Source: Paeniglutamicibacter psychrophenolicus (GTDB taxonomy: Bacteria > Actinomycetota > Actinomycetes > Actinomycetales > Micrococcaceae). Taken from it: a DNA stretch of 64,000 nt. Below the pieces are notes generated by a model. That model did not search any database. It was not told the DNA's origin and saw nothing but the letters and a program-made list of their open reading frames with translations. Shown in pieces: positions 1 to 64,000 of this stretch (positions within the stretch are counted from its first letter, which is position 1; every line of letters starts with the position of its first letter). The DNA lies in contig NZ_JAUSSH010000006.1 in assembly GCF_030812255.1 (NCBI RefSeq), positions 62,001 through 126,000 of the forward strand, in the 5' to 3' direction. The position numbers were made by a program, and so were the translations under genes.

Positions 1-981
1 GGTCTTTTCCTTGTCCCATCCGATGGCCACCAGCATCCGTTCCGGGACATTGCCGTTTTCCTGCCCCAGCACCGTCTTGGCCGAATATTTTCCGGGCTTG
101 GTGGTCGCCGCGGATTTGCGGGCCAGCTGGCTGGTCTTCATCCAGCCACTCATCCCCTGTGTTCGGACGAAGATCCACCCCTTGACCGAGCCTGCGGTTT
201 TTTCCATCTTCTTGTCGCGGTACACCACCGAGTTGCGTGGGATGTCACCGATGCGGATCTTGCCCTTCACGCTCTCATGGAGGTCGCTGCCGGGGACCTT
301 GGTCCAGTACCGGTCGGTCAGCCCAGCACGGTTGGAGGTGTATTTCTTGTCGATGTAGATCTCGCGACCGGGCTTCTTCGCAACAACCTTCAGGTATTTG
401 CCTTGCACCCATCCGGTTTTTCCCCGGCTGGTGATCTGGCTGAATCCCGCCGAGACCTTTTTGACCGTGTAGATGCCGGCCTTGGGCACCGTGGCCAAGG
501 CCTTGGAGGTGGTGTTCGCTTGCCGGCGCAGTTTCAGCGCGACGGTGCTCTTGCCAAGGTCCCCGCGCTTGATGGCCTTGGAGGTTTTCTTGGGCACCGC
601 ACGCAAATAGGCACTCGAGACCCAACCCGTTTTCCCGGCGTAACGGATCTGGCTCCACCCCGGCTTCGTCGAACCCACGGTCAGCTTGGTGCCCTTGGGA
701 ATGAGCGCCAGCTTCCTGCCCGAGGTGGAGGGCTTCGAACGCAGGTTCAGGTTTGCCGTCGCTTGGACGGTCTTCACGGCCGCCGCGCCGATCTTGCCCG
801 GATGCTGCGAAACAAGGTGTGCCGCGGCAGCCTGCGCGACCGACCCCTGGACGGATGCCGACGGAACCTGCTGTGCCTGGGCCGGGCTCAGGGTGGCCAG
901 CACAAGCGCGGCTCCCATGAACAATGCCGTGGAAACCCTATTGGGAGGCCATCGGCCATCCCGTGTGTCTTTGCCCTGCAT
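1..981 (-). CDS. Secreted SH3-repeat protein, 3' part cut by window edge
   Basis: Reading leftward from an ATG at 981 preceded by a GGGGGAG ribosome-binding site, the frame stays open for 327 codons to the edge, so the C-terminus is missing. The N-terminus has a hydrophobic stretch ending in SPAQAQQ, a probable signal peptide. At least two bacterial SH3 (SH3_3) units follow, recognised by NLNLRSKPS near residue 75 and repeated TGWVSS / TGWVQG ends; a third stretch holds VKGWIFVRTQGMSGW. Such domains usually bind cell-wall peptide or anchor a wall hydrolase. The last visible residues (ERMLVAIGWDKEKT) leave the SH3 pattern and could begin a catalytic domain, perhaps a carboxypeptidase or amidase, but this cannot be judged here. 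It belongs with the two further SH3 genes on the same strand up to 5.9 kb. Confidence 0.8.
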   Translation of the reverse strand, partial: MQGKDTRDGRWPPNRVSTALFMGAALVLATLSPAQAQQVPSASVQGSVAQAAAAHLVSQHPGKIGAAAVKTVQATANLNLRSKPSTSGRKLALIPKGTKLTVGSTKPGWSQIRYAGKTGWVSSAYLRAVPKKTSKAIKRGDLGKSTVALKLRRQANTTSKALATVPKAGIYTVKKVSAGFSQITSRGKTGWVQGKYLKVVAKKPGREIYIDKKYTSNRAGLTDRYWTKVPGSDLHESVKGKIRIGDIPRNSVVYRDKKMEKTAGSVKGWIFVRTQGMSGWMKTSQLARKSAATTKPGKYSAKTVLGQENGNVPERMLVAIGWDKEKT

Positions 982-1144
982 AGCTCCCCCACCATCCACT
1001 TTCACGCGACATACCTGACAAGGGGCGATCGAAGCCCCCTAGTGCATTATTAGACTAACCTTTTTGCTAAGAGGTTTTTCCGGCGCTTGCTCCGCACGTT
1101 CCGTGTCTGGAGTAAGGCCGTTGCCAATTGCGAGGAGTCACTGG

Positions 1145-2443
1145 ATGTCAGCGAAACTACGTTTCAAGAGAAAGCCGCGCCCGATCCCGCCCGAGGAAGC
1201 CCCCGTTGCGGCGGCCGTCGTGGCTCCACCCGCCCACAGCGTGTCCGGGATGTGGATCGATCCCCTGGGGCGCGTGGCCACGCGGTCGGTCCAGCTGCTG
1301 GTGGTACTGGTGCTGGCCTCGGCCGTGGTCTTCAGCCTCCTGCGCCTGAGCGTGATCGCGCTGCCGATCCTGATCGCCTTGATCCTTTCCTGCGCGTTGT
1401 GGCCTCTGGTGCGCCTGCTGCGCAAGGTCATGTCGGCCATGCTGGCGGCATGGTCGGTGTTCCTGGGTTCGTTGCTGGTGCTCGGCGGCATCGGGACCGC
1501 GCTGGTCTATTCGGTGCTTGCCGAATGGTCCACGCTGGTGGACAAGGGCGTGGAGGGCTTCAACAAGCTCCAGGGAATGCTGAACCGGCTGCCCTGGAAC
1601 ATATCCAGCGAGCAAATCGACCAGGCCGTCAGCCAGGTCACCGGTTTCCTGACCAGCTCCCAATTTGGTGCCGGGGCCCTGAACGGGCTTTCCGCCGCGG
1701 GCAACTTCTTCACCGGTTTGGCCTTGCTGCTGGTGATCCTGTTTTTCTTCCTGAAGGACGGCGACAAGATCTGGGCTTTCTTCCTCTCCTGGATGCCGGA
1801 CCACCAGATGCACCGCTGGCTTTCCACCGGTGGACGCACCGTTGAAACCCTCGGCGGTTACATGCGCGGCACCGCCACCGTGGCGGCGGTGGATGCGATT
1901 GGCATCACCGTGGTCTTGCTCGTGTTGCGGGTCCCGCTGGCCATCCCACTGGGCGTCGTGGTGTTCATGAGCTCCTTCATCCCGTTGGTGGGTGCCACCT
2001 TTGCCGGGATCCTGGCGACCTTGATCGCCCTAGTGACCAATGGCCCCGTGGTTGCCCTGATTGTCCTGGGTGCGGTGATCGTGGTGAACCAGCTGGAAGG
2101 AAACTTCCTGCAGCCCGTGGTCATGGCCCATGCCCTGAACCTGCACGCGCTGGTGATCTTGCTGTCACTGGCCGCCGGCACGGTGCTCGGTGGATTGGTG
2201 GGTGCGGTGTTGGCCGTGCCGCTGACGGCCGTTGCCTGGGCAATCGTGAAGATCTGGTCCGGCCGTGACCTTCCCGGATTGGATCCCGGTGCCGATTCCA
2301 AGAAGGACGATGCCGCGCAGGAGCCCACCGCGGAGCAGGTCCTGGCCCATGCCGAGGTCGGTGCGGCCGAGCGGGCACAGGATTCGGATGCCGAACGCGA
2401 GACCGGATCCCCATCCCCGGCTCTGCGCCCCAAGCGTTCCTGA
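1145..2443 (+). CDS. AI-2E transporter family (PerM-like) membrane protein
   Basis: A 432-residue polytopic membrane protein of the AI-2E exporter/permease family, whose substrates range from autoinducer-2 to ions and are often unknown. Hydrophobic segments pair up near the N-terminus (about residues 45-95), one follows in the middle (LALLLVILFFFLKDGDKIW, with the family's FFLKDG hallmark), and several occur in the C-terminal half. The cytoplasmic tail is acidic and low-complexity. The ATG at 1145 was chosen because GAGGAG lies 8 bases upstream; a longer in-frame start at 1064 lacks such a site. The gene faces the SH3/M23 gene tail to tail and shares a terminator with it. The sequence does not define a substrate. 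Confidence 0.85.
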   Translation: MSAKLRFKRKPRPIPPEEAPVAAAVVAPPAHSVSGMWIDPLGRVATRSVQLLVVLVLASAVVFSLLRLSVIALPILIALILSCALWPLVRLLRKVMSAMLAAWSVFLGSLLVLGGIGTALVYSVLAEWSTLVDKGVEGFNKLQGMLNRLPWNISSEQIDQAVSQVTGFLTSSQFGAGALNGLSAAGNFFTGLALLLVILFFFLKDGDKIWAFFLSWMPDHQMHRWLSTGGRTVETLGGYMRGTATVAAVDAIGITVVLLVLRVPLAIPLGVVVFMSSFIPLVGATFAGILATLIALVTNGPVVALIVLGAVIVVNQLEGNFLQPVVMAHALNLHALVILLSLAAGTVLGGLVGAVLAVPLTAVAWAIVKIWSGRDLPGLDPGADSKKDDAAQEPTAEQVLAHAEVGAAERAQDSDAERETGSPSPALRPKRS

Positions 2444-2464
2444 CTGCGGGCTTCCCAAGATATT

Positions 2465-2506
2465 ACGGGCCGTGGAACCAACCTTTTGGTTGGATCCACG
2501 GCCCGT
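2465..2506. terminator. Bidirectional terminator hairpin
   Basis: Arms ACGGGCCGTGGAACCAACC and GGTTGGATCCACGGCCCGT pair almost fully around a TTTT loop and are followed by TTTC. It sits between the convergent permease and M23/SH3 genes, so it can end both transcripts. Confidence 0.85.
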
Positions 2507-2542
2507 TTCACGTCGGGGCGCGGCCCCCGAAATGCAATGTGG

Positions 2543-4750
2543 TTAGCGCAGGTACTTCGAGCTGACCCAGCCGGTCTTCCCCGCATAGCTGGTTTGCGTC
2601 CAGCTGCTGCGCGTGGCCTTGACTGTGACCTTCTTGCCCTTGGGAATCACCAGCAAGGATCGTGTCGACGTGCTCGTTCCGGTGCGCAGGTTAAGCCGGT
2701 CGGTGGTCGTCTTCACCTTGGCCGGAGCCTTGTATACGGCAAGTTGCTTCGCCGGAACCCAGCCGGTCTTCCCCGCGTAGCGCACGCGCAACCACGACCC
2801 GCTCTTGGCATCCACGACAACCTTCTTCTTCGCGGCAATGCCCACCACCGAAGCCGACTTCGCATCCGCCGACTTGCGGGCCACGACCTTCGACTTGGTT
2901 TGGTACGTGGTCTTCTTTACCGACTGGATTGCCGGGGGTTTCGGCTTGGCCGGGGCCTTGTAGAGGGCGAGCTGGCTCGCAGGAACCCAGCCGGTCTTCG
3001 CCGCGTAGCGCACGCGCAACCACGACCCGCTCTTGGCATCCACGACAACCTGTTTCTTCGCCGCAATGCCCACCACCGAAGCCGACTTCGCATCCGCCGA
3101 CTTGCGCGCCACGACCTTCGACTTGGTGACATAGGTGGTCTTCTTCACCGACTGGATTACCGGGGGCTTCGGCTTCGCCGACGGCTTGGGTTTGGCCGGG
3201 GCCGCACCGGCCTTGACCACCCGCAGGTAGCGGTTGTTGACCCAGCCGGTGGAGCTTCCGGCCTTGACCTGGCTCCAGGTGCCGTGGCGCGTCAGTTCGA
3301 TGACGTCTGTGCCTTCGCGCAAGATCTTGACGATCCTGGTGTTGGTGCCGGGTCCGCTGCGCATGTTCAGGTTAGCGGCGGCCTCATGGGTCGGCTTGGT
3401 CGGCGCGGGCTTGGCGACCGGCGGCTTCGACGCCTGGGGTGTAATGGAACCGATCTTCTTCAGGTCCGCCGAGTTGATCCAGCCCGAGTGCTTCCCGGCC
3501 TGGACCTGGGACCAGGTGCCCCGTACCTGCCGCAGGGCAACCTTGGAGCCGCGGCCCAGGGCTTGGGTTTCCTTGTAGGTCGTTCCGGCTCCGGAACGCA
3601 GCTTCAGGTTGCGAAGGACCTCGTGCGTCGCGGGCAGCGTCGCCTGGTTGACGGTGGAGACCTTGCGCGTCAGGCCCGCCGAGACCCAGCCCTCGGTTCC
3701 CTTGTACTTCACCCGCAACCAGCCGGCGGAGCTCTCGTAGGCCTCGATGGTGGCGCCGGCCGGAATCATCAGGAGCTTCGCATACCAGGTGGCGGCCCCG
3801 GAACGCATGTTCAGGCCGTTGGGGTTGGTGTACTTGGCGAAGGGCACCCGGACGCCGTTGGTGACGGTGCCGGTGGGCGTCAGTGCCCACTCGGGTGCCG
3901 CGGCCATCGGGTTGGGCGTGACGGCAAAACGGTTCATCCAGCCGGTCGTGGAGCCGTACTTGACCTTGATGAATGAGCCGTTGAGCAGTCCGTTGATGGC
4001 TCCTGGCTGGCTGGTGACCTTGGCACTGCGTGACGGCCTGGCCAGGACCTTCGAGGTGGCGGATGCGTAGGCAAAAAGCTCCGCCTTGCCGCGCGCGAAA
4101 TACGTGCAGGTCTTCTGCGACTCGGAAGAAATCTTTGTCGCGTGGGAACCGAGGTTGAGCCCGCGGTCCTTGAGGAACGCGGCGGGGTTGCGCACGTTTC
4201 CGTCTTTGGAGTAGAAGCGGTCCTTCCAGATCTCCAGGTGCAGGTGCGGGCCCGTCGAGGGACCGGAGGAGCCCACCAAGGCGATCTTCTGCCCGGACTT
4301 GACCTTTTGGCCCTCCCTGACCAGGACATCGTTGGGCCACATGTGCATGTAGGCCGATTCGTAGGTGTCCTTGCCGAACAGGTGGGTGACAATCACCTGG
4401 CCCGAGGTCGAGCCGGTGCCCCTGACGATCTTGCGCACGGTGCCGTCGGCCACCGCATAGATCGGGGAGTTGTCCTTGGTGCCCATGTCCTGGCCCAGGT
4501 GGTGGGTCGATCCGCCCACCACCGGCATGCAGCGCGGCCCCATGGGCGAGGTCATTCGGTAGGTTTTCGGGACAAGCGGCAGGGAGAACGCCCCGGCGCG
4601 TACGGGACTGGTCTCTGGGAAGTCAGTGGTCCCCTGCGAGGTGGCAGGTAGCGCAGCGGCAGGTAGCGCAGCGGCGGGCAGAGCCGCAAACACCAACCCT
4701 GCCGCCAACACCCCCGAGAAAAGCGCGCGAAGTGATTTCGGTATGGCCAT
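2543..4750 (-). CDS. Secreted M23 metallopeptidase with seven SH3-like repeats
   Basis: A 735-residue cell-wall hydrolase candidate. The ATG at 4750 follows AGAGGAAG and starts a signal peptide (MAIPKSLRALFSG, then LPAAALPAAALPA). The M23 LytM-type domain (about residues 60-205) keeps both zinc motifs: HLGQD and GPHLHLEIW. Members cleave peptidoglycan cross-bridges or stem peptides outside the cell. After it come seven SH3-like units ending in W(V/M/I) motifs such as TGWVNNRYL and TGWVSSKYL, which probably hold the enzyme to the wall. Units five and six are near-identical 76-residue copies. An in-frame start 13 codons upstream has a weaker ribosome site. Neighbouring SH3 genes suggest a shared wall-remodelling role, which is inferred. 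Confidence 0.9.
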   Translation of the reverse strand: MAIPKSLRALFSGVLAAGLVFAALPAAALPAAALPATSQGTTDFPETSPVRAGAFSLPLVPKTYRMTSPMGPRCMPVVGGSTHHLGQDMGTKDNSPIYAVADGTVRKIVRGTGSTSGQVIVTHLFGKDTYESAYMHMWPNDVLVREGQKVKSGQKIALVGSSGPSTGPHLHLEIWKDRFYSKDGNVRNPAAFLKDRGLNLGSHATKISSESQKTCTYFARGKAELFAYASATSKVLARPSRSAKVTSQPGAINGLLNGSFIKVKYGSTTGWMNRFAVTPNPMAAAPEWALTPTGTVTNGVRVPFAKYTNPNGLNMRSGAATWYAKLLMIPAGATIEAYESSAGWLRVKYKGTEGWVSAGLTRKVSTVNQATLPATHEVLRNLKLRSGAGTTYKETQALGRGSKVALRQVRGTWSQVQAGKHSGWINSADLKKIGSITPQASKPPVAKPAPTKPTHEAAANLNMRSGPGTNTRIVKILREGTDVIELTRHGTWSQVKAGSSTGWVNNRYLRVVKAGAAPAKPKPSAKPKPPVIQSVKKTTYVTKSKVVARKSADAKSASVVGIAAKKQVVVDAKSGSWLRVRYAAKTGWVPASQLALYKAPAKPKPPAIQSVKKTTYQTKSKVVARKSADAKSASVVGIAAKKKVVVDAKSGSWLRVRYAGKTGWVPAKQLAVYKAPAKVKTTTDRLNLRTGTSTSTRSLLVIPKGKKVTVKATRSSWTQTSYAGKTGWVSSKYLR
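2721..3176 (-). repeat. Tandem 228-bp SH3 repeat inside the M23 gene
   Basis: Two consecutive 228-bp units (2721-2948 and 2949-3176) are nearly identical in DNA, encoding residues about 526-677. Both encode KVVARKSADAKSASVVGIAA followed by DAKSGSWLRVRYA and TGWVPA. The identity at DNA level points to recent duplication or gene conversion and makes repeat-number change likely. Confidence 0.9.
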
Positions 4751-4906
4751 TGTCAGTGGTCTTCCTCTAAGGGGCGTATCGCCCCGCAAGGGAGCAACGC
4801 GATGTGCGAGTGGTCGGGAGCATCACCCAAACATCGCCCCCCCAGGTCACTACCATATGCAAAATCCGCCCCCGGTGCGGGAAAACGGCAATCATGATTT
4901 CGCGTG

Positions 4907-5848
4907 TCAGCCCAAGTGGGTGCTGTGGACCCAGCCTTCAAGCCGCCCGGCACGGACCTTGGTCCACTGTCCCCGGCTGGCCAGGACCTCGACCTGTTGG
5001 CCGGCCCCGAGCTGCGCCACGGCGCGGTAGTTGGCGGATGCTCCCTGGTACAGGGTGGTCTCCGCGATCGTGACGGGTGTCGTGGAGGCCAAGTAGCGCA
5101 ATTGCAGTTGGCTGGCCGGCACCCACCCGGCGTCCTGGTCCAGCATGATCCTGCACCACGGACCCAACTTCCCGTTGACCCGCACCAGGGTCCCGGCCTG
5201 CATGATGCGCATGACCGGAAAATGATCCCCGGCGTCCTTGCGGACATTCAGGCGCACCGTGGTGGTGTACTCGGTCGGTGCCATGGGCTGGATGCCCGTG
5301 GCCGGGCGCCGCACATTGATGCGGGCAAGGTAGGCGCTGGGAACCCAACCGATGTCCTTGCCGGTGGAAACCTTGGCCCATGTGCCCAGCTCCTCCAGCT
5401 TGCGGACCTGGAGATTTGCCGCCAGCACGCGCAACACCGGGTAGTTGGTGCCCGAGCCCTTGCGCAGGTTCAGGTCCGCGGTGCTGCGGTGCGTGGGAAC
5501 AAATTCCTCGTCGGGGACTTCCGGGGCGCTGTCGACTCCGCCGGCCATGGCAGCCACCTGGCTGGCGACCGGGCGCGCCGGGACCTGCGGGCGTTGCCTG
5601 GGTGCCTCGAGTCGCTCGAGGCATTGGGTCGGGAGCCAGCCGAAGGTCTGGCCGTGCTGCACGCTGGCCCACAGGCCGCTGACGCGCAGCAGGTACACGG
5701 GGGTGCTTTCCGGGATCAGGTACTGGGTGGCGTAGTGCCGGCCGGCACCCTTGCGCAGCTTCAGTTCGGCCGTCGTGCGGTGGGTCGGTCCGGGAACCTC
5801 CACCGGCACCGGTGCCGGATTCGTGCGTGCAAAGTCGAATTTCTTCAT
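4907..5848 (-). CDS. SH3-repeat protein without clear signal peptide
   Basis: Four SH3-like units, each starting with a TTAxLNLRKGxG-type segment and ending GW(L/V)P or GWVH, separated by proline/alanine linkers; no enzymatic domain is visible. From the ATG at 5848 (MKKFDFARTNP) the protein has 313 residues and lacks an obvious signal peptide. A GTG at 5938 or an ATG at 5893 would lengthen it but also gives no clear leader, and no start has a convincing ribosome site, so the start is uncertain. It lies upstream of the M23/SH3 gene on the same strand, about 150 bases apart. It may be a wall-binding or surface accessory protein, or be exported by another route. Confidence 0.75.
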   Translation of the reverse strand: MKKFDFARTNPAPVPVEVPGPTHRTTAELKLRKGAGRHYATQYLIPESTPVYLLRVSGLWASVQHGQTFGWLPTQCLERLEAPRQRPQVPARPVASQVAAMAGGVDSAPEVPDEEFVPTHRSTADLNLRKGSGTNYPVLRVLAANLQVRKLEELGTWAKVSTGKDIGWVPSAYLARINVRRPATGIQPMAPTEYTTTVRLNVRKDAGDHFPVMRIMQAGTLVRVNGKLGPWCRIMLDQDAGWVPASQLQLRYLASTTPVTIAETTLYQGASANYRAVAQLGAGQQVEVLASRGQWTKVRAGRLEGWVHSTHLG

Positions 5849-6168
5849 TCCGGCATCACCGCGCGACGGTGTTGCGGCACCGGGGAAGGCCATGGCGAGG
5901 CATGCACGGACACGTGGAACACGTTTGGATGACCTCACTGGGAAAGCGGTTGACCGGAGACTGGCATGCGCGGCGGCAAATCATTGCACGGAGCGATATC
6001 ACACCCGGGCCGTTGGCAACAACCTCGTGCCGGGATGCGGGCACTTGGACATGCCTACACCCCATGTTATTGCACAGACGGCCTAGGCCCCCAGTCTAGA
6101 TCCGGGGGCCTTGGTCACAACGATGCTTCGGGGCACCCGGCGCCGCAGCGCCCGGGCTCCCGTGGGGA
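5849..6168. other. Intergenic region between SH3 gene and ferritin
   Basis: About 320 bases without a convincing gene. It holds the unassigned 5' side of the SH3 gene and, at 6085-6111, a hairpin with arms AGGCCCCC and GGGGGCCT that probably ends the ferritin transcript. Nothing else was recognised. Confidence 0.6.
6085..6111 (-). terminator. Terminator hairpin after ferritin
   Basis: An 8-bp perfect stem, AGGCCCCC with GGGGGCCT, around an 11-base loop, about 60 bases past the ferritin stop. No T-run follows, which is common in high-GC actinobacteria. Confidence 0.5.
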
Positions 6169-6663
6169 TCAAATCTGGCGGGCAGCCAGTTCGCTGTCGA
6201 GGCGCAGCAGTCCGTTGCCGTCGTTGTTGATCATCTTCACGCGGTCAAGGATCTCGCCAACGGTGGCTTCCTCTTCGACCTGCTCCTCGATGAACCAGTT
6301 CAGCAGCGGCACCGAGTCGATGTCGCCCTCGTTGTGCGCCAGGCGGTAGAGGTCGCGGATGGATTCGGAGACCTTCTTCTCGTGGTCCAACGAGGCCTGG
6401 AAGGCACCGTCCACGGTGGAGACATTCACGGCGGGTGCCGAGACGTCGCCGATGGCCGGGTGCGCACCACGGTCGGTCATGTGCGTGATGAACTTTTCCG
6501 CGTGCACCAGTTCCTCCGCGGCCTGGGCACGGAACCAGCCGGCAACGCCGGGCAGGCTCAGCACGTCCATTTCAATGGCCAGCTGGCGGTAGACGGTCGA
6601 GGCCGCAAGTTCCAGGGTGATTTGCTCGTTGAATGCGTCTGCAAGCTTTCCTTTAAGTTCCAT
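6169..6663 (-). CDS. Ferritin (non-heme iron storage protein)
   Basis: A 164-residue ferritin-like protein that would oxidise Fe(II) and store iron as a 24-subunit shell in the cytoplasm. Four-helix-bundle segments carry the ferroxidase residues: ITLELAAS, the central EELVHAEKF (E-x-x-H), and a later NWFIEEQVEEE. The size suits bacterial ferritins of the FtnA/BfrB type; no heme ligand can be judged from sequence alone. The ATG at 6663 follows a TAGCGT -10-like box by 7 bases, so the mRNA is probably leaderless; a GTG or TTG further upstream is less likely. Two palindromes lie just upstream. Confidence 0.92.
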   Translation of the reverse strand: MELKGKLADAFNEQITLELAASTVYRQLAIEMDVLSLPGVAGWFRAQAAEELVHAEKFITHMTDRGAHPAIGDVSAPAVNVSTVDGAFQASLDHEKKVSESIRDLYRLAHNEGDIDSVPLLNWFIEEQVEEEATVGEILDRVKMINNDGNGLLRLDSELAARQI

Positions 6664-6701
6664 GGCACACACGCTACCGACTCTTTTGTGCCTTGTCACC
6701 G

Positions 6702-6729
6702 AAGTATGGCCGTACTTACCTCACGGTAA
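6702..6729. promoter_or_regulatory. Adjacent palindromes in ferritin promoter region
   Basis: Reading plus strand, AAGTATGGCCGTACTT (6702-6717, palindromic at 14 of 16 positions) is followed by TTACCTCACGGTAA (6716-6729, perfect 5-bp arms). They lie 40-65 bases upstream of the ferritin start and past the end of the SdpI gene. They could be operators of an iron or redox regulator. The match to the IdeR consensus is only partial, so no regulator is assigned. Confidence 0.4.
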
Positions 6730-6761
6730 ATATGGCATGCCTCGGGCCAACGGAAGGGCTT

Positions 6762-6784
6762 ACCAAGGTGATGCTCACCTTGGT
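6762..6784 (-). terminator. Terminator hairpin overlapping SdpI-like stop codon
   Basis: A perfect 10-bp stem, ACCAAGGTGA with TCACCTTGGT, with a 3-base loop. It overlaps the stop codon of the second SdpI-like gene and probably ends that two-gene transcript before the ferritin promoter. Confidence 0.6.
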
Positions 6785-7185
6785 CTGCGGGTCCCGGACA
6801 GCGAACCTGCCGGGTGCAGTTCGCGCGCCGCGGCATTGGCCGCCCTCAGCGCGACGAAGACCGCGGCCATGGCCCAAGCCCATCCGGCAATCACCGCGAT
6901 CCAGGCCGGTGCCGGACCGATCACCGATTCCAGCAATGCTGCAGGCAGCGCGGCAAGGCCAAGCAACACCACGGGAAGCCGCATCCTGCGCAGCGGGGCC
7001 CCCGCGGCACGGTGGCCCGCGTCCCAGCATTCCTCGCAGTGCATGGTGGCGCTGGTGCGGATGCCCAGGGCCGGGTTGATGCCTTGCTTCCCGCCCTCGA
7101 CCGTGCCGTTGATGGCGCGCACGGCCCAGGCGAAGGCCACCGCCAGTGCAGCACAGAGCAGGACCGCAATCTGGTTTTCGCTCAC
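6775..7185 (-). CDS. SdpI-like membrane protein, second of a coupled pair
   Basis: A 136-residue protein with three or four hydrophobic segments. It contains NPALGIRTSATMHCEECW followed by AGHRAAG, the region that in SdpI/YhfI relatives reads RT-x-x-T...W-x-x-x-H-R. SdpI itself is the immunity and signalling protein against the SdpC toxin in Bacillus, but most actinobacterial relatives have no known role. The GTG start at 7185 overlaps the stop of the upstream gene as GTGA, so translation is probably coupled. The two proteins share the HCEECW motif but are otherwise diverged. The function stays unassigned; a paired membrane complex is an inference. Confidence 0.75.
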   Translation of the reverse strand: MSENQIAVLLCAALAVAFAWAVRAINGTVEGGKQGINPALGIRTSATMHCEECWDAGHRAAGAPLRRMRLPVVLLGLAALPAALLESVIGPAPAWIAVIAGWAWAMAAVFVALRAANAAARELHPAGSLSGTRRPR

Positions 7186-7562
7186 GGGCGGGCAGCCCGA
7201 TCGCCGCCGTGCATCTTGGCGAGCATGGTGTTTGCATCGCGCAGGCCCAGCAGCAGGCCGCCGACCATCACCAGCACCCCAATCATCAGTGAAGCGGGCT
7301 GGAGGTAGTCCGCGCCCGGGGCCAGCAGCGCGGCGACGCCGCCGGCTGCCATGACCACCGCGGCAACCCAACAACCGATGATGCCCTTCTGGGCGGCGGC
7401 ATGGTGTCCCAGCAGCCAGCATTCCTCGCAGTGCATCAGGGCAGGCGTGCGGATCCCCACCCAGGCGTTGCGCTTGATCTGCCCCGTGGCAGCTGCCCTC
7501 ATCATCCAGGCCAGTGACGCCATGAGCAGCACCATGAACACCGTCATGATCAAATCGGTCAT
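7182..7562 (-). CDS. SdpI-like membrane protein, first of a coupled pair
   Basis: A 126-residue protein starting at the ATG at 7562, which follows GGGGAGAG closely. It has an N-terminal hydrophobic segment (MTVFMVLLMASLAWMM), the family region RNAWVGIRTPALMHCEECW with LGHHAA, and two further hydrophobic segments. The C-terminus is short and charged. It overlaps the next SdpI-like gene by four bases (GTGA). No SdpC-like toxin or SdpR repressor gene is nearby, so this is not a classical sdp locus. Metal or disulfide chemistry through the Cys-x-x-Cys is possible but unproven. Confidence 0.78.
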   Translation of the reverse strand: MTDLIMTVFMVLLMASLAWMMRAAATGQIKRNAWVGIRTPALMHCEECWLLGHHAAAQKGIIGCWVAAVVMAAGGVAALLAPGADYLQPASLMIGVLVMVGGLLLGLRDANTMLAKMHGGDRAARP

Positions 7563-7728
7563 TCTCTCCCCGTCCATGGGTGTGGCTCGCCCCCTGTGCC
7601 TCGCCGACATTTGCACTCAACGCTACGCCACGTGGGCGAAACCCGGTGTCCATGGCCATCCGGTAGAGGTCGCCGGCGGTCCGCTAGCTGGAGTGCCTCC
7701 AGCCCGTGGCTGGTGCGGTTGACCGTCC

Positions 7729-10116
7729 CTAGCCGCTCAGCCCGGCGCGGCGCAGGGCCTCGGCCATGGCCGTGTTGCCTCCTGCGGGCTTGGCTTCGCG
7801 GGAAGCCGCCGGCTTGTTGCCGCGCGACGCACCCTGGGCACCGCGCGGGCCACGGGAATCGGCACTGCGCGGACCGCGGGGCCCGCGCTCGGACTTCTCG
7901 GCCTTGGCGCCGGGCTCGTCGTCCAGGCGCAGGGTCAGGGAGATGCGCTTGCGCTCCGGATCCACCTCGAGCACCTTGACCTTCACGACCTGCCCGGAGG
8001 TGACGACCTCGCGCGGATCGGAAATGAACTTGTTGCTCATGGCCGAGACGTGCACCAGCCCGTCCTGGTGGACGCCCACGTCGACGAAGGCGCCAAAGGC
8101 GGCCACGTTGGAGACGGTGCCTTCCAGGATCATGCCGACCTGCAGGTCTCCGATCTTTTCCACTCCCTCCTTGAGGTTCGCGGTCTTGAAGTCGGGGCGC
8201 GGGTCCCGGGCCGGGCGCACCAGTTCGGAAATGACGTCCTTGACGGTGGGCAACCCGAATTGCTCGGTGACAAATTCCCTGGCATCCAACGAGTCCACCG
8301 ACTGGTTCCGGGCGGTGGCCGCGGCCAGCAGGGTCTCGGCCAGGCCGTAGGCCTCGGGGTGAACGGCCGAGGCATCCAGCGGCTGCTTGCCGCCGGTGAT
8401 GCGCAGGAATCCGGCGCACTGTTCGAACGCCTTGGCGCCCAGGCGCGGGACCTTCAGCAGGGACCTGCGGGTGGCGAAGGGGCCGTTGGCATTGCGGTGC
8501 TCGACGATGTTGCGGCTCAGCAGGGAGCCGACGCCGGCGACCCGGGCAAGCAGCGCCGGGGATGCGGTGTTCACGTCCACGCCCACCGCGTTCACGCAGT
8601 CCTCCACCACGGCATCCAGTGAGCGGTCGAGCTTCGCCGGGGTCAAATCGTGCTGGTACTGGCCCACGCCGATGGACTTGGGTTCGATCTTCACCAGTTC
8701 GGCCAGCGGATCCTGCAGGCGTCGGGCAATCGAGACCGCCCCGCGGATGGACACGTCCAGCTCCGGCAGTTCCGCACTGGCCAGCGCGGAGGCCGAATAC
8801 ACCGAGGCGCCCGCCTCGGAGACGATGACCTTGGCGGGCTTGTTGGTCAGCTTGGCGATGACCTCGCCGGCAAGCTTGTCGGTTTCCCGGCTGGCGGTGC
8901 CGTTGCCCACGGCGATGAGCTCGGTGCCATGCTTGGCGGCCAGGGCAACCAGCGTGTCAACGGACTGGTTCCACTTGTTCGCCGGGGCATGCGGGTAGAT
9001 CGTGGCGATGTCCACGACCTTCCCGGTGGCATCCACGACGGCGACCTTCACCCCGGTGCGCAGCCCCGGGTCCAGGCCCAGCACCGCGCGGTTCCCGGCC
9101 GGGGCCGCGAGCAGCACGTCGCGCAGGTTCGCGGCGAAGACCTTCACGGATGCTTCCTCCGCGGCCTCGAAAAGCCGGGTGCGCAGGTCGGATTCGAGCC
9201 GGGCCAGCAGGCGGCCGCGCCAGGCCAGCCGCACGGTCTGGGCCAGCCATTTTCCGGCCGGTGCATCGGCGGCCGCGGTGATGCCCAGGGACTTGGCGAC
9301 CGCAGCCTCGTAGGAGGCGCGCGCCTCGGCCAGCGCCGCGTCGTCGCGCGGGTCCGCCTCGGCAAGTTCCAGGTCCAGCACGCCCTCGCGTTCCCCGCGC
9401 AGCAGCGCCAGGATCCGGTGCGAGGGCTGGGTGGCCACGGGCTGGACGAAGTCCTCGTAGTCGGAGAACTTGGCCGCGTCCGCGGCCGGGGCACCTGCCG
9501 CGGTCTTCGAGGCGATCTTGCCCCGGGTCCACAAGCGCTCGCGCAGTTCGGAGACCAGCACCGCGTCCTGGGAGGCCCGCTCGGTGAGGATGGCGCGGGC
9601 GCCGGCGAGCGCCTCGGTGGCGGCGTTGATCTCGTGCTCCGGGTTCAGGAACCTTGCCCCCAGCGTCTCCGGATCCTGGGACGGGTCCTCGATGAGCGAA
9701 TCGGCCAGCGGTTCAAGGCCGGCCTCGCGGGCAATCTGGGCCTTGGTGCGCCGCTTGGACTTGTAGGGCAGGTAGAGGTCTTCGAGTTCCGCCTTGGTCG
9801 TTGCGGCCCCGATCGCGGATTCCAGCTCCTCGGTGAGCTTGCCGGCTTCCGAGATGGCCTTGAGGATTGCAGCCCGTCGTTCCTCGAGTTCGCGCAGGTA
9901 ACGCAGTCGTTCCTCCAGCATGCGCAATTGCGCATCATCAAGGGTCCCGGTGACTTCCTTGCGGTACCTGGCAATGAAGGGAACGGTGGATCCGGCATCG
10001 AGGAGCTCGATGGCGGCCTTGACTTGCCATGGAGCAACGGGTGCCCCGGCTGTGGAAAGTTCTGCGGCAATGGTCTGGATTATTCGGCTCTGGCTCACCC
10101 CTCCAGTTTGCCGCAT
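7729..10116 (-). CDS. tex: Tex family RNA-binding transcription accessory protein
   Basis: A 795-residue cytoplasmic protein with the full Tex layout: N-terminal helical part with PFIARYRKEVTGTLDD, an RNase H-like YqgF domain (VLGLDPGLRTGVKVAVVD, roughly residues 340-470), a helix-hairpin-helix pair (VNTASPALLARVAGVGSLL), and a C-terminal S1 domain (GTVSNVAAFGAFVDVG). A basic low-complexity tail rich in Arg, Gly and Pro (KSERGPRGPRSADSRGPRG) follows, as in other actinobacterial Tex proteins. Tex binds nucleic acid and affects transcription and virulence gene expression in other bacteria. The ATG at 10116 is preferred; a GTG at 10098 has its purine-rich site too close, and a longer start at 10218 would run through the upstream hairpin. 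Confidence 0.95.
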   Translation of the reverse strand: MRQTGGVSQSRIIQTIAAELSTAGAPVAPWQVKAAIELLDAGSTVPFIARYRKEVTGTLDDAQLRMLEERLRYLRELEERRAAILKAISEAGKLTEELESAIGAATTKAELEDLYLPYKSKRRTKAQIAREAGLEPLADSLIEDPSQDPETLGARFLNPEHEINAATEALAGARAILTERASQDAVLVSELRERLWTRGKIASKTAAGAPAADAAKFSDYEDFVQPVATQPSHRILALLRGEREGVLDLELAEADPRDDAALAEARASYEAAVAKSLGITAAADAPAGKWLAQTVRLAWRGRLLARLESDLRTRLFEAAEEASVKVFAANLRDVLLAAPAGNRAVLGLDPGLRTGVKVAVVDATGKVVDIATIYPHAPANKWNQSVDTLVALAAKHGTELIAVGNGTASRETDKLAGEVIAKLTNKPAKVIVSEAGASVYSASALASAELPELDVSIRGAVSIARRLQDPLAELVKIEPKSIGVGQYQHDLTPAKLDRSLDAVVEDCVNAVGVDVNTASPALLARVAGVGSLLSRNIVEHRNANGPFATRRSLLKVPRLGAKAFEQCAGFLRITGGKQPLDASAVHPEAYGLAETLLAAATARNQSVDSLDAREFVTEQFGLPTVKDVISELVRPARDPRPDFKTANLKEGVEKIGDLQVGMILEGTVSNVAAFGAFVDVGVHQDGLVHVSAMSNKFISDPREVVTSGQVVKVKVLEVDPERKRISLTLRLDDEPGAKAEKSERGPRGPRSADSRGPRGAQGASRGNKPAASREAKPAGGNTAMAEALRRAGLSG

Positions 10117-10172
10117 CCATGCGAGCTGGCCCCACCGTCGCCGCCGCGTGCCGCGGATGTTTCCCAATGGCG

Positions 10173-10210
10173 CCCCGGCACCTTGTCTCCAAGACGACAA
10201 GGTGCCGGGG
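10173..10210. terminator. Perfect terminator-like hairpin in a divergent intergenic region
   Basis: Perfect 15-bp arms CCCCGGCACCTTGTC and GACAAGGTGCCGGGG flank an 8-base loop. It lies between the divergent tex and M24 peptidase genes, where a simple terminator is not expected. It may act in a leader, insulate the two promoters, or be left from an older arrangement. Confidence 0.55.
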
Positions 10211-10317
10211 CCCACCAACCACCACCGCTATGTGATGCTGGATGACATGGAGGTGTGCGTCGAGACCCGCACCACCTTTTCACCATCGGCACCCTTGAAC
10301 CGAAAGCCAGAGCAGTC

Positions 10318-11775
10318 GTGAACACTTCCGAGCAAAAAACAGCCTCCATGCCCGCACCCGCCAAGGCCGACCCGAAACTGCCAAGACTGGCCGAGGTGCC
10401 CGCCTTCACGCAATGGATGTCCCAGGGATGGGCCGAGCCCGAACGCACCCCCGCCGCCACACCCGATGCCGCGGCCGCCGCAGCGGACCACCGCACCAGG
10501 CTTTCGGCCGCGCTGCCCGGAACGGCCTTCGTGGTCGCTGCGGGTTGGGCACCGGTGCGCAGCAACGACTGCTTCTACGACTTCCGGCCGCACTCGGACT
10601 TCCTGTGGCTGACCAATTGCCACGCCGAGGGCGCGGTGCTGGTGGGCACCCCGCGAGCCGGCGGCCACGACTACCGACTCTTCGTCCCGGCCCCGGCACT
10701 GCCCGGGGACCCCGCGTTCTTCACCAGCGCCGCGCACGGCGAACTCTGGGTCGGTGCCGCCCACGGTCCCACCCACTGGGAAGCGGCACTGGGCCTTCCA
10801 ACCTCGCCGCTCGGTGCGCTGGACGAGGCGCTGGCCCGGCTCTCCGGCGCCGAGGCCGCCGGCAACCTTGATTCCTCCATGGTCGCAACGCATTCCCTGA
10901 AACCGTCGACCTTGCTGCGCCGCACGCTGGCCGAGCTGCGGCTGCTGAAGGACGCATGGGAGATCACCGAACTGCGCAACTCCGTCACCCACACCATCGA
11001 GGGCTTCTCCCAGGTCGTCAACCAGATCCCCACCGCCATCGCCGGCGGCGGGGAACGCTGGTTGCAGGGCACCTTCGACCGGGTCGCCCGCACCCACGGG
11101 CACGGCCCGGGCTATGCCACCATCGTGGGCTCCGCGCAGCACGCGCCGACCCTGCACTGGGTTCGCTGCGACGGACCGGTCGTCGAATCCGAGATGCTGC
11201 TGCTGGACATGGGCGTGGAGGAGAACAGCTTCTACACCGCGGATGTCACCCGCACCTTCCCGGCCAACGGCCGCTTCACCACCGCCCAGCGCGAGGTCCA
11301 CGACCTGGTGGAAAGGGCGCACCGCGCCGGCCTGGCCCAGATCGCCCCCGGCAAGGACTTCACTGCCTTCCACACCTCCATCATGGAGGTCATCGCCAAC
11401 GGGTTGAGCGACTGGGGCATGCTCCCGGTTTCCGTCGACGAGGCGCTCTCCCCGGCCGGCCAGCACCACCGCCGCTGGCTGGTCTGCGGAGTGGGCCACC
11501 ACCTGGGCTTGGACGTGCACGACTGCTCCTCCGCTTCCTACGAGGAATACCAGGGCGCCACGCTGCAGGAAAACATGGTGCTCACCGTGGAACCCGGGCT
11601 CTACTTCCACCAGCACGACGAAATGGTCCCGCCGGAACTGCGCGGCATGGGCGTGCGCCTGGAGGACGACCTGCTGGTCACCGCCGACGGGCACGAGAAC
11701 CTTTCGGACCCGCTGCCCCTCGACGCCGACGGCATCGAAGCCTGGATGTCAGCACAGGCAGGAGCCAAGGCGTGA
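10318..11775 (+). CDS. M24B aminopeptidase P family (Xaa-Pro aminopeptidase)
   Basis: A protein of about 485 residues that would release N-terminal residues preceding proline from peptides. The pita-bread domain keeps the five metal ligands: Asp in LLDMGVEENSFYTADVTRTF (about 297 and 309), His in GVGHHLGLDVHD (about 394), Glu in TVEPGLYF (about 425) and Glu in GVRLEDDLL (about 449). The N-terminal aminopeptidase P domain contains FYDFRPHSDFLWLTN. The start is uncertain: GTG at 10318 is used, with GTG at 10255 and ATG at 10348 as alternatives, none with a strong ribosome site. The stop overlaps the next start as GTGA, coupling it to an amidohydrolase that may also act on prolyl or other small peptides. 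Confidence 0.9.
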   Translation: MNTSEQKTASMPAPAKADPKLPRLAEVPAFTQWMSQGWAEPERTPAATPDAAAAAADHRTRLSAALPGTAFVVAAGWAPVRSNDCFYDFRPHSDFLWLTNCHAEGAVLVGTPRAGGHDYRLFVPAPALPGDPAFFTSAAHGELWVGAAHGPTHWEAALGLPTSPLGALDEALARLSGAEAAGNLDSSMVATHSLKPSTLLRRTLAELRLLKDAWEITELRNSVTHTIEGFSQVVNQIPTAIAGGGERWLQGTFDRVARTHGHGPGYATIVGSAQHAPTLHWVRCDGPVVESEMLLLDMGVEENSFYTADVTRTFPANGRFTTAQREVHDLVERAHRAGLAQIAPGKDFTAFHTSIMEVIANGLSDWGMLPVSVDEALSPAGQHHRRWLVCGVGHHLGLDVHDCSSASYEEYQGATLQENMVLTVEPGLYFHQHDEMVPPELRGMGVRLEDDLLVTADGHENLSDPLPLDADGIEAWMSAQAGAKA

Positions 11776-12974
11776 GCCACACACGAGTCCTGACCGTCAC
11801 CGAGGCGCTGGTCTTTGACGGCGAAAACCCCGAGCTCATCCGCGGCAACGTGACCTTCAAGGATGGACTGGTCACGGCCCTCGGCGCCCAGGAAGAAGGG
11901 GAGTTGCTCCCGGCCAAGGGCAGGGTCCTGGTCCCCGGGCTCATCGATGCCCATTTCCACGCCTATGCCATCTCGCTTGACGGCTTCCGCAACGAGCGCG
12001 GACCGCTCTCCTTCGCGGCCCTGGCCGGGGCCAAGCGCCTGGGCGAGGCACTGTCCCGCGGCTTCACCACCGTGCGCGACGTCGCCGGCGGGGACATCGG
12101 CCTGTCCAGCGCCATCAAGGCCGGGCTGCTGGATTCCCCGCGCTACTTCTACACCGGCCCGGCGCTGAGCCAAACCGGCGGGCACGGCGACCCGCGCGAG
12201 GCGGACGTGGATGTCTGCTTCGGCCACGGCCACATGTGCGAGGTCGTCGACGGGGTCGAGCCGCTTCGCGTGGCCGTGCGCGAACGCCTGCGCACCGGAG
12301 CCCACGCCATCAAGATCATGGCCAGCGGCGGTGTGGTCTCGTTGACCGACCCGCTGGCCATCCCGCAGTACTCGGACGAGGAAATCGCGGTGGTGGTCGC
12401 CGAGGCCACGCGCCGCGGTTCATACGTCGCCGCCCACGCCTACTCCCCGGCTGCCATCGCCCACTCGGTGCGCAACGGCGTGCGCTCCATCGAGCACGGC
12501 AACCTGCTCGATGTGCCCACCGCAGCGTTGATGGCGGAGCACGGTGCGTTCCTGGTGCCCACGCTGGCCGCCTACGCCGCCATGGACCGCCGCGGGGACG
12601 AGGTCGGCCTGTCGGAGGTCTCCAAGGCCAAGAACCTGGAGGTCCTCACCGCGGGCGGCGAGGCCATCAAGCTTGCACTGGCCGCCGGCATCCCGGTGGG
12701 CTTCGGCTCGGACCTGATGGGAGACCTTGCGGATGAGCAGCTCAACGGCCTGGCCCTGCAGATCGAGGCCGTGGGGGTCTTTGAGACGCTGCGCTCGGCC
12801 ACGAGCGTGAACGCCGCACTGCTGCAGGAACCGACGCTTGGACGCCTGGCCCCGAACATGGCCGGGGATGCGGTTCTGCTGGACGGGAACCCCTTCGAGG
12901 ATGCCTCGGTGCTCTTCGACGAGTCCCGGCCGCGCACCGTCATCCAGGGCGGCCGCGTGCTTTTGGCCCCATGA
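11772..12974 (+). CDS. Amidohydrolase family metal-dependent hydrolase (prolidase-like)
   Basis: A 400-residue TIM-barrel amidohydrolase. Visible metal ligands are DAHFHAY (H-x-H, near residue 60), a lysine candidate in AIKIMASGG, histidines in AAHAYSP and SIEHGNL, and Asp in GFGSDLM. The composite layout with VPGLIDAH and the C-terminal beta-strands matches the imidazolonepropionase-like group, which includes prolidases and Arg/Lys carboxypeptidases of the COG1228 type. It starts at a GTG that overlaps the stop of the M24 peptidase, and this partnership favours dipeptide cleavage. Substrate is inferred from context only. Confidence 0.85.
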   Translation: MSHTRVLTVTEALVFDGENPELIRGNVTFKDGLVTALGAQEEGELLPAKGRVLVPGLIDAHFHAYAISLDGFRNERGPLSFAALAGAKRLGEALSRGFTTVRDVAGGDIGLSSAIKAGLLDSPRYFYTGPALSQTGGHGDPREADVDVCFGHGHMCEVVDGVEPLRVAVRERLRTGAHAIKIMASGGVVSLTDPLAIPQYSDEEIAVVVAEATRRGSYVAAHAYSPAAIAHSVRNGVRSIEHGNLLDVPTAALMAEHGAFLVPTLAAYAAMDRRGDEVGLSEVSKAKNLEVLTAGGEAIKLALAAGIPVGFGSDLMGDLADEQLNGLALQIEAVGVFETLRSATSVNAALLQEPTLGRLAPNMAGDAVLLDGNPFEDASVLFDESRPRTVIQGGRVLLAP

Positions 12975-13058
12975 CCGGGGCGCACACCGGCAGAACGACC
13001 GGCACGGCGTCACTGATTGGGGATTGACTTGGGGCGGTGCTAGGTTGGCCGTAGGACT

Positions 13059-13135
13059 CGACACGGGGTGCCGCCTGGCGGCTGAGAGATAGACCCGTTG
13101 AACCTGATCTCGATAATCCGAGCGAAGGGATGCCG
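13059..13135 (+). promoter_or_regulatory. TPP riboswitch (THI element)
   Basis: The conserved thi-box blocks are all present in order: GGGGTGCC, GGCTGAGAGA, ACCCGTTGAACCTGATCT and GCGAAGGGA. This aptamer binds thiamine pyrophosphate and normally represses when TPP is plentiful. A possible outer stem pairs CGACA (13059) with TGTCG (13144). A weak promoter candidate, TTGGGG at 13017 and TAGGTT at 13041 with an 18-base gap, would start transcription just upstream. The regulated genes are a dehydrogenase and a flavin monooxygenase rather than known thi genes. Confidence 0.93.
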
Positions 13136-13195
13136 GTCCGGCATGTCGCATGGTGGCACCCCGCTTTTGGGTACCACGTGGCGGCTCCATGGCAT

Positions 13196-13215
13196 CCTTT
13201 CGTTCCAACGAAAGG
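13196..13215 (+). promoter_or_regulatory. Ribosome-site sequestering hairpin, riboswitch expression platform
   Basis: Arms CCTTTCGTT and AACGAAAGG form a hairpin that contains the only good ribosome-binding site, AAAGG, 9 bases before the ATG of the dehydrogenase. Its position below the TPP aptamer suggests translational control. The pairing is seen directly; the switching mechanism is inferred. Confidence 0.6.
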
Positions 13216-13224
13216 TGCAAGAGA

Positions 13225-13989
13225 ATGCTCATCAAGGACCAAATCGTACTTGTCACCGGTGCCGGCCGCGGGCTGGGCGCCGACCTGGCCCGCGCCTTCG
13301 CCCGCGAGGGCGCACGTCTGGTGCTGAACTACCGCTCCAGTGAATCCGCGGCCCAGGAACTGGCCGCCGAAATCGGTGCGGATCGCGCGCTCGCGGTGCG
13401 GGCCGACGTCTCGGACCCGAAACAGGTCGCCGAGCTGGTTGCCACGGCGCGGGCGCACTTTGGCGCCCCGATCACCACGGTGATCAACAATGCCCTGCCG
13501 GACTTTTCGTTCAACGGCGAGGCCCGCTCCAAGGCGGACGGGATCGGCTACACGGAATTCGGGGCGCAATTCACCGGCATCATCGGCGGCGCACTGAACA
13601 CCATCCAGGCGACCCTGCCGGGCATGAAATCCGCGGGCTTTGGCAACATCGTCAACATCGGCACCAACCTCTTCCAGAACCCCGTGGTCCCGTACCACGA
13701 CTACACCGCGGCCAAGGCAGCCTTGTTGTCCCTGACCCGCACGTTCGCCTCGGATCTGGGCCCGGAGAACATCCGCGTCAACATGATTTCCGGCGGACTG
13801 CTGCGCACCACCGACGCCTCGGCGGCCACCCCGGAAGAGGTTTTTGACCTGATCGCCGGCTCCACCCCCCTGCGCCGGGTCACCACCCCGGCCGAGTTCG
13901 CCGACGCCGCCCTGCTGTTTGCCTCTCCCTGGTCGCGGGCGGTGACCGGGCAGAACCTGGTGGTCGACGGCGGACTGGTGATGAACTAG
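13225..13989 (+). CDS. Short-chain dehydrogenase under TPP riboswitch
   Basis: A 254-residue classical SDR with Rossmann motif TGAGRGLG near residue 12, DVSD for the adenine ring, NNAL, and the YTAAK active site (Tyr and Lys). Thirteen residues before the tyrosine, where most SDRs have the catalytic serine, this one has threonine (NIGTN), which may still work but is unusual. The C-terminal GQNLVVDGGL is typical of FabG-like members. The ATG at 13225 follows AAAGG; longer versions run into the riboswitch. The monooxygenase gene starts 20 bases downstream, so both are probably one TPP-repressed operon. A role in thiamine-related salvage or detoxification is inferred. Confidence 0.85.
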   Translation: MLIKDQIVLVTGAGRGLGADLARAFAREGARLVLNYRSSESAAQELAAEIGADRALAVRADVSDPKQVAELVATARAHFGAPITTVINNALPDFSFNGEARSKADGIGYTEFGAQFTGIIGGALNTIQATLPGMKSAGFGNIVNIGTNLFQNPVVPYHDYTAAKAALLSLTRTFASDLGPENIRVNMISGGLLRTTDASAATPEEVFDLIAGSTPLRRVTTPAEFADAALLFASPWSRAVTGQNLVVDGGLVMN

Positions 13990-14009
13990 GAACGGGGACA
14001 AGACTTTTC

Positions 14010-15344
14010 ATGGACCCGACACGCCAACTGCACCTGAACGCCTTCATCTACGGCGCCGGCCACCACACCATGGGATGGCGCCACCCCGATTCCAGCGCCG
14101 ACCGCGTCGGTGACATCGCCTACTACGAGGACCTGGCCCGGCTGGCGGAGCGCGGTTGCCTGGATGCGGTGTTCTTCGCCGACGGGCAAAGCGTCAACCA
14201 CGAGTACGCGGCGGGGATCCCCTGGTTCCTCGAACCGGTGACCGCGCTGAGCGCCATGGCGCGGGCCACCGAGCACATTGGTTTGGTCACCACGATCTCT
14301 GCGAGCTTCTACACCCCGTTCCATGCCGCCCGGCTGCTGGCATCCCTCGACCACATCAGTTCGGGTCGCGCGGGCATCAACGTGGTGACTTCCATGTTTG
14401 ACGCCGAGGCCCGCAACCACGGGTTGGATGCCCTGCCGGGGCACGCACAACGCTACGAACGCGCCGAGGAGTTCGTGGACGCCATGCAGGGACTGTGGGA
14501 TTCGTGGTCGGATTCGGCGCTGGTGGTCGACCGCGAGGCCGGCCGATACCTCGATCCCTCCCAGATCCGCCCGATCAACCACCGCGGCAACCACTTCTCG
14601 GTTGCAGGCCCACTAACCGTCCCGCGGTGCCCGCAGGGGCGTCCGGTGCTGTTCCAGGCCGGGTCCTCGGAGGCCGGGCGTTCCTTTGCCGCCCGGTACG
14701 CCGAAGCCATCTACTCGGTTTCCTGGGACCGGGAATCGGCCTTGGAATATGCCGTGGACATGCGGAGGCGGTTGGAACTTGTGGGGCGGGCCGGGAATTC
14801 GGTGCCCATCCTTCCCGGGCTGGTCACCTACATCGGGCAGACCCGGGAGGAGGCCCGGGAAAAGAAGGCCGCCTTGGATGCCTACCTGGACACCGACTCG
14901 GCCATCACCCAGCTGAACATGTTCACGGGCCAGGACTACACCTCGCATCCGCTGGATGGGCCGGTGGCCGGCTTGCCGCCGGCCGAGGGTTTCACGGGCC
15001 CGCAGGGCCGCTATCTCACGGTGCAGCGCATCATTGAAACGAAGCAGCCCACGCTTCGCGAGTTGCTGGGATTCCTGGCGGCCGGCGGCGGGCATGCCAC
15101 CATGATCGGCACTCCCACCGAGGTCGCCGACGAGATCGAGGAGTGGTTCATTTCCGGCGCCTGCGACGGCTTTAACCTCATGTGCCCCAGCTTCCCGGCG
15201 GGGCTGGATGACTTCGTGGAACTCGTGGTGCCGATCCTGCAGGCACGAGGCTTGTTCCGCTCGTCATACCCGGGCAGCACCCTGCGCGAGACCCTGGGCC
15301 TGGCCAAGCCGGCACGTCAGGAGATCGTACCGGTTTCTGGTTGA
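14010..15344 (+). CDS. NtaA/DmoA-type FMN-dependent monooxygenase
   Basis: A 444-residue luciferase-like (LLM) flavin monooxygenase of the nitrilotriacetate/dimethylsulfide/alkanesulfonate branch. Hallmarks are FIYGAGHHTMGWRHP at the start, LDAVFFADGQS, GRAGINVVTS, HAQRYERAEEFV and GRPVLFQAGSSEAGRSFAA. Such enzymes use reduced FMN from a partner reductase to oxidise C-N, C-S or similar bonds; no flavin reductase is next door. It follows the SDR by 20 bases and shares its TPP riboswitch, which implies a substrate linked to thiamine or its thiazole or pyrimidine breakdown products. Substrate is not shown by the sequence. Confidence 0.88.
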   Translation: MDPTRQLHLNAFIYGAGHHTMGWRHPDSSADRVGDIAYYEDLARLAERGCLDAVFFADGQSVNHEYAAGIPWFLEPVTALSAMARATEHIGLVTTISASFYTPFHAARLLASLDHISSGRAGINVVTSMFDAEARNHGLDALPGHAQRYERAEEFVDAMQGLWDSWSDSALVVDREAGRYLDPSQIRPINHRGNHFSVAGPLTVPRCPQGRPVLFQAGSSEAGRSFAARYAEAIYSVSWDRESALEYAVDMRRRLELVGRAGNSVPILPGLVTYIGQTREEAREKKAALDAYLDTDSAITQLNMFTGQDYTSHPLDGPVAGLPPAEGFTGPQGRYLTVQRIIETKQPTLRELLGFLAAGGGHATMIGTPTEVADEIEEWFISGACDGFNLMCPSFPAGLDDFVELVVPILQARGLFRSSYPGSTLRETLGLAKPARQEIVPVSG

Positions 15345-15418
15345 TCGCCGGTTCCCGCGGGTGGGAGGCCTCGGAGTTCCCGGCGTTCTCCCACCTTCGA
15401 GCCACTACGATGGAACGC

Positions 15419-15775
15419 ATGAGATTTTCACGTTCCAAAAATGCCGTGCTCCTTTCCGCTGCCGTCTTGCTGCTCTCGGTGAGCGGTTGCGCGACCATCG
15501 CCGACACCGCTTCCTCCGCCGCATCCTCGGCGGCTACTCAGCTGGCCGATGGGGCAAAGAAGGAACTCATCAAGAAGGTGTGCGCACCGATCAAGGACGG
15601 AAGCATCAACGCCTCCGACCTCAAGGTCGTCTCGTCCATGGTGGATGCGGTCCGCGAGGGCGGCTTGCCCCAAGAGATCGTCAGCGCCCTTGACGACGTT
15701 GCTGCCTCGGGCGACAAGGTTCCCGCCGATGTCCAAGCCAGGCTCGTCACCGCCTGCGACAACGCATTGGTCTAG
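15419..15775 (+). CDS. Small lipoprotein of unknown function
   Basis: A 118-residue protein with lipobox LSVSGC after a hydrophobic N-terminus (LLSAAVLLL), so it should be lipidated and held outside the membrane. The mature part is alanine-rich with two cysteines (KVCAPI and TACDN) that could form a disulfide. A TACGAT box lies 7 bases before the ATG at 15419, suggesting a leaderless transcript; an ATG at 15410 is an alternative. No known domain is recognised. Confidence 0.75.
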   Translation: MRFSRSKNAVLLSAAVLLLSVSGCATIADTASSAASSAATQLADGAKKELIKKVCAPIKDGSINASDLKVVSSMVDAVREGGLPQEIVSALDDVAASGDKVPADVQARLVTACDNALV

Positions 15776-15792
15776 GCGAACGGGCCACTGCC

Positions 15793-16317
15793 TTGCCAAG
15801 AGGAAGTCGCAGCGGCATTGCCGTGATCGTCGTGCTGCTTTGCGCCGTCGTCATCGCCGGTTACTGGCTATTCACGCCGAAGAACGACGACACCGGCCAT
15901 CTATTGAGCAGCGCAACGGTCCAACATGTAGTTGACGGCGACACTTTGTATGTCTTGCTGGACGGGGAACGAACCAAGGTCCGACTGCTCAATGTGGATG
16001 CGCCGGAGCTCACCCACGGTGACCAGCCCGGGCAATGCTTCGGCCAAGAGGCCTCGCGGTATCTTTCCAAGAAGCTGCCCAAGGGTTCAACGATCCAGCT
16101 CGCATTCGACGTCGAGCGATACGACCGTTACGGGCGCACCCTTGCCTGGGTGACCCTCGAGGAAGAATCCATCAACGAGTCGCTTGTCGCCTCGGGGCAT
16201 GCCAAGGCCATGAAGGTGGAACCAAACGTGCAGTTCTATGCCCAGCTGCTCACGGCACAAAAGCAGGCACAACGAGACAACGCAGGAATGTTCAGTCCTG
16301 CCCACGGTTGCCACTAG
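15793..16317 (+). CDS. Thermonuclease (SNase) family secreted nuclease
   Basis: A 174-residue protein with a signal anchor (IAVIVVLLCAVVIAGYWLF) and a staphylococcal nuclease fold. Active-site elements are VVDGDTLYV, the arginine in VRLLNVDAPEL, and DRYGRTLAWV with its Arg. SNase proteins hydrolyse DNA and RNA with calcium; here it would act outside the cell or on the membrane face. The TTG at 15793 is used because it keeps the basic residues before the membrane segment, but no strong ribosome site is visible. It starts 17 bases after the lipoprotein gene and may be co-transcribed. Confidence 0.85.
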   Translation: MPRGSRSGIAVIVVLLCAVVIAGYWLFTPKNDDTGHLLSSATVQHVVDGDTLYVLLDGERTKVRLLNVDAPELTHGDQPGQCFGQEASRYLSKKLPKGSTIQLAFDVERYDRYGRTLAWVTLEEESINESLVASGHAKAMKVEPNVQFYAQLLTAQKQAQRDNAGMFSPAHGCH

Positions 16318-16410
16318 AACCGAGTTCGAATGGTTCCTTGCCACAGTTGGCGGTCCCGGCCTGGCGCACCATGGCCTGACCGTTCATTCTTAGATGGCTA
16401 GACTGGCGAG

Positions 16411-16788
16411 GTGAAGCAAGAATCAAGAGCCGTCAGAATCGACGCCTGGCTATGGTCGATTCGAATCTACAAGACCCGCTCGGCGGCGACCACGGCCTGC
16501 AGAGCCGGCCACGTGCGCCTGAACGACAAGCCCGCGAAGGCGGCACAAATTGTAGTTCCGGGCGACACCATCCGGGTCAGGCAGTCAGGCTTCGACCGGA
16601 TCCTGGAAGTTACGGCAGTGATTGCCAAAAGGGTCGGTGCCGACATCGCAGCACGCTGCTACGTTGACCACACACCTGTCCGTCCCAAGGAAGTCATCCC
16701 CCAGGTCCCGGTAAGGGACAGGGGCGCGGGTCGACCGACGAAGAAGGATCGGCGTGAGATGGAACGGCTTCGCGACAATTTCCGTTAG
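16411..16788 (+). CDS. S4-domain RNA-binding protein (Hsp15-like)
   Basis: A 125-residue protein with an N-terminal S4 domain (RIDAWLWSIRIYKTRSAATT, then GHVRLNDKPAKAAQIV and GDTIRVRQ) and a basic tail (RPTKKDRREMERLRDNFR). Hsp15 homologues bind free 50S subunits carrying nascent chains; in actinobacteria the role is less studied. The GTG at 16411 has TAGACT 6 bases upstream, a leaderless arrangement. Confidence 0.88.
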   Translation: MKQESRAVRIDAWLWSIRIYKTRSAATTACRAGHVRLNDKPAKAAQIVVPGDTIRVRQSGFDRILEVTAVIAKRVGADIAARCYVDHTPVRPKEVIPQVPVRDRGAGRPTKKDRREMERLRDNFR

Positions 16789-16867
16789 CCCCGCGACTAC
16801 GATGAGTAGTAGTCACTGGATACACGATTTGAAGGCGTTGTACCCGAACCCCTGATTGAGGAGAAAC

Positions 16868-17095
16868 ATGGCTCAGAAGAAACGCTGGAACGAAATTTCT
16901 GTTGTTTCGCGCTGGCGAATCGTTGTCTTGGGTATCGTCCAGCTGGCCTTGCAGTTCGTCGCCTTGCGCGATCTTGTCAAGCGACCTGCTGCCAACGTGC
17001 GCGGTTCCAAGGGTGCATGGGCTGCTGCATCATTTATTAATTTTTTGGGCCCTATTGCGTATTTGGCTTGCGGTCGGCTCCGCAACAAGAAATAG
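16868..17095 (+). CDS. Small PLDc_N-like membrane protein
   Basis: A 75-residue protein with two hydrophobic segments. The second (AAASFINFLGPIAYLACGRL) matches the PLDc_N pattern of a short loop, Pro, then a G-R end. This domain also starts cardiolipin synthases, but no catalytic HKD domain follows. The ATG at 16868 follows GAGGAG. Function unknown. Confidence 0.75.
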   Translation: MAQKKRWNEISVVSRWRIVVLGIVQLALQFVALRDLVKRPAANVRGSKGAWAAASFINFLGPIAYLACGRLRNKK

Positions 17096-17423
17096 CGTTC
17101 GTTGATTTGTCCGCTCGCTTGTGGAGCAAGGGAGAAAGTCTCGTGAACGGTCTTGGTGGCTTTTTCGATCAGACCCGAATCCGTGAGCAGTGGATTTGCC
17201 GGGCTGATCTTCTGGCGATGGGCGGATAGCCGCCGGGATTCGTGTTTTGGGCATGCCGACGGCGCCGGGTCCGCCGCGACGCTTCGAAGGGTCCCCTTTT
17301 CCTTGGGAAGGTCTTTCTCGTGTGGTCGTGGGCGGTCAGTGCCCGGGATCAGCCAAGGCGACGGGAATTACTGTAGTTTCGGCAGGACGATCGTGAGCAG
17401 GTTCCGTCCCGGTGGCAGTCTCA
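17096..17423. other. Intergenic region with a possible tiny ORF
   Basis: About 330 bases without a recognised gene. A GTG at 17142 after AAGGGAG opens 28 codons (MNGLGGFFDQTRIREQWICR at the start) ending at 17228. It has no recognisable relative and may be chance. The stretch between 17230 and 17420 holds no pattern I can name and may be eroded sequence belonging to the LuxR remnant. Confidence 0.35.
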
Positions 17424-17724
17424 GGTATGTAATCCCGGCCCAGCGGGTCACTCTTACTCGCGGATCCGGGTCTGACCCGACCTCGGGATCGACGTGTAAT
17501 ACAAGCGCTGTCATTAGGCCTCACCAACGCCCAAATCGCCTCACTGCTGCTTGTCAGCGAAGGCACGGTAAAGGCGCAACTGGCAAAGATCATGGAACCA
17601 CTTGGCTTCAGCAACCGTGTCCAGCTCGCGGTCTTGGCCGTTCAGGCCGGGCTACTGGAAGAATCGCGAACGACCATGCCACTGGATGTCGGCCGCTTGC
17701 ATCATGCGGCGCCGCGCGCCTGAA
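17424..17724 (+). pseudogene. Remnant of a LuxR-type response regulator (DNA-binding domain only)
   Basis: Reading from 17472, LTRPRDRRVIQALSLGLTNA continues into QIASLLLVSEGTVKAQLAKI and a typical end LGFSNRVQLAVLAVQAGLL, a complete LuxR/NarL helix-turn-helix. There is an in-frame TAA just before 17424, no plausible start codon before the domain, and no receiver domain upstream, so it looks like a decayed regulator. The reading frame inside the domain is intact, so decay may be recent or the domain may be expressed from an unusual start. It ends 13 bases from the convergent dehydrogenase gene. Confidence 0.7.
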
Positions 17725-17737
17725 ATTTTGACCAGAA

Positions 17738-18754
17738 CTAATATCCCTGGAATGGGTCATAGGTGTTGAACATTTCCTCGCCGTCCAAGTAACGGCGCAG
17801 GTTTTTCGTGAAGAGTTCCACCAGGCGTGAATTCTCAGCGTCCACGTTTGCGGCAGTATGAGGGGAGAGAATCAGGTTTGGGGCGTCCCACAAGGGGTGC
17901 CCGGCTGGTAGTGGTTCCGGATTCGCCACGTCAAGAACAGCCCCGCCAAGATGCCCTCCGGCGAGCACATCGAGAAGGGCGTCCTGGTCGATGACCGGAC
18001 CGCGGGCCAGATTTACGAGAAATGCCCCTTGCTTCATTTCGGACAGCCTCCGCTTGTCCATGAGCCCCGTGGTTTCTTCGGTCAGCGGGCATGCAAGAAC
18101 CACGATGTCGTACTCCCTCAGCTGGCATTCCTGCAGGCTGACGGATCGCTCAAATGGCTTGTCCAGCAGTCTGCCCGCTCGAGTCGTTCCGTCGCAGCTG
18201 ACTCCCATGAAGCTCAAGGTCCTGGCTACTTCGCTGCCAATGCTGCCCGCCCCGATGATCAAGGCGCGACGTCCGTGTAGCGTCTTCGATGCACCGTTTG
18301 TCCAACGGTGCACCTTCCGCTGCGATTCGAGGAATGGAAGTTCTCGGATGAAATAAAGCAGCCCGGCCAAGGCAAACTCGGCCAGGGGCTTGGCGTGCAC
18401 GCCAGCGGCCGTGGTGATCCGAACCTTGTCTTCGGTGTGCCCCATCGCTACTGCCCGCGCACCGACGCCGGCCTGCGAGGCCTGGATCCAGTCAAGTCGC
18501 GGACTGTGTTCCCGCCAATCACGCGGTTGCCACCAGTCGAAGTCGAACATGACGGTGGCATTCGCCAGATGTCCCTGCCACTCGGCCAGCTGTCCTTCGG
18601 TGAGTTCACGAGGCTTGCCCCAATGATCCGCCCCGAATTGCGGGACGGGCAGCAACTCGGGCCGGTAAACGACGTCGACCTCGGGAATGGCATCGATCAG
18701 CCGGCCAACCAGCTCCTCCTGGAGATACGAGCAAATCAAGACTTGTGGGCGCAT
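17738..18754 (-). CDS. D-isomer 2-hydroxyacid dehydrogenase, NAD-binding
   Basis: A 338-residue oxidoreductase of the D-2-hydroxyacid dehydrogenase family. The nucleotide motif is GAGSIGSEVARTL (near residue 168), and the catalytic triad is visible as Arg in NLARGPVIDQ, Glu in ANPEPLPAGHPLW and His in LSPHTAANV. Glyoxylate/hydroxypyruvate reductase-like members share this pattern, but the sequence does not fix the substrate. The ATG at 18754 begins MRPQVLICSYLQEELV. It is divergent from the PaaX-type gene, so the two may share a promoter region and regulation. Confidence 0.88.
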   Translation of the reverse strand: MRPQVLICSYLQEELVGRLIDAIPEVDVVYRPELLPVPQFGADHWGKPRELTEGQLAEWQGHLANATVMFDFDWWQPRDWREHSPRLDWIQASQAGVGARAVAMGHTEDKVRITTAAGVHAKPLAEFALAGLLYFIRELPFLESQRKVHRWTNGASKTLHGRRALIIGAGSIGSEVARTLSFMGVSCDGTTRAGRLLDKPFERSVSLQECQLREYDIVVLACPLTEETTGLMDKRRLSEMKQGAFLVNLARGPVIDQDALLDVLAGGHLGGAVLDVANPEPLPAGHPLWDAPNLILSPHTAANVDAENSRLVELFTKNLRRYLDGEEMFNTYDPFQGY

Positions 18755-18898
18755 GGAGCTCCGGGACCTCTTTCGTGGGGTGGTGGTGCGAGGGGTCGCG
18801 ACCCATGTGTAGTTGTTTCCGGCGTCATGAGAACGACACGACGGAAAAATTCGGGACCCTCGGACAGGCTACCTCGAGTGGTTCGATAAGGTGAGCGC

Positions 18899-19780
18899 AT
18901 GACCACACTCGTAGGCGACAGCAAGGGCCCCAGGGAGACCCCGGTCCCGCGACACCACCAGCTCATCGTCTCGTTGTTCGGCCTGTACGCACGCCAGCAC
19001 GGCGGTGCGCTGGCCGTGGCCACCATCATCGACCTGATGCGCGACATCGGGGTCGAGTCCACTGGAACCAGGTCCTCGATCTCGCGCCTGAAAAAGCGCG
19101 GCGTCATCGACAGCGTGCAGGTCAACGGCCGCAACGGCTACGCACTGGCCCCCTCGGTCATCGAAACGTTCATCGAGGGCGACGAACGCATCTTCCACCC
19201 CAGGCGGGCCAGGATCGGCGAGCAGTGGCTCCTGGCAACCTTCACCGTTCCGGAGTCGCAGCGCAACATCCGGCACAAGATCCGCTCCGCGCTGGTGCGC
19301 ATGGGCTTCGGTTCGGTGACCCCGGGGTTGTGGATCGCCCCGGGCCATCTCCGCGATGCGGTTCTGGCCTATTTCAACACCCGCGGGCTGAACGAGTACC
19401 TCGAGTTCTTTATGGCCGACCACGTCGGCGGGGCCGACCTGCACAAGAACATCGGGGCCTGGTGGGACCTGCCGGCACTTGACGCCCTGTACTCGGACTT
19501 CCTCGAGCACAACCGGGGGCTTCTGGAGTCGTGGGTCCAGCGCGACGGATTCGACGTCGATCCCGACTCCGATGCCAGGGCGTTCGGCGACTACCTGGTC
19601 CTGGTCACCCAGTGGCGACGCCTGCCCTACCTCGACCCGGGGCTGCCCACAGAGTTCCTGCCGCGGAACTGGAACGCCCTTGAAGCCGAGCAGCTCTTCC
19701 AGCAGCTCCACGTCTTGTTGGCCCCGCGCGCGCAGCGCCATGCCGACCGCGCCATCGACGACCACGCGGTCACCGGATAG
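18899..19780 (+). CDS. PaaX family transcriptional regulator
   Basis: A 293-residue regulator with an N-terminal winged helix (LIVSLFGLYARQHGGALAVA, then SISRLKKRGVIDS) and a PaaX C-terminal part (QWLLATFTVPESQRNIRHKI, FGSVTPGLWIAP, WDLPAL). PaaX proteins repress phenylacetate or related aryl-CoA catabolism and are released by an aryl-CoA ligand. Next to a CoA-dependent aromatic cluster, a CoA thioester of its substrate is the likely effector. The ATG at 18899 sits 6 bases after TAAGGT, suggesting a leaderless mRNA. A terminator separates it from the convergent ridA-like gene. Confidence 0.9.
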   Translation: MTTLVGDSKGPRETPVPRHHQLIVSLFGLYARQHGGALAVATIIDLMRDIGVESTGTRSSISRLKKRGVIDSVQVNGRNGYALAPSVIETFIEGDERIFHPRRARIGEQWLLATFTVPESQRNIRHKIRSALVRMGFGSVTPGLWIAPGHLRDAVLAYFNTRGLNEYLEFFMADHVGGADLHKNIGAWWDLPALDALYSDFLEHNRGLLESWVQRDGFDVDPDSDARAFGDYLVLVTQWRRLPYLDPGLPTEFLPRNWNALEAEQLFQQLHVLLAPRAQRHADRAIDDHAVTG

Positions 19781-19802
19781 TCGGTCCCCCCACCTTAACA
19801 AG

Positions 19803-19856
19803 AAGCCGTGCCGTGCAACCGCCCCCTTGCGGGGAAGCTGTTGCACGGCACGGCTT
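19803..19856. terminator. Bidirectional terminator with perfect 17-bp stem
   Basis: Arms AAGCCGTGCCGTGCAAC and GTTGCACGGCACGGCTT are perfect reverse complements around a 20-base GC-rich loop. It lies between the convergent paaX-like and ridA-like genes and can serve both. Confidence 0.85.
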
Positions 19857-19891
19857 CCTTGGTTGTTTGCCCTTCTTGCCGGCCCGGAAAA

Positions 19892-20311
19892 CTAGGCGCG
19901 GTCCTGGATCACCGCAATGCCCTGGATCTCGATGAGGGCCTCGGGCTGCCACAAGCGGCTTACGCCGATGCCGGCGAGCGCCGGATACTTGCTGCCTGCC
20001 ATCTCGCGCCAGAGCCGGCCAATCTCGCGGCCATTGGCCAGGTAGTCGTCTACGTCGGTGAGGTAGATGGTCACCGACACCAGGTCCTCGGGCTGTCCGC
20101 CGGCCTCGACGAGCGTTGCCAGGACGTTGGAGAACGCCTGCTTGAACTGGTCCACGATGTTGCCCGGAACGATCTTCATGTCCTTGTCCAGGGCGGTCTG
20201 GCCGCCCAGGTACACGGTCTTTCCCGCGAGCACACCGTGGGCGAATCCGGAGGGCTTGCCCAGTGAATCGGGGTTGATGGTGAGGTTCTGGATGAGGGTG
20301 GTTTCGGTCAT
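19892..20311 (-). CDS. RidA family enamine/imine deaminase-like protein
   Basis: A 139-residue RidA/YjgF-fold protein. It shows LYLGGQTALD-type beta strands (VYLGGQTALDKDMKIVPG), VSVTIYLTDVDDY and a C-terminal LIEIQGIAVI. The YjgF arginine expected near residue 105 is not seen: the region reads YPALAGIGVSRLW, with Arg later, so deaminase activity is not certain. Classical RidA hydrolyses reactive enamines to ketones. The ATG at 20311 follows GGAGAG. Divergent from the FAH-family gene and close to an aryl-CoA pathway, it may process an enamine such as the dearomatised product of 2-aminobenzoyl-CoA. That role is inferred. Confidence 0.87.
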   Translation of the reverse strand: MTETTLIQNLTINPDSLGKPSGFAHGVLAGKTVYLGGQTALDKDMKIVPGNIVDQFKQAFSNVLATLVEAGGQPEDLVSVTIYLTDVDDYLANGREIGRLWREMAGSKYPALAGIGVSRLWQPEALIEIQGIAVIQDRA

Positions 20312-20367
20312 CGTGCTCTCCTGGGGGTCTTGTGGCGATTGAGCGGCATTCCACTCTGGCGCAGGTT

Positions 20368-20383
20368 GGTGACGCGTGTTACA
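20368..20383. promoter_or_regulatory. CRP/GlxR-like site in divergent ridA/FAH region
   Basis: GGTGACGCGTGTTACA matches the TGTGA-N6-TCACA consensus at 8 of 10 fixed positions. It lies 57 bases from the ridA-like start and 70 bases from the FAH-family start. A second site of the same type occurs in the MFS promoter at 30106. Confidence 0.55.
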
Positions 20384-20452
20384 TTGAGAATACGTGACGG
20401 CAGTCAAAAAGTCGACACAGTAGATTTGATGGATGGCGAAGGAGCCAACGGA

Positions 20453-21298
20453 ATGAAACTCGCTACGGTTCGACATGGCGGGCGCACCACCGCCGCGCTG
20501 GTGGTGGCAGGCGGCTACCAGCCGCTGCCCGCACGCAATCTCAGCGAGCTGCTTGCCCTCCCCGGCTGGAAATCCATCCTCAAGGAAGCTTCCTCCGGAC
20601 ATTGCGGCCCCGATGTCCTGCCCGCATCCGAGATCGAACTGTTGAACCCGGTGCCGAACCCGGCAAAAGTCATTTGTTGCGGCCTGAACTATGCGGAGCA
20701 CATCCTGGAAATGGGACGCGAGCTCCCCGACTATCCCACGCTCTTCGCCAAGTTCGCCGACACCCTCACGGACCCCGATGCCCCGATCGTCGCCGACGAA
20801 TCGGTGGACCTGGACTGGGAGGCCGAGCTGGCCGTGGTTCTCGGATCCACCCTGAAGGACGCCTCCGAGGACGAAGCGGCAGCCGCCATCGCCGGCTACA
20901 CCGTGGCCAACGACATTTCCATGCGCGACTGGCAGCGCCGCACCCTGCAGTGGTTCCAGGGCAAGGCCTTTGACCGCACCACGCCGCTGGGACCCGTGCT
21001 GGTCACCGCCGATGCGCTGGATCCAGAGGCCGGCCTCGAGGTCATCTGCAGCCTCAACGGCGAAGAGGTCCAGCGCGGGAACACCAAGACGCTGGTCTTC
21101 TCCGCAGCCAGGCTCCTGTCCTACATCTCCAGCTTCACCGTGCTGCGCCCCGGCGACGTCGTCCTCACCGGAACCCCCGGCGGGGTCGGCATGGGCATGG
21201 TCCCGCCGCGCTTCCTGAAGGACGGGGACGAGCTGGTCACGCAGGTCCCCGGAATCGGAACCCTGCACAACCGCATCAGCCTGCGAATCAACGCTTAA
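20453..21298 (+). CDS. Fumarylacetoacetate hydrolase (FAH) family protein
   Basis: A 281-residue FAH-fold enzyme. Metal ligands are seen in LDWEAELAVVLG (E-x-E, after about residue 120) and TVANDISMRDWQ (Asp); GLNYAEH and LTGTPGGVG are family hallmarks. Members hydrolyse C-C bonds of beta-diketones such as fumarylpyruvate and acylpyruvates, or act as isomerases or decarboxylases. The ATG at 20453 follows AAGGAG by 9 bases. It opens a five-gene plus-strand run leading to the aryl-CoA ligase and hydroxylase, so a ring-cleavage or post-cleavage step is plausible. The exact reaction is not visible. Confidence 0.9.
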   Translation: MKLATVRHGGRTTAALVVAGGYQPLPARNLSELLALPGWKSILKEASSGHCGPDVLPASEIELLNPVPNPAKVICCGLNYAEHILEMGRELPDYPTLFAKFADTLTDPDAPIVADESVDLDWEAELAVVLGSTLKDASEDEAAAAIAGYTVANDISMRDWQRRTLQWFQGKAFDRTTPLGPVLVTADALDPEAGLEVICSLNGEEVQRGNTKTLVFSAARLLSYISSFTVLRPGDVVLTGTPGGVGMGMVPPRFLKDGDELVTQVPGIGTLHNRISLRINA

Positions 21299-21360
21299 CC
21301 CTGACAACCATGCCGACCGCCTCATCCACGCATCCAGCCACAGACCAAGGAGCCAAGCCC

Positions 21361-21846
21361 ATGAAAAACCCGACCCCCACCATCTACCGCACCGAGGGCG
21401 AGAACACCGTCTACGCCAACTCCAACGGAGTCGTGGTCCCCGTGGTCACCCGCAAGGGCGAAGAAGACTCCAACACCGCGCAATCCGGGGACTGCGTCCG
21501 CGTCTCCGGCGTCAGCATCCAGCACACCCCGGCCACGAAGCTCTGGTTCGGCCAGGTCTCCAACACCCCGGGCTACCGCTCGCTGCCCCACCACCACGGC
21601 GAAGCCGAGACCGGCGGCTACGTGCTGCGCGGCCACGGACGCATCTACTTCGGCGAGAACTACGAGCAGTTCCTGGACATGACAGCCGGCGACTGGGTCT
21701 TCGTCCCGCCGTTCATGCCGCACGTCGAGGCCAACATGTCGATCACCGAGGACCTCGTCTGGCTCACCGCCCGCACCCCGGAAAACATCGTGGTGAACCT
21801 CGAGGAAGTCGACGACGAAACCCTGGAAGGATACCGCCGGGCATGA
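21361..21846 (+). CDS. Small single-cupin protein
   Basis: A 161-residue cupin. The two cupin motifs are GYRSLPHHHGEAETGGYVLRG, which has the H-x-H and Glu ligands, and the later DWVFVPPFMPHVEAN with the last His. This gives a complete metal site. It is about half the length of gentisate 1,2-dioxygenases, which have two cupin domains, so it is not that enzyme by length; a small dioxygenase, isomerase or hydratase is possible. The start follows AAGGAG. Its stop overlaps the TesB-like start as ATGA. It belongs to the run FAH-cupin-thioesterase-ligase-hydroxylase. Confidence 0.82.
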   Translation: MKNPTPTIYRTEGENTVYANSNGVVVPVVTRKGEEDSNTAQSGDCVRVSGVSIQHTPATKLWFGQVSNTPGYRSLPHHHGEAETGGYVLRGHGRIYFGENYEQFLDMTAGDWVFVPPFMPHVEANMSITEDLVWLTARTPENIVVNLEEVDDETLEGYRRA

Positions 21847-22712
21847 GCTCACAAATCTTCCTTGATGCCATCGACTTGACCGCTTGCGAGGCCGAGGTCT
21901 TTGACACGGCCTTCACCGCCATCCCCCAATATGTTCCGTGGCCCAAGGCCTACGGCGGGGACATGGTGGCCCAGGGTGCCTCGGCCATGATGCGCTCGGT
22001 GGACGGGGACAGGGAACTGCACTCGATGCATTCCTACTTCCTGCGCCCCGTGGACATGCACGTTCCGGTCCGCTACGAGGTCGAGCTGATGCGCGACGGC
22101 CGCGGCTACTCCACCCGCCAGGTGCGCGGCTTCCAAAACGGCAAGGCCGTCTACACCGCCCTGGGCTCCTTCCACGTACCCGAAACCGGTCCCGAACAGT
22201 CCACCACGGCACCGGCCGAATTCCTGGACCTGGATCCCGAAACCCTGGCCAGCGCGGCGAACGTGCTCGCCTCGGCCGAGGGTCCAGCCGCCGAGTACTG
22301 GTCCACCGGCCGGTCCTTCGACATGCGCCACGTTCCCGGGGCCCTGTACCTCGAGGTCGACGGCAAGCCCTCGGCCCACCAGGCGGTCTGGGTCAAGGCG
22401 TTCACCGAGCTTCCCGATGACCAGATCACCCAGCGCGCGGCCCTGGCCTACGTGTGCGACTACACCATCCTGGAACCGCTGCTGCGGACCCAGAACCTGT
22501 CCTGGAGCACCACCGGACTTGTCACCGCGAGCCTCGACCACTCCATGTGGTTCCACCGCAGCGGACGCGTGGACGACTGGGTGCTCTACGTCCAGGAAGC
22601 CATCTCCAGCCAAAACAACCGCGGCCTGGCCCTGGGCCGCTTCTACACCCGTGACGGCCAGCTGCTGGCCACCGTCGCCCAGGAGGGCATGATCCGCGGA
22701 CCGCGCGGCTAA
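21843..22712 (+). CDS. TesB-type acyl-CoA thioesterase
   Basis: A 289-residue double-hotdog protein. The N-terminal unit has AFTAIPQYVPWPKAYGGDMV and LHSMHSYFLRPVDMHVPVRY, and the C-terminal unit has LAYVCDYTILEPLL and SLDHSMWFHRSGRVDDWVLY, matching acyl-CoA thioesterase II. It would hydrolyse an acyl- or aryl-CoA to free acid and CoA. The ATG overlaps the cupin stop (ATGA), so translation is coupled. In a CoA-dependent pathway it may release a product such as gentisate from gentisyl-CoA, or act as a safety valve for trapped CoA; both are inferred. Confidence 0.88.
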   Translation: MSSQIFLDAIDLTACEAEVFDTAFTAIPQYVPWPKAYGGDMVAQGASAMMRSVDGDRELHSMHSYFLRPVDMHVPVRYEVELMRDGRGYSTRQVRGFQNGKAVYTALGSFHVPETGPEQSTTAPAEFLDLDPETLASAANVLASAEGPAAEYWSTGRSFDMRHVPGALYLEVDGKPSAHQAVWVKAFTELPDDQITQRAALAYVCDYTILEPLLRTQNLSWSTTGLVTASLDHSMWFHRSGRVDDWVLYVQEAISSQNNRGLALGRFYTRDGQLLATVAQEGMIRGPRG

Positions 22713-22771
22713 GGCACCACAAGCACCATTGCAATCTTGAAAATCGACTCTTGGAAAGAGACGGCAAGTTC

Positions 22772-24403
22772 ATGGAATTATCGCTTTCGGCCCATCAAGA
22801 CACCTTCACGCGCGACCACCTGCCGCCGCACGAATTGTGGCCAACCCTGGAATTCACGCTGCCCGAACTGCAGTACCCCGAAAGGCTCAACGCCGCGACG
22901 GTGCTGATCGACGACGCTGTGGCAAGGTTCGGTGCAGATTCACCGGCCCTGCTGGCTCCCGACGGAACGGTGCAAGGCTACGGGGAGCTACTCGCCCGCG
23001 CCAACCAGGTCGCCCAGGTGTTGGTCGAGGACTTCGGGATCGTCCCCGGAAACCGGGTCATGCTCCGGGCCCCCAACAACGCCTGGCTCGTGGCCTGCTG
23101 GCTCGGGGTTCTGAAGGCCGGCGCCGTCGTGGTCACCACCATGCCGGCCCTGCGCGCCCCGGAAATCGCCAAGCTTGCCCACCTAACCAAGCCCTCCCTG
23201 ATGCTGTGCGACCACCGGTTCCTGGATGACGCCCGGGCCGCGGCGGGTTCCGCCTATCCGGTCGTGGCAGTCGGTTCGCAGGACCCCTCCGACCTGGTGG
23301 CACTTTCAGGTTCCAGGTCGGGCCAGTTCACCAACGTCGACACGGCGGCCGACGACGTGGCCCTGCTGGGCCCGACCTCCGGGACCACCGGGGTCCCGAA
23401 GATCACCATGCACTTCCACCGTGACATCCTGGCCAACGCTGACACCTTCGCCCGGCACATCCTGCAGCCGACACCCGGCGACGTGTTCGCAGGCTCCCCG
23501 CCCCTGGCTTTCACCTTCGGCCTGGGCGGATTGGTCGTCTTCCCGCTGCGCTTCGGCGCCAGCACCCTGCTCACCGAGCGCACCACCCCGGTGGAGCTCG
23601 CCCAGCTGTCCCACGACGCGAAGGCCACGATCCTGTTCACCGCGCCGACCGCCTACCGCGCCATCCTGAAGGAGGGCAAGGCGGAGTTGCTGCGCCCGTT
23701 GCGCCTGGGGGTCTCGGCCGGCGAGCATCTGCCGGCTGCCACCTGGGAAGCCGTCAAGGACGCCACCGGGCTGGAGTTGATCGACGGGATCGGCTCGACC
23801 GAGCTGCTGCACGTGTTCATCTCGGCCGCCGGGGCGGACATCCGCCCCGGCACCACCGGGACGGCGGTTCCCGGCTACCGCGCCACCATTCTTGACCTTG
23901 ACGGCAACGAACTCGGGCCGGACGAGGTCGGCCTGCTGGCCGTCATCGGCCCCACCGGCTGCCGATACCTGGATGACGAGCGCCAGCACGCCTACGTCTC
24001 CAATGGCTGGAACGTCACCGGTGACACCTTCGTGCGCGACGCCGAGGGCTACTTCACCTACCAGGCACGCAGCGACAACATGATCGTCTCCTCCGGCTAC
24101 AACATCGGCGGGCCCGAGGTCGAGGAAGCCATCATCCAGCACCCCGACGTGATGGAAACCGCCGTCGTCGCACGGCCCGACGAACAACGCGGCTCGGTGG
24201 TCTGCGCCTTCGTGGTGCTGGTGGACGGGGTCACCGGTTCGGCCGAGAAGGCCAAGGAACTCCAGGACTTCGTCAAGACGGTCATCGCACCCTACAAGTA
24301 CCCGCGCGACATCCGTTTCGTCGACGAGCTGCCCCGGAACCCCAGCGGCAAGCTCCAGCATTTCAAGCTGCGCGAGGCCCTGGCCCAATCCCCGGCCCTC
24401 TAG
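22772..24403 (+). CDS. Benzoate/2-aminobenzoate-type CoA ligase
   Basis: A 543-residue ANL-family acid-CoA ligase. The P-loop-like motif is GPTSGTTGVPKI, then NGWNVTGDTFVRDAEGYFTY and the catalytic lysine in RNPSGKLQHFKLRE. The overall length and VLRAPNNAWLV pattern place it near the benzoate-CoA and 2-aminobenzoate-CoA ligases. It would make an aryl-adenylate from ATP, then the aryl-CoA. The ATG at 22772 follows GAAAGAGA; a TTG seven codons upstream is less likely. The hydroxylase gene that follows would use its product. The aryl acid is not fixed by sequence: anthranilate, salicylate or benzoate are candidates. Confidence 0.9.
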   Translation: MELSLSAHQDTFTRDHLPPHELWPTLEFTLPELQYPERLNAATVLIDDAVARFGADSPALLAPDGTVQGYGELLARANQVAQVLVEDFGIVPGNRVMLRAPNNAWLVACWLGVLKAGAVVVTTMPALRAPEIAKLAHLTKPSLMLCDHRFLDDARAAAGSAYPVVAVGSQDPSDLVALSGSRSGQFTNVDTAADDVALLGPTSGTTGVPKITMHFHRDILANADTFARHILQPTPGDVFAGSPPLAFTFGLGGLVVFPLRFGASTLLTERTTPVELAQLSHDAKATILFTAPTAYRAILKEGKAELLRPLRLGVSAGEHLPAATWEAVKDATGLELIDGIGSTELLHVFISAAGADIRPGTTGTAVPGYRATILDLDGNELGPDEVGLLAVIGPTGCRYLDDERQHAYVSNGWNVTGDTFVRDAEGYFTYQARSDNMIVSSGYNIGGPEVEEAIIQHPDVMETAVVARPDEQRGSVVCAFVVLVDGVTGSAEKAKELQDFVKTVIAPYKYPRDIRFVDELPRNPSGKLQHFKLREALAQSPAL

Positions 24404-24497
24404 CCACACTTCCCACACTTCTCCCCCGTCAGCACCGCACGGCACCGGAACCTTCACCGGCCGCCGCAGCCCTGCCGACCCTTGAAAGGACCCAGAC

Positions 24498-26894
24498 ATG
24501 AAAATCGCAGTTGTTGGCGGCGGCCCCGGCGGCCTGTACTTCGCGGCCCTGATGAAGCAGCTCGACCCCGCCCACGAGGTCACCGTCTGGGAGCGCAACG
24601 CGGCCTCGGACACCTTTGGCTTCGGCGTGGTCTTCTCGGATGAGACCCTCGGCGGCATCGGCAACGCCGACACCGTCATTGCCGATTACATGTCCCGGCG
24701 CTTCGCCCGCTGGAGTGACATCGACATCCACTTCCGCGGGCAGATGCACACCGTGGGAGGCCAGGGCTTTGCCGCCATGAGCCGCAAGGAACTGCTCCAG
24801 CTGCTGCAGCGCCGCGCCATCGAACTTGGCGTCGACGTGCGCTTCTCGACCATCGCCCCGGATGTGGAAGAGCTTTCGGCAAACTACAACCTGGTGCTGG
24901 CCGCGGATGGCTTGAACTCCGCGATCCGCACCCGCTTTGCCGAGTCCTTCAAGCCGTCCCTGGATGCGCGCACCTCGAAGTACATGTGGCTGGGCACCGA
25001 CCAGGTGTTCGAGGCCTTCAAGTTCTTCGTCAAGGAGACCGATGCCGGGACCATGCAGATCCACGGCTACCCGTACTCGGAGACGGGCTCGACCTTCATC
25101 GTGGAAATGCACGAGGACGTCTGGCGGGCCGCGGGCTTCGACGAGACGCAGGACGAGGTGTTCGCCCCCGGGGTGAGCGATGAGAAGGCGGTGGCCAAGG
25201 TCAAGGAGATCTTCGCCGAGGAACTGGCCGGCCACAACGTGCTGACCAACAACTCGAAGTGGATCAACTTCACCACCGTGCGCAATGAAAACTGGCGCCA
25301 CGAAAACATCGTGCTGCTCGGCGATGCCGCGCACACCGCGCACTTCTCCATCGGCTCGGGCACCAAGCTCGCCATGGAGGACTCCTTGGCGCTGGCAGCC
25401 TGCCTGCACGAACACCCCTCCGTCGAGGCGGCACTGGAAGCCTATGAGACCGAGCGCCGCCCGGTGGTCGCCTCCACCCAGCGCGCCGCCCAGGCCTCGC
25501 TGGAGTGGTTCGAGAACATCGGGCAGTACAAGGACCAGGACCCGGTGCAGTTCTGCTTCAACCTGCTCACCCGCTCCCGCCGCATCACCTATGAGAACCT
25601 GTTGCTGCGCGACACCAGCTTCGCCGCGAAGGTCGACGCCGACTTCGCGCGCCGGGCTGGCTCCGCGGAAACCGCACCGGCAATGTTCCAGCCCTACAGG
25701 ATCGGCGAGCTGGAGTTGGTGAACCGCGTGGTGGTCTCACCCATGGACATGTACTCGGCCACCGACGGCGTGCCCGGGGACTTCCACCTGGTGCACCTGG
25801 GATCCAAGGCCATGGGTGGCGCCGGGCTGGTCATGACCGAAATGGTCTGCGTCTCGGACATCGGGCGCATCACCCCCGGCTGCACGGGTTTGTACAACGA
25901 CGAGCAGGCGGGCGCCTGGAAACGCATCACCGACTACGTGCACGGCAACTCGAACGCCAAGATCGGCGCGCAGATCGGCCACTCCGGACGCAAGGGCTCC
26001 ACCAGGCTCATGTGGGAGGGCATCGACGAGCCCCTGGAAGCCGGCAATTGGGAGGTGCTGGCGCCCAGCGCGATCCCCTACGGCGAAGGCTGCCACGTCC
26101 CGGTGGAAATGGACCGCAAGCAGATGGATGAGGTCCGCGAACAGTTCGTCTCCGCGGCCCGGCGTGCCGACGCGGCGGGCTTCGACCTGCTGGAGCTGCA
26201 CGCGGCCCACGGCTACCTGCTTTCCTCCTTCCTTTCCCCGCTGTCGAACAAGCGCACCGACGGGTACGGCGGATCGCTGGAAAACCGCCTGCGCTATCCG
26301 CTGGAGGTGCTCGATGCGGTGCGCGGTGCATGGCCGGCGCACAAGCCGATCGGTGTGCGCATCTCCGCCACCGACTGGGCCGAGGGCGGGAACACCGAGG
26401 ACGACGCGCTGGCCATCGCCCAGGCGTTCATCGAGCACGGGGTCAAGTCAATCGACGTCTCCTCCGGGCAGATCGTGCGCAATGAACGCCCCGCGTTCGG
26501 GCGCAGCTACCAGACCCCGTTCGCGGACAAGATCCGCAACCAGGTCGCGGCGGCGGCGGGCGTCGCGGTCATCGCGGTCGGGGCGATCTCCTCCTACGAC
26601 GATGTGAACTCGATCCTGCTGGCGGGACGTGCAGATCTGGTCGCCCTGGGCCGCACGCACCTGTACAACCCGCAGTGGACGCTGCAGGCGGCCGCCGAGC
26701 AGGACTACGTCGGGGACGGAGCCACCTGGCCGCTGCCGTTCAAGGCCGGGCGCCGCAAGCCGCCGAGCGCCCGCACCGACGCGGTCCGCCCGCGCCTGTC
26801 GCTGCTGAAGGAGGACGAGCTTGACGAGCAGGTCCACCTGCGCTGGACCCCGGCCAAGGACAAGGCAACCGGGAACCTGGTGCCGAGCGTCTAG
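24498..26894 (+). CDS. Fused FAD monooxygenase / Old Yellow Enzyme (aryl-CoA hydroxylase-reductase)
   Basis: A 798-residue fusion. Residues 1-385 form a class A FAD monooxygenase: GxGxxG in IAVVGGGPGGLYFAALMKQL and the GD motif in LLGDAAHTAHF. Residues about 395-770 form an OYE-type FMN barrel: FQPYRIGELELVNRVVVSPM, IGAQIGHSGRKGS and DLLELHAAHGYLLSSFLSP. This is the layout of 2-aminobenzoyl-CoA monooxygenase/reductase and of proteins named bifunctional salicylyl-CoA 5-hydroxylase/oxidoreductase. The first half hydroxylates the ring of the CoA thioester and the second can reduce the product and break aromaticity. The ligase upstream supplies the substrate. GAAAGGA precedes the ATG. Which of the two chemistries applies cannot be told here. 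Confidence 0.93.
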   Translation: MKIAVVGGGPGGLYFAALMKQLDPAHEVTVWERNAASDTFGFGVVFSDETLGGIGNADTVIADYMSRRFARWSDIDIHFRGQMHTVGGQGFAAMSRKELLQLLQRRAIELGVDVRFSTIAPDVEELSANYNLVLAADGLNSAIRTRFAESFKPSLDARTSKYMWLGTDQVFEAFKFFVKETDAGTMQIHGYPYSETGSTFIVEMHEDVWRAAGFDETQDEVFAPGVSDEKAVAKVKEIFAEELAGHNVLTNNSKWINFTTVRNENWRHENIVLLGDAAHTAHFSIGSGTKLAMEDSLALAACLHEHPSVEAALEAYETERRPVVASTQRAAQASLEWFENIGQYKDQDPVQFCFNLLTRSRRITYENLLLRDTSFAAKVDADFARRAGSAETAPAMFQPYRIGELELVNRVVVSPMDMYSATDGVPGDFHLVHLGSKAMGGAGLVMTEMVCVSDIGRITPGCTGLYNDEQAGAWKRITDYVHGNSNAKIGAQIGHSGRKGSTRLMWEGIDEPLEAGNWEVLAPSAIPYGEGCHVPVEMDRKQMDEVREQFVSAARRADAAGFDLLELHAAHGYLLSSFLSPLSNKRTDGYGGSLENRLRYPLEVLDAVRGAWPAHKPIGVRISATDWAEGGNTEDDALAIAQAFIEHGVKSIDVSSGQIVRNERPAFGRSYQTPFADKIRNQVAAAAGVAVIAVGAISSYDDVNSILLAGRADLVALGRTHLYNPQWTLQAAAEQDYVGDGATWPLPFKAGRRKPPSARTDAVRPRLSLLKEDELDEQVHLRWTPAKDKATGNLVPSV

Positions 26895-26909
26895 CATCGG
26901 AAGCAGGGC

Positions 26910-26950
26910 GGGAGTGGCTCGATTCGCGTGAAGCGGGGTGAGCCGCTCCC
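26910..26950 (+). terminator. Terminator hairpin after hydroxylase gene
   Basis: Arms GGGAGTGGCTC and GAGCCGCTCCC pair with one mismatch, 15 bases past the plus-strand stop. It is probably the terminator of the FAH-to-hydroxylase run. Confidence 0.65.
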
Positions 26951-27003
26951 TCTGTGCATTCCCGCCAAGATCCGGAGTGGCGCCATGCAGAAGACACCGA
27001 AAA

Positions 27004-27048
27004 GCGCGGAGTGCCGGCGAGGAACGTTTCCCACCCGGCACTCCGCGC
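27004..27048 (-). terminator. Terminator hairpin after ThDP-enzyme gene
   Basis: Perfect 14-bp arms GCGCGGAGTGCCGG and CCGGCACTCCGCGC with a 17-base loop, just past the minus-strand stop at 27070. It probably ends the hotdog-cyclase-ThDP transcript. Confidence 0.75.
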
Positions 27049-27069
27049 CGGTGATTCCGGGCGATTGCC

Positions 27070-28728
27070 TTAGTGCCCCTTGAACGCCTCCGCGAGCCAC
27101 CAGGCACCCGAGTCCGAGGCGATCTTTGCGTCGATGACCAGCGGCCTGCTTGGGCTTGAATCCAGCCATGCCTGCACCGCGTCCAGGTCCGCGAGGGTGC
27201 GCACGGTGATCCCGTCGGCGCCGAATCCGCGGCCAATGGCGGCGAAGTCGGTGTCCGGGAATTGCACGATGCCCATGTCCGCTTCCGGGTTCCCGGTCCC
27301 GAAGTGGTGAACCTCGGCGCCGTAGGCCGCGTCGTTGTAGACGATGCAGACCAGCGGCATGCCCAGCCGCACCGCGGTGTCCAGCTCGGCGATGGCCATG
27401 TGGAAGCCGCCGTCGCCGGTGCCCAGCACCGGCATGCGTCCGGGCTGTGCCAAGCCCGCACCGATGGCCGTGTACAGGCCAAGCCCGATGGACTGGAACG
27501 CCTGGGTGAAGCAGAACCCGAATTCGTCGGGCACCGAGAGGTACTGACTGGGGTAGCCCATGAAGTTCCCGGAATCCACACTGACGATGCGCTCGGCCGG
27601 AAGCAGCTCGTCGAGGCGCTTGGTCAGCGCGCGCGGGTCGATGAGCCGAGCGTCGGACAGGTCACCGAAGTCGACCTGGTTCCAGTGGATCGATTCCTTG
27701 ATGCGCGCGGCGACGGCAGCGGTGCGGTAGCCCTCGCGGGCCTGAACGTTGCGGGCTAGCAGCCCTTCGAGCACGTCTGCCGCGCACTGCGCCGAGTCCC
27801 CCACGATTCCCAGGTCGATGGGCCGGTTGGCCCCCAGCGCTTGCTCCTCCAGGTCGACCTGGACGACCCTGGTGTCGGTGCCGATCAGGTGCCCGTGACG
27901 CATGGTCCACATGTTCAGCGCGCAGCCGAAGCCGATGATGAGATCCGCATCGGTGATCAGTTCGGCCGCCAGGGGCGAGGAGAACCCGCCGGAAATGCCG
28001 AGGTTGAACTCGTCCTCATTAAACAGGCCCTTGGCCACCGCGGAGGTCGCCACCAGGGCACCGGCATGCTTCGCCAGGTCCAGGATCTCGTCCCGGGCCC
28101 CGCGCCCGCCGCGGCCGGCGACGAACACCGGGCGCGTGGCCTTGCCGATCAGCTCTGCGAGGGCCTTCACCGAGGCGCGCGAGGGCCGGATCGGTTCCGC
28201 CGGGGCCATGGACGCCGTCGCCTGGGCCTGCTCGTCCGTGGCTTCTTGAGCTTGGACGTCCAGCGGCAGGTTCAACACCACGGTGCGGCGGTCGTTCACC
28301 GCGCGGCGGTACGCGCGAATGGTGTCAGCCACCGCCGACCGGGCAGAGTTCACGCGCTCGGGCACCGCATAGACGGATGCGGCAAAGGCGTCCTGGTCCA
28401 TGGCGAAATTCGAGTAAACCGCGGATGGCGCCGCCTCGGCGGCCAGCACGATCATCGGGGTGCGGGACTTGGCCGCCTCCCCTATGCCGGTTGCCGCGTT
28501 GGTCAGCCCGCAGCCCTGGTGCACCGAGAGCAGGGCCACCTGCCCGCTGCCCCGTGAGTAGGCATCGGCCATGGTGGCGGCCCCGCCCTCGTGCCGGGCC
28601 GCTGTGAAGGGAACCCCGTGTTCGACCAGGGTGTTGGTGATGGTGAAGTTGCCCGAGCCCACCACTCCGAAGCAGTGGCCGACGCCGAGTTCGGCCAGGG
28701 TCTTGCCGACGAGTTGTGCAACGTTCAT
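27070..28728 (-). CDS. Thiamine diphosphate-dependent enzyme (acetolactate synthase-like)
   Basis: A 552-residue ThDP enzyme with the usual three domains: an N-terminal PYR domain holding the catalytic Glu in ARHEGGAATMADAYS (Glu near residue 47), a central domain, and a C-terminal PP domain with GTGDGGFHMAIAELD and VYNDAAYG (the GDG...N site for ThDP-Mg). The family includes acetolactate synthases, benzoylformate decarboxylase and cyclohexane-1,2-dione hydrolase; the last opens a ring diketone. No small subunit gene is nearby and no other amino acid synthesis gene, so acetolactate synthesis is unlikely. The ATG at 28728 lies 2 bases after the cyclase stop. A ring-cleaving or decarboxylating role in the aromatic cluster is inferred. 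Confidence 0.88.
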   Translation of the reverse strand: MNVAQLVGKTLAELGVGHCFGVVGSGNFTITNTLVEHGVPFTAARHEGGAATMADAYSRGSGQVALLSVHQGCGLTNAATGIGEAAKSRTPMIVLAAEAAPSAVYSNFAMDQDAFAASVYAVPERVNSARSAVADTIRAYRRAVNDRRTVVLNLPLDVQAQEATDEQAQATASMAPAEPIRPSRASVKALAELIGKATRPVFVAGRGGRGARDEILDLAKHAGALVATSAVAKGLFNEDEFNLGISGGFSSPLAAELITDADLIIGFGCALNMWTMRHGHLIGTDTRVVQVDLEEQALGANRPIDLGIVGDSAQCAADVLEGLLARNVQAREGYRTAAVAARIKESIHWNQVDFGDLSDARLIDPRALTKRLDELLPAERIVSVDSGNFMGYPSQYLSVPDEFGFCFTQAFQSIGLGLYTAIGAGLAQPGRMPVLGTGDGGFHMAIAELDTAVRLGMPLVCIVYNDAAYGAEVHHFGTGNPEADMGIVQFPDTDFAAIGRGFGADGITVRTLADLDAVQAWLDSSPSRPLVIDAKIASDSGAWWLAEAFKGH

Positions 28729-28730
28729 GG

Positions 28731-29507
28731 TCAGTTCCTTCCAACCATGGCGAGCACGCGCGTGGGAGCACCGGTGCCGCCGACGATCGGCAGCGGGGCC
28801 ACCACGATCATGGCCCCATGGGTGGGCAGCTTGTCCAGGTTCTTCAGCGAGGTGATGCCATATTTGTCGGCGCCCAGCAGGAAGTAGTGCATCGGGAACG
28901 GCGGGTTCAGCGCCCCGGCGTTCCCGGCGTCGATGCCCACGGTTTCCACCCCGATGCCGGAGATGTCGAGCTCCTCGGCGATCCACTTGGCGCACTCGGC
29001 GGTGAAGCCCGGGGTGTGGGATCCGTCCTCGTCCAGGTTCAGGAATGCCTGCTTGTCGTGGTCAAAGCGATTCCAGCCGGTGTGGAAGAGCAACCACGCA
29101 TTGGCCGGGAAAGTTCCATGTTCCTCCTGCCAGGTCACCAGGTGCTCCACGTCGATCAGGAAGTCGGGGTCCGCGGATGATTGCTCGCTGAAGTCCAGGA
29201 CCACCGCGGGACCGATGAGGCGTGCGGGGTCGAGCTGGGAGACGTCCTTGCCCTCGCGCCCGGAGATCCAGTGGATCGGGGCGTCGATGTGCGTGCCGAT
29301 GTGCTCGCCGGTGTGGATGTTGTGGTGCTTCCAGTACGGGCCGGGCTCGTTGTAGGCGGAGACCTCTTCGATGCGGAAGTCGATCAGGTTGGCGAACGGC
29401 TCGGGCAGCACCAGCGTGGGGGTCTGGGCCGACAGCGGCGCGGTCAGGTCGACCACTTCCACCGTGCCTGTTGCCAGCGAGGAAAGCATGTTTTGTACGG
29501 GGCTCAT
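28731..29507 (-). CDS. Cyclase/kynurenine formamidase-family hydrolase
   Basis: A 258-residue member of the cyclase family (COG1878). The metal motif HIGTHIDAPIHW (H-x-G-T-H-x-D-x-P-x-H) is complete. Family members include kynurenine formamidase, isatin hydrolase and other enzymes that hydrolyse C-N or C-C bonds with Zn or Mn. The ATG at 29507 follows AGGAACC. It is followed within 2 bases by the ThDP enzyme and preceded by a hotdog thioesterase, which suggests consecutive steps. If the pathway acts on an anthranilate-like substrate, opening of an amide- or lactam-like ring would be a fitting reaction; this is a guess. Confidence 0.88.
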   Translation of the reverse strand: MSPVQNMLSSLATGTVEVVDLTAPLSAQTPTLVLPEPFANLIDFRIEEVSAYNEPGPYWKHHNIHTGEHIGTHIDAPIHWISGREGKDVSQLDPARLIGPAVVLDFSEQSSADPDFLIDVEHLVTWQEEHGTFPANAWLLFHTGWNRFDHDKQAFLNLDEDGSHTPGFTAECAKWIAEELDISGIGVETVGIDAGNAGALNPPFPMHYFLLGADKYGITSLKNLDKLPTHGAMIVVAPLPIVGGTGAPTRVLAMVGRN

Positions 29508-29588
29508 GGTGGGTTCCTGTGTTGTTGGTGGCCAGAGTGTGGATTCCGGTCAGGCTAGCAGCGAACCAAGGTCGCCTGCATGCCCTGC

Positions 29589-30080
29589 TCAGATGGTGGA
29601 TCGTTGTTTCAGCGCGGCAAGGACCGTCGCCGGCCAAGGTGCCGATTTTTCGGCGCCTTCGGGCACGCAAACCGTTACAAAGCGACCTTCGGCCGCGAGC
29701 ACGGCTTCGCGCCCTTCGTGTGGATGCCCCCAGACCTTGAAGGCAAAGGAGATGGAGCTGGTACCGACATGTTCGATGGCCACTGCGGTGCTCACGCGTT
29801 GCCCGAAGTAGAGTTTTGCGCGGTAGTCGATTTCGTGGCGTACCCGAGGTGCATTCCCGAAGTAGGAAACGACTCCCAGCTCCCGAAAGAGCCTGGCTTC
29901 GGCGGCCTCGACAAACCTCATCACCACGGAGTTGTGTTGGTGCCCGGCCGCATCGGTGTCGATCCATTCGATGTGGCGCTCAAGCACACTTCCGGACAAG
30001 CCGGCGGCCAGGAACTCCTCTGCCGCATCCGCAACGGCAGACACTTGCGATGCACCCATGTCATCCGATTGTCCGATCAT
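29589..30080 (-). CDS. Small hotdog thioesterase (4HBT/YbgC-type)
   Basis: A 163-residue single-hotdog protein. The 4HBT motif is visible as EWIDTDAAGHQHNSVVMRF, with the catalytic Asp and the D-x-x-G-H-x-x-N region. Such enzymes hydrolyse aryl- or acyl-CoA. The ATG at 30080 follows GGAGAAAA; an ATG at 30059 is an alternative. It heads the minus-strand trio with cyclase and ThDP enzyme, 81 bases from the cyclase gene, and is divergent from the aromatic-acid permease. It differs in type from the TesB-like enzyme in the same cluster. Confidence 0.82.
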   Translation of the reverse strand: MIGQSDDMGASQVSAVADAAEEFLAAGLSGSVLERHIEWIDTDAAGHQHNSVVMRFVEAAEARLFRELGVVSYFGNAPRVRHEIDYRAKLYFGQRVSTAVAIEHVGTSSISFAFKVWGHPHEGREAVLAAEGRFVTVCVPEGAEKSAPWPATVLAALKQRSTI

Positions 30081-30105
30081 CGTAAAGTTTTCTCCATCAA
30101 TCTAT

Positions 30106-30121
30106 TGTTACGCACGTCACA
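30106..30121. promoter_or_regulatory. CRP/GlxR-like site in divergent thioesterase/permease region
   Basis: TGTTACGCACGTCACA matches TGTGA-N6-TCACA at 9 of 10 fixed positions and lies 26 bases from the hotdog start and 74 from the MFS start. It resembles the site at 20368 and the site at 61549. Confidence 0.6.
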
Positions 30122-30195
30122 TTAACGACATAATACAAGCATTCGCTGTTCCACCTCCATCAAGACTTGACCCCTTCACATGAGGAGCCCTAAGC

Positions 30196-31539
30196 ATGGC
30201 GGCAACACAAACCAGCACCGACTGGAACATCCCCAAACGCACCACCTCGGTGGTCCTCTTTGCCTGTTGGCTGGCGATCTTGGCCGAAGGCTACGACGTT
30301 GGAGTCCTTGGCGCCGTCCTGCCGGCGTTGGCCGAGTACCAGGAATGGTCGCTGACCCCGCTGCAGCTTGGCGGACTGGGCGCCTATGCGCTGGTCGGCA
30401 TGCTTTTCGGAGCCCTGTTCATCGGAACCCTGAGCGATGTCATCGGTCGGCGCAGGATGCTCCTGCTCTCGATGGCGATCTTCACCATTACCCAGGCCGG
30501 GGCCGCCCTGGCCCCGACCCCGGAGATGTTTGGCTTGTTCCGCTTCCTCGGCGGCCTGGGCATGGGCGGAATCATTCCCGTCGCCGCGGCATTGACGATC
30601 GAATACTCGGCACCCAGGAAGCGGTCGCTGAACTACGGCATCATGTACTCGGGCTATTCGCTGGGCATCGTCGCCGCGGCCATGGTGGCCATGGCCTTGC
30701 TGCCGACGCTTGGCTGGCGCTGGGTGATTGCCGTGGGCACGCTTCCGATCTTGATCCTTCCCGTGGTCGCCTGGCTCATTCCCGAATCCCTTGAATACCT
30801 GGTGGCCAAGGGCAGGATCCCCGAGGCCAAGGCGCTGGCCGCGAAGTTGAATGTGCGCGACTACCAGCCGGTAGCGCCGGCGAACCCGGGCCGGAGGATC
30901 CCTTGGCGCGAGGTCATGGCCTCCATGTTCTCCCGCAAGTATCTGCGCTCAACGGTGTTCTTCTGGATCTCGCTGTTCTGCGGGATGGTGCTGGTCTATG
31001 GCCTGAACACGTGGCTGCCACAGATCATGCGCAAGGCAGGCTACGACCTGGGATCCTCCCTGGCCTTCCTGCTCGTGTTCTCCCTGGCTTCCGCAATCGG
31101 CGGGCTGGTCCTGGGCTTCCTCGCCGACAGATATGGACAGAAGACCATCCTGGTGCTCTTCTACCTGCTCGGCGCCGGCGGCATCCTGTTGCTGATGTTC
31201 CCGAACACCATGTTCGTGAACCTCTGCTTTGTGGCGTTTGCCGGCATCGGATCGATCTCCACCTCCCTGGTGCTCACCGGATACATTGCCGACTACTACC
31301 CGGCCGCCCAGCGCGGCACAGCCACCGGCTGGGCACTGTCTTTCGCACGCATCGGTGCCATCTCCGGGCCGATCATCGGCGGCTGGATTGCATCAACGGG
31401 ACTGAGCTTCGAGTTCAACTTCATCTTCTTCGCCATCGTTGGAGTGGTGGCCGCCATTGCCGTTGCATTGATCCCGAAGCGGATCGTCGAGACGCCGGCA
31501 GCGGCGGAAATCCTCGAACGCGAGGCATCGTTCGACTAG
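30196..31539 (+). CDS. MFS aromatic acid:H+ symporter (AAHS family)
   Basis: A 447-residue 12-helix MFS transporter. The AAHS hallmark appears as AEGYDVGVLGAVLPAL in the first helix, and the loop 2-3 motif as GTLSDVIGRRRMLL; PRKRSLNYGIMYSGYSLG is also typical. Relatives (PcaK, BenK, MhpT, GenK) import benzoate-type acids with protons. RBS GAGGAGCC precedes the ATG at 30196. It probably imports the substrate of the catabolic cluster. A terminator follows. Confidence 0.92.
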   Translation: MAATQTSTDWNIPKRTTSVVLFACWLAILAEGYDVGVLGAVLPALAEYQEWSLTPLQLGGLGAYALVGMLFGALFIGTLSDVIGRRRMLLLSMAIFTITQAGAALAPTPEMFGLFRFLGGLGMGGIIPVAAALTIEYSAPRKRSLNYGIMYSGYSLGIVAAAMVAMALLPTLGWRWVIAVGTLPILILPVVAWLIPESLEYLVAKGRIPEAKALAAKLNVRDYQPVAPANPGRRIPWREVMASMFSRKYLRSTVFFWISLFCGMVLVYGLNTWLPQIMRKAGYDLGSSLAFLLVFSLASAIGGLVLGFLADRYGQKTILVLFYLLGAGGILLLMFPNTMFVNLCFVAFAGIGSISTSLVLTGYIADYYPAAQRGTATGWALSFARIGAISGPIIGGWIASTGLSFEFNFIFFAIVGVVAAIAVALIPKRIVETPAAAEILEREASFD

Positions 31540-31563
31540 ACACATACACCACCCTGCAATATG

Positions 31564-31623
31564 GGCGGGGCACCCCGGCTGGATCGGAACATCCTGGTTC
31601 CACCGGCTTGTGGGTGCCCCGCC
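31564..31623 (+). terminator. Terminator hairpin after MFS permease
   Basis: Perfect 12-bp arms GGCGGGGCACCC and GGGTGCCCCGCC enclose a 36-base loop and are followed by TTTCGCTT. It closes the aromatic cluster on the right. Confidence 0.75.
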
Positions 31624-31694
31624 TTTCGCTTGCCACGCAAAGCCCGAAGCATCCCGGCACCACCCCTGGCATCGCAACCCAAATATCAGATGAA

Positions 31695-31721
31695 AAGTAC
31701 TTGTCATAATGGAAAGTACTT
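31695..31721 (+). promoter_or_regulatory. Twin AAGTACTT palindromes around a -10 box
   Basis: Two copies of the palindrome AAGTACTT (31695-31702 and 31714-31721), 19 bases apart, flank CATAAT (31705-31710), a likely -10 box. A repressor bound there would block RNA polymerase. The downstream winged-helix gene is the obvious candidate, giving auto-regulation; this is inferred. Confidence 0.6.
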
Positions 31722-31775
31722 GCGTACCATGGTGGAAAGGCTGGATCGCCAGCAATCATCCGCAAGGAGACCGCC

Positions 31776-32213
31776 ATGGACAACAACGAGCTTTCATCCT
31801 CAGCCGCCCGGGACCTGCTCAACGAGGCGGGCCGGCTCGGTGCCGCCTCGCGCTCCGGTGCCAGCTGGCCGCACATCACGATGCTGTTGGGCCTGGGTGC
31901 AATTTCTTCGCTGTCGCTGCTCGCGTTCTGGCTCGTCGGCCAGTTCGACGAGTCACTGATCTGGATCCCCATGGTCGGGATGCTGGCCTGGCTGGGCATC
32001 TTCATGGCCGTGATGCTGTACTTCGGCAGGTCCACGAAGCAGGGCTTCACCGTCCGCTGGGGCATCTGCATCGGAATCTGGGCCGTGCTGTGGGGCATCG
32101 GGTGCGTCGTCGGGCTCAACTTCTTCGCCGAAGACCTGTGGTTCTTCGCCGCCACCGCGGCCGCCACCACGATCGCCACCGTGGTGGGCGCCTGGACCGA
32201 GGCCTCCAAATGA
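31776..32213 (+). CDS. Small integral membrane protein, paired with a regulator
   Basis: A 145-residue protein with about four hydrophobic segments (ITMLLGLGAISSLSLLAFWL, LIWIPMVGMLAWLGIFMAVM and two more). No known domain is recognised. The ATG at 31776 follows AAGGAG. Its stop overlaps the start of the winged-helix regulator as ATGA. Membrane protein/regulator pairs of this kind often sense membrane or antibiotic stress, but nothing shown here proves it. Confidence 0.72.
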   Translation: MDNNELSSSAARDLLNEAGRLGAASRSGASWPHITMLLGLGAISSLSLLAFWLVGQFDESLIWIPMVGMLAWLGIFMAVMLYFGRSTKQGFTVRWGICIGIWAVLWGIGCVVGLNFFAEDLWFFAATAAATTIATVVGAWTEASK

Positions 32214-32524
32214 GCACGCCGGAGACCCCCTCGCACCCCCGCCACCAGCTGGCCGAGGACCTCGCGCACCCGGTGCGCTTCTCGATGGCCGCCGCGCTCG
32301 CCGCCACCGACGAGACGGAATTCGCGGTGCTCCGCGACCACCTGCAGGTCAGCGACTCGGTGCTCAGCCGCCAGGCCTCCGCCCTGGAGGCCGCCGGCAT
32401 CGTGCGCATCCGCAAGGGCTACATCGGCAAGCGTCCGCGCACCTGGCTCTCGCTGACCAAGGCCGGCCGGGAGACCTGGGCCCGGCACCTGGCCGCGCTG
32501 CAGGCCATTGCCTCCGGCAGCTGA
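32210..32524 (+). CDS. Winged-helix transcriptional regulator
   Basis: A 104-residue winged-helix protein of the small MarR/ArsR-like kind (HTH_34 type): HPVRFSMAAALAATDETEFA, recognition helix VSDSVLSRQASALEAAGIVR, wing RKGYIGKRPRTWLSLTKAGR. It has no sensor domain, so it probably binds DNA as a dimer with a small ligand or none. The start overlaps the membrane protein stop. It probably acts on the AAGTACTT pair upstream. Confidence 0.82.
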   Translation: MSTPETPSHPRHQLAEDLAHPVRFSMAAALAATDETEFAVLRDHLQVSDSVLSRQASALEAAGIVRIRKGYIGKRPRTWLSLTKAGRETWARHLAALQAIASGS

Positions 32525-32527
32525 GTC

Positions 32528-33916
32528 CTACCGGCCGGAGACCAGATCCGCGAGCCGTGCGATCGGGGCGGTGGCCGCCCTGCCATCCCTTTCCTGGGCG
32601 TCGGCCCGGTGGTACATGGCGTACATGCCTTGGACCCCGAGCCAGCGCACCGGCTCCGGTTCCCAACGGCGCACCGTGCGGTTGACCCACGGCATGGCAG
32701 TGGCCTTGGTGTCCCGCCCCAGCACCAGGTCCGTGAGCGTCCGGCCGGCCAGGTTGGTCGCGGTGACCCCGGTGCCGACGTATCCCCCGGCGAACCCCAG
32801 GCCCGTGGCCGGGTCGTAGTTCACGCTCGCCCGCCAGTCGCGCGGCACCCCCAGGACCCCGGACCAGGCATGTTCGATCCGGGCCCCCGCCGCTGCCGGG
32901 AACATCCCGTGCAGGATCCCGGTCAACGACTCGATGGTCTTGGGCTGGGTCGCCCCGTCCATGTCGGTGCGCGAGCCGAAGCGGTACGGCACCCCGCGAC
33001 CGCCGATGGCGATGCGGCCGTCCGCCGTGCGCTGCAGGTACACATAGGCGTGGGCGAAATCCTCCAGCGTCTCGCACCCCTCCCAGCCGATTTCTTCCCA
33101 GGCCGCCGCGCCCAGCGGCTCTGTCACGATCATCGAGGAGTTCATCGGCAGCCAGTCGCGGTGGGCGCCGGCCAGGTTGGAGGTGAACCCCTCGGTGGCG
33201 CGCAGCACGTGCGCGGCACGCACCGTCCCGCGTTCGGTGACCGCGCCGGCGAATGACCCGTTGGTCCCGGCATTGATCTCGGTGACCAGGGTGTTCTCGT
33301 AGATGGTGACGCCGCGGCGCTCGACCGCCGCGGCCAGCCCGCGCACCAGTTTTGCCGGGTGGATGCGCGCGCAGTGCGGGATGTGCATCGACCCCAGGGC
33401 GCCGGCCACGTTGATCCGCTCGCGCGTCGCGGCGGCCGAGAGCCGCACCGCGTCGTCCTCCGGCCACCTCAGCTGCTCCGCGGCCATGGCCTCGAGCCGG
33501 GTGAGCTGCGCGGGGTTCCGGGCCACCAGCAGTTCCCCGCCCTTATGCACGTGCGCGTCGATGCCCTCGTCCGCGGCAACCTTGATGACCTCGTCGATCG
33601 TCTCGTTGAGCATCCGCTGGAAGTCCCCCACCAGGGCACGGCCGTGGCTCTTGACGTACCCGTCACGTCCGCCGGTGATGGTGTTGGCCAGCCAACCGCC
33701 GTTGCGACCCGAGGCGCCAAAGCCGGCGAAGCGGGACTCGAGCACCGCGATGCGCAGCGACGGATCGGCCTTGGCCAGGTAGTAGGCGCTCCACAGCCCC
33801 GTGTACCCGGCCCCGACGATGGCCACATCGACCTCCAGGTCCCCGGAGAGCGCCGGGCGCGGGGCCGGCAGCCCGTCCTCGGCATACCAAAACGACACGT
33901 TCCCGTTGGTGGTCAT
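32528..33916 (-). CDS. DAO-family FAD-dependent oxidoreductase (amine oxidase-like)
   Basis: A 462-residue DAO-fold flavoprotein. The FAD motif VAIVGAGYTGLWSAYYLA lies near residue 30, followed by GFGASGRNGGW, a signature of the gamma-glutamylputrescine oxidase group; the C-terminal WSGVLGVPRDW and GYVGTGVTATNLAG support it. It would oxidise an amine or amino acid to an imine with oxygen. The substrate is not defined. AAGGACAA lies upstream of the ATG. It is downstream of the S9 peptidase gene on the same strand, 54 bases apart, and converges with the winged-helix gene. Confidence 0.88.
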   Translation of the reverse strand: MTTNGNVSFWYAEDGLPAPRPALSGDLEVDVAIVGAGYTGLWSAYYLAKADPSLRIAVLESRFAGFGASGRNGGWLANTITGGRDGYVKSHGRALVGDFQRMLNETIDEVIKVAADEGIDAHVHKGGELLVARNPAQLTRLEAMAAEQLRWPEDDAVRLSAAATRERINVAGALGSMHIPHCARIHPAKLVRGLAAAVERRGVTIYENTLVTEINAGTNGSFAGAVTERGTVRAAHVLRATEGFTSNLAGAHRDWLPMNSSMIVTEPLGAAAWEEIGWEGCETLEDFAHAYVYLQRTADGRIAIGGRGVPYRFGSRTDMDGATQPKTIESLTGILHGMFPAAAGARIEHAWSGVLGVPRDWRASVNYDPATGLGFAGGYVGTGVTATNLAGRTLTDLVLGRDTKATAMPWVNRTVRRWEPEPVRWLGVQGMYAMYHRADAQERDGRAATAPIARLADLVSGR

Positions 33917-33970
33917 TCTTCGGATTGTCCTTGCGTTGGGCGGGTGTGCGGGCGGAAGGCTGCGTGGTGG

Positions 33971-35929
33971 CTAGCTGAGCTTGAGCACCGGGACGTCGGA
34001 TTCGAAGCCGAACACCGCGGCATAGAAACCGAGGGAGGTTTCCAGCGCGTTGACGATGTTCTCGGCGCGGCGGAAGCCGTGCTGCTCGCCCTCGTAGAGC
34101 ACATAGGCGTGCGGGATCCCGTTGGCGGCCAGCGCATCGGCGACCACCTGGGACTGGGCCGGGGGCACCACCTTGTCCTGGTCCCCCTGCAGCAGCAGCA
34201 CCGGGCAACTGATGTCCGCAACGTGGTTGATCGGCGCGCGTTGCGCGTAGAGCTCGGCGGCCTCGGGGTAGGGGCCGACCAACGAGTCCATGTAGCGCGA
34301 TTCGAAGTCGTGGGTGTCGCGCACCAGGCCGACCAGGTCCGAGACCCCGTAGCGGGAGATGCCCGCGGAGAAGGTCTTGGTGGTGGTCAGCGCGGACAGC
34401 ACGGTCCAGCCTCCGGCACTCCCGCCCTCGATGGCCAGGCGCTTCGGATCCGCCATGCCGGCGGCCGCCAGGCCCTCGAGCACAGCGACGGTGTCCTGGA
34501 CGTCGACCACTCCCCATTGCCCGTTCAGCCGCCGGCGGTAGGCGCGGCCGAACCCGGTGGATCCCCCGTAGTTCACATCCACCACCCCGATGCCGCGGGA
34601 GGTGTAGTAGGCGATGGACAGCGAAAGCTGCGCGAACGCCTGGGAGGTGGGCCCGCCGTGCACGAAGGCCACGTAGGGTGGCAGCTCGTCCGTGGACCCG
34701 GTGAGGTTTCCGAGCCTTGGCTCGTACACGTGGGCGTAGACGCGCGAGCCGTCGGCGGCGGTGAATTCCATGGCCTCGGCGCCGGGCAGCGCCTCGGGGT
34801 CGGGTAGGTCCTTCAGGGCCAGGGAGATGTTTTGCACCGCCAGGGTGTCCAGGTCGATCAGCCGCAGCCCGTCGCCCTGAACCAGCGAGGTGGCGGTGGC
34901 CAGCAACTCGTTGCCGCGCAGCCCGGTGGGCGAGATGCGGGTGAAGGGCAGCACGAGCTGCTGCAGCTTGCCGCTGGGAACATCCAGCGTGGCCAGCGAG
35001 CTTCCGTGGGTGCCGTGGGTCAGCAGCAGGGTGTTGGCATCGATGACCTTGTACCAGCTCTGTCCCACGGTCCACAGCGGTCCGGCGAATTCCTCTTCCC
35101 TTTCGCACAGCGGGCGCTGGGCCGAAGAGGACAGATCGTGCAGGTAGGGGTTCCACCAGCCGTTGCGGTCGGAGATGAACACGAGCCGGTCCTCGTCGAG
35201 CCATTCGGGTTGCAGCACCGATTCGGTCGTGGAACCGGCCAGCACCCTGTCGTTCGCGGCCGCCAGGTCCCTGAGGTCGGCCACGTGAAGTTCGGTCCCG
35301 TCCCAGGGCATCTGCGGGTGTTCCCAGGAAATCCAGCTGATCCTGCTGCCCGAGGGGTTCAGTCGCGGGGCCGCGACAAAGCGCGAGGAGGCCGTGACCT
35401 CGAGAAGCGCGGCGGGATCCGCGGCGGCGGAGCCGTCGAGCGGGATCGCGGCGATGTAGCGGCGCAGCTGTGTGCGGTGGTCCTCGCAGATGGCCAGCAC
35501 GTGCCCGCCGGGTCCCTGGATGATCTCGGCGAAGCGCAGGGCCGGATCCCCGTCGGCCCCGGAAGACTCCGGGGTCAGGGGAACGGGCGTGCCGCCGTGG
35601 GCATCGACGAGGTAGAGGCGCTGGTCGCGGAAGTTCGCGAACACCAGCTTCTGCCCGTCCCCGGTGCCCACTGCGGCCCAGGACGCCCCGCCGTATTCGT
35701 TCACGCGGCTGCGGACATTGAACGGCGCGGCCACGAGTTCGCGCGCCGGAGCGTCGGATGCAGCGGCCCGGGCCAGGACGGTCAGCCGCCCGCCCTCGGC
35801 CGGGCGGCCCTCGAGCCACCACAATTCCTCCCCGACGAAACCGCCGCCGCCCACCGGCGTGGTTCCGGCCGCCACCTGCGCGGCGGAAATGGGCGAGGGC
35901 CAGGAGCCGTAGGGCAAACGCGTAGTCAT
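33971..35929 (-). CDS. S9 prolyl oligopeptidase family serine peptidase
   Basis: A 652-residue peptidase with an N-terminal beta-propeller (about residues 40-380, with repeated W/F-rich strands) and a C-terminal alpha/beta hydrolase. Catalytic residues are Ser in IEGGSAGGWTVLS (near 488), Asp in GDQDKVVPPAQS and His in EGEQHGFRRAEN. Such enzymes cleave short peptides or acyl-peptides in the cytoplasm. No signal peptide is seen. AGGATC precedes the ATG at 35929. Possibly co-transcribed with the flavoprotein gene downstream. Confidence 0.92.
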   Translation of the reverse strand: MTTRLPYGSWPSPISAAQVAAGTTPVGGGGFVGEELWWLEGRPAEGGRLTVLARAAASDAPARELVAAPFNVRSRVNEYGGASWAAVGTGDGQKLVFANFRDQRLYLVDAHGGTPVPLTPESSGADGDPALRFAEIIQGPGGHVLAICEDHRTQLRRYIAAIPLDGSAAADPAALLEVTASSRFVAAPRLNPSGSRISWISWEHPQMPWDGTELHVADLRDLAAANDRVLAGSTTESVLQPEWLDEDRLVFISDRNGWWNPYLHDLSSSAQRPLCEREEEFAGPLWTVGQSWYKVIDANTLLLTHGTHGSSLATLDVPSGKLQQLVLPFTRISPTGLRGNELLATATSLVQGDGLRLIDLDTLAVQNISLALKDLPDPEALPGAEAMEFTAADGSRVYAHVYEPRLGNLTGSTDELPPYVAFVHGGPTSQAFAQLSLSIAYYTSRGIGVVDVNYGGSTGFGRAYRRRLNGQWGVVDVQDTVAVLEGLAAAGMADPKRLAIEGGSAGGWTVLSALTTTKTFSAGISRYGVSDLVGLVRDTHDFESRYMDSLVGPYPEAAELYAQRAPINHVADISCPVLLLQGDQDKVVPPAQSQVVADALAANGIPHAYVLYEGEQHGFRRAENIVNALETSLGFYAAVFGFESDVPVLKLS

Positions 35930-36331
35930 GCTGCGATCCTAGCCTTCCTGCACGCTCGGTTGAACCCTTCCGCGGTGCGGCCCGCCGCTGCGGTTGCAGG
36001 GCAGGGCTGTGCCGGAAACGCCAAAACGTCCCACCGGCCGGTTCCCTAAGAAAGTGTTAGGAATGGGCGGACAAGCACCGGTGTGCGGGCGATCACCTAT
36101 AGCTTTGTCTGTGACAAGACTCTCGCACGGGACTTGGCCCACATGGAACCGCAGCGTTGCGCTCCCGTTTCGGGCCGGTCCCCTGCGCCGCCGGCGGACG
36201 ACTTCCGCCGCAGGACGTCCGACGGGTAGCGTGCCGGCCCGCGGGATGCGAAGGATCGTGCCGGATGTGCCGCCCCGCGGGAGACATCCCAGGCACCTAC
36301 GGCAACCACAAGGATCAGGAAGCACAGGCCC
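35930..36331. other. Intergenic leader before the Nramp-like gene
   Basis: About 400 bases without a gene. A short inverted repeat CCTAA-N7-TTAGG lies at 36045-36061, and a TATAGC box near 36098 could be a -10 for the Nramp-like gene, giving a leader of about 220 bases. The leader is GC-rich with several possible hairpins (for example CCGCCGGCGG with its partner at 36190-36215). I do not recognise a known riboswitch. Confidence 0.45.
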
Positions 36332-37639
36332 ATGCCAACAGAAGAGAATGCACCAGCGGTCAAGGCGTTGCACGCCGACCGCATCGACGACGACGGCGGC
36401 AAGCCCGCCAAATGGAAGATCGTCGGTCCCGGCCTGGTCGTCGCGGCCACCGGCGTCGGCGCAGCCGACATGGTCGCCACCCTGGTGGCCGGCTCCCGCT
36501 ACGGCTACGCCCTGCTCTGGGCCGTGATCATCGGCGTCGTGCTGAAGATCATCCTGGTCGAGGGTGCCGGGCGCTTCACCCTGGCCACCGGCAAGACCAT
36601 CTTCGAGGGCTGGAAGTCCCTGGGCAAGTGGACCACCTGGTACTTCGGCCCGTACATCATCATCTGGGGCTTCGTCTACGGCGCCACCGCGATGTCCTCG
36701 GCGGCCATGCCGCTGGCAGCCCTGTTCCCGGGCGTGGACCTGAAGATCTGGGCCGTCCTGATGGGCCTGGCCGGCTTCGCCATGGTCTGGTTCGGCCGCT
36801 ACTCCTTCTTCGAGAAGATCACCGCGGTGCTGGTGGGCATCATGTTCGTCACCGTCGTGGGCCTGGCCATCATTGCCGCACCGAACATCCCCGAGATGTT
36901 TTCCGGCCTGATCCCGATGATCCCCTCCGGCGGGGTGGTCTACACCCTGGCGCTCGCCGGCGGCGTCGGCGGCACCATCACCCTGGCCGCCTACGGCTAC
37001 TGGCTGCGCGAGAAGGGCTGGTACACGCCCAAGTGGATGAAGGTCATGCGGATCGACAACTCCATGGCCTATGTGATCACCGGCATCTTCGTGATCGCCA
37101 TGCTGATCGTCGGCGCCGAGGTCGTGCGCGCCGCGGGCGTCTCGCTGAGCGCCGGCGATGCCGGCCTGCTGGACCTGACCACCGTGCTCAACGAGAAGTA
37201 CGGCAACGTGGTGGGCACCGGCTTCCTGGTGGGTTTCTGGGCAGCCTCCTTCTCCTCGATCATCGGGGTGTGGAACGGCGTCTCGCTGATGTTCGCCGAC
37301 TTCTGGGGCAACATCCGCGGCAAGGAATCCGGGCACCCGGACACCCGCGTGGGCGGCAAGTACTTCAAGTTCTACGTCCTGTGGCTCACTTTCCCGCCGA
37401 TGGTGCTGTTCCTGCTGGACAAGCCGATCGCCCTGATCCTGGCCTACGGCGTGCTCGGCTCGCTGTTCATGCCGTTCCTCGCCGTGACCCTGCTGGGCCT
37501 GCTCAACGGCAAGCGGATCCCCAAGGTCTGGGCGAACAAGGTCCACACCAACGTCCTGCTGGCCATCACCGCCGCCCTGTTCATTTCCCTGGGCGTCCAA
37601 CAGCTGTACAAGGCCGTCTCGCCGCTCTGGGAGGGCTAG
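36332..37639 (+). CDS. Nramp-related transporter lacking canonical metal motifs
   Basis: A 435-residue protein with about 11 membrane helices that aligns with the MntH/Nramp fold: GPGLVVAATGVGAAD then GSRYGYALLWAVIIG in helix 1, and GGVGGTITLAAYGYW in helix 6. Canonical Nramp proteins carry DPGN in helix 1 and MPHN in helix 6 to bind Mn(II) or Fe(II). Here these read GAAD and LAAYG, so the usual ligands are absent. It may carry another ion or a larger substrate. AGGAAGC precedes the ATG at 36332. A terminator follows. Confidence 0.85.
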   Translation: MPTEENAPAVKALHADRIDDDGGKPAKWKIVGPGLVVAATGVGAADMVATLVAGSRYGYALLWAVIIGVVLKIILVEGAGRFTLATGKTIFEGWKSLGKWTTWYFGPYIIIWGFVYGATAMSSAAMPLAALFPGVDLKIWAVLMGLAGFAMVWFGRYSFFEKITAVLVGIMFVTVVGLAIIAAPNIPEMFSGLIPMIPSGGVVYTLALAGGVGGTITLAAYGYWLREKGWYTPKWMKVMRIDNSMAYVITGIFVIAMLIVGAEVVRAAGVSLSAGDAGLLDLTTVLNEKYGNVVGTGFLVGFWAASFSSIIGVWNGVSLMFADFWGNIRGKESGHPDTRVGGKYFKFYVLWLTFPPMVLFLLDKPIALILAYGVLGSLFMPFLAVTLLGLLNGKRIPKVWANKVHTNVLLAITAALFISLGVQQLYKAVSPLWEG

Positions 37640-37671
37640 CACTTCCCGTTCGGTGCAACGCACCAAACCCC

Positions 37672-37709
37672 ACGGGGCCGTATCCGCTTTTCGCGGGGTG
37701 CGGCCCCGT
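37672..37709 (+). terminator. Terminator hairpin after Nramp-related gene
   Basis: Arms ACGGGGCCG and CGGCCCCGT with an inner CCGC/GCGG pair; loop TTTTC. It separates this gene from the leaderless DUF1697 gene. Confidence 0.75.
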
Positions 37710-37765
37710 TCGTGCATCCGGGTGGGAATGGACAGCACCTGCGCGCCCGGCGCAGACTTGGCCCC

Positions 37766-38317
37766 ATGAACTTCTATGCTGTCTTCCTGCGCGGGGTCAA
37801 CGTCGGCGGGGTCAAGGTCCTGATGAAGGACCTCGCCTCGCTGCTGCAGGAGTCCGGATTCGCCCCGGTGAAGACCCTGCTGGCCAGCGGCAACGTGGTG
37901 GTCGGAACCGCCGAAGCCCGCCCCTCGCGCGTGAAGGACGCCGTCGAGCGGGCCCTGCGGGAGCGCTACGGCCGGGACATCGGGGTGATCGTCCGGGACG
38001 GGGACCAGCTGGAGTCGATCACGGCGCACTACCCCTTCACTTCTCCCGACAACGGTGTGCAACGGCACCGCTACCTGGTGCTCACGCCCGGCGAGAAAGA
38101 GGCCGCCGCCATCCTGGGCAGCGCCCCGGACCCCGCGGATTCCGAGCGCGTGGCACAGCTGGGCGCGTGCATCTGCTGGGAGGTTCCACGCGGGGATTCC
38201 CTGGGCACGCCCCTGGCCAGGCACTTCGCCAAGGCCGCCTTCTCCACGCTGGTGACCACCCGGAACATGAACACCATCGACAAGGTCCTGGTTGCGCTTC
38301 GCTCCCTGGCGCGGTGA
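37766..38317 (+). CDS. DUF1697 family protein
   Basis: A 183-residue protein of the DUF1697 family, recognised by FYAVFLRGVNVGGVK at the start, LLASGNVVV and a C-terminal TTRNMNTIDKVLVALRSL. Function is unknown in the family. CAGACT lies 7 bases before the ATG at 37766, a leaderless arrangement. An ATG 18 codons upstream is unlikely because it lies within the terminator region. Confidence 0.88.
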   Translation: MNFYAVFLRGVNVGGVKVLMKDLASLLQESGFAPVKTLLASGNVVVGTAEARPSRVKDAVERALRERYGRDIGVIVRDGDQLESITAHYPFTSPDNGVQRHRYLVLTPGEKEAAAILGSAPDPADSERVAQLGACICWEVPRGDSLGTPLARHFAKAAFSTLVTTRNMNTIDKVLVALRSLAR

Positions 38318-38396
38318 AACCGCCGCACCGCCCATGTTGTAATGGAACTTCCAGTGCCGCACCGCCCGCGAACATGAAACCCGAGGACACGACCCG

Positions 38397-39029
38397 TTGA
38401 CCATGCCCCTGCTCTTCGACCTCCTGGGAGTCTTCTTCTTTGGCGTCTCCGGGTCGCTGCTGGCCGCACGGCGCGGTTTCGACATCATCGGATCCCTGCT
38501 GCTGGCCGGGCTGACCGGGATCGGCGGCGGCATCGTGCGCGACCTGGTCCTGGGCGTGGTGCCCACCGCGTTCCAGAACCCGTACTACTTCATTCCGCCG
38601 ACCCTGGCGGCGTTGCTGGTCTACTTCGTGGCCCCGGGCGTGCAACGGCTCATGCGCCCGCTGCTGGTCTTTGATGCCGCCGGCCTGGCCCTGTTCTGCA
38701 CCGCCGGCACGATCAAGGCGCTGGAGGCAGGGATGAATCCCTTTGCCGCCACGCTGCTGGGCGTCACCACCGCGGTGGGCGGCGGGTTGCTGCGCGACGT
38801 GGTCGCCAACAAGACCCCCTCGATCTTCGACCCGCGAGACATCTATGCGGTCCCGGCCATGCTGGGTGCCGGACTCGTGGCCGGGCTGTGGGTCGTGGGC
38901 GTGAGGGGCTGGGTGTGGGAGCTGGCCGTCGCGGCCGTCGTCTTCCTCCTGCGCCTGCTCTCGCTGAAGTTCCGCTGGCGCGTGCCCAAGGCGGTCGGGC
39001 CCTGGCACCGCGACATCGAACTGCACTAG
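38397..39029 (+). CDS. TRIC-like/UPF0126 membrane protein (YicG family)
   Basis: A 210-residue protein with seven hydrophobic segments and the family repeat GIGGGIVRDLVLG and AVGGGLLRDVVAN. Bacterial members resemble trimeric intracellular cation channels and may conduct potassium or carry glycine; the cargo is not fixed. The TTG at 38397 with GAGGAC upstream is used; an ATG two codons later is an alternative. It converges with the MFS gene, 17 bases apart. Confidence 0.88.
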   Translation: MTMPLLFDLLGVFFFGVSGSLLAARRGFDIIGSLLLAGLTGIGGGIVRDLVLGVVPTAFQNPYYFIPPTLAALLVYFVAPGVQRLMRPLLVFDAAGLALFCTAGTIKALEAGMNPFAATLLGVTTAVGGGLLRDVVANKTPSIFDPRDIYAVPAMLGAGLVAGLWVVGVRGWVWELAVAAVVFLLRLLSLKFRWRVPKAVGPWHRDIELH

Positions 39030-39046
39030 CGGGAGGACGGGATTCG

Positions 39047-40306
39047 TCAGGTCACGCGCTCGAGCTGGGCGTGGTGCTCCGGCTCGCCCTTGGCGTCCTC
39101 GATCTTGCGCGGGCCGTTGATCATGACCGCACCGGTGAGCATCACGATCAGGCACACCCCAAGCATCGCGAACGAGGCGCTCCAGCCGCCGGTGGCGTCC
39201 TTGACGATGCCAAAGAGCAACGGGGCGATCGCCGCACCGGCATATCCCAGCCCCTGGCTGAAGCCGGCCAGCACGCCGGAGCCGTAGGTGCTGCGCGAGC
39301 GCAGGTTCATCATCAGCAGGGCAATGGCGAAGGTGCCCTGTCCCAGCCCGGCGGAGACGACCCACAGCACGGTGTGATCGGTCGGTGAGAGATACAGGCC
39401 CAGGTGGCCGGTGATCCAGAAGGCCGTGAAGACCAGCACCGCAAGGATCGGGTGGCGCAGGCGCGGAACCCACAAAGGCACCAGCAGGCTCACCGGAAGG
39501 CCCAGGATCGCGAACAGGGCCAGCATCGAACCGGCGGTCATGGTGTCCAGCCCCTGCTCGGAGAGGTAGGGCGGCATCCAGGTGAAGTAGACGTAGGTCT
39601 GGGCCGAGTTTCCGGCCAGGAAGATCGCCAGGCCCCAGGCGACCGGGGACTTCCACGGGTTGATCCGTGCCGGGGGCGCTGCCACCAGCCCGTTGACCAG
39701 CGGGGTGTCCGGGCGCGGGCTCTTGCGGTCCCGGAAGATCTGGATGCCCCAGGGCACCAGGACCACGGCCGACAGCAGCGCCCAGGCGGCGATGGAGGTG
39801 CGCCAGTTGCCGGTGGCGTTGGACAGCGGCACGGAGAATTGCGGGGCCATCCAGGTGCCCACCGCCAGCATCGTGACATAACCCGAGGTGACGATCGCCA
39901 GGTAGTCCGGGAAGTACTTCTTCACCAGCGGCGGCAGCACCACGTTGCCCATGCCGTACCCGGCCAGGGTGATGACCGAGAGCAGCAGGAAGCTTGCCAC
40001 ATCCCCCACGGCGGCGCGCAGCAGCTGCCCGGCCACGGCCAGCAGGACCGCGCCCACCAGCACCTTCTCCAACCCCCACCAGCGGATCAGGCGCGGGGTC
40101 AGCAGCCCGAACCCGGCAAAGACCACGGGGGCCAGCATGGCCAGCAGGCCGGTGGAAAAGGAGTCGAATCCCAGTTCCGGACCGATGCTTCCCAGCAGCG
40201 GGGGCACCGAGACCACGGCCGCACGCAGGGACAGGGCCATCAGGATGATGCCCAACAACGCACCGATCCGGCCGGCCAGCTTTTGTCGGGGTGGGGTCAG
40301 TGGCAT
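39047..40306 (-). CDS. MFS transporter, CynX/NimT type
   Basis: A 419-residue 12-helix MFS protein. ALSLRAAVVSVPPLLGSIGP and LGYGMGNVVLPPLVKKYFP-like motifs (GYGMGNVVLPPLVKKYFPD) match the CynX/NimT group, which includes cyanate and nitroimidazole transporters. Substrate not defined. Its start overlaps the TetR stop by 10 bases, so the regulator and transporter are one transcript from the divergent operator region. It may be an exporter controlled by the TetR. Confidence 0.88.
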   Translation of the reverse strand: MPLTPPRQKLAGRIGALLGIILMALSLRAAVVSVPPLLGSIGPELGFDSFSTGLLAMLAPVVFAGFGLLTPRLIRWWGLEKVLVGAVLLAVAGQLLRAAVGDVASFLLLSVITLAGYGMGNVVLPPLVKKYFPDYLAIVTSGYVTMLAVGTWMAPQFSVPLSNATGNWRTSIAAWALLSAVVLVPWGIQIFRDRKSPRPDTPLVNGLVAAPPARINPWKSPVAWGLAIFLAGNSAQTYVYFTWMPPYLSEQGLDTMTAGSMLALFAILGLPVSLLVPLWVPRLRHPILAVLVFTAFWITGHLGLYLSPTDHTVLWVVSAGLGQGTFAIALLMMNLRSRSTYGSGVLAGFSQGLGYAGAAIAPLLFGIVKDATGGWSASFAMLGVCLIVMLTGAVMINGPRKIEDAKGEPEHHAQLERVT

Positions 40307-40854
40307 GGGGCTTGGTTACCGTTCCTGAGTCGTTCCACCTGGATCAGCAGGTGTTCCAGGTCCTTGGCGAAGGTTCCCTTGGACCAGGGCCCGGGCATGG
40401 AGGTCTGGTAGTACAGCCCTTCGCCGATGAGCATGATGGTCTCGGCCACGTACTTGTCCTTCACCTCGACATGGATCAAGTCGAGCCATCCGGCGTGCAC
40501 CTTTTCCAGCGCCTCGATGGAGGGCTCGTGCCCGGACTGGGCCAGGCGCAGCACGGCCAGGAAGTACCTGTCCAGGTCGCTGCCGATGACGGTGGAGGTG
40601 CGCACGAAGTAGCGCGAGGCCCCCTCCGGGGATGCGGACATGCGCTCCAGGTCATCGGCGTGCGCCTGGAGCAGCCCCTCGATGACGGCCTGGGCCAGGG
40701 CCTCCTTGGAGGCAAAGTGGTACAGCAACCCGCCCTTGGAGACGCCGGCGCGTGCGGCGGTGGCCTCGATGGTCGCCGCGCGTTCGCCCTCGTCGCAGAG
40801 CATCGAGGCGTAGGCGTCGACGATCTTTTCCTTGGCTAATGGCGGTCGAGACAT
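40297..40854 (-). CDS. TetR family transcriptional repressor
   Basis: A 185-residue TetR regulator. The helix-turn-helix reads TIEATAARAGVSKGGLLYHF, with a classical YHF end. The C-terminal domain is diverse and its ligand unknown. The ATG at 40854 follows TAGGG. It reads into the CynX-type MFS gene. The perfect 30-bp palindrome at 40895 lies 41 bases upstream and is the probable operator for both divergent transcripts. Confidence 0.9.
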   Translation of the reverse strand: MSRPPLAKEKIVDAYASMLCDEGERAATIEATAARAGVSKGGLLYHFASKEALAQAVIEGLLQAHADDLERMSASPEGASRYFVRTSTVIGSDLDRYFLAVLRLAQSGHEPSIEALEKVHAGWLDLIHVEVKDKYVAETIMLIGEGLYYQTSMPGPWSKGTFAKDLEHLLIQVERLRNGNQAPCH

Positions 40855-40894
40855 GTAGTGAACCCTATCCCTTTCACGTAGGCATCGTCACATT

Positions 40895-40924
40895 GTAACT
40901 GTACCGTCCGGACGGTACAGTTAC
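40895..40924. promoter_or_regulatory. Perfect 30-bp palindromic TetR operator
   Basis: The left arm GTAACTGTACCGTCC is exactly repeated as its reverse complement GGACGGTACAGTTAC with no spacer. It is centred between the TetR/MFS transcript and the DHA2 MFS gene, 41 and 42 bases from their starts. One site could control both. Confidence 0.85.
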
Positions 40925-40966
40925 TGTTGTCAGCCCGCACATACCCATTCAGGAAACAGATCCCCC

Positions 40967-42514
40967 ATGAGAACTCCCCGCCTGAGCCACCAAACCCCGC
41001 AGACGAACACCGGATCCATGCACCGCCGACGCTGGGTGGCCCTTGCCGTGCTCATGTTCCCGGTCCTGCTGATCTCGGTGGACAACACGGTGCTCAGCTT
41101 CGCCGTTCCCGCACTCTCGGAGGCGCTGACCCCCAGCGGAAACCAGTTGCTGTGGATCATCGACATCTACCCGTTGGTGCTCGCCGGACTGCTGGTGCCC
41201 ATGGGATCGCTCGGCGACCGCTTCGGCCGCCGCAGGTTGCTGCTGGTCGGCTCCAGCGGATTCGCCGCCGTTTCCGCGGCCGCCGCCTTTGCCACCAGCG
41301 CCGAGCAGCTCATTGCCGCCCGCGCGCTGCTGGGCATCTTCGGGGCCATGCTGATGCCCGCCACGCTCTCGCTGATCCGCAACATCTTCACCGACCCGCT
41401 CGAGCGCCGCAAGGCCATCGCCATCTGGGCCGCCGGGTTCTCCGGCGGCGCCGCCCTGGGCCCGATCGTCGGCGGCTTCCTGCTCGAGCACTACTGGTGG
41501 GGTTCGGTCTTCCTGCTGGCCGTCCCGATGTTGTTGCCGCTGCTGGTGCTGGCCCCGGCCCTGGTCCCCGAATCCCGCGACCCGAACCCCGGTGCCATCG
41601 ACCCGATCTCCATCGGGCTGGCCATCATGACCCTGCTGCCGATCGTCTACGGCATCAAGGAACTGACCGCCGCCGGATCCCCGGTGCTCCCGTGCCTGGC
41701 CATTGCCGTGGGCATCGCCGCCGGGGTGACCTTCACCCGGCGCCAGCTGGGGCGCGCCAACCCGATGCTGGATGTGCGCCTGTTCGCCAACCCGTCCTTC
41801 TCCTCGGCCCTGGCGGTGAACCTGCTGAGCATTTTTGCGCTGGTCGGCTTCATCTACTTCATCTCCCAGCACCTGCAGCTGGTCGCCGGCTACACCCCGA
41901 TGATGGCCGGGGTGCTGATGCTGCCGGGCCTGGCGCTGACGGTCGGCTTCGGCCTGCTGGCCGTGCGGCTGGCCAGCCGCTTCGCCGTGAAGCACGTGAT
42001 GGTGTGGGGACTGGGCCTGAACGCGCTGGCCTACGGCATCGTGATGCTGGCCGGCCAGTCCGGCTCGGTGCCGATGCTCATGGTGGCCTTCGGCGTGCTG
42101 GGCGCGGGCGTGGGCATGAGCGAGACCCTGTCCAACGACATGGCGCTTTCCGCGGTGCCCCCGGCCCAGGCCGGTGCGGCCTCGGCGATCTCCGAAACCG
42201 CCTACGAGGTCGGCTCGGTGCTCGGCACGGCCGTGCTGGGTTCGATCCTCAATGCCGTGTACCGCAACAACATCCAGGTCCCCGGGCGGTTGGGCGAGGA
42301 CGCGGCCGAGACGGCCCGGCAGACCCTGGGCGGCGCGCACGAGGTGGCCAGGTCCCTGGGCGAGCCTGCGGCCGGCAGGCTGCTGGAATCCGCCGCGCAC
42401 GCCTTCGACAGGGGCGTGGTCTACACCTCGGCAATCGCCATGGTGCTGGCCCTGGCCTCCGCGGTGATCGTGGCGATCGCGCTGCGTTCGGTCAAGGAGC
42501 AGCCGGCGGCCTAG
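40967..42514 (+). CDS. DHA2 MFS multidrug efflux pump (14 helices, QacA/SmvA-like)
   Basis: A 515-residue drug:proton antiporter. The DHA2 motif LISVDNTVLSFAVPALSEAL is in helix 1, the loop motif GSLGDRFGRRRLLL between helices 2 and 3, and motif C GGAALGPIVGGFLLEHYWWG in helix 5. About 14 hydrophobic segments fit. It probably exports cationic or amphipathic drugs and is induced when the TetR lets go of the operator. AGGAAACA lies upstream of the ATG at 40967. Confidence 0.92.
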   Translation: MRTPRLSHQTPQTNTGSMHRRRWVALAVLMFPVLLISVDNTVLSFAVPALSEALTPSGNQLLWIIDIYPLVLAGLLVPMGSLGDRFGRRRLLLVGSSGFAAVSAAAAFATSAEQLIAARALLGIFGAMLMPATLSLIRNIFTDPLERRKAIAIWAAGFSGGAALGPIVGGFLLEHYWWGSVFLLAVPMLLPLLVLAPALVPESRDPNPGAIDPISIGLAIMTLLPIVYGIKELTAAGSPVLPCLAIAVGIAAGVTFTRRQLGRANPMLDVRLFANPSFSSALAVNLLSIFALVGFIYFISQHLQLVAGYTPMMAGVLMLPGLALTVGFGLLAVRLASRFAVKHVMVWGLGLNALAYGIVMLAGQSGSVPMLMVAFGVLGAGVGMSETLSNDMALSAVPPAQAGAASAISETAYEVGSVLGTAVLGSILNAVYRNNIQVPGRLGEDAAETARQTLGGAHEVARSLGEPAAGRLLESAAHAFDRGVVYTSAIAMVLALASAVIVAIALRSVKEQPAA

Positions 42515-42533
42515 CCGGCGCGCGGTGGCCGGC

Positions 42534-43658
42534 TCAGGCGTTGAGCCGGTAACCGCGTTTGAGGACCGTGGAGATGAGCCGGGCGTCGGGCAACGCGCGG
42601 CGCAGCCGGCTCACCGCCATGTCCAGCGCGTGGTCCGAGGACCCGGCGGGCAGCAGCGCCGCCAGTGCGGGCCGGGTGACCACGTTGCCTCCGGCCAAGA
42701 CCAGGGACCTGAAGATCCGCAGCTGCGACTCCCCCAGCCCCCGTGCCTCCCCCGCCCCCTCCAGCTCCACGGTGTCCCCGCGCAGCTTCAGGTTCCCCAG
42801 CGCCGTGGCGCAGTGGACCGATCCGTTGGTCCCCAGGTGCTCGATCAGCAGGCGGATCATCGCACCCATCCGGTGCCGCTCCGGCACCAGCGGCTCGATG
42901 CCCACCGCGCGCAGCGGGGCCGCCGTCACCGGTCCCACCGCCACGGTGCACACCGTGGACTGCAAGGCCGCCAGCACCTCGTCGAGGCAATCGTGCAGGC
43001 GGGCGGCATCCAGCAGGGCGTGCACCGCCGGGGCGCTGGTGAAGGTGAGCACGTCCAGGGCACCGGAGCACAGCGCGCGCAGCAGCACCTCCAGCTTCCC
43101 GGGTTGCTCCGGGGCGACCCAGCGGTAGGGGCTGATCCCCACCACTTCCGCGGCTCCGGCCGCCAGCAGCGCGGCGGTGGCCTCGGTGTCGGGGTGCCCG
43201 TGGTGCTGCAGCACCACCGTTTTGCCGGCCAGATCCGGGGCCAGCTCGGCCACCAGCGTGCCGGTCAGCTCGTCGGCGGCCACCGATTCGGCGTCAAATC
43301 CGAGGGCGCGCACCGCGCCCAGGGCCTTGGGCCCGCGCACGTGGATCCGGGATCGATGCAGCACCGCCGCCAGCGCCTCCCCCATCCCGGCTGCCTCCGC
43401 GGACTCGAACCAGCGACGGAACCCGTAGGCGGTGCACACCAGCACGAAGTCCGGGCGAAGCTGAAGCACCCGGCGGGTGCTTCCGAGCAGCTCCGTCTCC
43501 CCCTGCAGTGGGGCGGTGGCCAGGGCGGGGGCGTGCAGCACCTGCGCCCCGCGGCGTTCAAGGGCCTCGATGAGTTCGGCCGAGCGCCGCTGCGAGGTCA
43601 CCGCGATGCGGAATCCGGACAGCACCCCGCCGGTTCCGGTCCTTGCCGTGGCGCTCAT
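42534..43658 (-). CDS. hemD: Uroporphyrinogen-III synthase fused to an OmpR-type winged helix
   Basis: A 374-residue two-part protein. Residues about 10-265 form a HemD fold (FRIAVTSQRRSAELIEALE, VLTFTSAPAVHALLDAA, VAVGPVTAAPLRAVGIEP), which closes hydroxymethylbilane to uroporphyrinogen III. Residues about 280-374 form a winged helix like OmpR-family effectors (GLGESQLRIFRSLVLAGG, DHALDMAVSRLRRALPDARL, STVLKRGYRLNA). Such fusions are known from actinobacteria, where they probably also regulate nitrogen or siroheme genes. It overlaps the cobA stop/start as ATGA, last in the nirB-cobA-hemD run. Confidence 0.88.
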   Translation of the reverse strand: MSATARTGTGGVLSGFRIAVTSQRRSAELIEALERRGAQVLHAPALATAPLQGETELLGSTRRVLQLRPDFVLVCTAYGFRRWFESAEAAGMGEALAAVLHRSRIHVRGPKALGAVRALGFDAESVAADELTGTLVAELAPDLAGKTVVLQHHGHPDTEATAALLAAGAAEVVGISPYRWVAPEQPGKLEVLLRALCSGALDVLTFTSAPAVHALLDAARLHDCLDEVLAALQSTVCTVAVGPVTAAPLRAVGIEPLVPERHRMGAMIRLLIEHLGTNGSVHCATALGNLKLRGDTVELEGAGEARGLGESQLRIFRSLVLAGGNVVTRPALAALLPAGSSDHALDMAVSRLRRALPDARLISTVLKRGYRLNA

Positions 43659-44677
43659 CGCGCGGCCGCCGGCAGCAGGGCTGCGATGTCGTCCGCGCCC
43701 GCACCGAGTGCGGCCACGCCCCCGATCACGATGACCGCGGGGTTCGAGCAGCCTGCCGCCCGCGCGGTTGCCGACAGCGTGCCCAGGGTGGCGCGGGTGC
43801 TGCGCTGGGTGTCGCAGAAGCCGCGTTCGATGATGGCCGCCGGGGTGTCGGGCGCCAGGCCGCGGCGCAGCAGCCCGGCAACGTTTTGCTGCAGCGTGGC
43901 CACGCCCATGAGCACCACCAGCGTCCCGCCGATCCCGGCCAGGTGCACCAGCTCGGTCTCGGTGAAGGGGTCGTGGCCCGAGATGACGGTGAAGGACTTC
44001 GAAACCCCGCGCGCGGTCACCGGGATCCCGGCGGCGCCGGGCACCGAGATCGCGCTGCTGATCCCCGGGACCACCGTGACCGGGATGCCCGCGGCCAGCG
44101 CGGCGTCGCGTTCCTCGGACCCGCGGCCGAAGACGAAGGGGTCCCCGCCCTTGAGCCGCACCACGGTGCGCCCGGCCCGCGCCTCGGCGATGAGCAGCAG
44201 GTTGATCCGTTCCTGGGGCACCTTGTGGTTCCCCGGCGCCTTGCCCACATCCACCAGTTGCGCGCCGGGTGCCATGGCGGCCAGCTCCTGGCCCGGGCCC
44301 AGTCGGTCGTGGAAGATGACGTCCGCGTTCGCCAGCGCGGCGGCGCCGCGCACCGTGAGCAGGCCGGAGCTGCCCGGTCCCCCGCCGACCAGCGTGATGC
44401 TGCCGTTGCGGGAGGCCGCGTACTCGCGCGAGAGCAGGATCGATTCGCGGTGCGCCAGCTCCTGAAGGACCTCCCAGCCCGGGGCACCGTCATCGACGGC
44501 GACCAGCAGCCGGACCGAACCCATCAAGCCGCGGTGGTCCTCCAGCTCGTGCGGGTGGTGTGCCCGAAGCACCAGGGCACCGGCGGACACGTAGCGTGAG
44601 ACCACGTGCCGGGCGGCCCAGCGGGCGCCGGCGACCAGGACGAATTGGCCGTGCACTTGCAGCGAGTTGGCGATCAT
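43655..44677 (-). CDS. cobA: Uroporphyrinogen-III C-methyltransferase with degenerate N-terminal domain
   Basis: A 340-residue protein. Residues about 95-340 form the SUMT domain: SITLVGGGPGSSGLLTVRG, KVPQERINLLL, GGDPFVFGRGSEE and NPAVIVIGG. It methylates uroporphyrinogen III twice to make precorrin-2 for siroheme. The first 90 residues resemble the NAD-binding part of siroheme synthase CysG, but its glycine motif is not clear, so dehydrogenation may not occur there. Overlaps nirB and hemD by four bases on each side. Confidence 0.9.
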   Translation of the reverse strand: MIANSLQVHGQFVLVAGARWAARHVVSRYVSAGALVLRAHHPHELEDHRGLMGSVRLLVAVDDGAPGWEVLQELAHRESILLSREYAASRNGSITLVGGGPGSSGLLTVRGAAALANADVIFHDRLGPGQELAAMAPGAQLVDVGKAPGNHKVPQERINLLLIAEARAGRTVVRLKGGDPFVFGRGSEERDAALAAGIPVTVVPGISSAISVPGAAGIPVTARGVSKSFTVISGHDPFTETELVHLAGIGGTLVVLMGVATLQQNVAGLLRRGLAPDTPAAIIERGFCDTQRSTRATLGTLSATARAAGCSNPAVIVIGGVAALGAGADDIAALLPAAAR

Positions 44678-47307
44678 GATGGCTCCTGGGCCGTGGTCGG
44701 GGCGCCGACGGAAATGGTGGCGCCGAGGCGCACCGGCTCGGCGGGGCGGTGCTGCCCGCGCTCGGGGACGTAGGCGAGGTCCTCGTCCCTCTGGTCCGGG
44801 GCATTAACGAAGGAGCGGAAGCGGCGCAGCTTTTCCGGGTCCGCGAGCGTGGCGGCCCATTCGTCCCGGTAGTTGCCCACGTGGGTTTCCATGGCCGCCT
44901 CGAGTTCCGCGCCCAGGCCCAGGGAGTCCTGGACCACCACGCGCTGCACGTGGGCGATGCCGCCGTCCAGGTCCTGCATCCAGTGCGCGGTGCGCTGGAG
45001 CCTGTCGGCGGTGCGGATGTAGTACATCAGGTACCGGTCGATGTAGCGGATGAGGGTGGCATCATCGATCCCCCCGGCCAGCAGCTGCCCGTGGGCGGGG
45101 TTCGCACCGCCGTTGCCGCCCACGTAGAGGTTCCAGCCTTCGGCGGTGGCAATGACGCCGACGTCCTTGGCCCGGGCCTCGGCACATTCGCGGGCACATC
45201 CCGAGACCCCCATCTTGAACTTGTGCGGGGCGCGCAGCCCGCGGTAGCGCAGCTCCATTTCGATGCCCATGGCCACCGAGTCCAGCATCCCGTAGCGGCA
45301 CCAGGAGGAGCCGACGCAGGTCTTCACGTTGCGCAGCGACTTGCCGTAGGCCTGCCCGGACTCGAATCCGGCGTCCACCAATTCCTTCCAGATCTCCGGC
45401 AGCTGCTCGAGCCGGGCCCCGAACATGTCGATGCGCAGCCCGCCGGTGAGCTTGGTGTAGAGGTTGTACTTCGCCGCGACCGCGGCAATCACGCCGAGCT
45501 TCTGCGGGGTGATCTCGCCGCCCGGGATGCGCGGGACCACCGAGTAGGTGCCGTCCTTCTGCATGTTGGCCATGACGCGGTCGTTGGTGTCCTGCGCGCC
45601 GGCCAGGCCGGCTTCCATGGGGTGCCGCGAGGTCTGGGACGCGAGCACCGAGGCGATGACGGGCTTGCAGATGTCGCAGCCGCTGCCCTTTCCGAAGCGC
45701 TCCATGACCTGCGGGTAGCTGTGCAGCCCCGCCAGCTGGACCGCCTCGAAGAGCTCGGCGCGCGAGAGTTCGAAGTGCTCGCACATGGCGGTGGAGACGA
45801 CGACGCCGTTCCTGGTCATTTCCGACTCCATGAGCTTCTTGAGCATCGGCACGCAGGAGCCGCACTGCGTTCCGGCGCGCGTGCAGGTCTTCAGCGAGGC
45901 CAGGTCGTTGACCGGTTCGCTGCCCTCGCAGGACCCGCAGCCGCCGACCGCGTCCTTGATGGCGCCGACGGAGACGGAGTTGCAGGAACACAGCACCGCG
46001 TCATCGGGCAGGTCCCCGTCGGGGACCTCGCCGCCCAGCGCGCTGAGGTAGGCGCCGGCCTCGGCGGGCAGCTCGCGGCCCAGCAGCGGACGCAGGGACT
46101 GGTAGGGGCTCGCGTCGCCCACAAAGATCCCGCCGAGCAGCACCTTGGCATCGGCGGAGACGACGATCTTTTGGTACAGGCCGCGGGCCGCGTCGGCGTA
46201 GACGACCTCGAGCGCGCCCTCGGTGCGGGCGAACCCGTCGCCGAAGCTGGCCACGTCGACCCCGGAGAGCTTGAGCTTGGTGGCGGTGTCGAAGCCGGTG
46301 AATTCGGCGTCCCCGCCCTGCAGGTGCGCCGCGAGCACCTCGGCCATGGCGTTGGCCGGGGCCACCAGTCCGATGCACAGCCCGGCGAAATTCGCTACCT
46401 CGCCGATGGCCCAGACGTGGGGCACCGCGGTGGCGCAGTGCTCGTCGATCTCGATGCCGCCGCGCGGGCCGATGCCAAAGACCGGCACCTGCGTGTTGCC
46501 CTCCTCGAGGACCTGGTTGTGGTTCCGGGCCAGCTCATCGCGGGGACGCACACCGATGGAGACAATGACCATGTCGGCGGCGATGTGTTTGTCATCGGCC
46601 ATCAGCACGCCGGTGACCTTGTCGACGCCGTCCACCGTTTCGGTGGTGACTTCCTTGGGGAAGACCCCGCCATGGACCGTGAATCCGGTCTGCGCGATCA
46701 ATCGGCCCATGGCCTGGCCCGCGCCCTCATCCAGCTGGGTGCCCATCAGCCATTTGCCGCCATCGATGACCACTGCCTCGGCACCCAACGACTGGGAGCC
46801 GGCAGCCGCCTCGAGCCCCAGCAGTCCGCCACCGATGGTGGCGACCACGGGCTTGCGCCCCAGTTGAGCGGCGAGCGCCTGAATGCCGGCGTTGATCGCC
46901 CAGACATCCTCGAGCGTGCGGTACACGTGGGTGTGCTCGTTGCCCGGGATCGGCAGTGTTGCCGCATTCGATCCGGTGGCCAGGACCAGTTCGTCGTAGC
47001 CGAAGCTGCGCCCGTCGTGGGTGGTCACTTGCTTGTTGATGCTGTCCAGTGATTTCACGCCGGCACCGGTTTCAAGGGTGACGTTTTCACGGGCCCAGAG
47101 TCCCGGATCCCCCAGCGTGAGGTCCACCGAGGTATTGGTCAGCGCCTTGGTCAGGGCAACCCTGTCATAGGGAACATGCGCTTCCTCGGTCAGTACGACG
47201 ATTTCGAGATTGCTTGGTTCGCGGGCAGCCATGGCTTCGGTGAAGCGATGTGCGGCTGGCCCGCCACCGATGACCACGATGCGGCGTATGCCGTTTCCTG
47301 TACCCAT
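44674..47307 (-). CDS. nirB: NAD(P)H nitrite reductase large subunit
   Basis: An 877-residue assimilatory nitrite reductase, reducing nitrite to ammonium in the cytoplasm. The N-terminal FAD/NAD part has VVIGGGPAAHRFTEAM and a second Rossmann motif VATIGGGLLGLEAA. A BFD-like [2Fe-2S] domain has CSCNSVSVGAIKDAV and CTRAGTQCGSC. The C-terminal siroheme/[4Fe-4S] site is complete: TCVGSSWCRYG and GVSGCARECAEA (C-x5-C and C-x3-C). The length is typical. It starts a three-gene operon and is divergent from nirD, which is unusual because nirBD is mostly one operon. Confidence 0.97.
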   Translation of the reverse strand: MGTGNGIRRIVVIGGGPAAHRFTEAMAAREPSNLEIVVLTEEAHVPYDRVALTKALTNTSVDLTLGDPGLWARENVTLETGAGVKSLDSINKQVTTHDGRSFGYDELVLATGSNAATLPIPGNEHTHVYRTLEDVWAINAGIQALAAQLGRKPVVATIGGGLLGLEAAAGSQSLGAEAVVIDGGKWLMGTQLDEGAGQAMGRLIAQTGFTVHGGVFPKEVTTETVDGVDKVTGVLMADDKHIAADMVIVSIGVRPRDELARNHNQVLEEGNTQVPVFGIGPRGGIEIDEHCATAVPHVWAIGEVANFAGLCIGLVAPANAMAEVLAAHLQGGDAEFTGFDTATKLKLSGVDVASFGDGFARTEGALEVVYADAARGLYQKIVVSADAKVLLGGIFVGDASPYQSLRPLLGRELPAEAGAYLSALGGEVPDGDLPDDAVLCSCNSVSVGAIKDAVGGCGSCEGSEPVNDLASLKTCTRAGTQCGSCVPMLKKLMESEMTRNGVVVSTAMCEHFELSRAELFEAVQLAGLHSYPQVMERFGKGSGCDICKPVIASVLASQTSRHPMEAGLAGAQDTNDRVMANMQKDGTYSVVPRIPGGEITPQKLGVIAAVAAKYNLYTKLTGGLRIDMFGARLEQLPEIWKELVDAGFESGQAYGKSLRNVKTCVGSSWCRYGMLDSVAMGIEMELRYRGLRAPHKFKMGVSGCARECAEARAKDVGVIATAEGWNLYVGGNGGANPAHGQLLAGGIDDATLIRYIDRYLMYYIRTADRLQRTAHWMQDLDGGIAHVQRVVVQDSLGLGAELEAAMETHVGNYRDEWAATLADPEKLRRFRSFVNAPDQRDEDLAYVPERGQHRPAEPVRLGATISVGAPTTAQEPS

Positions 47308-47441
47308 GCCTGTTACCCGACTTTCACTCTTGCGCTTGTGACGCGTGCTTGATTGCCTTCAGCTTAGGAAACGCGCTTTGCCTACCAATTTCCTCCTTGT
47401 TTCGTGCAGGACAACTCTGTGTCCCAAACACAAGGCGTCCC

Positions 47442-47468
47442 GTGAGGTCGCCGAAACATGCCATTAAC
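47442..47468. promoter_or_regulatory. GlnR-like box between nirB and nirD
   Basis: GTGAG-N6-GAAAC-N6-TTAAC fits the GlnR pattern gTnAc-N6-GaAAc-N6-gTnAc, with GAAAC exact and the others 4 of 5; a further half-site (CGCCC) is poor. GlnR activates nitrite assimilation in other actinobacteria. It lies 135 bases from the nirB start and 150 from the nirD start. A TAGGCT box at 47572 may be the nirD -10. The rest of this 310-base region holds nothing I recognise. Confidence 0.6.
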
Positions 47469-47617
47469 AGTTGCCGCCCCCTCCCCGGAGGTTCACCGGC
47501 CGGGGGCGGGCCCGTGAGCCGGGGTTTACCGGCGTGCAATGCGGGATCGCATCGCGTGTAACACGGCACTTCTAGGCTCGGTCCATCGAACTAAGGAACC
47601 ACGAGAGGACCCAAGCG

Positions 47618-47995
47618 ATGACTGCAACAGTAGAAGAAAACGCACTCGAGACCGCCCGGGGCCTGGTGGAGGTGTGCCGAACCGGCGACCTCGAGCCCGG
47701 CTGGGGCGAGGCCGCGTGGATTGAAGGGACCCAGGTGGCGGTGTACCGCACCCAGGACGACGGGTTCTTCGCCGCTTCCCACCACTGCCCGGGTTCCGGC
47801 GCCAAGGTCATGGCACGCGGCATTCTCGGAGACAAGACCATCGACGGCACCCGGGTTCCCACCGTCGCCTGCCCGTTGCACAAGGAGGTGTACCGATTGG
47901 ATACCGGCGCATGCCTCAGCGCGGCCGCTGCTCCACTGCCGGTCTTCGCCGTGCACCGCCTGGATGACACGCTCTGGATGGAGGCCGGACAATGA
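47618..47995 (+). CDS. nirD: Nitrite reductase small subunit
   Basis: A 125-residue Rieske-fold protein that partners NirB. VEVCRTGDLEPGWGEAAWIE and AVYRTQDDGFFAASHHCPGS, then TVACPLHKEVYRL. Like most NirD proteins it does not keep the full Rieske ligand set: the first C-x-H is missing (HHCPGSGA) while CPLH remains, so it probably lacks an iron-sulfur cluster. The start follows GAGAGGACC. It overlaps the chelatase gene by four bases. Confidence 0.92.
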   Translation: MTATVEENALETARGLVEVCRTGDLEPGWGEAAWIEGTQVAVYRTQDDGFFAASHHCPGSGAKVMARGILGDKTIDGTRVPTVACPLHKEVYRLDTGACLSAAAAPLPVFAVHRLDDTLWMEAGQ

Positions 47996-48759
47996 GCATC
48001 GACGCCGCACCACGCATTGAACATTCGGCATGGCTCGGCTGGATGGAAGCCGAGCCCTACCCCGATCTGGTGGCGGTGTCCCACGGGACGGATAGTCCCA
48101 CCGGGAGCGCAGCCGTTCTCTCCCTGGTTGAGGAGGTGGCCAGGGCACTTGACGGCATCACGGTGCACGGCGCATTTGTCGATGTACAGCAGCCGCGCGT
48201 GGAAGACCTGATGGTCTCACCCACCATAAACCCCGGGAATCGGGCCATGCTGGTTCCCCTCCTGCTATCTGCCGGCACCCATGCCTCCAAGGATCTGGGC
48301 GCCGCCGCTGCCCTGCGCGCGGGCACCACGGTGGCCGCCCCCTTGGGCCCCGATGCTTCCCTTGCGGCGGTGATGCACCGGAGGCTGCTGCAGGCGGGCT
48401 GGGTTCCCGGGGAAGCGGTGATCATGGCCTGCGCCGGAACCACGGATCCGGTGGGGGCCAATGACTGCCGCACCATGGCACAGCTGCTTGCGGGCCGTTT
48501 GCAGGTGCCGGTGACTGTTGCCTACATCTCAGCGGAGGCACCTCGCCTGGAAGATGCGCTCGCCTATGCCCGATCACACAATCCGGGGCGGCGCACGGTG
48601 GTGGCCAGCTACCTGCTGGCACCGGGACACTTCGCCCAATTGGCGGCCAAATGCGCCGCCGACGTGCTGAGCGCTCCCCTTTTGGATTCAACACAACGTC
48701 CTCCGAAGGAGCTGGTGGATATCGTTGTCAACCGGTATCACCAGTCCACCAAGAGGTAA
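47992..48759 (+). CDS. Sirohydrochlorin chelatase (CbiX/SirB-like)
   Basis: A 255-residue chelatase of the CbiX/SirB type with two related halves. DLVAVSHGTDSPTGSAAV holds the His of the first half, with LLLSAGTHASKDLGAA holding the other His. It would insert Fe(II) into sirohydrochlorin to finish siroheme for NirB; cobalt insertion is the other family role. It starts within the nirD stop (ATGA), so both are coupled. Confidence 0.88.
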   Translation: MSIDAAPRIEHSAWLGWMEAEPYPDLVAVSHGTDSPTGSAAVLSLVEEVARALDGITVHGAFVDVQQPRVEDLMVSPTINPGNRAMLVPLLLSAGTHASKDLGAAAALRAGTTVAAPLGPDASLAAVMHRRLLQAGWVPGEAVIMACAGTTDPVGANDCRTMAQLLAGRLQVPVTVAYISAEAPRLEDALAYARSHNPGRRTVVASYLLAPGHFAQLAAKCAADVLSAPLLDSTQRPPKELVDIVVNRYHQSTKR

Positions 48760-48764
48760 ACAAA

Positions 48765-48803
48765 CGGGGTCTTTCGGGCCAATTTTGTCTCGAAAGTACC
48801 CCG
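48765..48803 (+). terminator. Terminator hairpin after the chelatase gene
   Basis: CGGGGTCTTTCG pairs with CGAAAGTACCCCG, leaving one bulged A, with a loop containing ATTTTG. It separates the nirD transcript from cspA. Confidence 0.6.
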
Positions 48804-49004
48804 ATGGTAGTAACTGGGCGTTAAGTAGCGTACCGTTGAGCTTGTAGTTCTAGTTTTTCTCGCAGTAAAGCAGTGCAAATACCCCGTTGCCGGGGCGAGT
48901 ACCTTTCTGAACCGCGTTGAATCACGTAGCTGCAAGTGAATTCCACAGTGGAGTTCGCTCCCCTACGTCCCATTTCAGGACAGTCTCGAAAGGACACACC
49001 CATC
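48804..49004 (+). promoter_or_regulatory. Long 5' leader/promoter region of the cold-shock gene
   Basis: About 200 bases precede the cspA-type ATG. A possible hairpin at 48936-48954 has imperfect arms GAATTCCAC and GTGGAGTTC. A long structured 5' UTR is usual for cold-induced csp genes; promoter boxes were not located with confidence. Confidence 0.45.
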
Positions 49005-49208
49005 ATGGCAACAGGTACCGTTAAGTGGTTCAACGCCGAAAAGGGCTTCGGCTTCATCGCTCCGGACGACAACTCGGATGATGTCTTTGCACACTACTCC
49101 GCCATTCAGTCGAACGGCTTCCGCTCGCTCGAAGAGGGCCAGCGCGTAGAGTTCGAAGTTACCCAGGGCCAGAAGGGCCTGCAGGCCACCGATATCCGCG
49201 CTGTCTAA
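49005..49208 (+). CDS. cspA: Cold-shock protein, CspA family
   Basis: A 67-residue OB-fold RNA chaperone. Both RNA motifs are present: KGFGFI (RNP1) and VFAHYSAI (RNP2), with [10 protein letters not shown] at the start. It melts RNA secondary structure and acts as an antiterminator. AAAGGA precedes the ATG at 49005; an earlier ATG is less likely. A terminator follows. Confidence 0.96.
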
Positions 49209-49248
49209 GCTCCGGATCATCACCTGCGGCTTTTAGCTGACTAGGCGA

Positions 49249-49277
49249 GGGCGTCACTCCTTATGGGAGTGGCGCCC
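49249..49277 (+). terminator. Terminator hairpin after cspA
   Basis: GGGCGTCACTCC pairs with GGGAGTGGCGCCC with one mismatch; loop TTAT; followed by TTGCTGTTT. Convergent with the lipoprotein gene, so it may serve both. Confidence 0.75.
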
Positions 49278-49299
49278 TTGCTGTTTAACGATTTACGCC

Positions 49300-49962
49300 T
49301 CACCAGCTGAACGATCCGTGCGGGCTGGCCTTTCTCTCCAGGTGGAACACGAAGTTCTGCGATTCCGGCGGCCCCACGATAACGAACCATGTCTCCATGC
49401 CTGCCGGCTGGACCGACCCGCTCTCGAACCGGCGCACGACGAGATTCAAAAACGTCCCGGACTCCGATTGTGACGACTGCTGGATCAGCGCCAGTTCCCG
49501 CTTGGCATCGGTGGCCCGGCCCTGCGCCTGCGCGGTTTTCAGGTTCGCCAGGTTCTCCTGCACGATCCCGGACCGAAAACTCGCCAGCGTCTCGTCCGCG
49601 TTTCCGGCAATCAGCACCGGTGCGTTGATCCGCCCGAGTGCCTCGGCCAGGTCTGCCAGGCAATGCCCGGGCACCCCGGGGCCGATCCAGGCCGGTTCAT
49701 TGGTGACCATTGCCGTTCCGGCGTTGGTCCACCGTGCCACCGCAGCCAATAGGTCCGCGGCAATCTGGGCATCGGTCCCCGCCGCGATGCCCTTCACCGG
49801 TTCGACCGCGCCGGCCTGCGGGCAATCGCCGGGCAGCGGAAGTGGCTGGGTGTTCGCCTGGGTGGAGGGTGCAGGTTCGGGCGGATCCGGCACAAGGGTG
49901 GTGCAGGCGCCCAGGAAACAGGCCAGCAGCCCGGGCGCCAGCATCAACGGAATCCGCCTCAT
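49300..49962 (-). CDS. Hypothetical lipoprotein
   Basis: A 220-residue protein with a lipobox (CFLGAC after LMLAPGLLA), a proline-rich linker (PDPPEPAPS) and a soluble domain without recognised family. The domain contains two further Cys residues (GDCPQAG, GHCLADL) that may bond. Its ATG at 49962 is divergent from the LLM gene. Probably exported and lipid-anchored; function unknown. Confidence 0.75.
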   Translation of the reverse strand: MRRIPLMLAPGLLACFLGACTTLVPDPPEPAPSTQANTQPLPLPGDCPQAGAVEPVKGIAAGTDAQIAADLLAAVARWTNAGTAMVTNEPAWIGPGVPGHCLADLAEALGRINAPVLIAGNADETLASFRSGIVQENLANLKTAQAQGRATDAKRELALIQQSSQSESGTFLNLVVRRFESGSVQPAGMETWFVIVGPPESQNFVFHLERKASPHGSFSW

Positions 49963-50049
49963 GCCCCACAGCCTACGCCCGGATGAGGTGGCGGTGTGGT
50001 GTGCACGATGCCGGGGAATGAATGCGGGCGGGCGCTGGTTGCCGCCTAT

Positions 50050-51045
50050 GTGAGCATTCCTATGTCGATCCTTGATCTTGCCCCCATCCGCCGCGGCGGT
50101 TCAGCCGCCGAGACCTTCGCGCAGAGCGTCGAATTGGCGCAAACCGCCGAGGCGACCGGCTACAAACGCGTCTGGTACGCCGAACACCACAACATGAGTT
50201 CGATCGCCTCCTCCGCAACCTCGGTGCTCATTGGCCACGTCGCCCACCACACCAACACCATCCGGCTGGGTGCCGGCGGCGTCATGCTGCCCAACCACTC
50301 CCCCCTGGTGATCGCCGAACAGTTCGGCACCTTGGAAACGCTCTTCCCGGGCCGCATCGACTTGGGCCTGGGTCGCGCGCCGGGCACCGACCAGGCCACG
50401 TTCCGGGCCCTGCGCCGGGATCCTTCCGCCTCAGATGCGTTCCCGCATGACGTGCTGGAGCTGCAGGCGTACTTCGGGCAGAAATCACGCATCGAGGGCG
50501 TCAATGCCTACCCCGGCCACGGCACCAACGTCCCGCTCTACATCCTGGGCTCCAGCATGTTCGGGGCCAGGCTTGCCGCCCAACTGGGCCTGCCCTACTC
50601 CTTCGCCTCGCATTTCGCCCCCGACGCGCTCGTCCAGGCGACCACCGCGTACCGCAACGAGTTCCAGCCCTCCGAATTCCTCGCCGAGCCCTGGGTCATC
50701 GCCGGCGTCGGCGTGGTGGCCGCCGAGACCAACAGCGAGGCCCATGCCATCTTCGAGCAGGTCCGCCGCGACCGCATCCGGCTCTTCCTGGGCCGCAACC
50801 GCCCCGTCGAGTTCACCGACGACGAGGTGGAGATGCTGCTTGATTCCCCGCACGGGGATTCGATCATGAACATGCTCAAGTACACCGCGGTCGGCGACGG
50901 GGCGGCCGTGGCGCAGTACCTCGAGGAGTTCGCGCGCACCGCGCAGGCCGATGAGCTGATCACCGTGCACAATGCCAGCGACCCGGCCCAGCGCCTGGAA
51001 TCGGTGAAGATCACCGCCAAGGCCATGGCACCGGCAGGCGTCTAG
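50050..51045 (+). CDS. LLM-class flavin-dependent oxidoreductase
   Basis: A 331-residue luciferase-like protein: [75 protein letters not shown]. This is the MsnO8-type group found in many actinobacteria; substrates are mostly unknown. The GTG at 50050 is used, with the ATG at 50062 a close alternative; the much earlier ATG at 49996 would add an unlikely N-terminus. No flavin reductase gene is adjacent. Confidence 0.88.
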
Positions 51046-51060
51046 CGCCGCAACCAAACA

Positions 51061-51122
51061 GGCCGCGTCGTGCGAAGGCCCCCGAGCATCTGCGTGTTCA
51101 CCGGCTACTGCACGGCGCGGCC
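51061..51122. terminator. Bidirectional terminator hairpin
   Basis: GGCCGCGTCGTGC and GCACGGCGCGGCC pair with one mismatch around a 36-base loop, between the convergent LLM and membrane protein genes. Confidence 0.65.
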
Positions 51123-51149
51123 TTCATCGTGCCCCGGTGCCGTCCCGGC

Positions 51150-51644
51150 TCAGCGTCCCGGGAGCACCCAGCGGCGCACGCCCATCACCAGCAGGGTGAT
51201 AAGCAGGATCGTCAGCAGCCCGTCGGCGGCGATGTAGAAATAGTGCCAACTCGATCCGCCGGCCTCGACACCGGCCAGCACCGCCTCGGTGCGTTGGGCC
51301 AGGAACGGGCGGATCAAGGCGACCTTGGCCAGCAGCACCAGGCCGGTCGAGGCGGCGACCCACAGGAAGGCCTTGTCCAGGCCGCGCTTGATGCAGGAGG
51401 CAGCGAGCACGATGAAGAACACGACCTCCACGATGTTCATGGCGGCGAACACCAGCTGCCCGATCCCCAGCCCCAGGGCCAGGGTCATGCCCGGGGCCAG
51501 GAACTTCAATGGCGTCTCGATGAAGGAAATCCCGATCAGCAATCCCAGCCACAAGGCAGGTGCCAGGATCCTTCCGGCGGCGGCAAGCAATGCCGTGCGG
51601 CTGATGGCCGGGGTGAAGAACCTGGGTGTGGTGTCGCTGTCCAT
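51150..51644 (-). CDS. Four-helix membrane protein, DUF4149-like
   Basis: A 164-residue protein with four hydrophobic segments, the first containing LGLLIGISFIETPLKFLAPG. This pattern resembles DUF4149/TMEM205-like proteins, but I am not certain. TATGGT lies 6 bases before the ATG at 51644, so the gene is probably leaderless; a longer start at 51734 is less likely. Confidence 0.7.
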   Translation of the reverse strand: MDSDTTPRFFTPAISRTALLAAAGRILAPALWLGLLIGISFIETPLKFLAPGMTLALGLGIGQLVFAAMNIVEVVFFIVLAASCIKRGLDKAFLWVAASTGLVLLAKVALIRPFLAQRTEAVLAGVEAGGSSWHYFYIAADGLLTILLITLLVMGVRRWVLPGR

Positions 51645-51778
51645 GTATCGACCATACCGCGCGGCGGCGCCCTGATCCGTGCACGAAAAAGTGCCCATTC
51701 CCATACGCGTCGAGTCAACATAGGCTGTAATCAATCGGGGTTCAGCCGCAAATCCCGCCCGATCGAGGAAAGAGGGAC

Positions 51779-52036
51779 ATGATGGGCAACAGCTTTGACG
51801 ACACCGTCTTTGACGAGCCGATTGACGACGACATGTACGAGCCGGACGACGGCCGTGACGGCCAGCCCTACGAGGGTTCCTCCGACAGCCCGGAGACCAT
51901 GACCGCCCTGGATCCGCTGCGCAAACACCTGTACCTGCTCGATGACGACCTCACCGCAGAGGACCAGGACGACGACGAGGAAACCGTCGAAGAGGAGTGG
52001 ACCGAAGAGGAAGTCCTCGCCGAGGAAACCGAATAG
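51779..52036 (+). CDS. Small, very acidic protein of unknown function
   Basis: An 85-residue protein, about a third Asp and Glu, especially at the end (EDQDDDEETVEEEWTEEEV). No membrane or known domain is visible and it is probably disordered. GAGGAAAGAGG precedes the ATGATG start (51779 or 51782). It lies alone between a membrane protein and a LysR gene. Confidence 0.65.
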   Translation: MMGNSFDDTVFDEPIDDDMYEPDDGRDGQPYEGSSDSPETMTALDPLRKHLYLLDDDLTAEDQDDDEETVEEEWTEEEVLAEETE

Positions 52037-52120
52037 CTCCCGTGCCCGCCTAGGATTGAGGGGAGCGCGAGCCCCACCGGCTCGCGTCCCCAACCCCTCT
52101 TCAGGCACAGGAGTCCCCAC

Positions 52121-53056
52121 GTGGTCAATCCGGTACATCTGCGCACCTTGCTGGAAGTGGTGTCGCACAAGTCCTTCGCCGCCGCCGCCCTGGCCCTGGG
52201 CTACACGCCCTCGGCGGTCTCCCAGCAGATGTCCGCCCTGGAACGCGACACCTCAACGACACTCTTTGCCCGCAGCGCCAAGAGCATCGAGCCGACACCG
52301 GCCGCGCTGACCATGGTGCGCCACGCCAAGCGCGTGCTCACCGACATCGATGCGCTCATGGCCGCGACCTCCACGCCCGACCTTGACCCCAGCGGCAAGC
52401 CGCTGCAGGAACTGCGCATCGGGATCTTCCCTTCGCTGGCCACTTTCGCCCTGCCGCGGCTGCTCGGCTCCAGGGATTGGGACCGGCTGGGCATCGCGCT
52501 GCGCGTGAATGTGGGAGAGCCGCACCAGACCATCACCGGATTGCGCCGGGACGGCGAACTGGACCTGGCCCTGATCTTCCAGGTCGGCCAGGCGGGGCTG
52601 GCCTGGCCGGCGCAGCTCGAACGCCAATGGCTGGGCGACGACCCGTTCCGCGTCGTGGTCCCCGCTTCCTGGAAGCTCGATGGATCCTCGGTCTTTTCCG
52701 CCTCCCAGCTGGCCGACATGCCCTGGATCATGCACCACCCGGGTACGTCCGACGCGACGGTGATCTCCCGGCTCTTTGCCGCGTTCAACATCCACCCGCG
52801 CGTGGTCGCCCACTCGGACGACTTCAACGCCTCGCTGCACCTGGCCGCCGCGGGGCTGGGCGCGGCCCTGGTCCCGGAGCTGGCCATGCAGCGGGCCCCC
52901 GAGGGCATCCAGGTCATCGACGCCCCGGAAATCCGCCTGGCCCGCAGCATCTTCGCGCTGCGGCCCGAAGGCCGGGACAACCCCAAGACCGGGGTGTTCA
53001 TGGACCGGCTGACCAAGGCGCTGGCTGAGACAAGCATCGGTCCCAAGCGACGCTAG
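52121..53056 (+). CDS. LysR family transcriptional regulator
   Basis: A 311-residue LysR regulator with HTH VSHKSFAAAALALGYTPSAV and QQMSALERDTSTTLFAR, and a substrate-binding domain (about residues 95-300). The usual divergent target gene is not evident: the acidic protein precedes it on the same strand. The GTG at 52121 is chosen, as no ATG fits. It converges with the hypothetical gene at 53072. Confidence 0.9.
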   Translation: MVNPVHLRTLLEVVSHKSFAAAALALGYTPSAVSQQMSALERDTSTTLFARSAKSIEPTPAALTMVRHAKRVLTDIDALMAATSTPDLDPSGKPLQELRIGIFPSLATFALPRLLGSRDWDRLGIALRVNVGEPHQTITGLRRDGELDLALIFQVGQAGLAWPAQLERQWLGDDPFRVVVPASWKLDGSSVFSASQLADMPWIMHHPGTSDATVISRLFAAFNIHPRVVAHSDDFNASLHLAAAGLGAALVPELAMQRAPEGIQVIDAPEIRLARSIFALRPEGRDNPKTGVFMDRLTKALAETSIGPKRR

Positions 53057-53071
53057 GCAGTGGAGGCTTGC

Positions 53072-53557
53072 TCAGCGGACGAACGTCGGCTTCAGCCACA
53101 TCGAGGTGATGCCGGTGTCGTCGGTTCCAATCACCGTGTCGGTCGCAATCCTCGTCAGGCGCCCATCGGCGCCGCCACGGGTGATCCGGCACCAGCCACT
53201 TTCCGGGTCGAATTGCGTCCACCACACCTCTGCGGGATCACTGCGGTCGCGGCGAATGGAGACACTTCCGCTCGGACCCAAGGCCGGCTCGTCGACCATC
53301 ACCACCCCGTCAACAGCACCCTCGGGCCTACCTGGGACACTGAGCCACGATGACCGCGGCGAGTATCCCCAAACGTAAAGGAGGATGCCGTTGGGCATGC
53401 CTACCTCGATAAGCACGGTGTCCAGTGCCAGCGAGGCAGGCGAACCCCTGCGCGCCGCCACTTCCCCGGGATCGGTGGGGACGAAGTCAAAGGCCTGGTC
53501 CGCCAGGCTGTAGACCGCCCGGCCGGAAACAGGTTGGGTCAGGGGAACTAGATTCAT
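53072..53557 (-). CDS. Hypothetical protein
   Basis: A 161-residue soluble protein without recognised domain, with many Trp-Asp-like strand motifs. AGGAGG lies 4 bases before the ATG at 53557, a strong ribosome site. It sits between LysR and the large SpoIID-type gene; the codon use is like its neighbours. Function unknown. Confidence 0.7.
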   Translation of the reverse strand: MNLVPLTQPVSGRAVYSLADQAFDFVPTDPGEVAARRGSPASLALDTVLIEVGMPNGILLYVWGYSPRSSWLSVPGRPEGAVDGVVMVDEPALGPSGSVSIRRDRSDPAEVWWTQFDPESGWCRITRGGADGRLTRIATDTVIGTDDTGITSMWLKPTFVR

Positions 53558-53654
53558 CGATCCTCCTCGGAATCGTCGGGTGGTTCAGGGGCCGGCGCGA
53601 CACCGTCCTCGCCTCGCGGGCACCCGGCAACACCGGCACTGGCAGGCCGCGCGC

Positions 53655-56261
53655 CTATTTGTTTCCGCGCACCGTGCTTGAAACGACGGAGACCTTGGCG
53701 CCCTTCTTGGCGCGCACCCCTCGGGTTCCAGCCCCGCGGTTATCCAGGATCTTGGAGGAGGAAACCTTTACCGAGGCCTTGTTGGAGGCGGCGATGCCTC
53801 CGGTGAAGGTCGCGGGCCGGAATCCCGCCCATCCGTTCTTGCTGATTGCGGTTCCCCGCACCACGGTGTTCTTCCCGCCCGAGGCACTGATGCCCGCTTG
53901 GCCGTTGCGCCGGACGAAGGAGTCTAGGACCGCCGTGGCCTGGCCGTTGGATTGCACGCCGATGCCGTGGTTCCAGGTGACGGTCGAGCCGCTCAGCGTG
54001 GAGTGGGCGCCGCGCAGCCACACAGCCCCGGTGTTGCCCGGGTTGGCATAGCCGGACACAGTCACATTGCCCATCCGCGCCCGTGTGCCCAGCGTTGCCG
54101 CGCGCGCCGTGGTGGCCAGGGTGTACTTGTACTTCTTGCTGCTGGCCTTGGACGTGAAGATGGACCGGTTCCTGTGGTCGATCCAGTAGGTCCCGGCCTT
54201 GACCTTGGACTTGGAGGACACCGCGGTCATCTGGGCCCCGTTGGCGAAGAGCACCTGGGCGGAGTTGCATGGGCTCGACGTGTTGCAGGAAAGCTTCGTG
54301 GGGGCCTTGGAAGGGATCCGCGCCGTGCCGATCCGGTGCAGCTTGCCCGACTTCTTCGTCGTGACCGCGATGGTCCCGTCGAGCCGGGTGTTGGACCGGG
54401 TGTGCCCGATGAGGGTTTGGCGCGGCTTGAGCACCACGTTGCCGGCCTTGTGCGTTCCGGCCTTCAGGCAAATGACCGCCCCGTCGCGGGCCTTGGAGGC
54501 GGCCTTGGCAAGGTTCGACCCGGGTTTCACCGTGGTGCTGCAGAAGTTCCGGGGGTTGATGGCCGTGGCCTTGGGGACGGTGGTGCTGGCCTTGATGCCG
54601 GTGATCCAGGCCGAGTGCGCGCCGATGCCGGAGGCCCAGGAGCGGAAGGCGTTCCCGGTCAGGGTCTTGGCTGTCCCGGAGGAGGTTGTGGCGGTGGCCG
54701 AGCTGATGGTCAGGTCCTTGGCGCGGGTGAACTTCACGCCCACCACATCGCCCAGGCCGAAGACCTTGGCCATCTCCCGCTGGGACGTGCGCTGGGTCCA
54801 GGACCGGTAGGGGTTGTTGGCGCTGGCCTTCAACGACCAGGGGTCGGTGCGCGAGCGCAGGTAGGGCTGGCCCGCGCCGCCCCAGACGTCCTCGCTGTTG
54901 CGGGTGGCCCCGCCGGTCGAGGAGGAGTACACGGTCTCGGCCAGCCGCCCGGCGTAGGTGACGACCTTGCCGGAAGTGGGCACGCCCGCGGCATTGCGCG
55001 AGACGGTGGCGTTGACGGCAGCCTTCCATTTGGCCCCGTAGCCGGGCTGTTCGTTTTCCTTTGCCCAGCCGGTGAACTTCTGGTCGTGGACCTCGTCGGT
55101 GACGTTGCAGTCGCAGGATTCCTTGAGCCTGCCGACCTTGCGCATGGCGTAGGTGCGCCCGGCAATCGCCTGGGCCTGCAGCACCGCGGAAGGCCAGGAG
55201 GACGGCACCTCGGCCAGGCCGTAGAGGTATTCGTCGTTCAGCCGCAGCGAGGTCACCAGGTTCACCTGGTCCTTGAGCAGTCCCGCTTCCAGGTATCCAT
55301 GGCGGTAGAGCCCCGGTGCCGAGGACTCGGCGTTGGCCTTGGGGATGGAGATGGTGGCGCTCTTGGACGAGGCCCAGGCGCGCGTGCCCTCCCAGGTGAT
55401 GCGCAGTTTGCTGCTGGTCTTGTTTTCCTGCGCCTTGGGGTTCTTGTCGTTGGCCCCGTCCTTGTTCGCATCGCGCGGCACCACGTCGTATCCGGCGGCG
55501 GTCTTCAGTACGTAGGACAGCTGGGAGCCGCTGCGTTTCAGGGTGAGCGTGGAGCCGGCCGGAGCGGTGTAGGTCTTCTTGGCCGCGGGGTCGGTCACGC
55601 GCATGCGTCCGCCGGCAACGGCCAGGGAGCTGCTGCCGGACTTGAGCACCTGCACCCGGATGTCTCCGGCCGGTGCACTCTTGCCGGCGGTGACCTTGGC
55701 GGGGTTGTAGTAGTACTGCAGGATGCCGGTGGCACTCCTGCCCTCGGCGGCCATGGCCCGGGCCCCGTATTGGCTCATGCCCACGCCGTGTCCCCAGCCG
55801 GCCCCGGTGATGGTGAAGTCGGGAAGCTTCGGGGCCTTGGGCAGCCAGTATGAGGTTCCGTTGGGGCGCACGCCGATGACGCCGCCGCCGAAGTTTTGCC
55901 GGGTGTCGGCCCCCGACTTGTATTGCTCGCCCGTCGGGTAGCCGAAGCGGCCGTTTTCCCAGCCGGTGTCCGCCCACGCCCGGGCCATTGCGTTGCGCAC
56001 CGTCAGCGCGCGGCGCTTGTTCGAGTACACCACGATGCCGTCGCGGTGCGAACGCCACAGTGTCCCGTCCTTGAGCTTGCCCGTTGCCGCGTCGGCCCCG
56101 CCGAGGGACCTGGCGGCCTTGGCCAGATAGGACTTGTTGGTGTCCTTGATGCTCGCGGTGGAAACGGCGGCGCCGGCGGGGGCCACGGCCAGCGCCGGAA
56201 CACCGGGAACCAGCAGTGCGGCAATCAGCACGGCCGATACGGCCAGGGCGGTTTTTCTCAT
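53655..56261 (-). CDS. Large secreted SpoIID/LytB-domain protein with LGFP and beta-helix parts
   Basis: An 868-residue exported protein. A signal peptide (VLIAALLVPGVPALAVAPAG) is followed by an LGFP-like wall-binding segment (DTGWENGRFGYPTGEQYKSG), then a SpoIID/LytB domain with GAGWGHGVGMSQYGARAMA, VLQAQAIAGRTYAM and TGGATRNSEDVWGG. The last 300 residues have regular strands typical of right-handed beta-helix proteins (SGSTVTWNHGIGVQSNGQ, GISASGGKNTVVRGTAISK). SpoIID proteins cleave glycan chains of denuded peptidoglycan, so this could be a wall lytic transglycosylase with a carbohydrate-binding tail. Downstream of the DUF202 pair on the same strand. Confidence 0.88.
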   Translation of the reverse strand: MRKTALAVSAVLIAALLVPGVPALAVAPAGAAVSTASIKDTNKSYLAKAARSLGGADAATGKLKDGTLWRSHRDGIVVYSNKRRALTVRNAMARAWADTGWENGRFGYPTGEQYKSGADTRQNFGGGVIGVRPNGTSYWLPKAPKLPDFTITGAGWGHGVGMSQYGARAMAAEGRSATGILQYYYNPAKVTAGKSAPAGDIRVQVLKSGSSSLAVAGGRMRVTDPAAKKTYTAPAGSTLTLKRSGSQLSYVLKTAAGYDVVPRDANKDGANDKNPKAQENKTSSKLRITWEGTRAWASSKSATISIPKANAESSAPGLYRHGYLEAGLLKDQVNLVTSLRLNDEYLYGLAEVPSSWPSAVLQAQAIAGRTYAMRKVGRLKESCDCNVTDEVHDQKFTGWAKENEQPGYGAKWKAAVNATVSRNAAGVPTSGKVVTYAGRLAETVYSSSTGGATRNSEDVWGGAGQPYLRSRTDPWSLKASANNPYRSWTQRTSQREMAKVFGLGDVVGVKFTRAKDLTISSATATTSSGTAKTLTGNAFRSWASGIGAHSAWITGIKASTTVPKATAINPRNFCSTTVKPGSNLAKAASKARDGAVICLKAGTHKAGNVVLKPRQTLIGHTRSNTRLDGTIAVTTKKSGKLHRIGTARIPSKAPTKLSCNTSSPCNSAQVLFANGAQMTAVSSKSKVKAGTYWIDHRNRSIFTSKASSKKYKYTLATTARAATLGTRARMGNVTVSGYANPGNTGAVWLRGAHSTLSGSTVTWNHGIGVQSNGQATAVLDSFVRRNGQAGISASGGKNTVVRGTAISKNGWAGFRPATFTGGIAASNKASVKVSSSKILDNRGAGTRGVRAKKGAKVSVVSSTVRGNK

Positions 56262-56380
56262 GTCGGTCCTTGGTCCTCGGTGCGGCGGGAAACCGGGCGT
56301 TTTCCCGGCGGAACATCAACTACCGATCATATGCCACCGGTTATCGGCCGGTACCCGCCATGACCTGCCGGTTTTGAGCA

Positions 56381-56716
56381 CTACGGGCCCAGCACCACCA
56401 GGATGCCGGTCACGCCCAGGCCCAGCACCAGGGCGCTGACGGACAGCACCGCAACCACGTCGGCGTGCAAGAGCTCGGAGCGGATCCCCCAGGAGGAGCG
56501 TGCGTAGCGGCGGCGCTGGGTGGCGTAGATGCCCCCGGCGGCCGCCATCGCCAGCACGACCATGGCCAGGATTCCCGCACCGTAATGTGGCAGCCAGCGC
56601 AGGAACACCAGGGCCGCGACGCACAGCGCGAGCGTGGTCCGCCCCCAGGACATCACGGTGCGTTCGGGCTGCAGCCCGGGATCCTGGTGGATCGGTTCCC
56701 GCGGGCCTGCGCTCAT
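56381..56716 (-). CDS. DUF202 membrane protein, second of a pair
   Basis: A 111-residue protein with about three hydrophobic segments and the DUF202 start LQPERTVMSWGRTTLALCVA. Its ATG overlaps the stop of the upstream DUF202 gene (ATGA). Function unknown; membrane assembly with its partner is inferred. Confidence 0.82.
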   Translation of the reverse strand: MSAGPREPIHQDPGLQPERTVMSWGRTTLALCVAALVFLRWLPHYGAGILAMVVLAMAAAGGIYATQRRRYARSSWGIRSELLHADVVAVLSVSALVLGLGVTGILVVLGP

Positions 56717-57102
56717 CGGTCCACGGCGATCAGCACGGCCACCACCGCGGCGGCGATGGCGGCGCCCAGGCCCAGGATGGGGACGATCAGCGGCAAGGGC
56801 AGGGGCCGCGAGTGGCGCATCGACATCTCGATCCGGCGCCAGCGCAGGGCGGCCCCGGCGCTGACCAGCATGCCGATCACGATCAGCAGCACCGAGATCC
56901 CGGTGCGCAGCGGGCCCGGGAATGCGTCGGCGGCGAATGCCTCCAGCGCAATGCCTCCGGCCAGGAAGGCCAGGGCCGTGCGGATCCAGGCCAGGAATGT
57001 GCGCTCGTTGGCCAGCGTGAAGCGCGGATCGGGTTCCTTGCCGCCGGGCAGCACCCGCCGGGCCAGGGACCCGCGTTCGTCATTGTCGTTGGTCGATCCC
57101 AT
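56713..57102 (-). CDS. DUF202/YidH-like membrane protein, first of a pair
   Basis: A 129-residue protein with three hydrophobic segments and the DUF202 motif FTLANERTFLAWIRTALAFL. The ATG at 57102 begins MGSTNDNDERG. Coupled to the next DUF202 gene by an ATGA overlap. Function unknown. Confidence 0.85.
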   Translation of the reverse strand: MGSTNDNDERGSLARRVLPGGKEPDPRFTLANERTFLAWIRTALAFLAGGIALEAFAADAFPGPLRTGISVLLIVIGMLVSAGAALRWRRIEMSMRHSRPLPLPLIVPILGLGAAIAAAVVAVLIAVDR

Positions 57103-57222
57103 GGCCCCGGAGTGCTCCCTTGCGCTGTGCTTCCCTGGGGTGCGGCGGCGCGCCGCACCGGTGTGGTGAATTCCTGTTCAGGATACCGGCGACGCCGCGG
57201 TGTCCCGCTGTTCAAGTCGGCG

Positions 57223-58344
57223 ATGTTGCCGAGCGGGCGGTTTCGCATCCGGGGTGCATCGGCGATATCTTGGCAGCAGCACCGCAGCCGCAACGACAGG
57301 ACCAGACCGATCAAGACCTTCATCCATTCCGCCCGCAACGGTTCACTGGGACTCATCGAGTTGCGCCGGCCCGCGGCCATCAACGCGCTGACCCGTGGAA
57401 TGCTGGTGGAGCTCACCGAGGTGTTCACCGCCTGGGCGCAGGACCCGACCGTCTCCATGGTCGTGTTGCGCGGGGCGGGGGAACGCGGATTCTGCGCCGG
57501 CGGTGACATCAAGGACTTCCATGCCGCGGTCACCGAATCGGAGCACGCCCGCTTCCTGGAGTTGTTGTCCCTGGAGTTCGACCTCAACGAGACGATCTCT
57601 TCCTACCCCAAGCCGGTGCTCACGCTGGTCCACGGTTTGTGCATGGGCGGCGGGATCGGGCTGGCCTCGCACGCCTCGATCCGCATCACCACCCCCGAGG
57701 CGCGCTTCGCGATGCCGGAGACCCGCATCGGCTACAGCCCAGACGTGGGTGGCACGCACCTGATGGGCCGCGCCCCGGGGCACCTGGGCGAATACCTGGT
57801 GCTGACCGCCTCCACCTTCAGCGGTGCCGATGCCGTGGAGCTGGGCTTTGCGGACATGATGGTGGAATCCGAGCGCTTTGAGGAGCTGGCCGACGCGCTG
57901 GAGGACTTCGAGGCGATGCCCGCACCCGAGATCGCCGCCGGGCTCGAGGTCCTTTTTGGGTCCTTTGCCGCGTCCGGGCTGGCCGCGGCAAGGCCGTGGA
58001 TCGATGCTGCGTTTTCCGCCCCGGACCTGGCCGGGATCCTGGAGCGCCTCGATGCGATGGGCCACAGAGCCGCCGCCGAGGCCGCCGCGGCGATCCGCGC
58101 GAACAGCCCCACCTCGCTTGAATGCGCGTTGGCCGCGGTGCGGGCCGCGCGCGCCGAGGACCACCTGCGCTCGGCGCTGGATCGCGAGCTGCGGGTCGCC
58201 GACTACCTGATGCACCGCCCCGACCTCGCCGAGGGCATCCGCGCCCAGGTCATCGACAAGGACCGGAACCCCGCGTGGACCCCGGCCCGGCTGGATGAGG
58301 TGGATACCGCCGCGGTTGCCGCGGTCATTGCCGAGGCCCCGTAG
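57223..58344 (+). CDS. Enoyl-CoA hydratase-fold protein, 3-hydroxyisobutyryl-CoA hydrolase-like
   Basis: A 373-residue crotonase-fold protein, with GERGFCAGGDIKDFHAAV (oxyanion hole) and VHGLCMGGGIGLASHASIRI, then PETRIGYSPDVGGTHLMGRA. The longer length and these motifs fit the 3-hydroxyisobutyryl-CoA hydrolase branch (valine catabolism), which removes CoA from 3-hydroxyisobutyryl-CoA. The start is weak: the ATG at 57223 is the only nearby ATG in frame but no strong ribosome site is visible, and the family-like part begins about 30 codons later. Convergent with the MFS gene by 5 bases. Confidence 0.82.
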   Translation: MLPSGRFRIRGASAISWQQHRSRNDRTRPIKTFIHSARNGSLGLIELRRPAAINALTRGMLVELTEVFTAWAQDPTVSMVVLRGAGERGFCAGGDIKDFHAAVTESEHARFLELLSLEFDLNETISSYPKPVLTLVHGLCMGGGIGLASHASIRITTPEARFAMPETRIGYSPDVGGTHLMGRAPGHLGEYLVLTASTFSGADAVELGFADMMVESERFEELADALEDFEAMPAPEIAAGLEVLFGSFAASGLAAARPWIDAAFSAPDLAGILERLDAMGHRAAAEAAAAIRANSPTSLECALAAVRAARAEDHLRSALDRELRVADYLMHRPDLAEGIRAQVIDKDRNPAWTPARLDEVDTAAVAAVIAEAP

Positions 58345-58349
58345 CCGAC

Positions 58350-59543
58350 TTATTTCCCCATGGGGCGCAGCGGCGCGATCGATCCGAGCGTCGCTGCTCC
58401 CAAGCCCAAGCCTAGGACCAGGAACACTCCCCCGGCGCCCAGGGTGGTGGCAAAGACTCCCACGCCCACCGGGATCGCCGCCTGGCCCAGCCGGTTGCCC
58501 AGCAGCCGGATCGACATCCAGGTCCCGCGGGTGCCCTCGGTCGCCGCGGTGGACACCACCGTCATGCTCAGCGGCTGCCCCAGGCCCAGGCCCAGGCCGG
58601 CCGCCGCCAGCACCGCCGCCATCGCGGGCACCGGCAAATCCAGCACCAGCAACCCGACAAGCAGCGCCGAGGCGCCCGTGGAGACCAGCAGCAGCCGTGC
58701 CCGGCCCACCGCGCGGACCAACCGGTCCATGCCCAGCCGGGAGAGCACAGTGGCCGCGGCCCGCAGCGCCAGCAGGGCGCCGATGGTTTGGGTGGGGATC
58801 CCGCGTTCGACGCCCAGCGCCGGCAGGTAGACCTGCAGCAGGTCGATGCTGCACAGCACCATCATGCTCAGCCCGATCGAGGCGATGAGCGTGTTCCGGG
58901 CGGCGGGTTCGACCTTCAGCGCGACGCCAAGCTTCACCGGGGCCTTGGAGCCGCCGGCCGCCACCGGGACCGAATGGCGCACCATGAACAGGGTCGCCAG
59001 CAGCATCGCGAAGGCGGCGAGCAGGTATGCACGCAGCAGCACCGCGGTATCCGGGTTCACCGCCGCCCCGCCCAGGAACCCCAGCAACAGCGGGGCCGCG
59101 GCCTGCGCCACCGCTGTGACCATGGTGTAGAAGCCGAAGACCCGATCCATGTTCCGGGCATTGGCCGAGGCCAGCCGGCCTTGTTCCCCGATGATGCTCA
59201 TCAGGTGGCCCACGCCCAGGACCGCGTTCCAGCCCAGCAGCGCAGGGAGGGAGGGAGCGGCAAAAAGCAGCCCGGCGCCCGAGACCAGCATCAGCCCCGC
59301 GCCACCGAGCAGCACCTGCTTTTCGCCTCCCCTGTCGGTGGCACGACCAATCGCGATGGCCAGGAAGACCGGCAGGATCGAGAAGCTGGCCACCACCAGC
59401 CCCAGCAGCCCGGGGTCCACCCCCAGCTCGAGCGCCTTGTAGGAGGTTGCCGGGCGCACCAGGTATACGGCGCCCTGCAGGAAGAAGGCGTGGGCCAGCA
59501 CCGAGGGGAATCCAATTTTCGGTGCCGATCCGGGTGCGTCCAT
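58350..59543 (-). CDS. MFS transporter
   Basis: A 397-residue MFS protein with about 11-12 hydrophobic segments and the loop motif IGRATDRGGEKQVLLGG. Its group is not clear from motifs; MFS drug or sugar exporters are possible. AATAAT lies 7 bases before the ATG at 59543, perhaps a leaderless start; an earlier start at 59582 is less likely. Substrate unknown. Confidence 0.82.
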   Translation of the reverse strand: MDAPGSAPKIGFPSVLAHAFFLQGAVYLVRPATSYKALELGVDPGLLGLVVASFSILPVFLAIAIGRATDRGGEKQVLLGGAGLMLVSGAGLLFAAPSLPALLGWNAVLGVGHLMSIIGEQGRLASANARNMDRVFGFYTMVTAVAQAAAPLLLGFLGGAAVNPDTAVLLRAYLLAAFAMLLATLFMVRHSVPVAAGGSKAPVKLGVALKVEPAARNTLIASIGLSMMVLCSIDLLQVYLPALGVERGIPTQTIGALLALRAAATVLSRLGMDRLVRAVGRARLLLVSTGASALLVGLLVLDLPVPAMAAVLAAAGLGLGLGQPLSMTVVSTAATEGTRGTWMSIRLLGNRLGQAAIPVGVGVFATTLGAGGVFLVLGLGLGAATLGSIAPLRPMGK

Positions 59544-59593
59544 GGCGACGATTATTCCGCGCCGCTGCCCGGGCCTACGCATTCATGACGAAG

Positions 59594-61354
59594 TCAGCCT
59601 GCCTTGGGCGTGGCCTTGGGTGCCGGGCGCCCCTCGGGCCTTTCGGCGTTCGGATGCACGGGGGCCACGGTGTGGTGTGTGGAGTCCTTGGGCTCCACGC
59701 GCTGGGGCGGCACCGTCCCGGCAATGGCTGCCGGGGCGGGCTCGCGGTCGTTGGACCACAGCAGGGGCACGTGCTCGCCGAAGGTGTCGGAGTCCGCTTC
59801 CTCCCAGTCCATGGCCCAGCCGCGCTGCGGGTTCTCCAGCAGCTCCCCCGGCGCCAGCCAGTTGTGCAGCCCCGCGTAGCTGCGCGTGGTGAACTGGTCG
59901 ATGCGCCTGCGCAGCATCCGCAGGTTCAGCTGGCCGGGCGCGCCCACGCCCATCGAGGCCATCAGCTGGGCCGCTTCCTGGACGGTGAGCTTGTGGTAGT
60001 TGTAGACCCGGTTGCCCTTGTCCGTGACGTCAAGTGCCCGCATCAGCCGGGGGTCCTGGGTGGCCACGCCGACGGGGCAGCGGTTGGTGTGGCACTTCTG
60101 CGCCTGGATGCAGCCGGTGGCCATCATCATGGCGCGCGCGCTGAAGGTGAAGTCGGCGCCCTGGATCAGTCGCTTGACCACGTCGGAGCCGGTGGCGATC
60201 TTTCCGGCCGCCCCCAGCCGGATCCTGCCGCGCAACCCGGCGCCGACCAGGGCGTTGTGCACCAGCATCAGGCCCTCCGTCAGCGGGGTGCCCACATGGT
60301 CTTCGTATTCCAGCGGGGCGGCACCGGTGCCTCCCTCGGAACCGTCAATGGTGATGAAGTCGGGGGTGATCCCTGTTTCTATCATGGCCTTGCACATGGC
60401 GAGCACGTCGGTGCGCGAACCCACACAGAATTTATAGCCGATCGGCTTGCCGCCGGAAAGTTCCCGTAGTTGGGCGACGAACTCCATGAGTTCGCGCGGG
60501 GTGCTGAAGGCCGAGTGCGATGCCGGGGAAATGCAGTCGACACCCATCGGAACCCCGCGGGTCTCGGCGATTTCCGCGGTGATCTTGGCCGCCGGAAGCA
60601 CCCCGCCCAGGCCCGGCTTGGCGCCCTGGGAGAGCTTGATGGTGATGCCCTTGACGTGTTCGTTGGCCGCCTTTTGGGCGAAGACGACGGCGTCGAAGTT
60701 TCCCTCCGCATCCCGGCAGCCGAAGTAGCCCGAGCCGATCTCCCAGAACAGGTCGGCTCCGTATTCCAGGTGGTACGGGGCCAGACCGCCTTCTCCGGTT
60801 TCCTGGACGAATCCGCCCATGGCGGCGCCCTTGTTCATGGCCAGCACGGCGTTCTTGGACAGCGCCCCGAAGCTCATGGAGGAGACGTTCATCAGCGACA
60901 TGTCGTAGGGCTGGGTGCAGTCCGGTCCGCCAATCCGCACCCGGTGCTGGTCGCTGCTGACCGGCACCGGGGCGGTGGAATGCAGCAGGAATTCGTAGCC
61001 GACCTTGTTGACGTCGCGTTCGGTGCCGAAGGCCTTGTGGCTGTCGGCGCCCTTGGCACGTGCGTAGATGAGCGAGCGGGTGTCGCGGTCAAAGGGCCGT
61101 CCGTCGGTGTTCCGCTCGATGAAGTACTGCTGGATCTCGGGGCGGATGGACTCGAACAGGAAGCGCATGCGTCCGAGCACCGGGAAGTTGCGCAGGATCG
61201 CATGCTTGGTCTGGATCACGTCGTGGATGCCCAGCCCCAGCAGCAGCAAGGCCAGCGCAGCAATCGCCCACCATCCATCGCGGCCGAAGGACGCGGCGAC
61301 GATGGTGATGAAGCCGAGCAATGACAACAACGCGATAATCAGGAATCTCACCAT
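59594..61354 (-). CDS. Membrane-anchored FMN-binding glutamate synthase-like protein
   Basis: A 586-residue protein. The first about 60 residues hold two hydrophobic segments (VRFLIIALLSLLGFITIVAA and WAIAALALLLLGLGI). The rest is a glutamate synthase FMN barrel: GGLAPYHLEYGADLFWEIG, TIKLSQGAKPGLGGVLPAAK, TIDGSEGGTGAAPL, and C-x5-C-x4-C in CIQAQKCHTNRCPVG for a 3Fe-4S cluster. It lacks the glutaminase domain of GltB, so it is a stand-alone member of unknown electron donor. TAGGCT lies 7 bases before the ATG at 61354, suggesting a leaderless start. The C-terminus is Pro/Ala-rich. Confidence 0.9.
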   Translation of the reverse strand: MVRFLIIALLSLLGFITIVAASFGRDGWWAIAALALLLLGLGIHDVIQTKHAILRNFPVLGRMRFLFESIRPEIQQYFIERNTDGRPFDRDTRSLIYARAKGADSHKAFGTERDVNKVGYEFLLHSTAPVPVSSDQHRVRIGGPDCTQPYDMSLMNVSSMSFGALSKNAVLAMNKGAAMGGFVQETGEGGLAPYHLEYGADLFWEIGSGYFGCRDAEGNFDAVVFAQKAANEHVKGITIKLSQGAKPGLGGVLPAAKITAEIAETRGVPMGVDCISPASHSAFSTPRELMEFVAQLRELSGGKPIGYKFCVGSRTDVLAMCKAMIETGITPDFITIDGSEGGTGAAPLEYEDHVGTPLTEGLMLVHNALVGAGLRGRIRLGAAGKIATGSDVVKRLIQGADFTFSARAMMMATGCIQAQKCHTNRCPVGVATQDPRLMRALDVTDKGNRVYNYHKLTVQEAAQLMASMGVGAPGQLNLRMLRRRIDQFTTRSYAGLHNWLAPGELLENPQRGWAMDWEEADSDTFGEHVPLLWSNDREPAPAAIAGTVPPQRVEPKDSTHHTVAPVHPNAERPEGRPAPKATPKAG

Positions 61355-61469
61355 GCCTGCGAGCCTACAACTTTCGTGCGCCATTTGGGTCGATTCAGGA
61401 ATCCGGCACCAACCGGCACCAACTGAAGGGCATTTGCGAAGGCCCAAGCAAAAACCCAAAAGAGGTCAC

Positions 61470-61529
61470 AACCTACTGTCGGGTAAGTTTTTTCGCCAAA
61501 AAGCTTGCAAACCTACCGGCGAGTAAGTT
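61470..61529. repeat. Two-copy 20-bp operator-like direct repeat
   Basis: AACCTACTGTCGGGTAAGTT (61470-61489) and AACCTACCGGCGAGTAAGTT (61510-61529) match at 17 of 20 positions, exactly 40 bp apart. Each holds TAC-N6-GTA. Four helical turns of spacing suit two dimers of a TetR-like protein on one face. No regulator gene is in view on this side; it may lie beyond the right edge. Confidence 0.65.
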
Positions 61530-61548
61530 CAATGGGTCTAGTCCCTTT

Positions 61549-61564
61549 TGTTACTCACGTCACA
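61549..61564. promoter_or_regulatory. CRP/GlxR-like site before the heptad-repeat gene
   Basis: TGTTACTCACGTCACA matches TGTGA-N6-TCACA at 9 of 10 fixed positions and lies 141 bases upstream of the start at 61706. It differs by one base from the site at 30106. Confidence 0.5.
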
Positions 61565-61705
61565 GCTCAATCCCGGGTCAGGACGGCCACCGGCCGATGA
61601 CCCCTCCCGCTCCACCGTGCCGCAGTGCGCGGCGTACTTCGGTGCGCCCAAAAACGCTGCGGCAAGCCACTGCACCATCCCACGATTTTCCCCCAAGGAG
61701 TCCAG

Positions 61706-64000
61706 TTGAATGCACATATTGCCGCCAAGCGGCACACGTTGCTGCATGCCGTCATCACGGTCCTGCTCGGCCTGTTCCTGATCGCCTTCGTGGCCTTCTA
61801 CGCGATGTTCTCCTCGCAGGTCGCCACCGGCGCCTCAGAGTTGAACAACGGCATGGGCAAGGCCAACGACGGGGTCTCCAAGCTGGCCGACGGCTCCGGC
61901 GCGGCAGCCGCCGGAGCCACGGAGCTGGCCAACGGCACCGGTGCCCTGTCCGCCGGCGCACAGAAGCTGGCCGACGGAGCCCAGGACGCCGCCGCGGGCG
62001 CCGACAAGCTCGGTGATGGTGCGGTCTCGCTGCACGCCGGCACCTCAAAGCTCTCCCTCGGCGCGTGGGATGCCGCGGCCGGCGCCTCCAAGCTGGGCAA
62101 CGGGGCCGGCGACCTGGCAACCGGTGTGGACAAGCTTGCCGCGGGAACCGCTTCACTCGATGCCGCGGCGGGCAAGCTCGATGCCGGGGCCGGCAAGCTG
62201 GCCACAGGTGCACGGGATGCCCACACAGGTGCAGGTGCACTGAGTGCGGGCTCGACCAAGCTCGCCACCGGCACCGAATCGCTGGCCACGGGCACAGCGA
62301 TCCTGGACTCCGGGGCACAGTCGCTCAAGGCCGGAACCCTCGACCTGTCCGCGGGAATGGCGAAGCTGGGCCTGGGAACGGGCCAGGCCAACGCGGGAGC
62401 CCAGGACCTGTCCGCCGGCGCTCAGCAGCTCTCCGCCGGTGCCGATGCAACCCGGGACGGGGCCCAGAAGCTTGCCGCAGGAACCCAGGCGGCAAACGCG
62501 GGTGCCCAAAAACTCGCGGAAGGAACCTCGAGCGCCGCGGCCGGATCGGACGCCCTGGCCGCCGGAAGCGGCAAACTGCTTGGCGGCGTCGAAGAACTCG
62601 CCGCCAAGGCTCCCGCCCTGCTCGAAGGCGTGGCAGGCCTGAAGGACGGCTCAGGCCAGCTTGCCTCCGGCAGCACCAAGCTGGCCGCAGGCACCAAGGC
62701 GCTGGCCGCCGCCGCACCGCAATTGCGCGGCGGGATCGTCGCGGCGCAACAAGGTTCCTCCGGCGTCGAGGACGGTGCCAAGAACCTGTCCGACGGGCTG
62801 GCCACGGCCGTTGCAAAGACCGCAGAACTGGCCGCCGGAACCGAGCGTCTCTCCGGCGGTCTCGCGGACCTGGCGGCATTCATGAAGGAAAACCCGGCGG
62901 TGCCGGCGGGCCTGTTGCTGGATAAGGTCAACGCCCTGAGTTCGGGTTCCCAGGACCTCAACGGCGGGCTGAAGAAGCTGCACTCCGGCACCACCAGCCT
63001 GTCCGCCGGTGCCCGGGAACTTGCCGCCGGAAGCAAGCAACTTGCGCAGGGCATGGACGCCCTGAAAGCGGGAACCAAGGAACTTCCCCAGCAGACCGGC
63101 GCGCTGGATGACGGTGCACAGGCACTGAAGTCCGGTGCCGCGCAGCTCGATGGAGGACTGGGAAAACTCAGTGACGGTTCCAAGGCCCTGGGCGAAGGCA
63201 TCGGCGCGCTGAAGGCCGGGGCCACCGATCTGGATGCCGGCGCCAAGAACCTCAACGCGGGACTCGGACAACTCGACGCCGGGTTCAACGATTCTTCCAA
63301 GGGCCTGCTGGCAGGCCTGGGCTCGCTGGGCAACGGAGCCTCGCAGCTGGCCGAGGGCACCGATGCCTTGGCCGCCGGAACCACCAAGCTCAACACCGGG
63401 GCCGGTTCCCTGGCGCGGGGAACTGCATCATTGGAAGAAGGGGCCGGCAAGCTCGGCACCGGCGCCGATGCCCTGGCCCAGGGCGGAAGCAAGCTCGCGG
63501 CCGGAACCTCGGCCCTTGATTCCGGGGCCCTCAAGCTCAACACCGGGGCCAAGGACCTGGCAGCTGGCGGCAAGAAGCTTGCGGCCGGAACGGACCAGCT
63601 GGCAGCCGGAACAGGCGAGCTCAAGGCCGGAACCTCCAAACTGGCGGCCAATACCCCTGCCCTGGCCCAGGGCGCCGACTCGGCTGCAGCAGGTGCAGCC
63701 AAGGTCAAGAACGGTGCCGGAAACCTGGCTGCAGGCAACGCGAAACTCGCCCGCGGCGCCGAAGACCTCGACGCCGGTGCGGCGAAGCTCGCGGGCGGCA
63801 CCGAAACACTGGCGTTGGGCCTCGAGGCCCTGCGCAAGGGCACCTCGGACCTGTCCACCGGAGCCACCAAGCTCGACGACGGTGCGGCGAAGCTGGCCGA
63901 TGGCAACTCCCAGCTCGCCACCGGCCTGTCCACTCTCTCGGAGGGTTCCACGCAACTTGCCAGCGGAACCTCGCGGTTGGAGGCCAGCACGCAGGCGGTC
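61706..64000 (+). CDS. Giant heptad-repeat membrane protein (YhgE/Pip-like), 3' end cut by window
   Basis: A TTG at 61706 follows AAGGAG by 5 bases and opens 765 codons to the right edge. An N-terminal membrane segment (AVITVLLGLFLIAFVAFYAM) is followed by over 700 residues of the X-X-X-Leu-X-X-Gly heptad (for example KLADGSGAAAAGATELANGT, with Ala-Gly-rich periods). This repeat is known from YhgE/Pip-type proteins, where it links membrane domains. Here it is much longer than the usual one to three hundred residues. A short non-repetitive break occurs near residue 400 (AAFMKENPAVPAGLLLDKV). The far end probably carries further membrane segments. A surface or envelope role is inferred; related genes often sit beside TetR regulators. 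Confidence 0.85.
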   Translation, partial: MNAHIAAKRHTLLHAVITVLLGLFLIAFVAFYAMFSSQVATGASELNNGMGKANDGVSKLADGSGAAAAGATELANGTGALSAGAQKLADGAQDAAAGADKLGDGAVSLHAGTSKLSLGAWDAAAGASKLGNGAGDLATGVDKLAAGTASLDAAAGKLDAGAGKLATGARDAHTGAGALSAGSTKLATGTESLATGTAILDSGAQSLKAGTLDLSAGMAKLGLGTGQANAGAQDLSAGAQQLSAGADATRDGAQKLAAGTQAANAGAQKLAEGTSSAAAGSDALAAGSGKLLGGVEELAAKAPALLEGVAGLKDGSGQLASGSTKLAAGTKALAAAAPQLRGGIVAAQQGSSGVEDGAKNLSDGLATAVAKTAELAAGTERLSGGLADLAAFMKENPAVPAGLLLDKVNALSSGSQDLNGGLKKLHSGTTSLSAGARELAAGSKQLAQGMDALKAGTKELPQQTGALDDGAQALKSGAAQLDGGLGKLSDGSKALGEGIGALKAGATDLDAGAKNLNAGLGQLDAGFNDSSKGLLAGLGSLGNGASQLAEGTDALAAGTTKLNTGAGSLARGTASLEEGAGKLGTGADALAQGGSKLAAGTSALDSGALKLNTGAKDLAAGGKKLAAGTDQLAAGTGELKAGTSKLAANTPALAQGADSAAAGAAKVKNGAGNLAAGNAKLARGAEDLDAGAAKLAGGTETLALGLEALRKGTSDLSTGATKLDDGAAKLADGNSQLATGLSTLSEGSTQLASGTSRLEASTQAV

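Follow-up and report, generated by a model that had tools for sequence, protein, structure and literature searches.

Two probable modules in one locus

The locus described here is best explained, with fairly good probability in our judgment, as an isatin-to-anthranilate module joined to a CoA-dependent anthranilate module with RidA, cupin, and FAH ring steps. It lies in a 64,000-nt stretch of DNA (the window) from Paeniglutamicibacter psychrophenolicus (GCF_030812255.1, contig NZ_JAUSSH010000006.1, positions 62,001 to 126,000 of the forward strand), where a gene set leading from isatin to anthranilate and one that breaks the anthranilate ring probably stand side by side; the two are separable. 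Families, conserved residues, gene co-travel, and module separability were established by comparison; the reactions of the window's proteins, foremost the RidA, cupin, and FAH steps, are those we infer. The host is a soil-type actinobacterium. Gene families were called with Pfam and NCBIfam profiles, and all genes that a sequence-only reading had placed in a cluster starting at 19892 were recovered, with PaaX beginning just before that point:

18899..19780, plus strand, PaaX-family repressor (PF20803/PF08223/PF07848)
19892..20311, minus strand, RidA-family enamine/imine deaminase (PF01042; start at ATG, stop at 19892)
20453..21298, plus strand, FAH-family protein, proposed acylpyruvase (PF01557, E value 7e-67; start set at the second Met, the ORF itself running from 20330)
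21361..21846, plus strand, small cupin, proposed metal-dependent ring-cleaving dioxygenase (Cupin_2/Cupin_1; start set at the second Met, the ORF itself running from 21310)
21843..22712, plus strand, TesB-type acyl-CoA thioesterase (PF02551/PF20789/PF13622; TIGR00189 at 194 bits, under the cutoff of 293)
22772..24403, plus strand, aryl-CoA ligase (AMP-binding), anthranilate-CoA ligase by homology (start at Met, ORF from 22751)
24498..26894, plus strand, FAD monooxygenase/Old Yellow Enzyme (OYE) fusion, 2-aminobenzoyl-CoA monooxygenase/reductase type (PF01494 and PF00724)
27070..28728, minus strand, ThDP enzyme, proposed isatinate (2-aminobenzoylformate) decarboxylase (PF02776/PF00205/PF02775; stop at 27070)
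28731..29507, minus strand, cyclase-family protein, proposed isatin hydrolase (PF04199)
29589..30080, minus strand, 4HBT-type thioesterase (PF13279)
30196..31539, plus strand, aromatic acid/H+ symport-type MFS permease (PF07690; TIGR00895 at 304 bits, under the cutoff of 419)

The PaaX repressor is likely the regulator of the anthranilate module. The 4HBT-type thioesterase probably belongs to the same module; matches to it were found near the fusion in loci without the isatin pair, L001, L004, L005, and L019 among them.

Anthranilate activation and a candidate ring-opening set

The best solved relative of the ligase is anthranilate-CoA ligase (4wv3, E value 8e-72), with benzoate-CoA ligases next (4e-66), and the fusion combines FAD monooxygenase and OYE in one chain, as expected of the 2-aminobenzoyl-CoA monooxygenase/reductase type. 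Plasmid pAL1 of Arthrobacter sp. strain Rue61a (a quinaldine/anthranilate plasmid, NC_009453) has the same gene order as the window, from PaaX and RidA through FAH, cupin, and thioesterase to ligase and fusion. The six enzymes of the window are 61 to 80% identical to their pAL1 counterparts; the ligase is 73% and the fusion 76% identical. The strand of PaaX differs, and, unlike the window, the 30 kb fetched from pAL1 contains neither an isatin hydrolase nor a ThDP gene. Gene order identifies the pAL1 ligase with the enzyme whose activity on anthranilate is documented in the excerpted text of PMC3534580. Relatives of the module adjoin genes that yield anthranilate (kynureninase, the PQS dioxygenase gene aqdC1, and quinaldine plasmid genes), so that many clusters adjoining tryptophan, quinaldine, or PQS breakdown genes would become explicable together.

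The ligase and monooxygenase/reductase are shared with the 2-aminobenzoyl-CoA pathway of Azoarcus evansii, as outlined in part of a review (PMC4539516), whereas FAH, cupin, and thioesterase genes occupy the place of the ECH and ACAD genes. No ECH or ACAD gene was found beside the fusion, and tblastn with the ECH and ACAD of a beta-oxidation-type operon gave a sole window match, ECH-like and 31% identical, at 57337. Gentisate dioxygenase (TIGR02272) had no match at an E value of 0.001 in the 4.57-Mb host genome; the same model matched in 4 of 14 control genomes, over its cutoff in none. As far as tested, the absence of both beta-oxidation and gentisate dioxygenase genes, as claimed from the sequence, held, and with it the view that this aryl-CoA route is of neither the Azoarcus beta-oxidation nor the standard gentisate type.

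Relatives carry one of three alternative ring sets, and that of the window (type II) recurs at 25 of 80 fusion loci, most of those listed having a PaaX gene. Of the 25 type II loci, 24 gave a RidA match, versus none of the four type III genome loci, which have C-N hydrolase and Asp/Glu-racemase-family genes; we read this alternation as early versus late loss of nitrogen. The set in the window fits early deamination followed by dihydrogentisate-like ring cleavage to succinylpyruvate, a chemistry that we infer. Six cupin residues (H94, H95, H96, E98, E100, and H138, numbered from 21310) are invariant in 31 aligned rows, the window included. Several observations count against this assignment or blur it. 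Position 110 of RidA, which we take to be its substrate-binding Arg, is Arg in 15 of 31 type II rows versus 34 of 36 type I rows; the best solved match of the cupin is uninformative (E value 0.011), and its model is poor (pLDDT of 46). The solved relatives of FAH do not single out hydrolysis, since hydratases and isomerases/decarboxylases stand among them beside 2,4-diketo acid hydrolases. Three of the 25 type II loci lack FAH in the cluster and one (L027) lacks the cupin, while a type I locus (L040) matches the type III C-N hydrolase. Among the literature matches listed, no paper assigning the type II set was found, nor was a published assay of the cupin, FAH, or RidA steps.

In the proposed route, the ligase of the downstream module (the plus-strand genes with ridA) would convert anthranilate to anthraniloyl-CoA, and RidA would hydrolyze an enamine to 2,5-dioxocyclohexanecarboxyl-CoA. 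From this CoA ester, a thioesterase would release the free beta-keto acid (a tautomer of dihydrogentisate), in which the cupin would cleave C1-C2 with O2. The resulting succinylpyruvate would be split by the FAH protein into succinate and pyruvate. The full reading, offered tentatively as a possibility, is a fifth aerobic anthranilate route (RidA/thioesterase/cupin) coupled to a dedicated ThDP isatinate decarboxylase; in it, the cupin would act on 2,5-dioxocyclohexanecarboxylate, freed by the thioesterase after deamination by RidA. If true, the end products of anthranilate would be succinate, pyruvate, and ammonia, reached through neither beta-oxidation nor maleate, and the genes offer testable assignments for actinobacterial ring opening after 2-aminobenzoyl-CoA in clusters lacking beta-oxidation genes.

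A somewhat unlikely variant keeps the ring aromatic: the fusion product would be released as 5-hydroxyanthranilate or gentisate, which the cupin would convert to maleamyl- or maleylpyruvate for hydrolysis by FAH. Type III loci resemble such a route, one via gentisate was described from anthranilate in Nocardia opaca (Cain 1968, via the excerpted review PMC4539516), and the Rue61a excerpt (PMC3534580) reports 5-hydroxyanthraniloyl-CoA forming under limiting NADH and a C7H7NO3-CoA in cells. In favor of the main reading, the same excerpt reports C7H8O4-CoA, which fits a deaminated, reduced cyclohexanedione-carboxyl-CoA. Rue61a carries a further gene pair on its chromosome, however, so the pAL1 type is not necessarily the source of these metabolites. 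Against the variant, neither the C-N hydrolase nor the Asp/Glu-racemase-family protein of type III was matched at type II loci among the 80, which have RidA instead; L002 carries another C-N hydrolase of its own. The host genome also gave no match to gentisate dioxygenase or, in a search without a positive control, to the racemase-family protein. According to the excerpt, Rue61a grows on anthranilate and on neither 5-hydroxyanthranilate nor gentisate, although uptake could explain this, and converts 5-hydroxyanthranilate cometabolically (PMC3534580).

A putative isatin hydrolase paired with a ThDP enzyme

Isatin is a breakdown product of indole, and isatinate is 2-aminobenzoylformate. The cyclase-family protein has the PF04199 fold and closely matches characterized isatin hydrolases (5nmp, 5nnb, 5nna, and 4j0n; E values of 3e-74 to 7e-64). 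Its H69, H73, D75, H79, D193, and H207, metal ligands (Mn) or catalytic residues as given in the excerpted text of PMC6117287, are kept in all 38 rows, the window included, so that family and active site are like those of the Labrenzia and Ralstonia enzymes. Unlike these, the window has its gene paired with a ThDP gene, whose ATG follows two bases after the cyclase TGA, and has Thr at the position of Gln219 of Labrenzia isatin hydrolase A, as do 33 of 38 rows in all; this Gln is not family defining, because Labrenzia isatin hydrolase B has Ala there (PMC6117287, in part). This isatin hydrolase homologue is predicted to act on isatin.

Among solved enzymes, the ThDP enzyme is closer to benzaldehyde lyase (E value 8.5e-38), also the nearest fold to its model (pLDDT of 87.9; 25 to 27% identity), than to cyclohexane-1,2-dione hydrolase (1e-24). 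Solved benzoylformate decarboxylase (6qsi, 3.8e-22) matched more weakly than either, which counts against the decarboxylase reading, and the score against NF005485 (benzoylformate decarboxylase) was 137.8 bits, far under the cutoff of 493; the cutoff of no NCBIfam model among the matches listed was passed. Residues S25, E47, H70, and H278, invariant in 27 rows, parallel by position and motif the Ser26/Glu47/His70/His281 set of benzoylformate decarboxylase (PMC6028569, in part). Seven other host ThDP enzymes, out of 10 other places listed in the genome, were compared; all lack His at both position 70 and position 278, and Ser occurs at position 25 in one. We propose from its sequence that the enzyme is an isatinate decarboxylase. 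The minus-strand upstream module would thus convert isatin to isatinate by the hydrolase and isatinate, most likely, to 2-aminobenzaldehyde by the ThDP enzyme, with an aldehyde dehydrogenase necessarily encoded elsewhere completing the path to anthranilate; two aldehyde dehydrogenase queries had no match in the window, which counts against this scheme. No published gene assignment was found for the intermediate step, and the two genes provide testable candidates for isatinate to anthranilate.

The hydrolase was found in 58 of 394 class genomes, the host's own included. At the best 29 of the 58 loci, excluding its own (L103 to L131, 1.5-kb flanks), it adjoins a window-type ThDP gene in 27 and an indolepyruvate-oxidoreductase (IOR)-type alpha gene in two, never both or neither. 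Cases counting against the pairing were a ThDP gene without a hydrolase match (L020) and hydrolases for which about 8 kb of surrounding sequence showed no partner of either kind (L099 to L101). Eight of the 80 fusion loci have the hydrolase, four with the ThDP gene and four with IOR. As part of the tentative full reading, an IOR-type enzyme takes the place of the ThDP enzyme in relatives and may give anthraniloyl-CoA directly, so bypassing the ligase.

It is unlikely that the pair acts on some other cyclic aryl amide or 2-oxo acid. The abundance of the hydrolase and the frequent occurrence of the pair alone, without widely recurrent neighbors, would suit such a substrate, whereas the conserved isatin hydrolase residues and the physical link to fusion genes in the window, L008, L143, and L149, among others, argue for isatin.

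In the excerpted text of PMC12633357, the Variovorax iad auxin route places C8H7NO3 and C7H7NO between the IadI product and anthranilate; by formula, we read these as fitting isatinate and 2-aminobenzaldehyde. Isatin to isatinate to anthranilate is common to this Variovorax/Bradyrhizobium route and the reading proposed here. A nine-gene iad region restored anthranilate, the excerpt naming no ThDP enzyme there, and this counts against the ThDP decarboxylase reading. In Roseibium and Sulfitobacter, the gene order around a hydrolase homologue is iad-like. Queries from the Roseibium locus, IadC, IadD, IadF, and IadG included, showed that, unlike an iad locus, the window has no match to its Rieske oxygenase, thiolase, or ligase; the sole match was the iadJ-position SDR (29%, at 13249).

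Distribution of the modules and remaining alternatives

A survey of 15 genomes in the genus, among them that of the host, found the fusion and cupin in the same 13 and the hydrolase and ThDP genes in the same 12; because of this sharing, the grouping is not chance. A co-occurrence search proposed by the sequence-only reading cut both ways: the pair accompanies the fusion module in 12 of 13 genus genomes and is separable elsewhere, 16 of 20 longer hydrolase loci having no fusion gene nearby. The pair also lies inside a beta-oxidation-type anthranilate operon of Deinococcus. Because of this operon and those 16 loci, the pair is probably a supplier of anthranilate from isatin and not the opener of its ring. 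Conversely, the whole genome of one genus member with fusion and cupin (G402) has no match to either gene of the pair, and the stretches fetched from pAL1, BG43, NJ-530, and ERGS1:01 carry the ring module without it, the FAH match in ERGS1:01 being weak (31%).

Degradation of salicylate is very improbable. The fusion exceeds the cutoff of NF006101 (1221 versus 1078 bits), named salicylyl-CoA 5-hydroxylase by NCBIfam, and the gene is presently named after salicylate in such clusters. The pAL1 fusion and those of further operons, that of Deinococcus included, bear the same name, yet Rue61a did not grow on salicylate (PMC3534580, in part). Salicylate would leave RidA without an obvious substrate, the nearest solved ligase is one for anthranilate, and the neighbors in relatives lead to anthranilate.

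That the ThDP enzyme and cyclase open a dearomatized ring in the manner of cyclohexane-1,2-dione hydrolase, as the sequence-only reading proposed, is scarcely credible: the two genes do share the cluster and that enzyme is detectably related, but it ranks only 48th and 49th among the solved matches, the cyclase is homologous to isatin hydrolases, and ring module and pair each occur without the other. That reading was partly supported overall.

Gene content and layout of the cluster

The cluster is real and conserved and consists of two modules, an anthranilate-coenzyme A (CoA) module and an isatin module. Pfam and NCBIfam scans and a composition-based gene call recovered every gene named in the sequence-only reading, with some gene starts shifted from the mechanical ORF starts, as inspection of start sites suggested. 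The genes are as follows, the six on the plus strand standing in the order given:

Plus strand, PaaX regulator
Minus strand, RidA (between PaaX and FAH)
Plus strand, FAH protein
Plus strand, cupin
Plus strand, TesB-type thioesterase
Plus strand, ligase
Plus strand, FAD monooxygenase/OYE fusion
Minus strand, 4HBT thioesterase
Minus strand, cyclase-family gene (isatin-hydrolase-like)
Minus strand, ThDP gene

The cyclase-family and ThDP genes are separated by two bases, and the permease gene is oriented away from the 4HBT gene. A repeat search of the window gave a single standout, at 19802-19857, where PaaX and RidA converge: a 21-nt inverted repeat with arms 95% complementary and 14 nt apart, possibly a transcription terminator. 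The host genome is 4.57 Mb; among relatives of the fusion whose origin has a name, the nearest come from Glutamicibacter protophormiae and an unclassified Micrococcaceae MAG. An SDR gene (13150-13989) and a luciferase-like monooxygenase gene (14010-15344) lie approximately 3.5 to 6 kb before PaaX, the product of the latter being 86% identical to a protein of L016, one of the relatives' loci (L001 to L151) fetched for comparison.

Anthranilate as the probable substrate of the CoA module

The securest part of the whole reading is that the CoA module acts on anthranilate. The module adjoins kynureninase in some relatives and the PQS dioxygenase gene aqdC1 in another, and both enzymes lead to anthranilate. 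A kynureninase scoring above the cut-off is also encoded elsewhere in the host genome (G000:C4:168966-170162), so tryptophan could be another source of anthranilate.

In Arthrobacter Rue61a, the linear plasmid pAL1 carries PaaX, RidA, FAH, cupin, thioesterase, ligase, and fusion genes in the same order as the window, with 61 to 80% identity across six enzymes, but with PaaX on the opposite strand relative to the window's arrangement. No match to the ThDP or cyclase genes was found in the 30 kb of pAL1 fetched. Anthranilate-CoA ligase activity was demonstrated for the expressed pAL1 ligase, and Rue61a was reported to grow on anthranilate but not on gentisate or 5-hydroxyanthranilate, the latter being converted cometabolically (PMC3534580). 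The strain was likewise reported not to grow on salicylate (PMC3534580), and salicylate was rejected as the cluster's substrate. In anthranilate-grown cells, CoA esters of C7H7NO3 and of C7H8O4 were present, which the authors took tentatively for hydroxyanthraniloyl-CoA and cyclohexanedione-carboxyl-CoA, respectively; as a second, chromosomal gene pair was also inferred in Rue61a, these metabolites cannot be assigned to the pAL1 set alone (PMC3534580).

Three ring-opening gene sets accompany the fusion

Four aerobic routes for anthranilate are listed in a review, via catechol, gentisate, 3-hydroxyanthranilate, and 2-aminobenzoyl-CoA with beta-oxidation, the gentisate route being attributed there to Nocardia opaca (Cain 1968) (PMC4539516). 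The gene sets beside the fusion were counted in the best 80 of at least 591 confirmed fusion candidates, a sample in which Streptomyces is over-represented and from which the counts are not population rates; here and in the other locus comparisons, tblastn matches under 40 to 50% query coverage were dropped, and the protein alignments exclude rows with internal stops. Type I (ECH and/or ACAD) was found in 46 loci, with RidA in 37 (32 of the 34 with at least 5 kb on each side). Type II, to which the window belongs, combines the cupin and TesB genes without beta-oxidation genes and was found in 25 loci, with RidA in 24 (22 of 22 with both flanks reaching 5 kb) and FAH in 22. Type III was found in four loci, none with RidA; it combines FAH and a long cupin resembling gentisate dioxygenase with genes for a C-N hydrolase and an Asp/Glu-racemase-family protein. 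The remainder comprised one partial type II locus and four unassigned loci, one of which (L033) has FAH and a weak ECH match. At the thresholds used, no mixture of types I and II occurred among the 80 loci. The sequence-only reading was justified in doubting both textbook routes, Azoarcus beta-oxidation and gentisate, and in seeing the ring-opening set as unusual.

The partial locus, L027 from Nocardioides, has RidA, FAH, TesB, ligase, and fusion genes but no cupin match, making it a naturally occurring exception to the proposed cupin step. In L098, the long cupin reached 330 bits, short of the 442 that the gentisate dioxygenase model requires. The type III genes would be those expected for late loss of nitrogen, as an amide after ring cleavage. 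The type III sets of L059, L067, L071, L094, and L098 may encode a 5-hydroxyanthranilate route. No match to the type III C-N hydrolase or racemase-family genes was seen in the type II loci, with L002, which has a C-N hydrolase of its own, a partial exception; given this and the presence of RidA, nitrogen probably leaves early in type II. Among the papers listed by the literature searches, which took in few subscription journals, none was seen to assign the type II ring genes or an isatinate decarboxylase gene, which hints weakly at novelty.

The ThDP and cyclase genes as a probable isatin module

For the ThDP/cyclase pair, the supply of anthranilate from isatin is the best reading, an assignment next in security to that of anthranilate as the substrate of the CoA module. 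Isatinate is 2-aminobenzoylformate. In a search of solved structures, the cyclase protein matched isatin hydrolases at E values of 3e-74 to 7e-64, compared with 5e-5 for kynurenine formamidases. Six residues named for the Labrenzia isatin hydrolase (His69, His73, Asp75, His79, Asp193, and His207; PMC6117287) are kept at identical positions in the window and in all 38 aligned rows, whereas Gln219 of that enzyme is Thr in the window and in 33 of the 38. A review names the isatin hydrolase gene of indole degraders as one whose functional identification would merit study (PMC6221969).

In the ThDP protein, S25, E47, H70, and H278 are invariant in 27 aligned rows (alignment A3, which leaves out the incomplete gene of L016 and whose numbering is one higher owing to one residue ahead of the start). 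By position and motif, these resemble Ser26, Glu47, His70, and His281 of benzoylformate decarboxylase, several of which tolerate substitution (PMC6028569). Among seven other ThDP enzymes of the host, drawn from ten other ThDP places in its genome, Ser occupies position 25 in one, and His is absent from positions 70 and 278 in all seven. The predicted model (pLDDT 87.9; 3 of the 27 rows, from plasmid records, left out of the input alignment) is nearest in fold to benzaldehyde lyase; 4-hydroxybenzoylformate decarboxylase ranks 46th and 49th among the best 50 fold matches listed, and cyclohexane-1,2-dione hydrolase is absent from these. By sequence, BbmA (5e-43, first-ranked) and benzaldehyde lyase (8.5e-38) are far stronger matches among solved proteins than cyclohexane-1,2-dione hydrolase (1e-24), which was rejected as an identity; solved benzoylformate decarboxylase (3.8e-22) is weaker still. 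Membership of the latter family was rejected, the NCBIfam score falling far below the cut-off, and the enzyme is predicted only to work like benzoylformate decarboxylase.

Partners of the hydrolase

Of 394 genomes in the class, 58 (the window's own included) have the hydrolase, at 59 places in all, and its neighborhood was inspected in 32 of the 58 non-own places. In 29 of these (from the best 30 returned, with 1.5-kb flanks), the neighbor was a window-type ThDP gene in 27 and an indolepyruvate-oxidoreductase (IOR)-type alpha gene in 2, with no locus having both or neither; the three further places (L149 to L151) also have the ThDP gene. The hydrolase is present in eight of the best 80 fusion loci, four with the ThDP gene and four with IOR. 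Both partners are ThDP-using 2-oxo-acid enzymes, which fits the needs of a hydrolase that yields a 2-oxo acid. The IOR-type protein of L002 scored 266 bits, below the NCBIfam cut-off of 651. Exceptions to the pairing are L020, with a ThDP gene and no hydrolase match, and L016, which stops within its ThDP gene; in L099 to L101, the hydrolase is present with neither partner seen within about 8 kb.

Fusion, hydrolase, and IOR occur together in eight loci. Three of these have a ligase match (L002, L027, and L134, the last a near copy of L002) and five do not (L024, L059, L075, L098, and L146; the flank is short at one side of the fusion in L098 and L146, and the IOR of L098 is taken from annotation). 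Where the third gene is instead the ThDP gene, again eight loci, the ligase is present in six (the window, L008, L017, L018, L083, and L149) and lacks a match in L095 and L143. This difference leans weakly toward direct formation of anthraniloyl-CoA by IOR.

In Variovorax, C8H7NO3 and C7H7NO were assigned to the stretch of the pathway from the IadI product to anthranilate (PMC12633357); by our own reading, these formulas fit isatinate and 2-aminobenzaldehyde. A nine-gene region restored anthranilate, and a ThDP enzyme is not named among its genes in the available text of that report, which counts against the need for a dedicated isatinate enzyme (PMC12633357).

Separability of the two modules

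The ThDP and cyclase genes had been proposed to open the dearomatized ring in a possibly undescribed branch, a role against which their wider distribution speaks and which was rejected. The pair lies within a beta-oxidation-type operon in Deinococcus psychrotolerans, and among 20 actinobacterial hydrolase loci given longer flanks if the contig reached that far (L132 to L151), the fusion is present in four (L134, L143, L146, and L149) and absent from 16, where the substrate may be isatin or another compound. No widely recurrent neighbors were found in 18 loci with stand-alone pairs, where four families besides the pair recur, each in three or four loci. When 92 fusion proteins were placed on a quick tree, 10 changes were needed to explain the isatin label (given to loci with the pair, with IOR and hydrolase, or with only the ThDP gene), compared with 3 for the type II ring label. 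Across 15 genomes of the genus, fusion and cupin occur in the same 13 and hydrolase and ThDP gene in the same 12, with both of the latter absent from G402, which has fusion and cupin. Conservation of the pair with the anthranilate module thus holds inside the genus but not more widely.

Proposed type II ring chemistry

After RidA and thioesterase action, the fusion product would become a tautomer of dihydrogentisate, whose cleavage with O2 between C1 and C2 would yield succinylpyruvate. This acylpyruvate would then be hydrolyzed by the FAH protein. Some FAH-family proteins hydrolyze acylpyruvates, and the solved relatives include 2,4-diketo-3-deoxyrhamnonate hydrolase, acylpyruvases, maleylpyruvate hydrolases, and isomerases/decarboxylases, the first-ranked entry being named a hydratase. 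The proposed route would use each enzyme gene once, the second thioesterase excepted, and would account for C7H8O4-CoA. Least secure in the reading are the reactions assigned to RidA, cupin, and FAH. The cupin had no informative relative in a search against solved structures, and its predicted model is poor (pLDDT 46; 5 of 31 cupins, from plasmid records, omitted from the input, and L083 and L134 omitted from alignment A2); residue 110 of RidA is variable in type II.

An aromatic variant, in which gentisate or 5-hydroxyanthranilate with maleyl- or maleamylpyruvate would replace the dihydrogentisate-like ring and succinylpyruvate, is considered rather unlikely. An isatin supply module joined to an anthranilate CoA module is, as a whole, the probable explanation. 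Three findings make this explanation slightly less likely and the aromatic variant slightly more so: benzoylformate decarboxylase is the weaker match, the nine-gene Variovorax region restored anthranilate, and L002 has its own C-N hydrolase.

Luciferase-like genes in relatives

A luciferase-like FMN monooxygenase, of which there is none in the window's cluster, is encoded in or near the isatin module of six relatives (L017:16625-19332, L083:14591-17292, L024, L027, L059, and L075), where it may act before isatin. A flavin reductase match was found in five of the six and an AraC-type regulator match in four, the AraC protein of L083 resembling, below the cut-off, the anthranilate regulator AndR.
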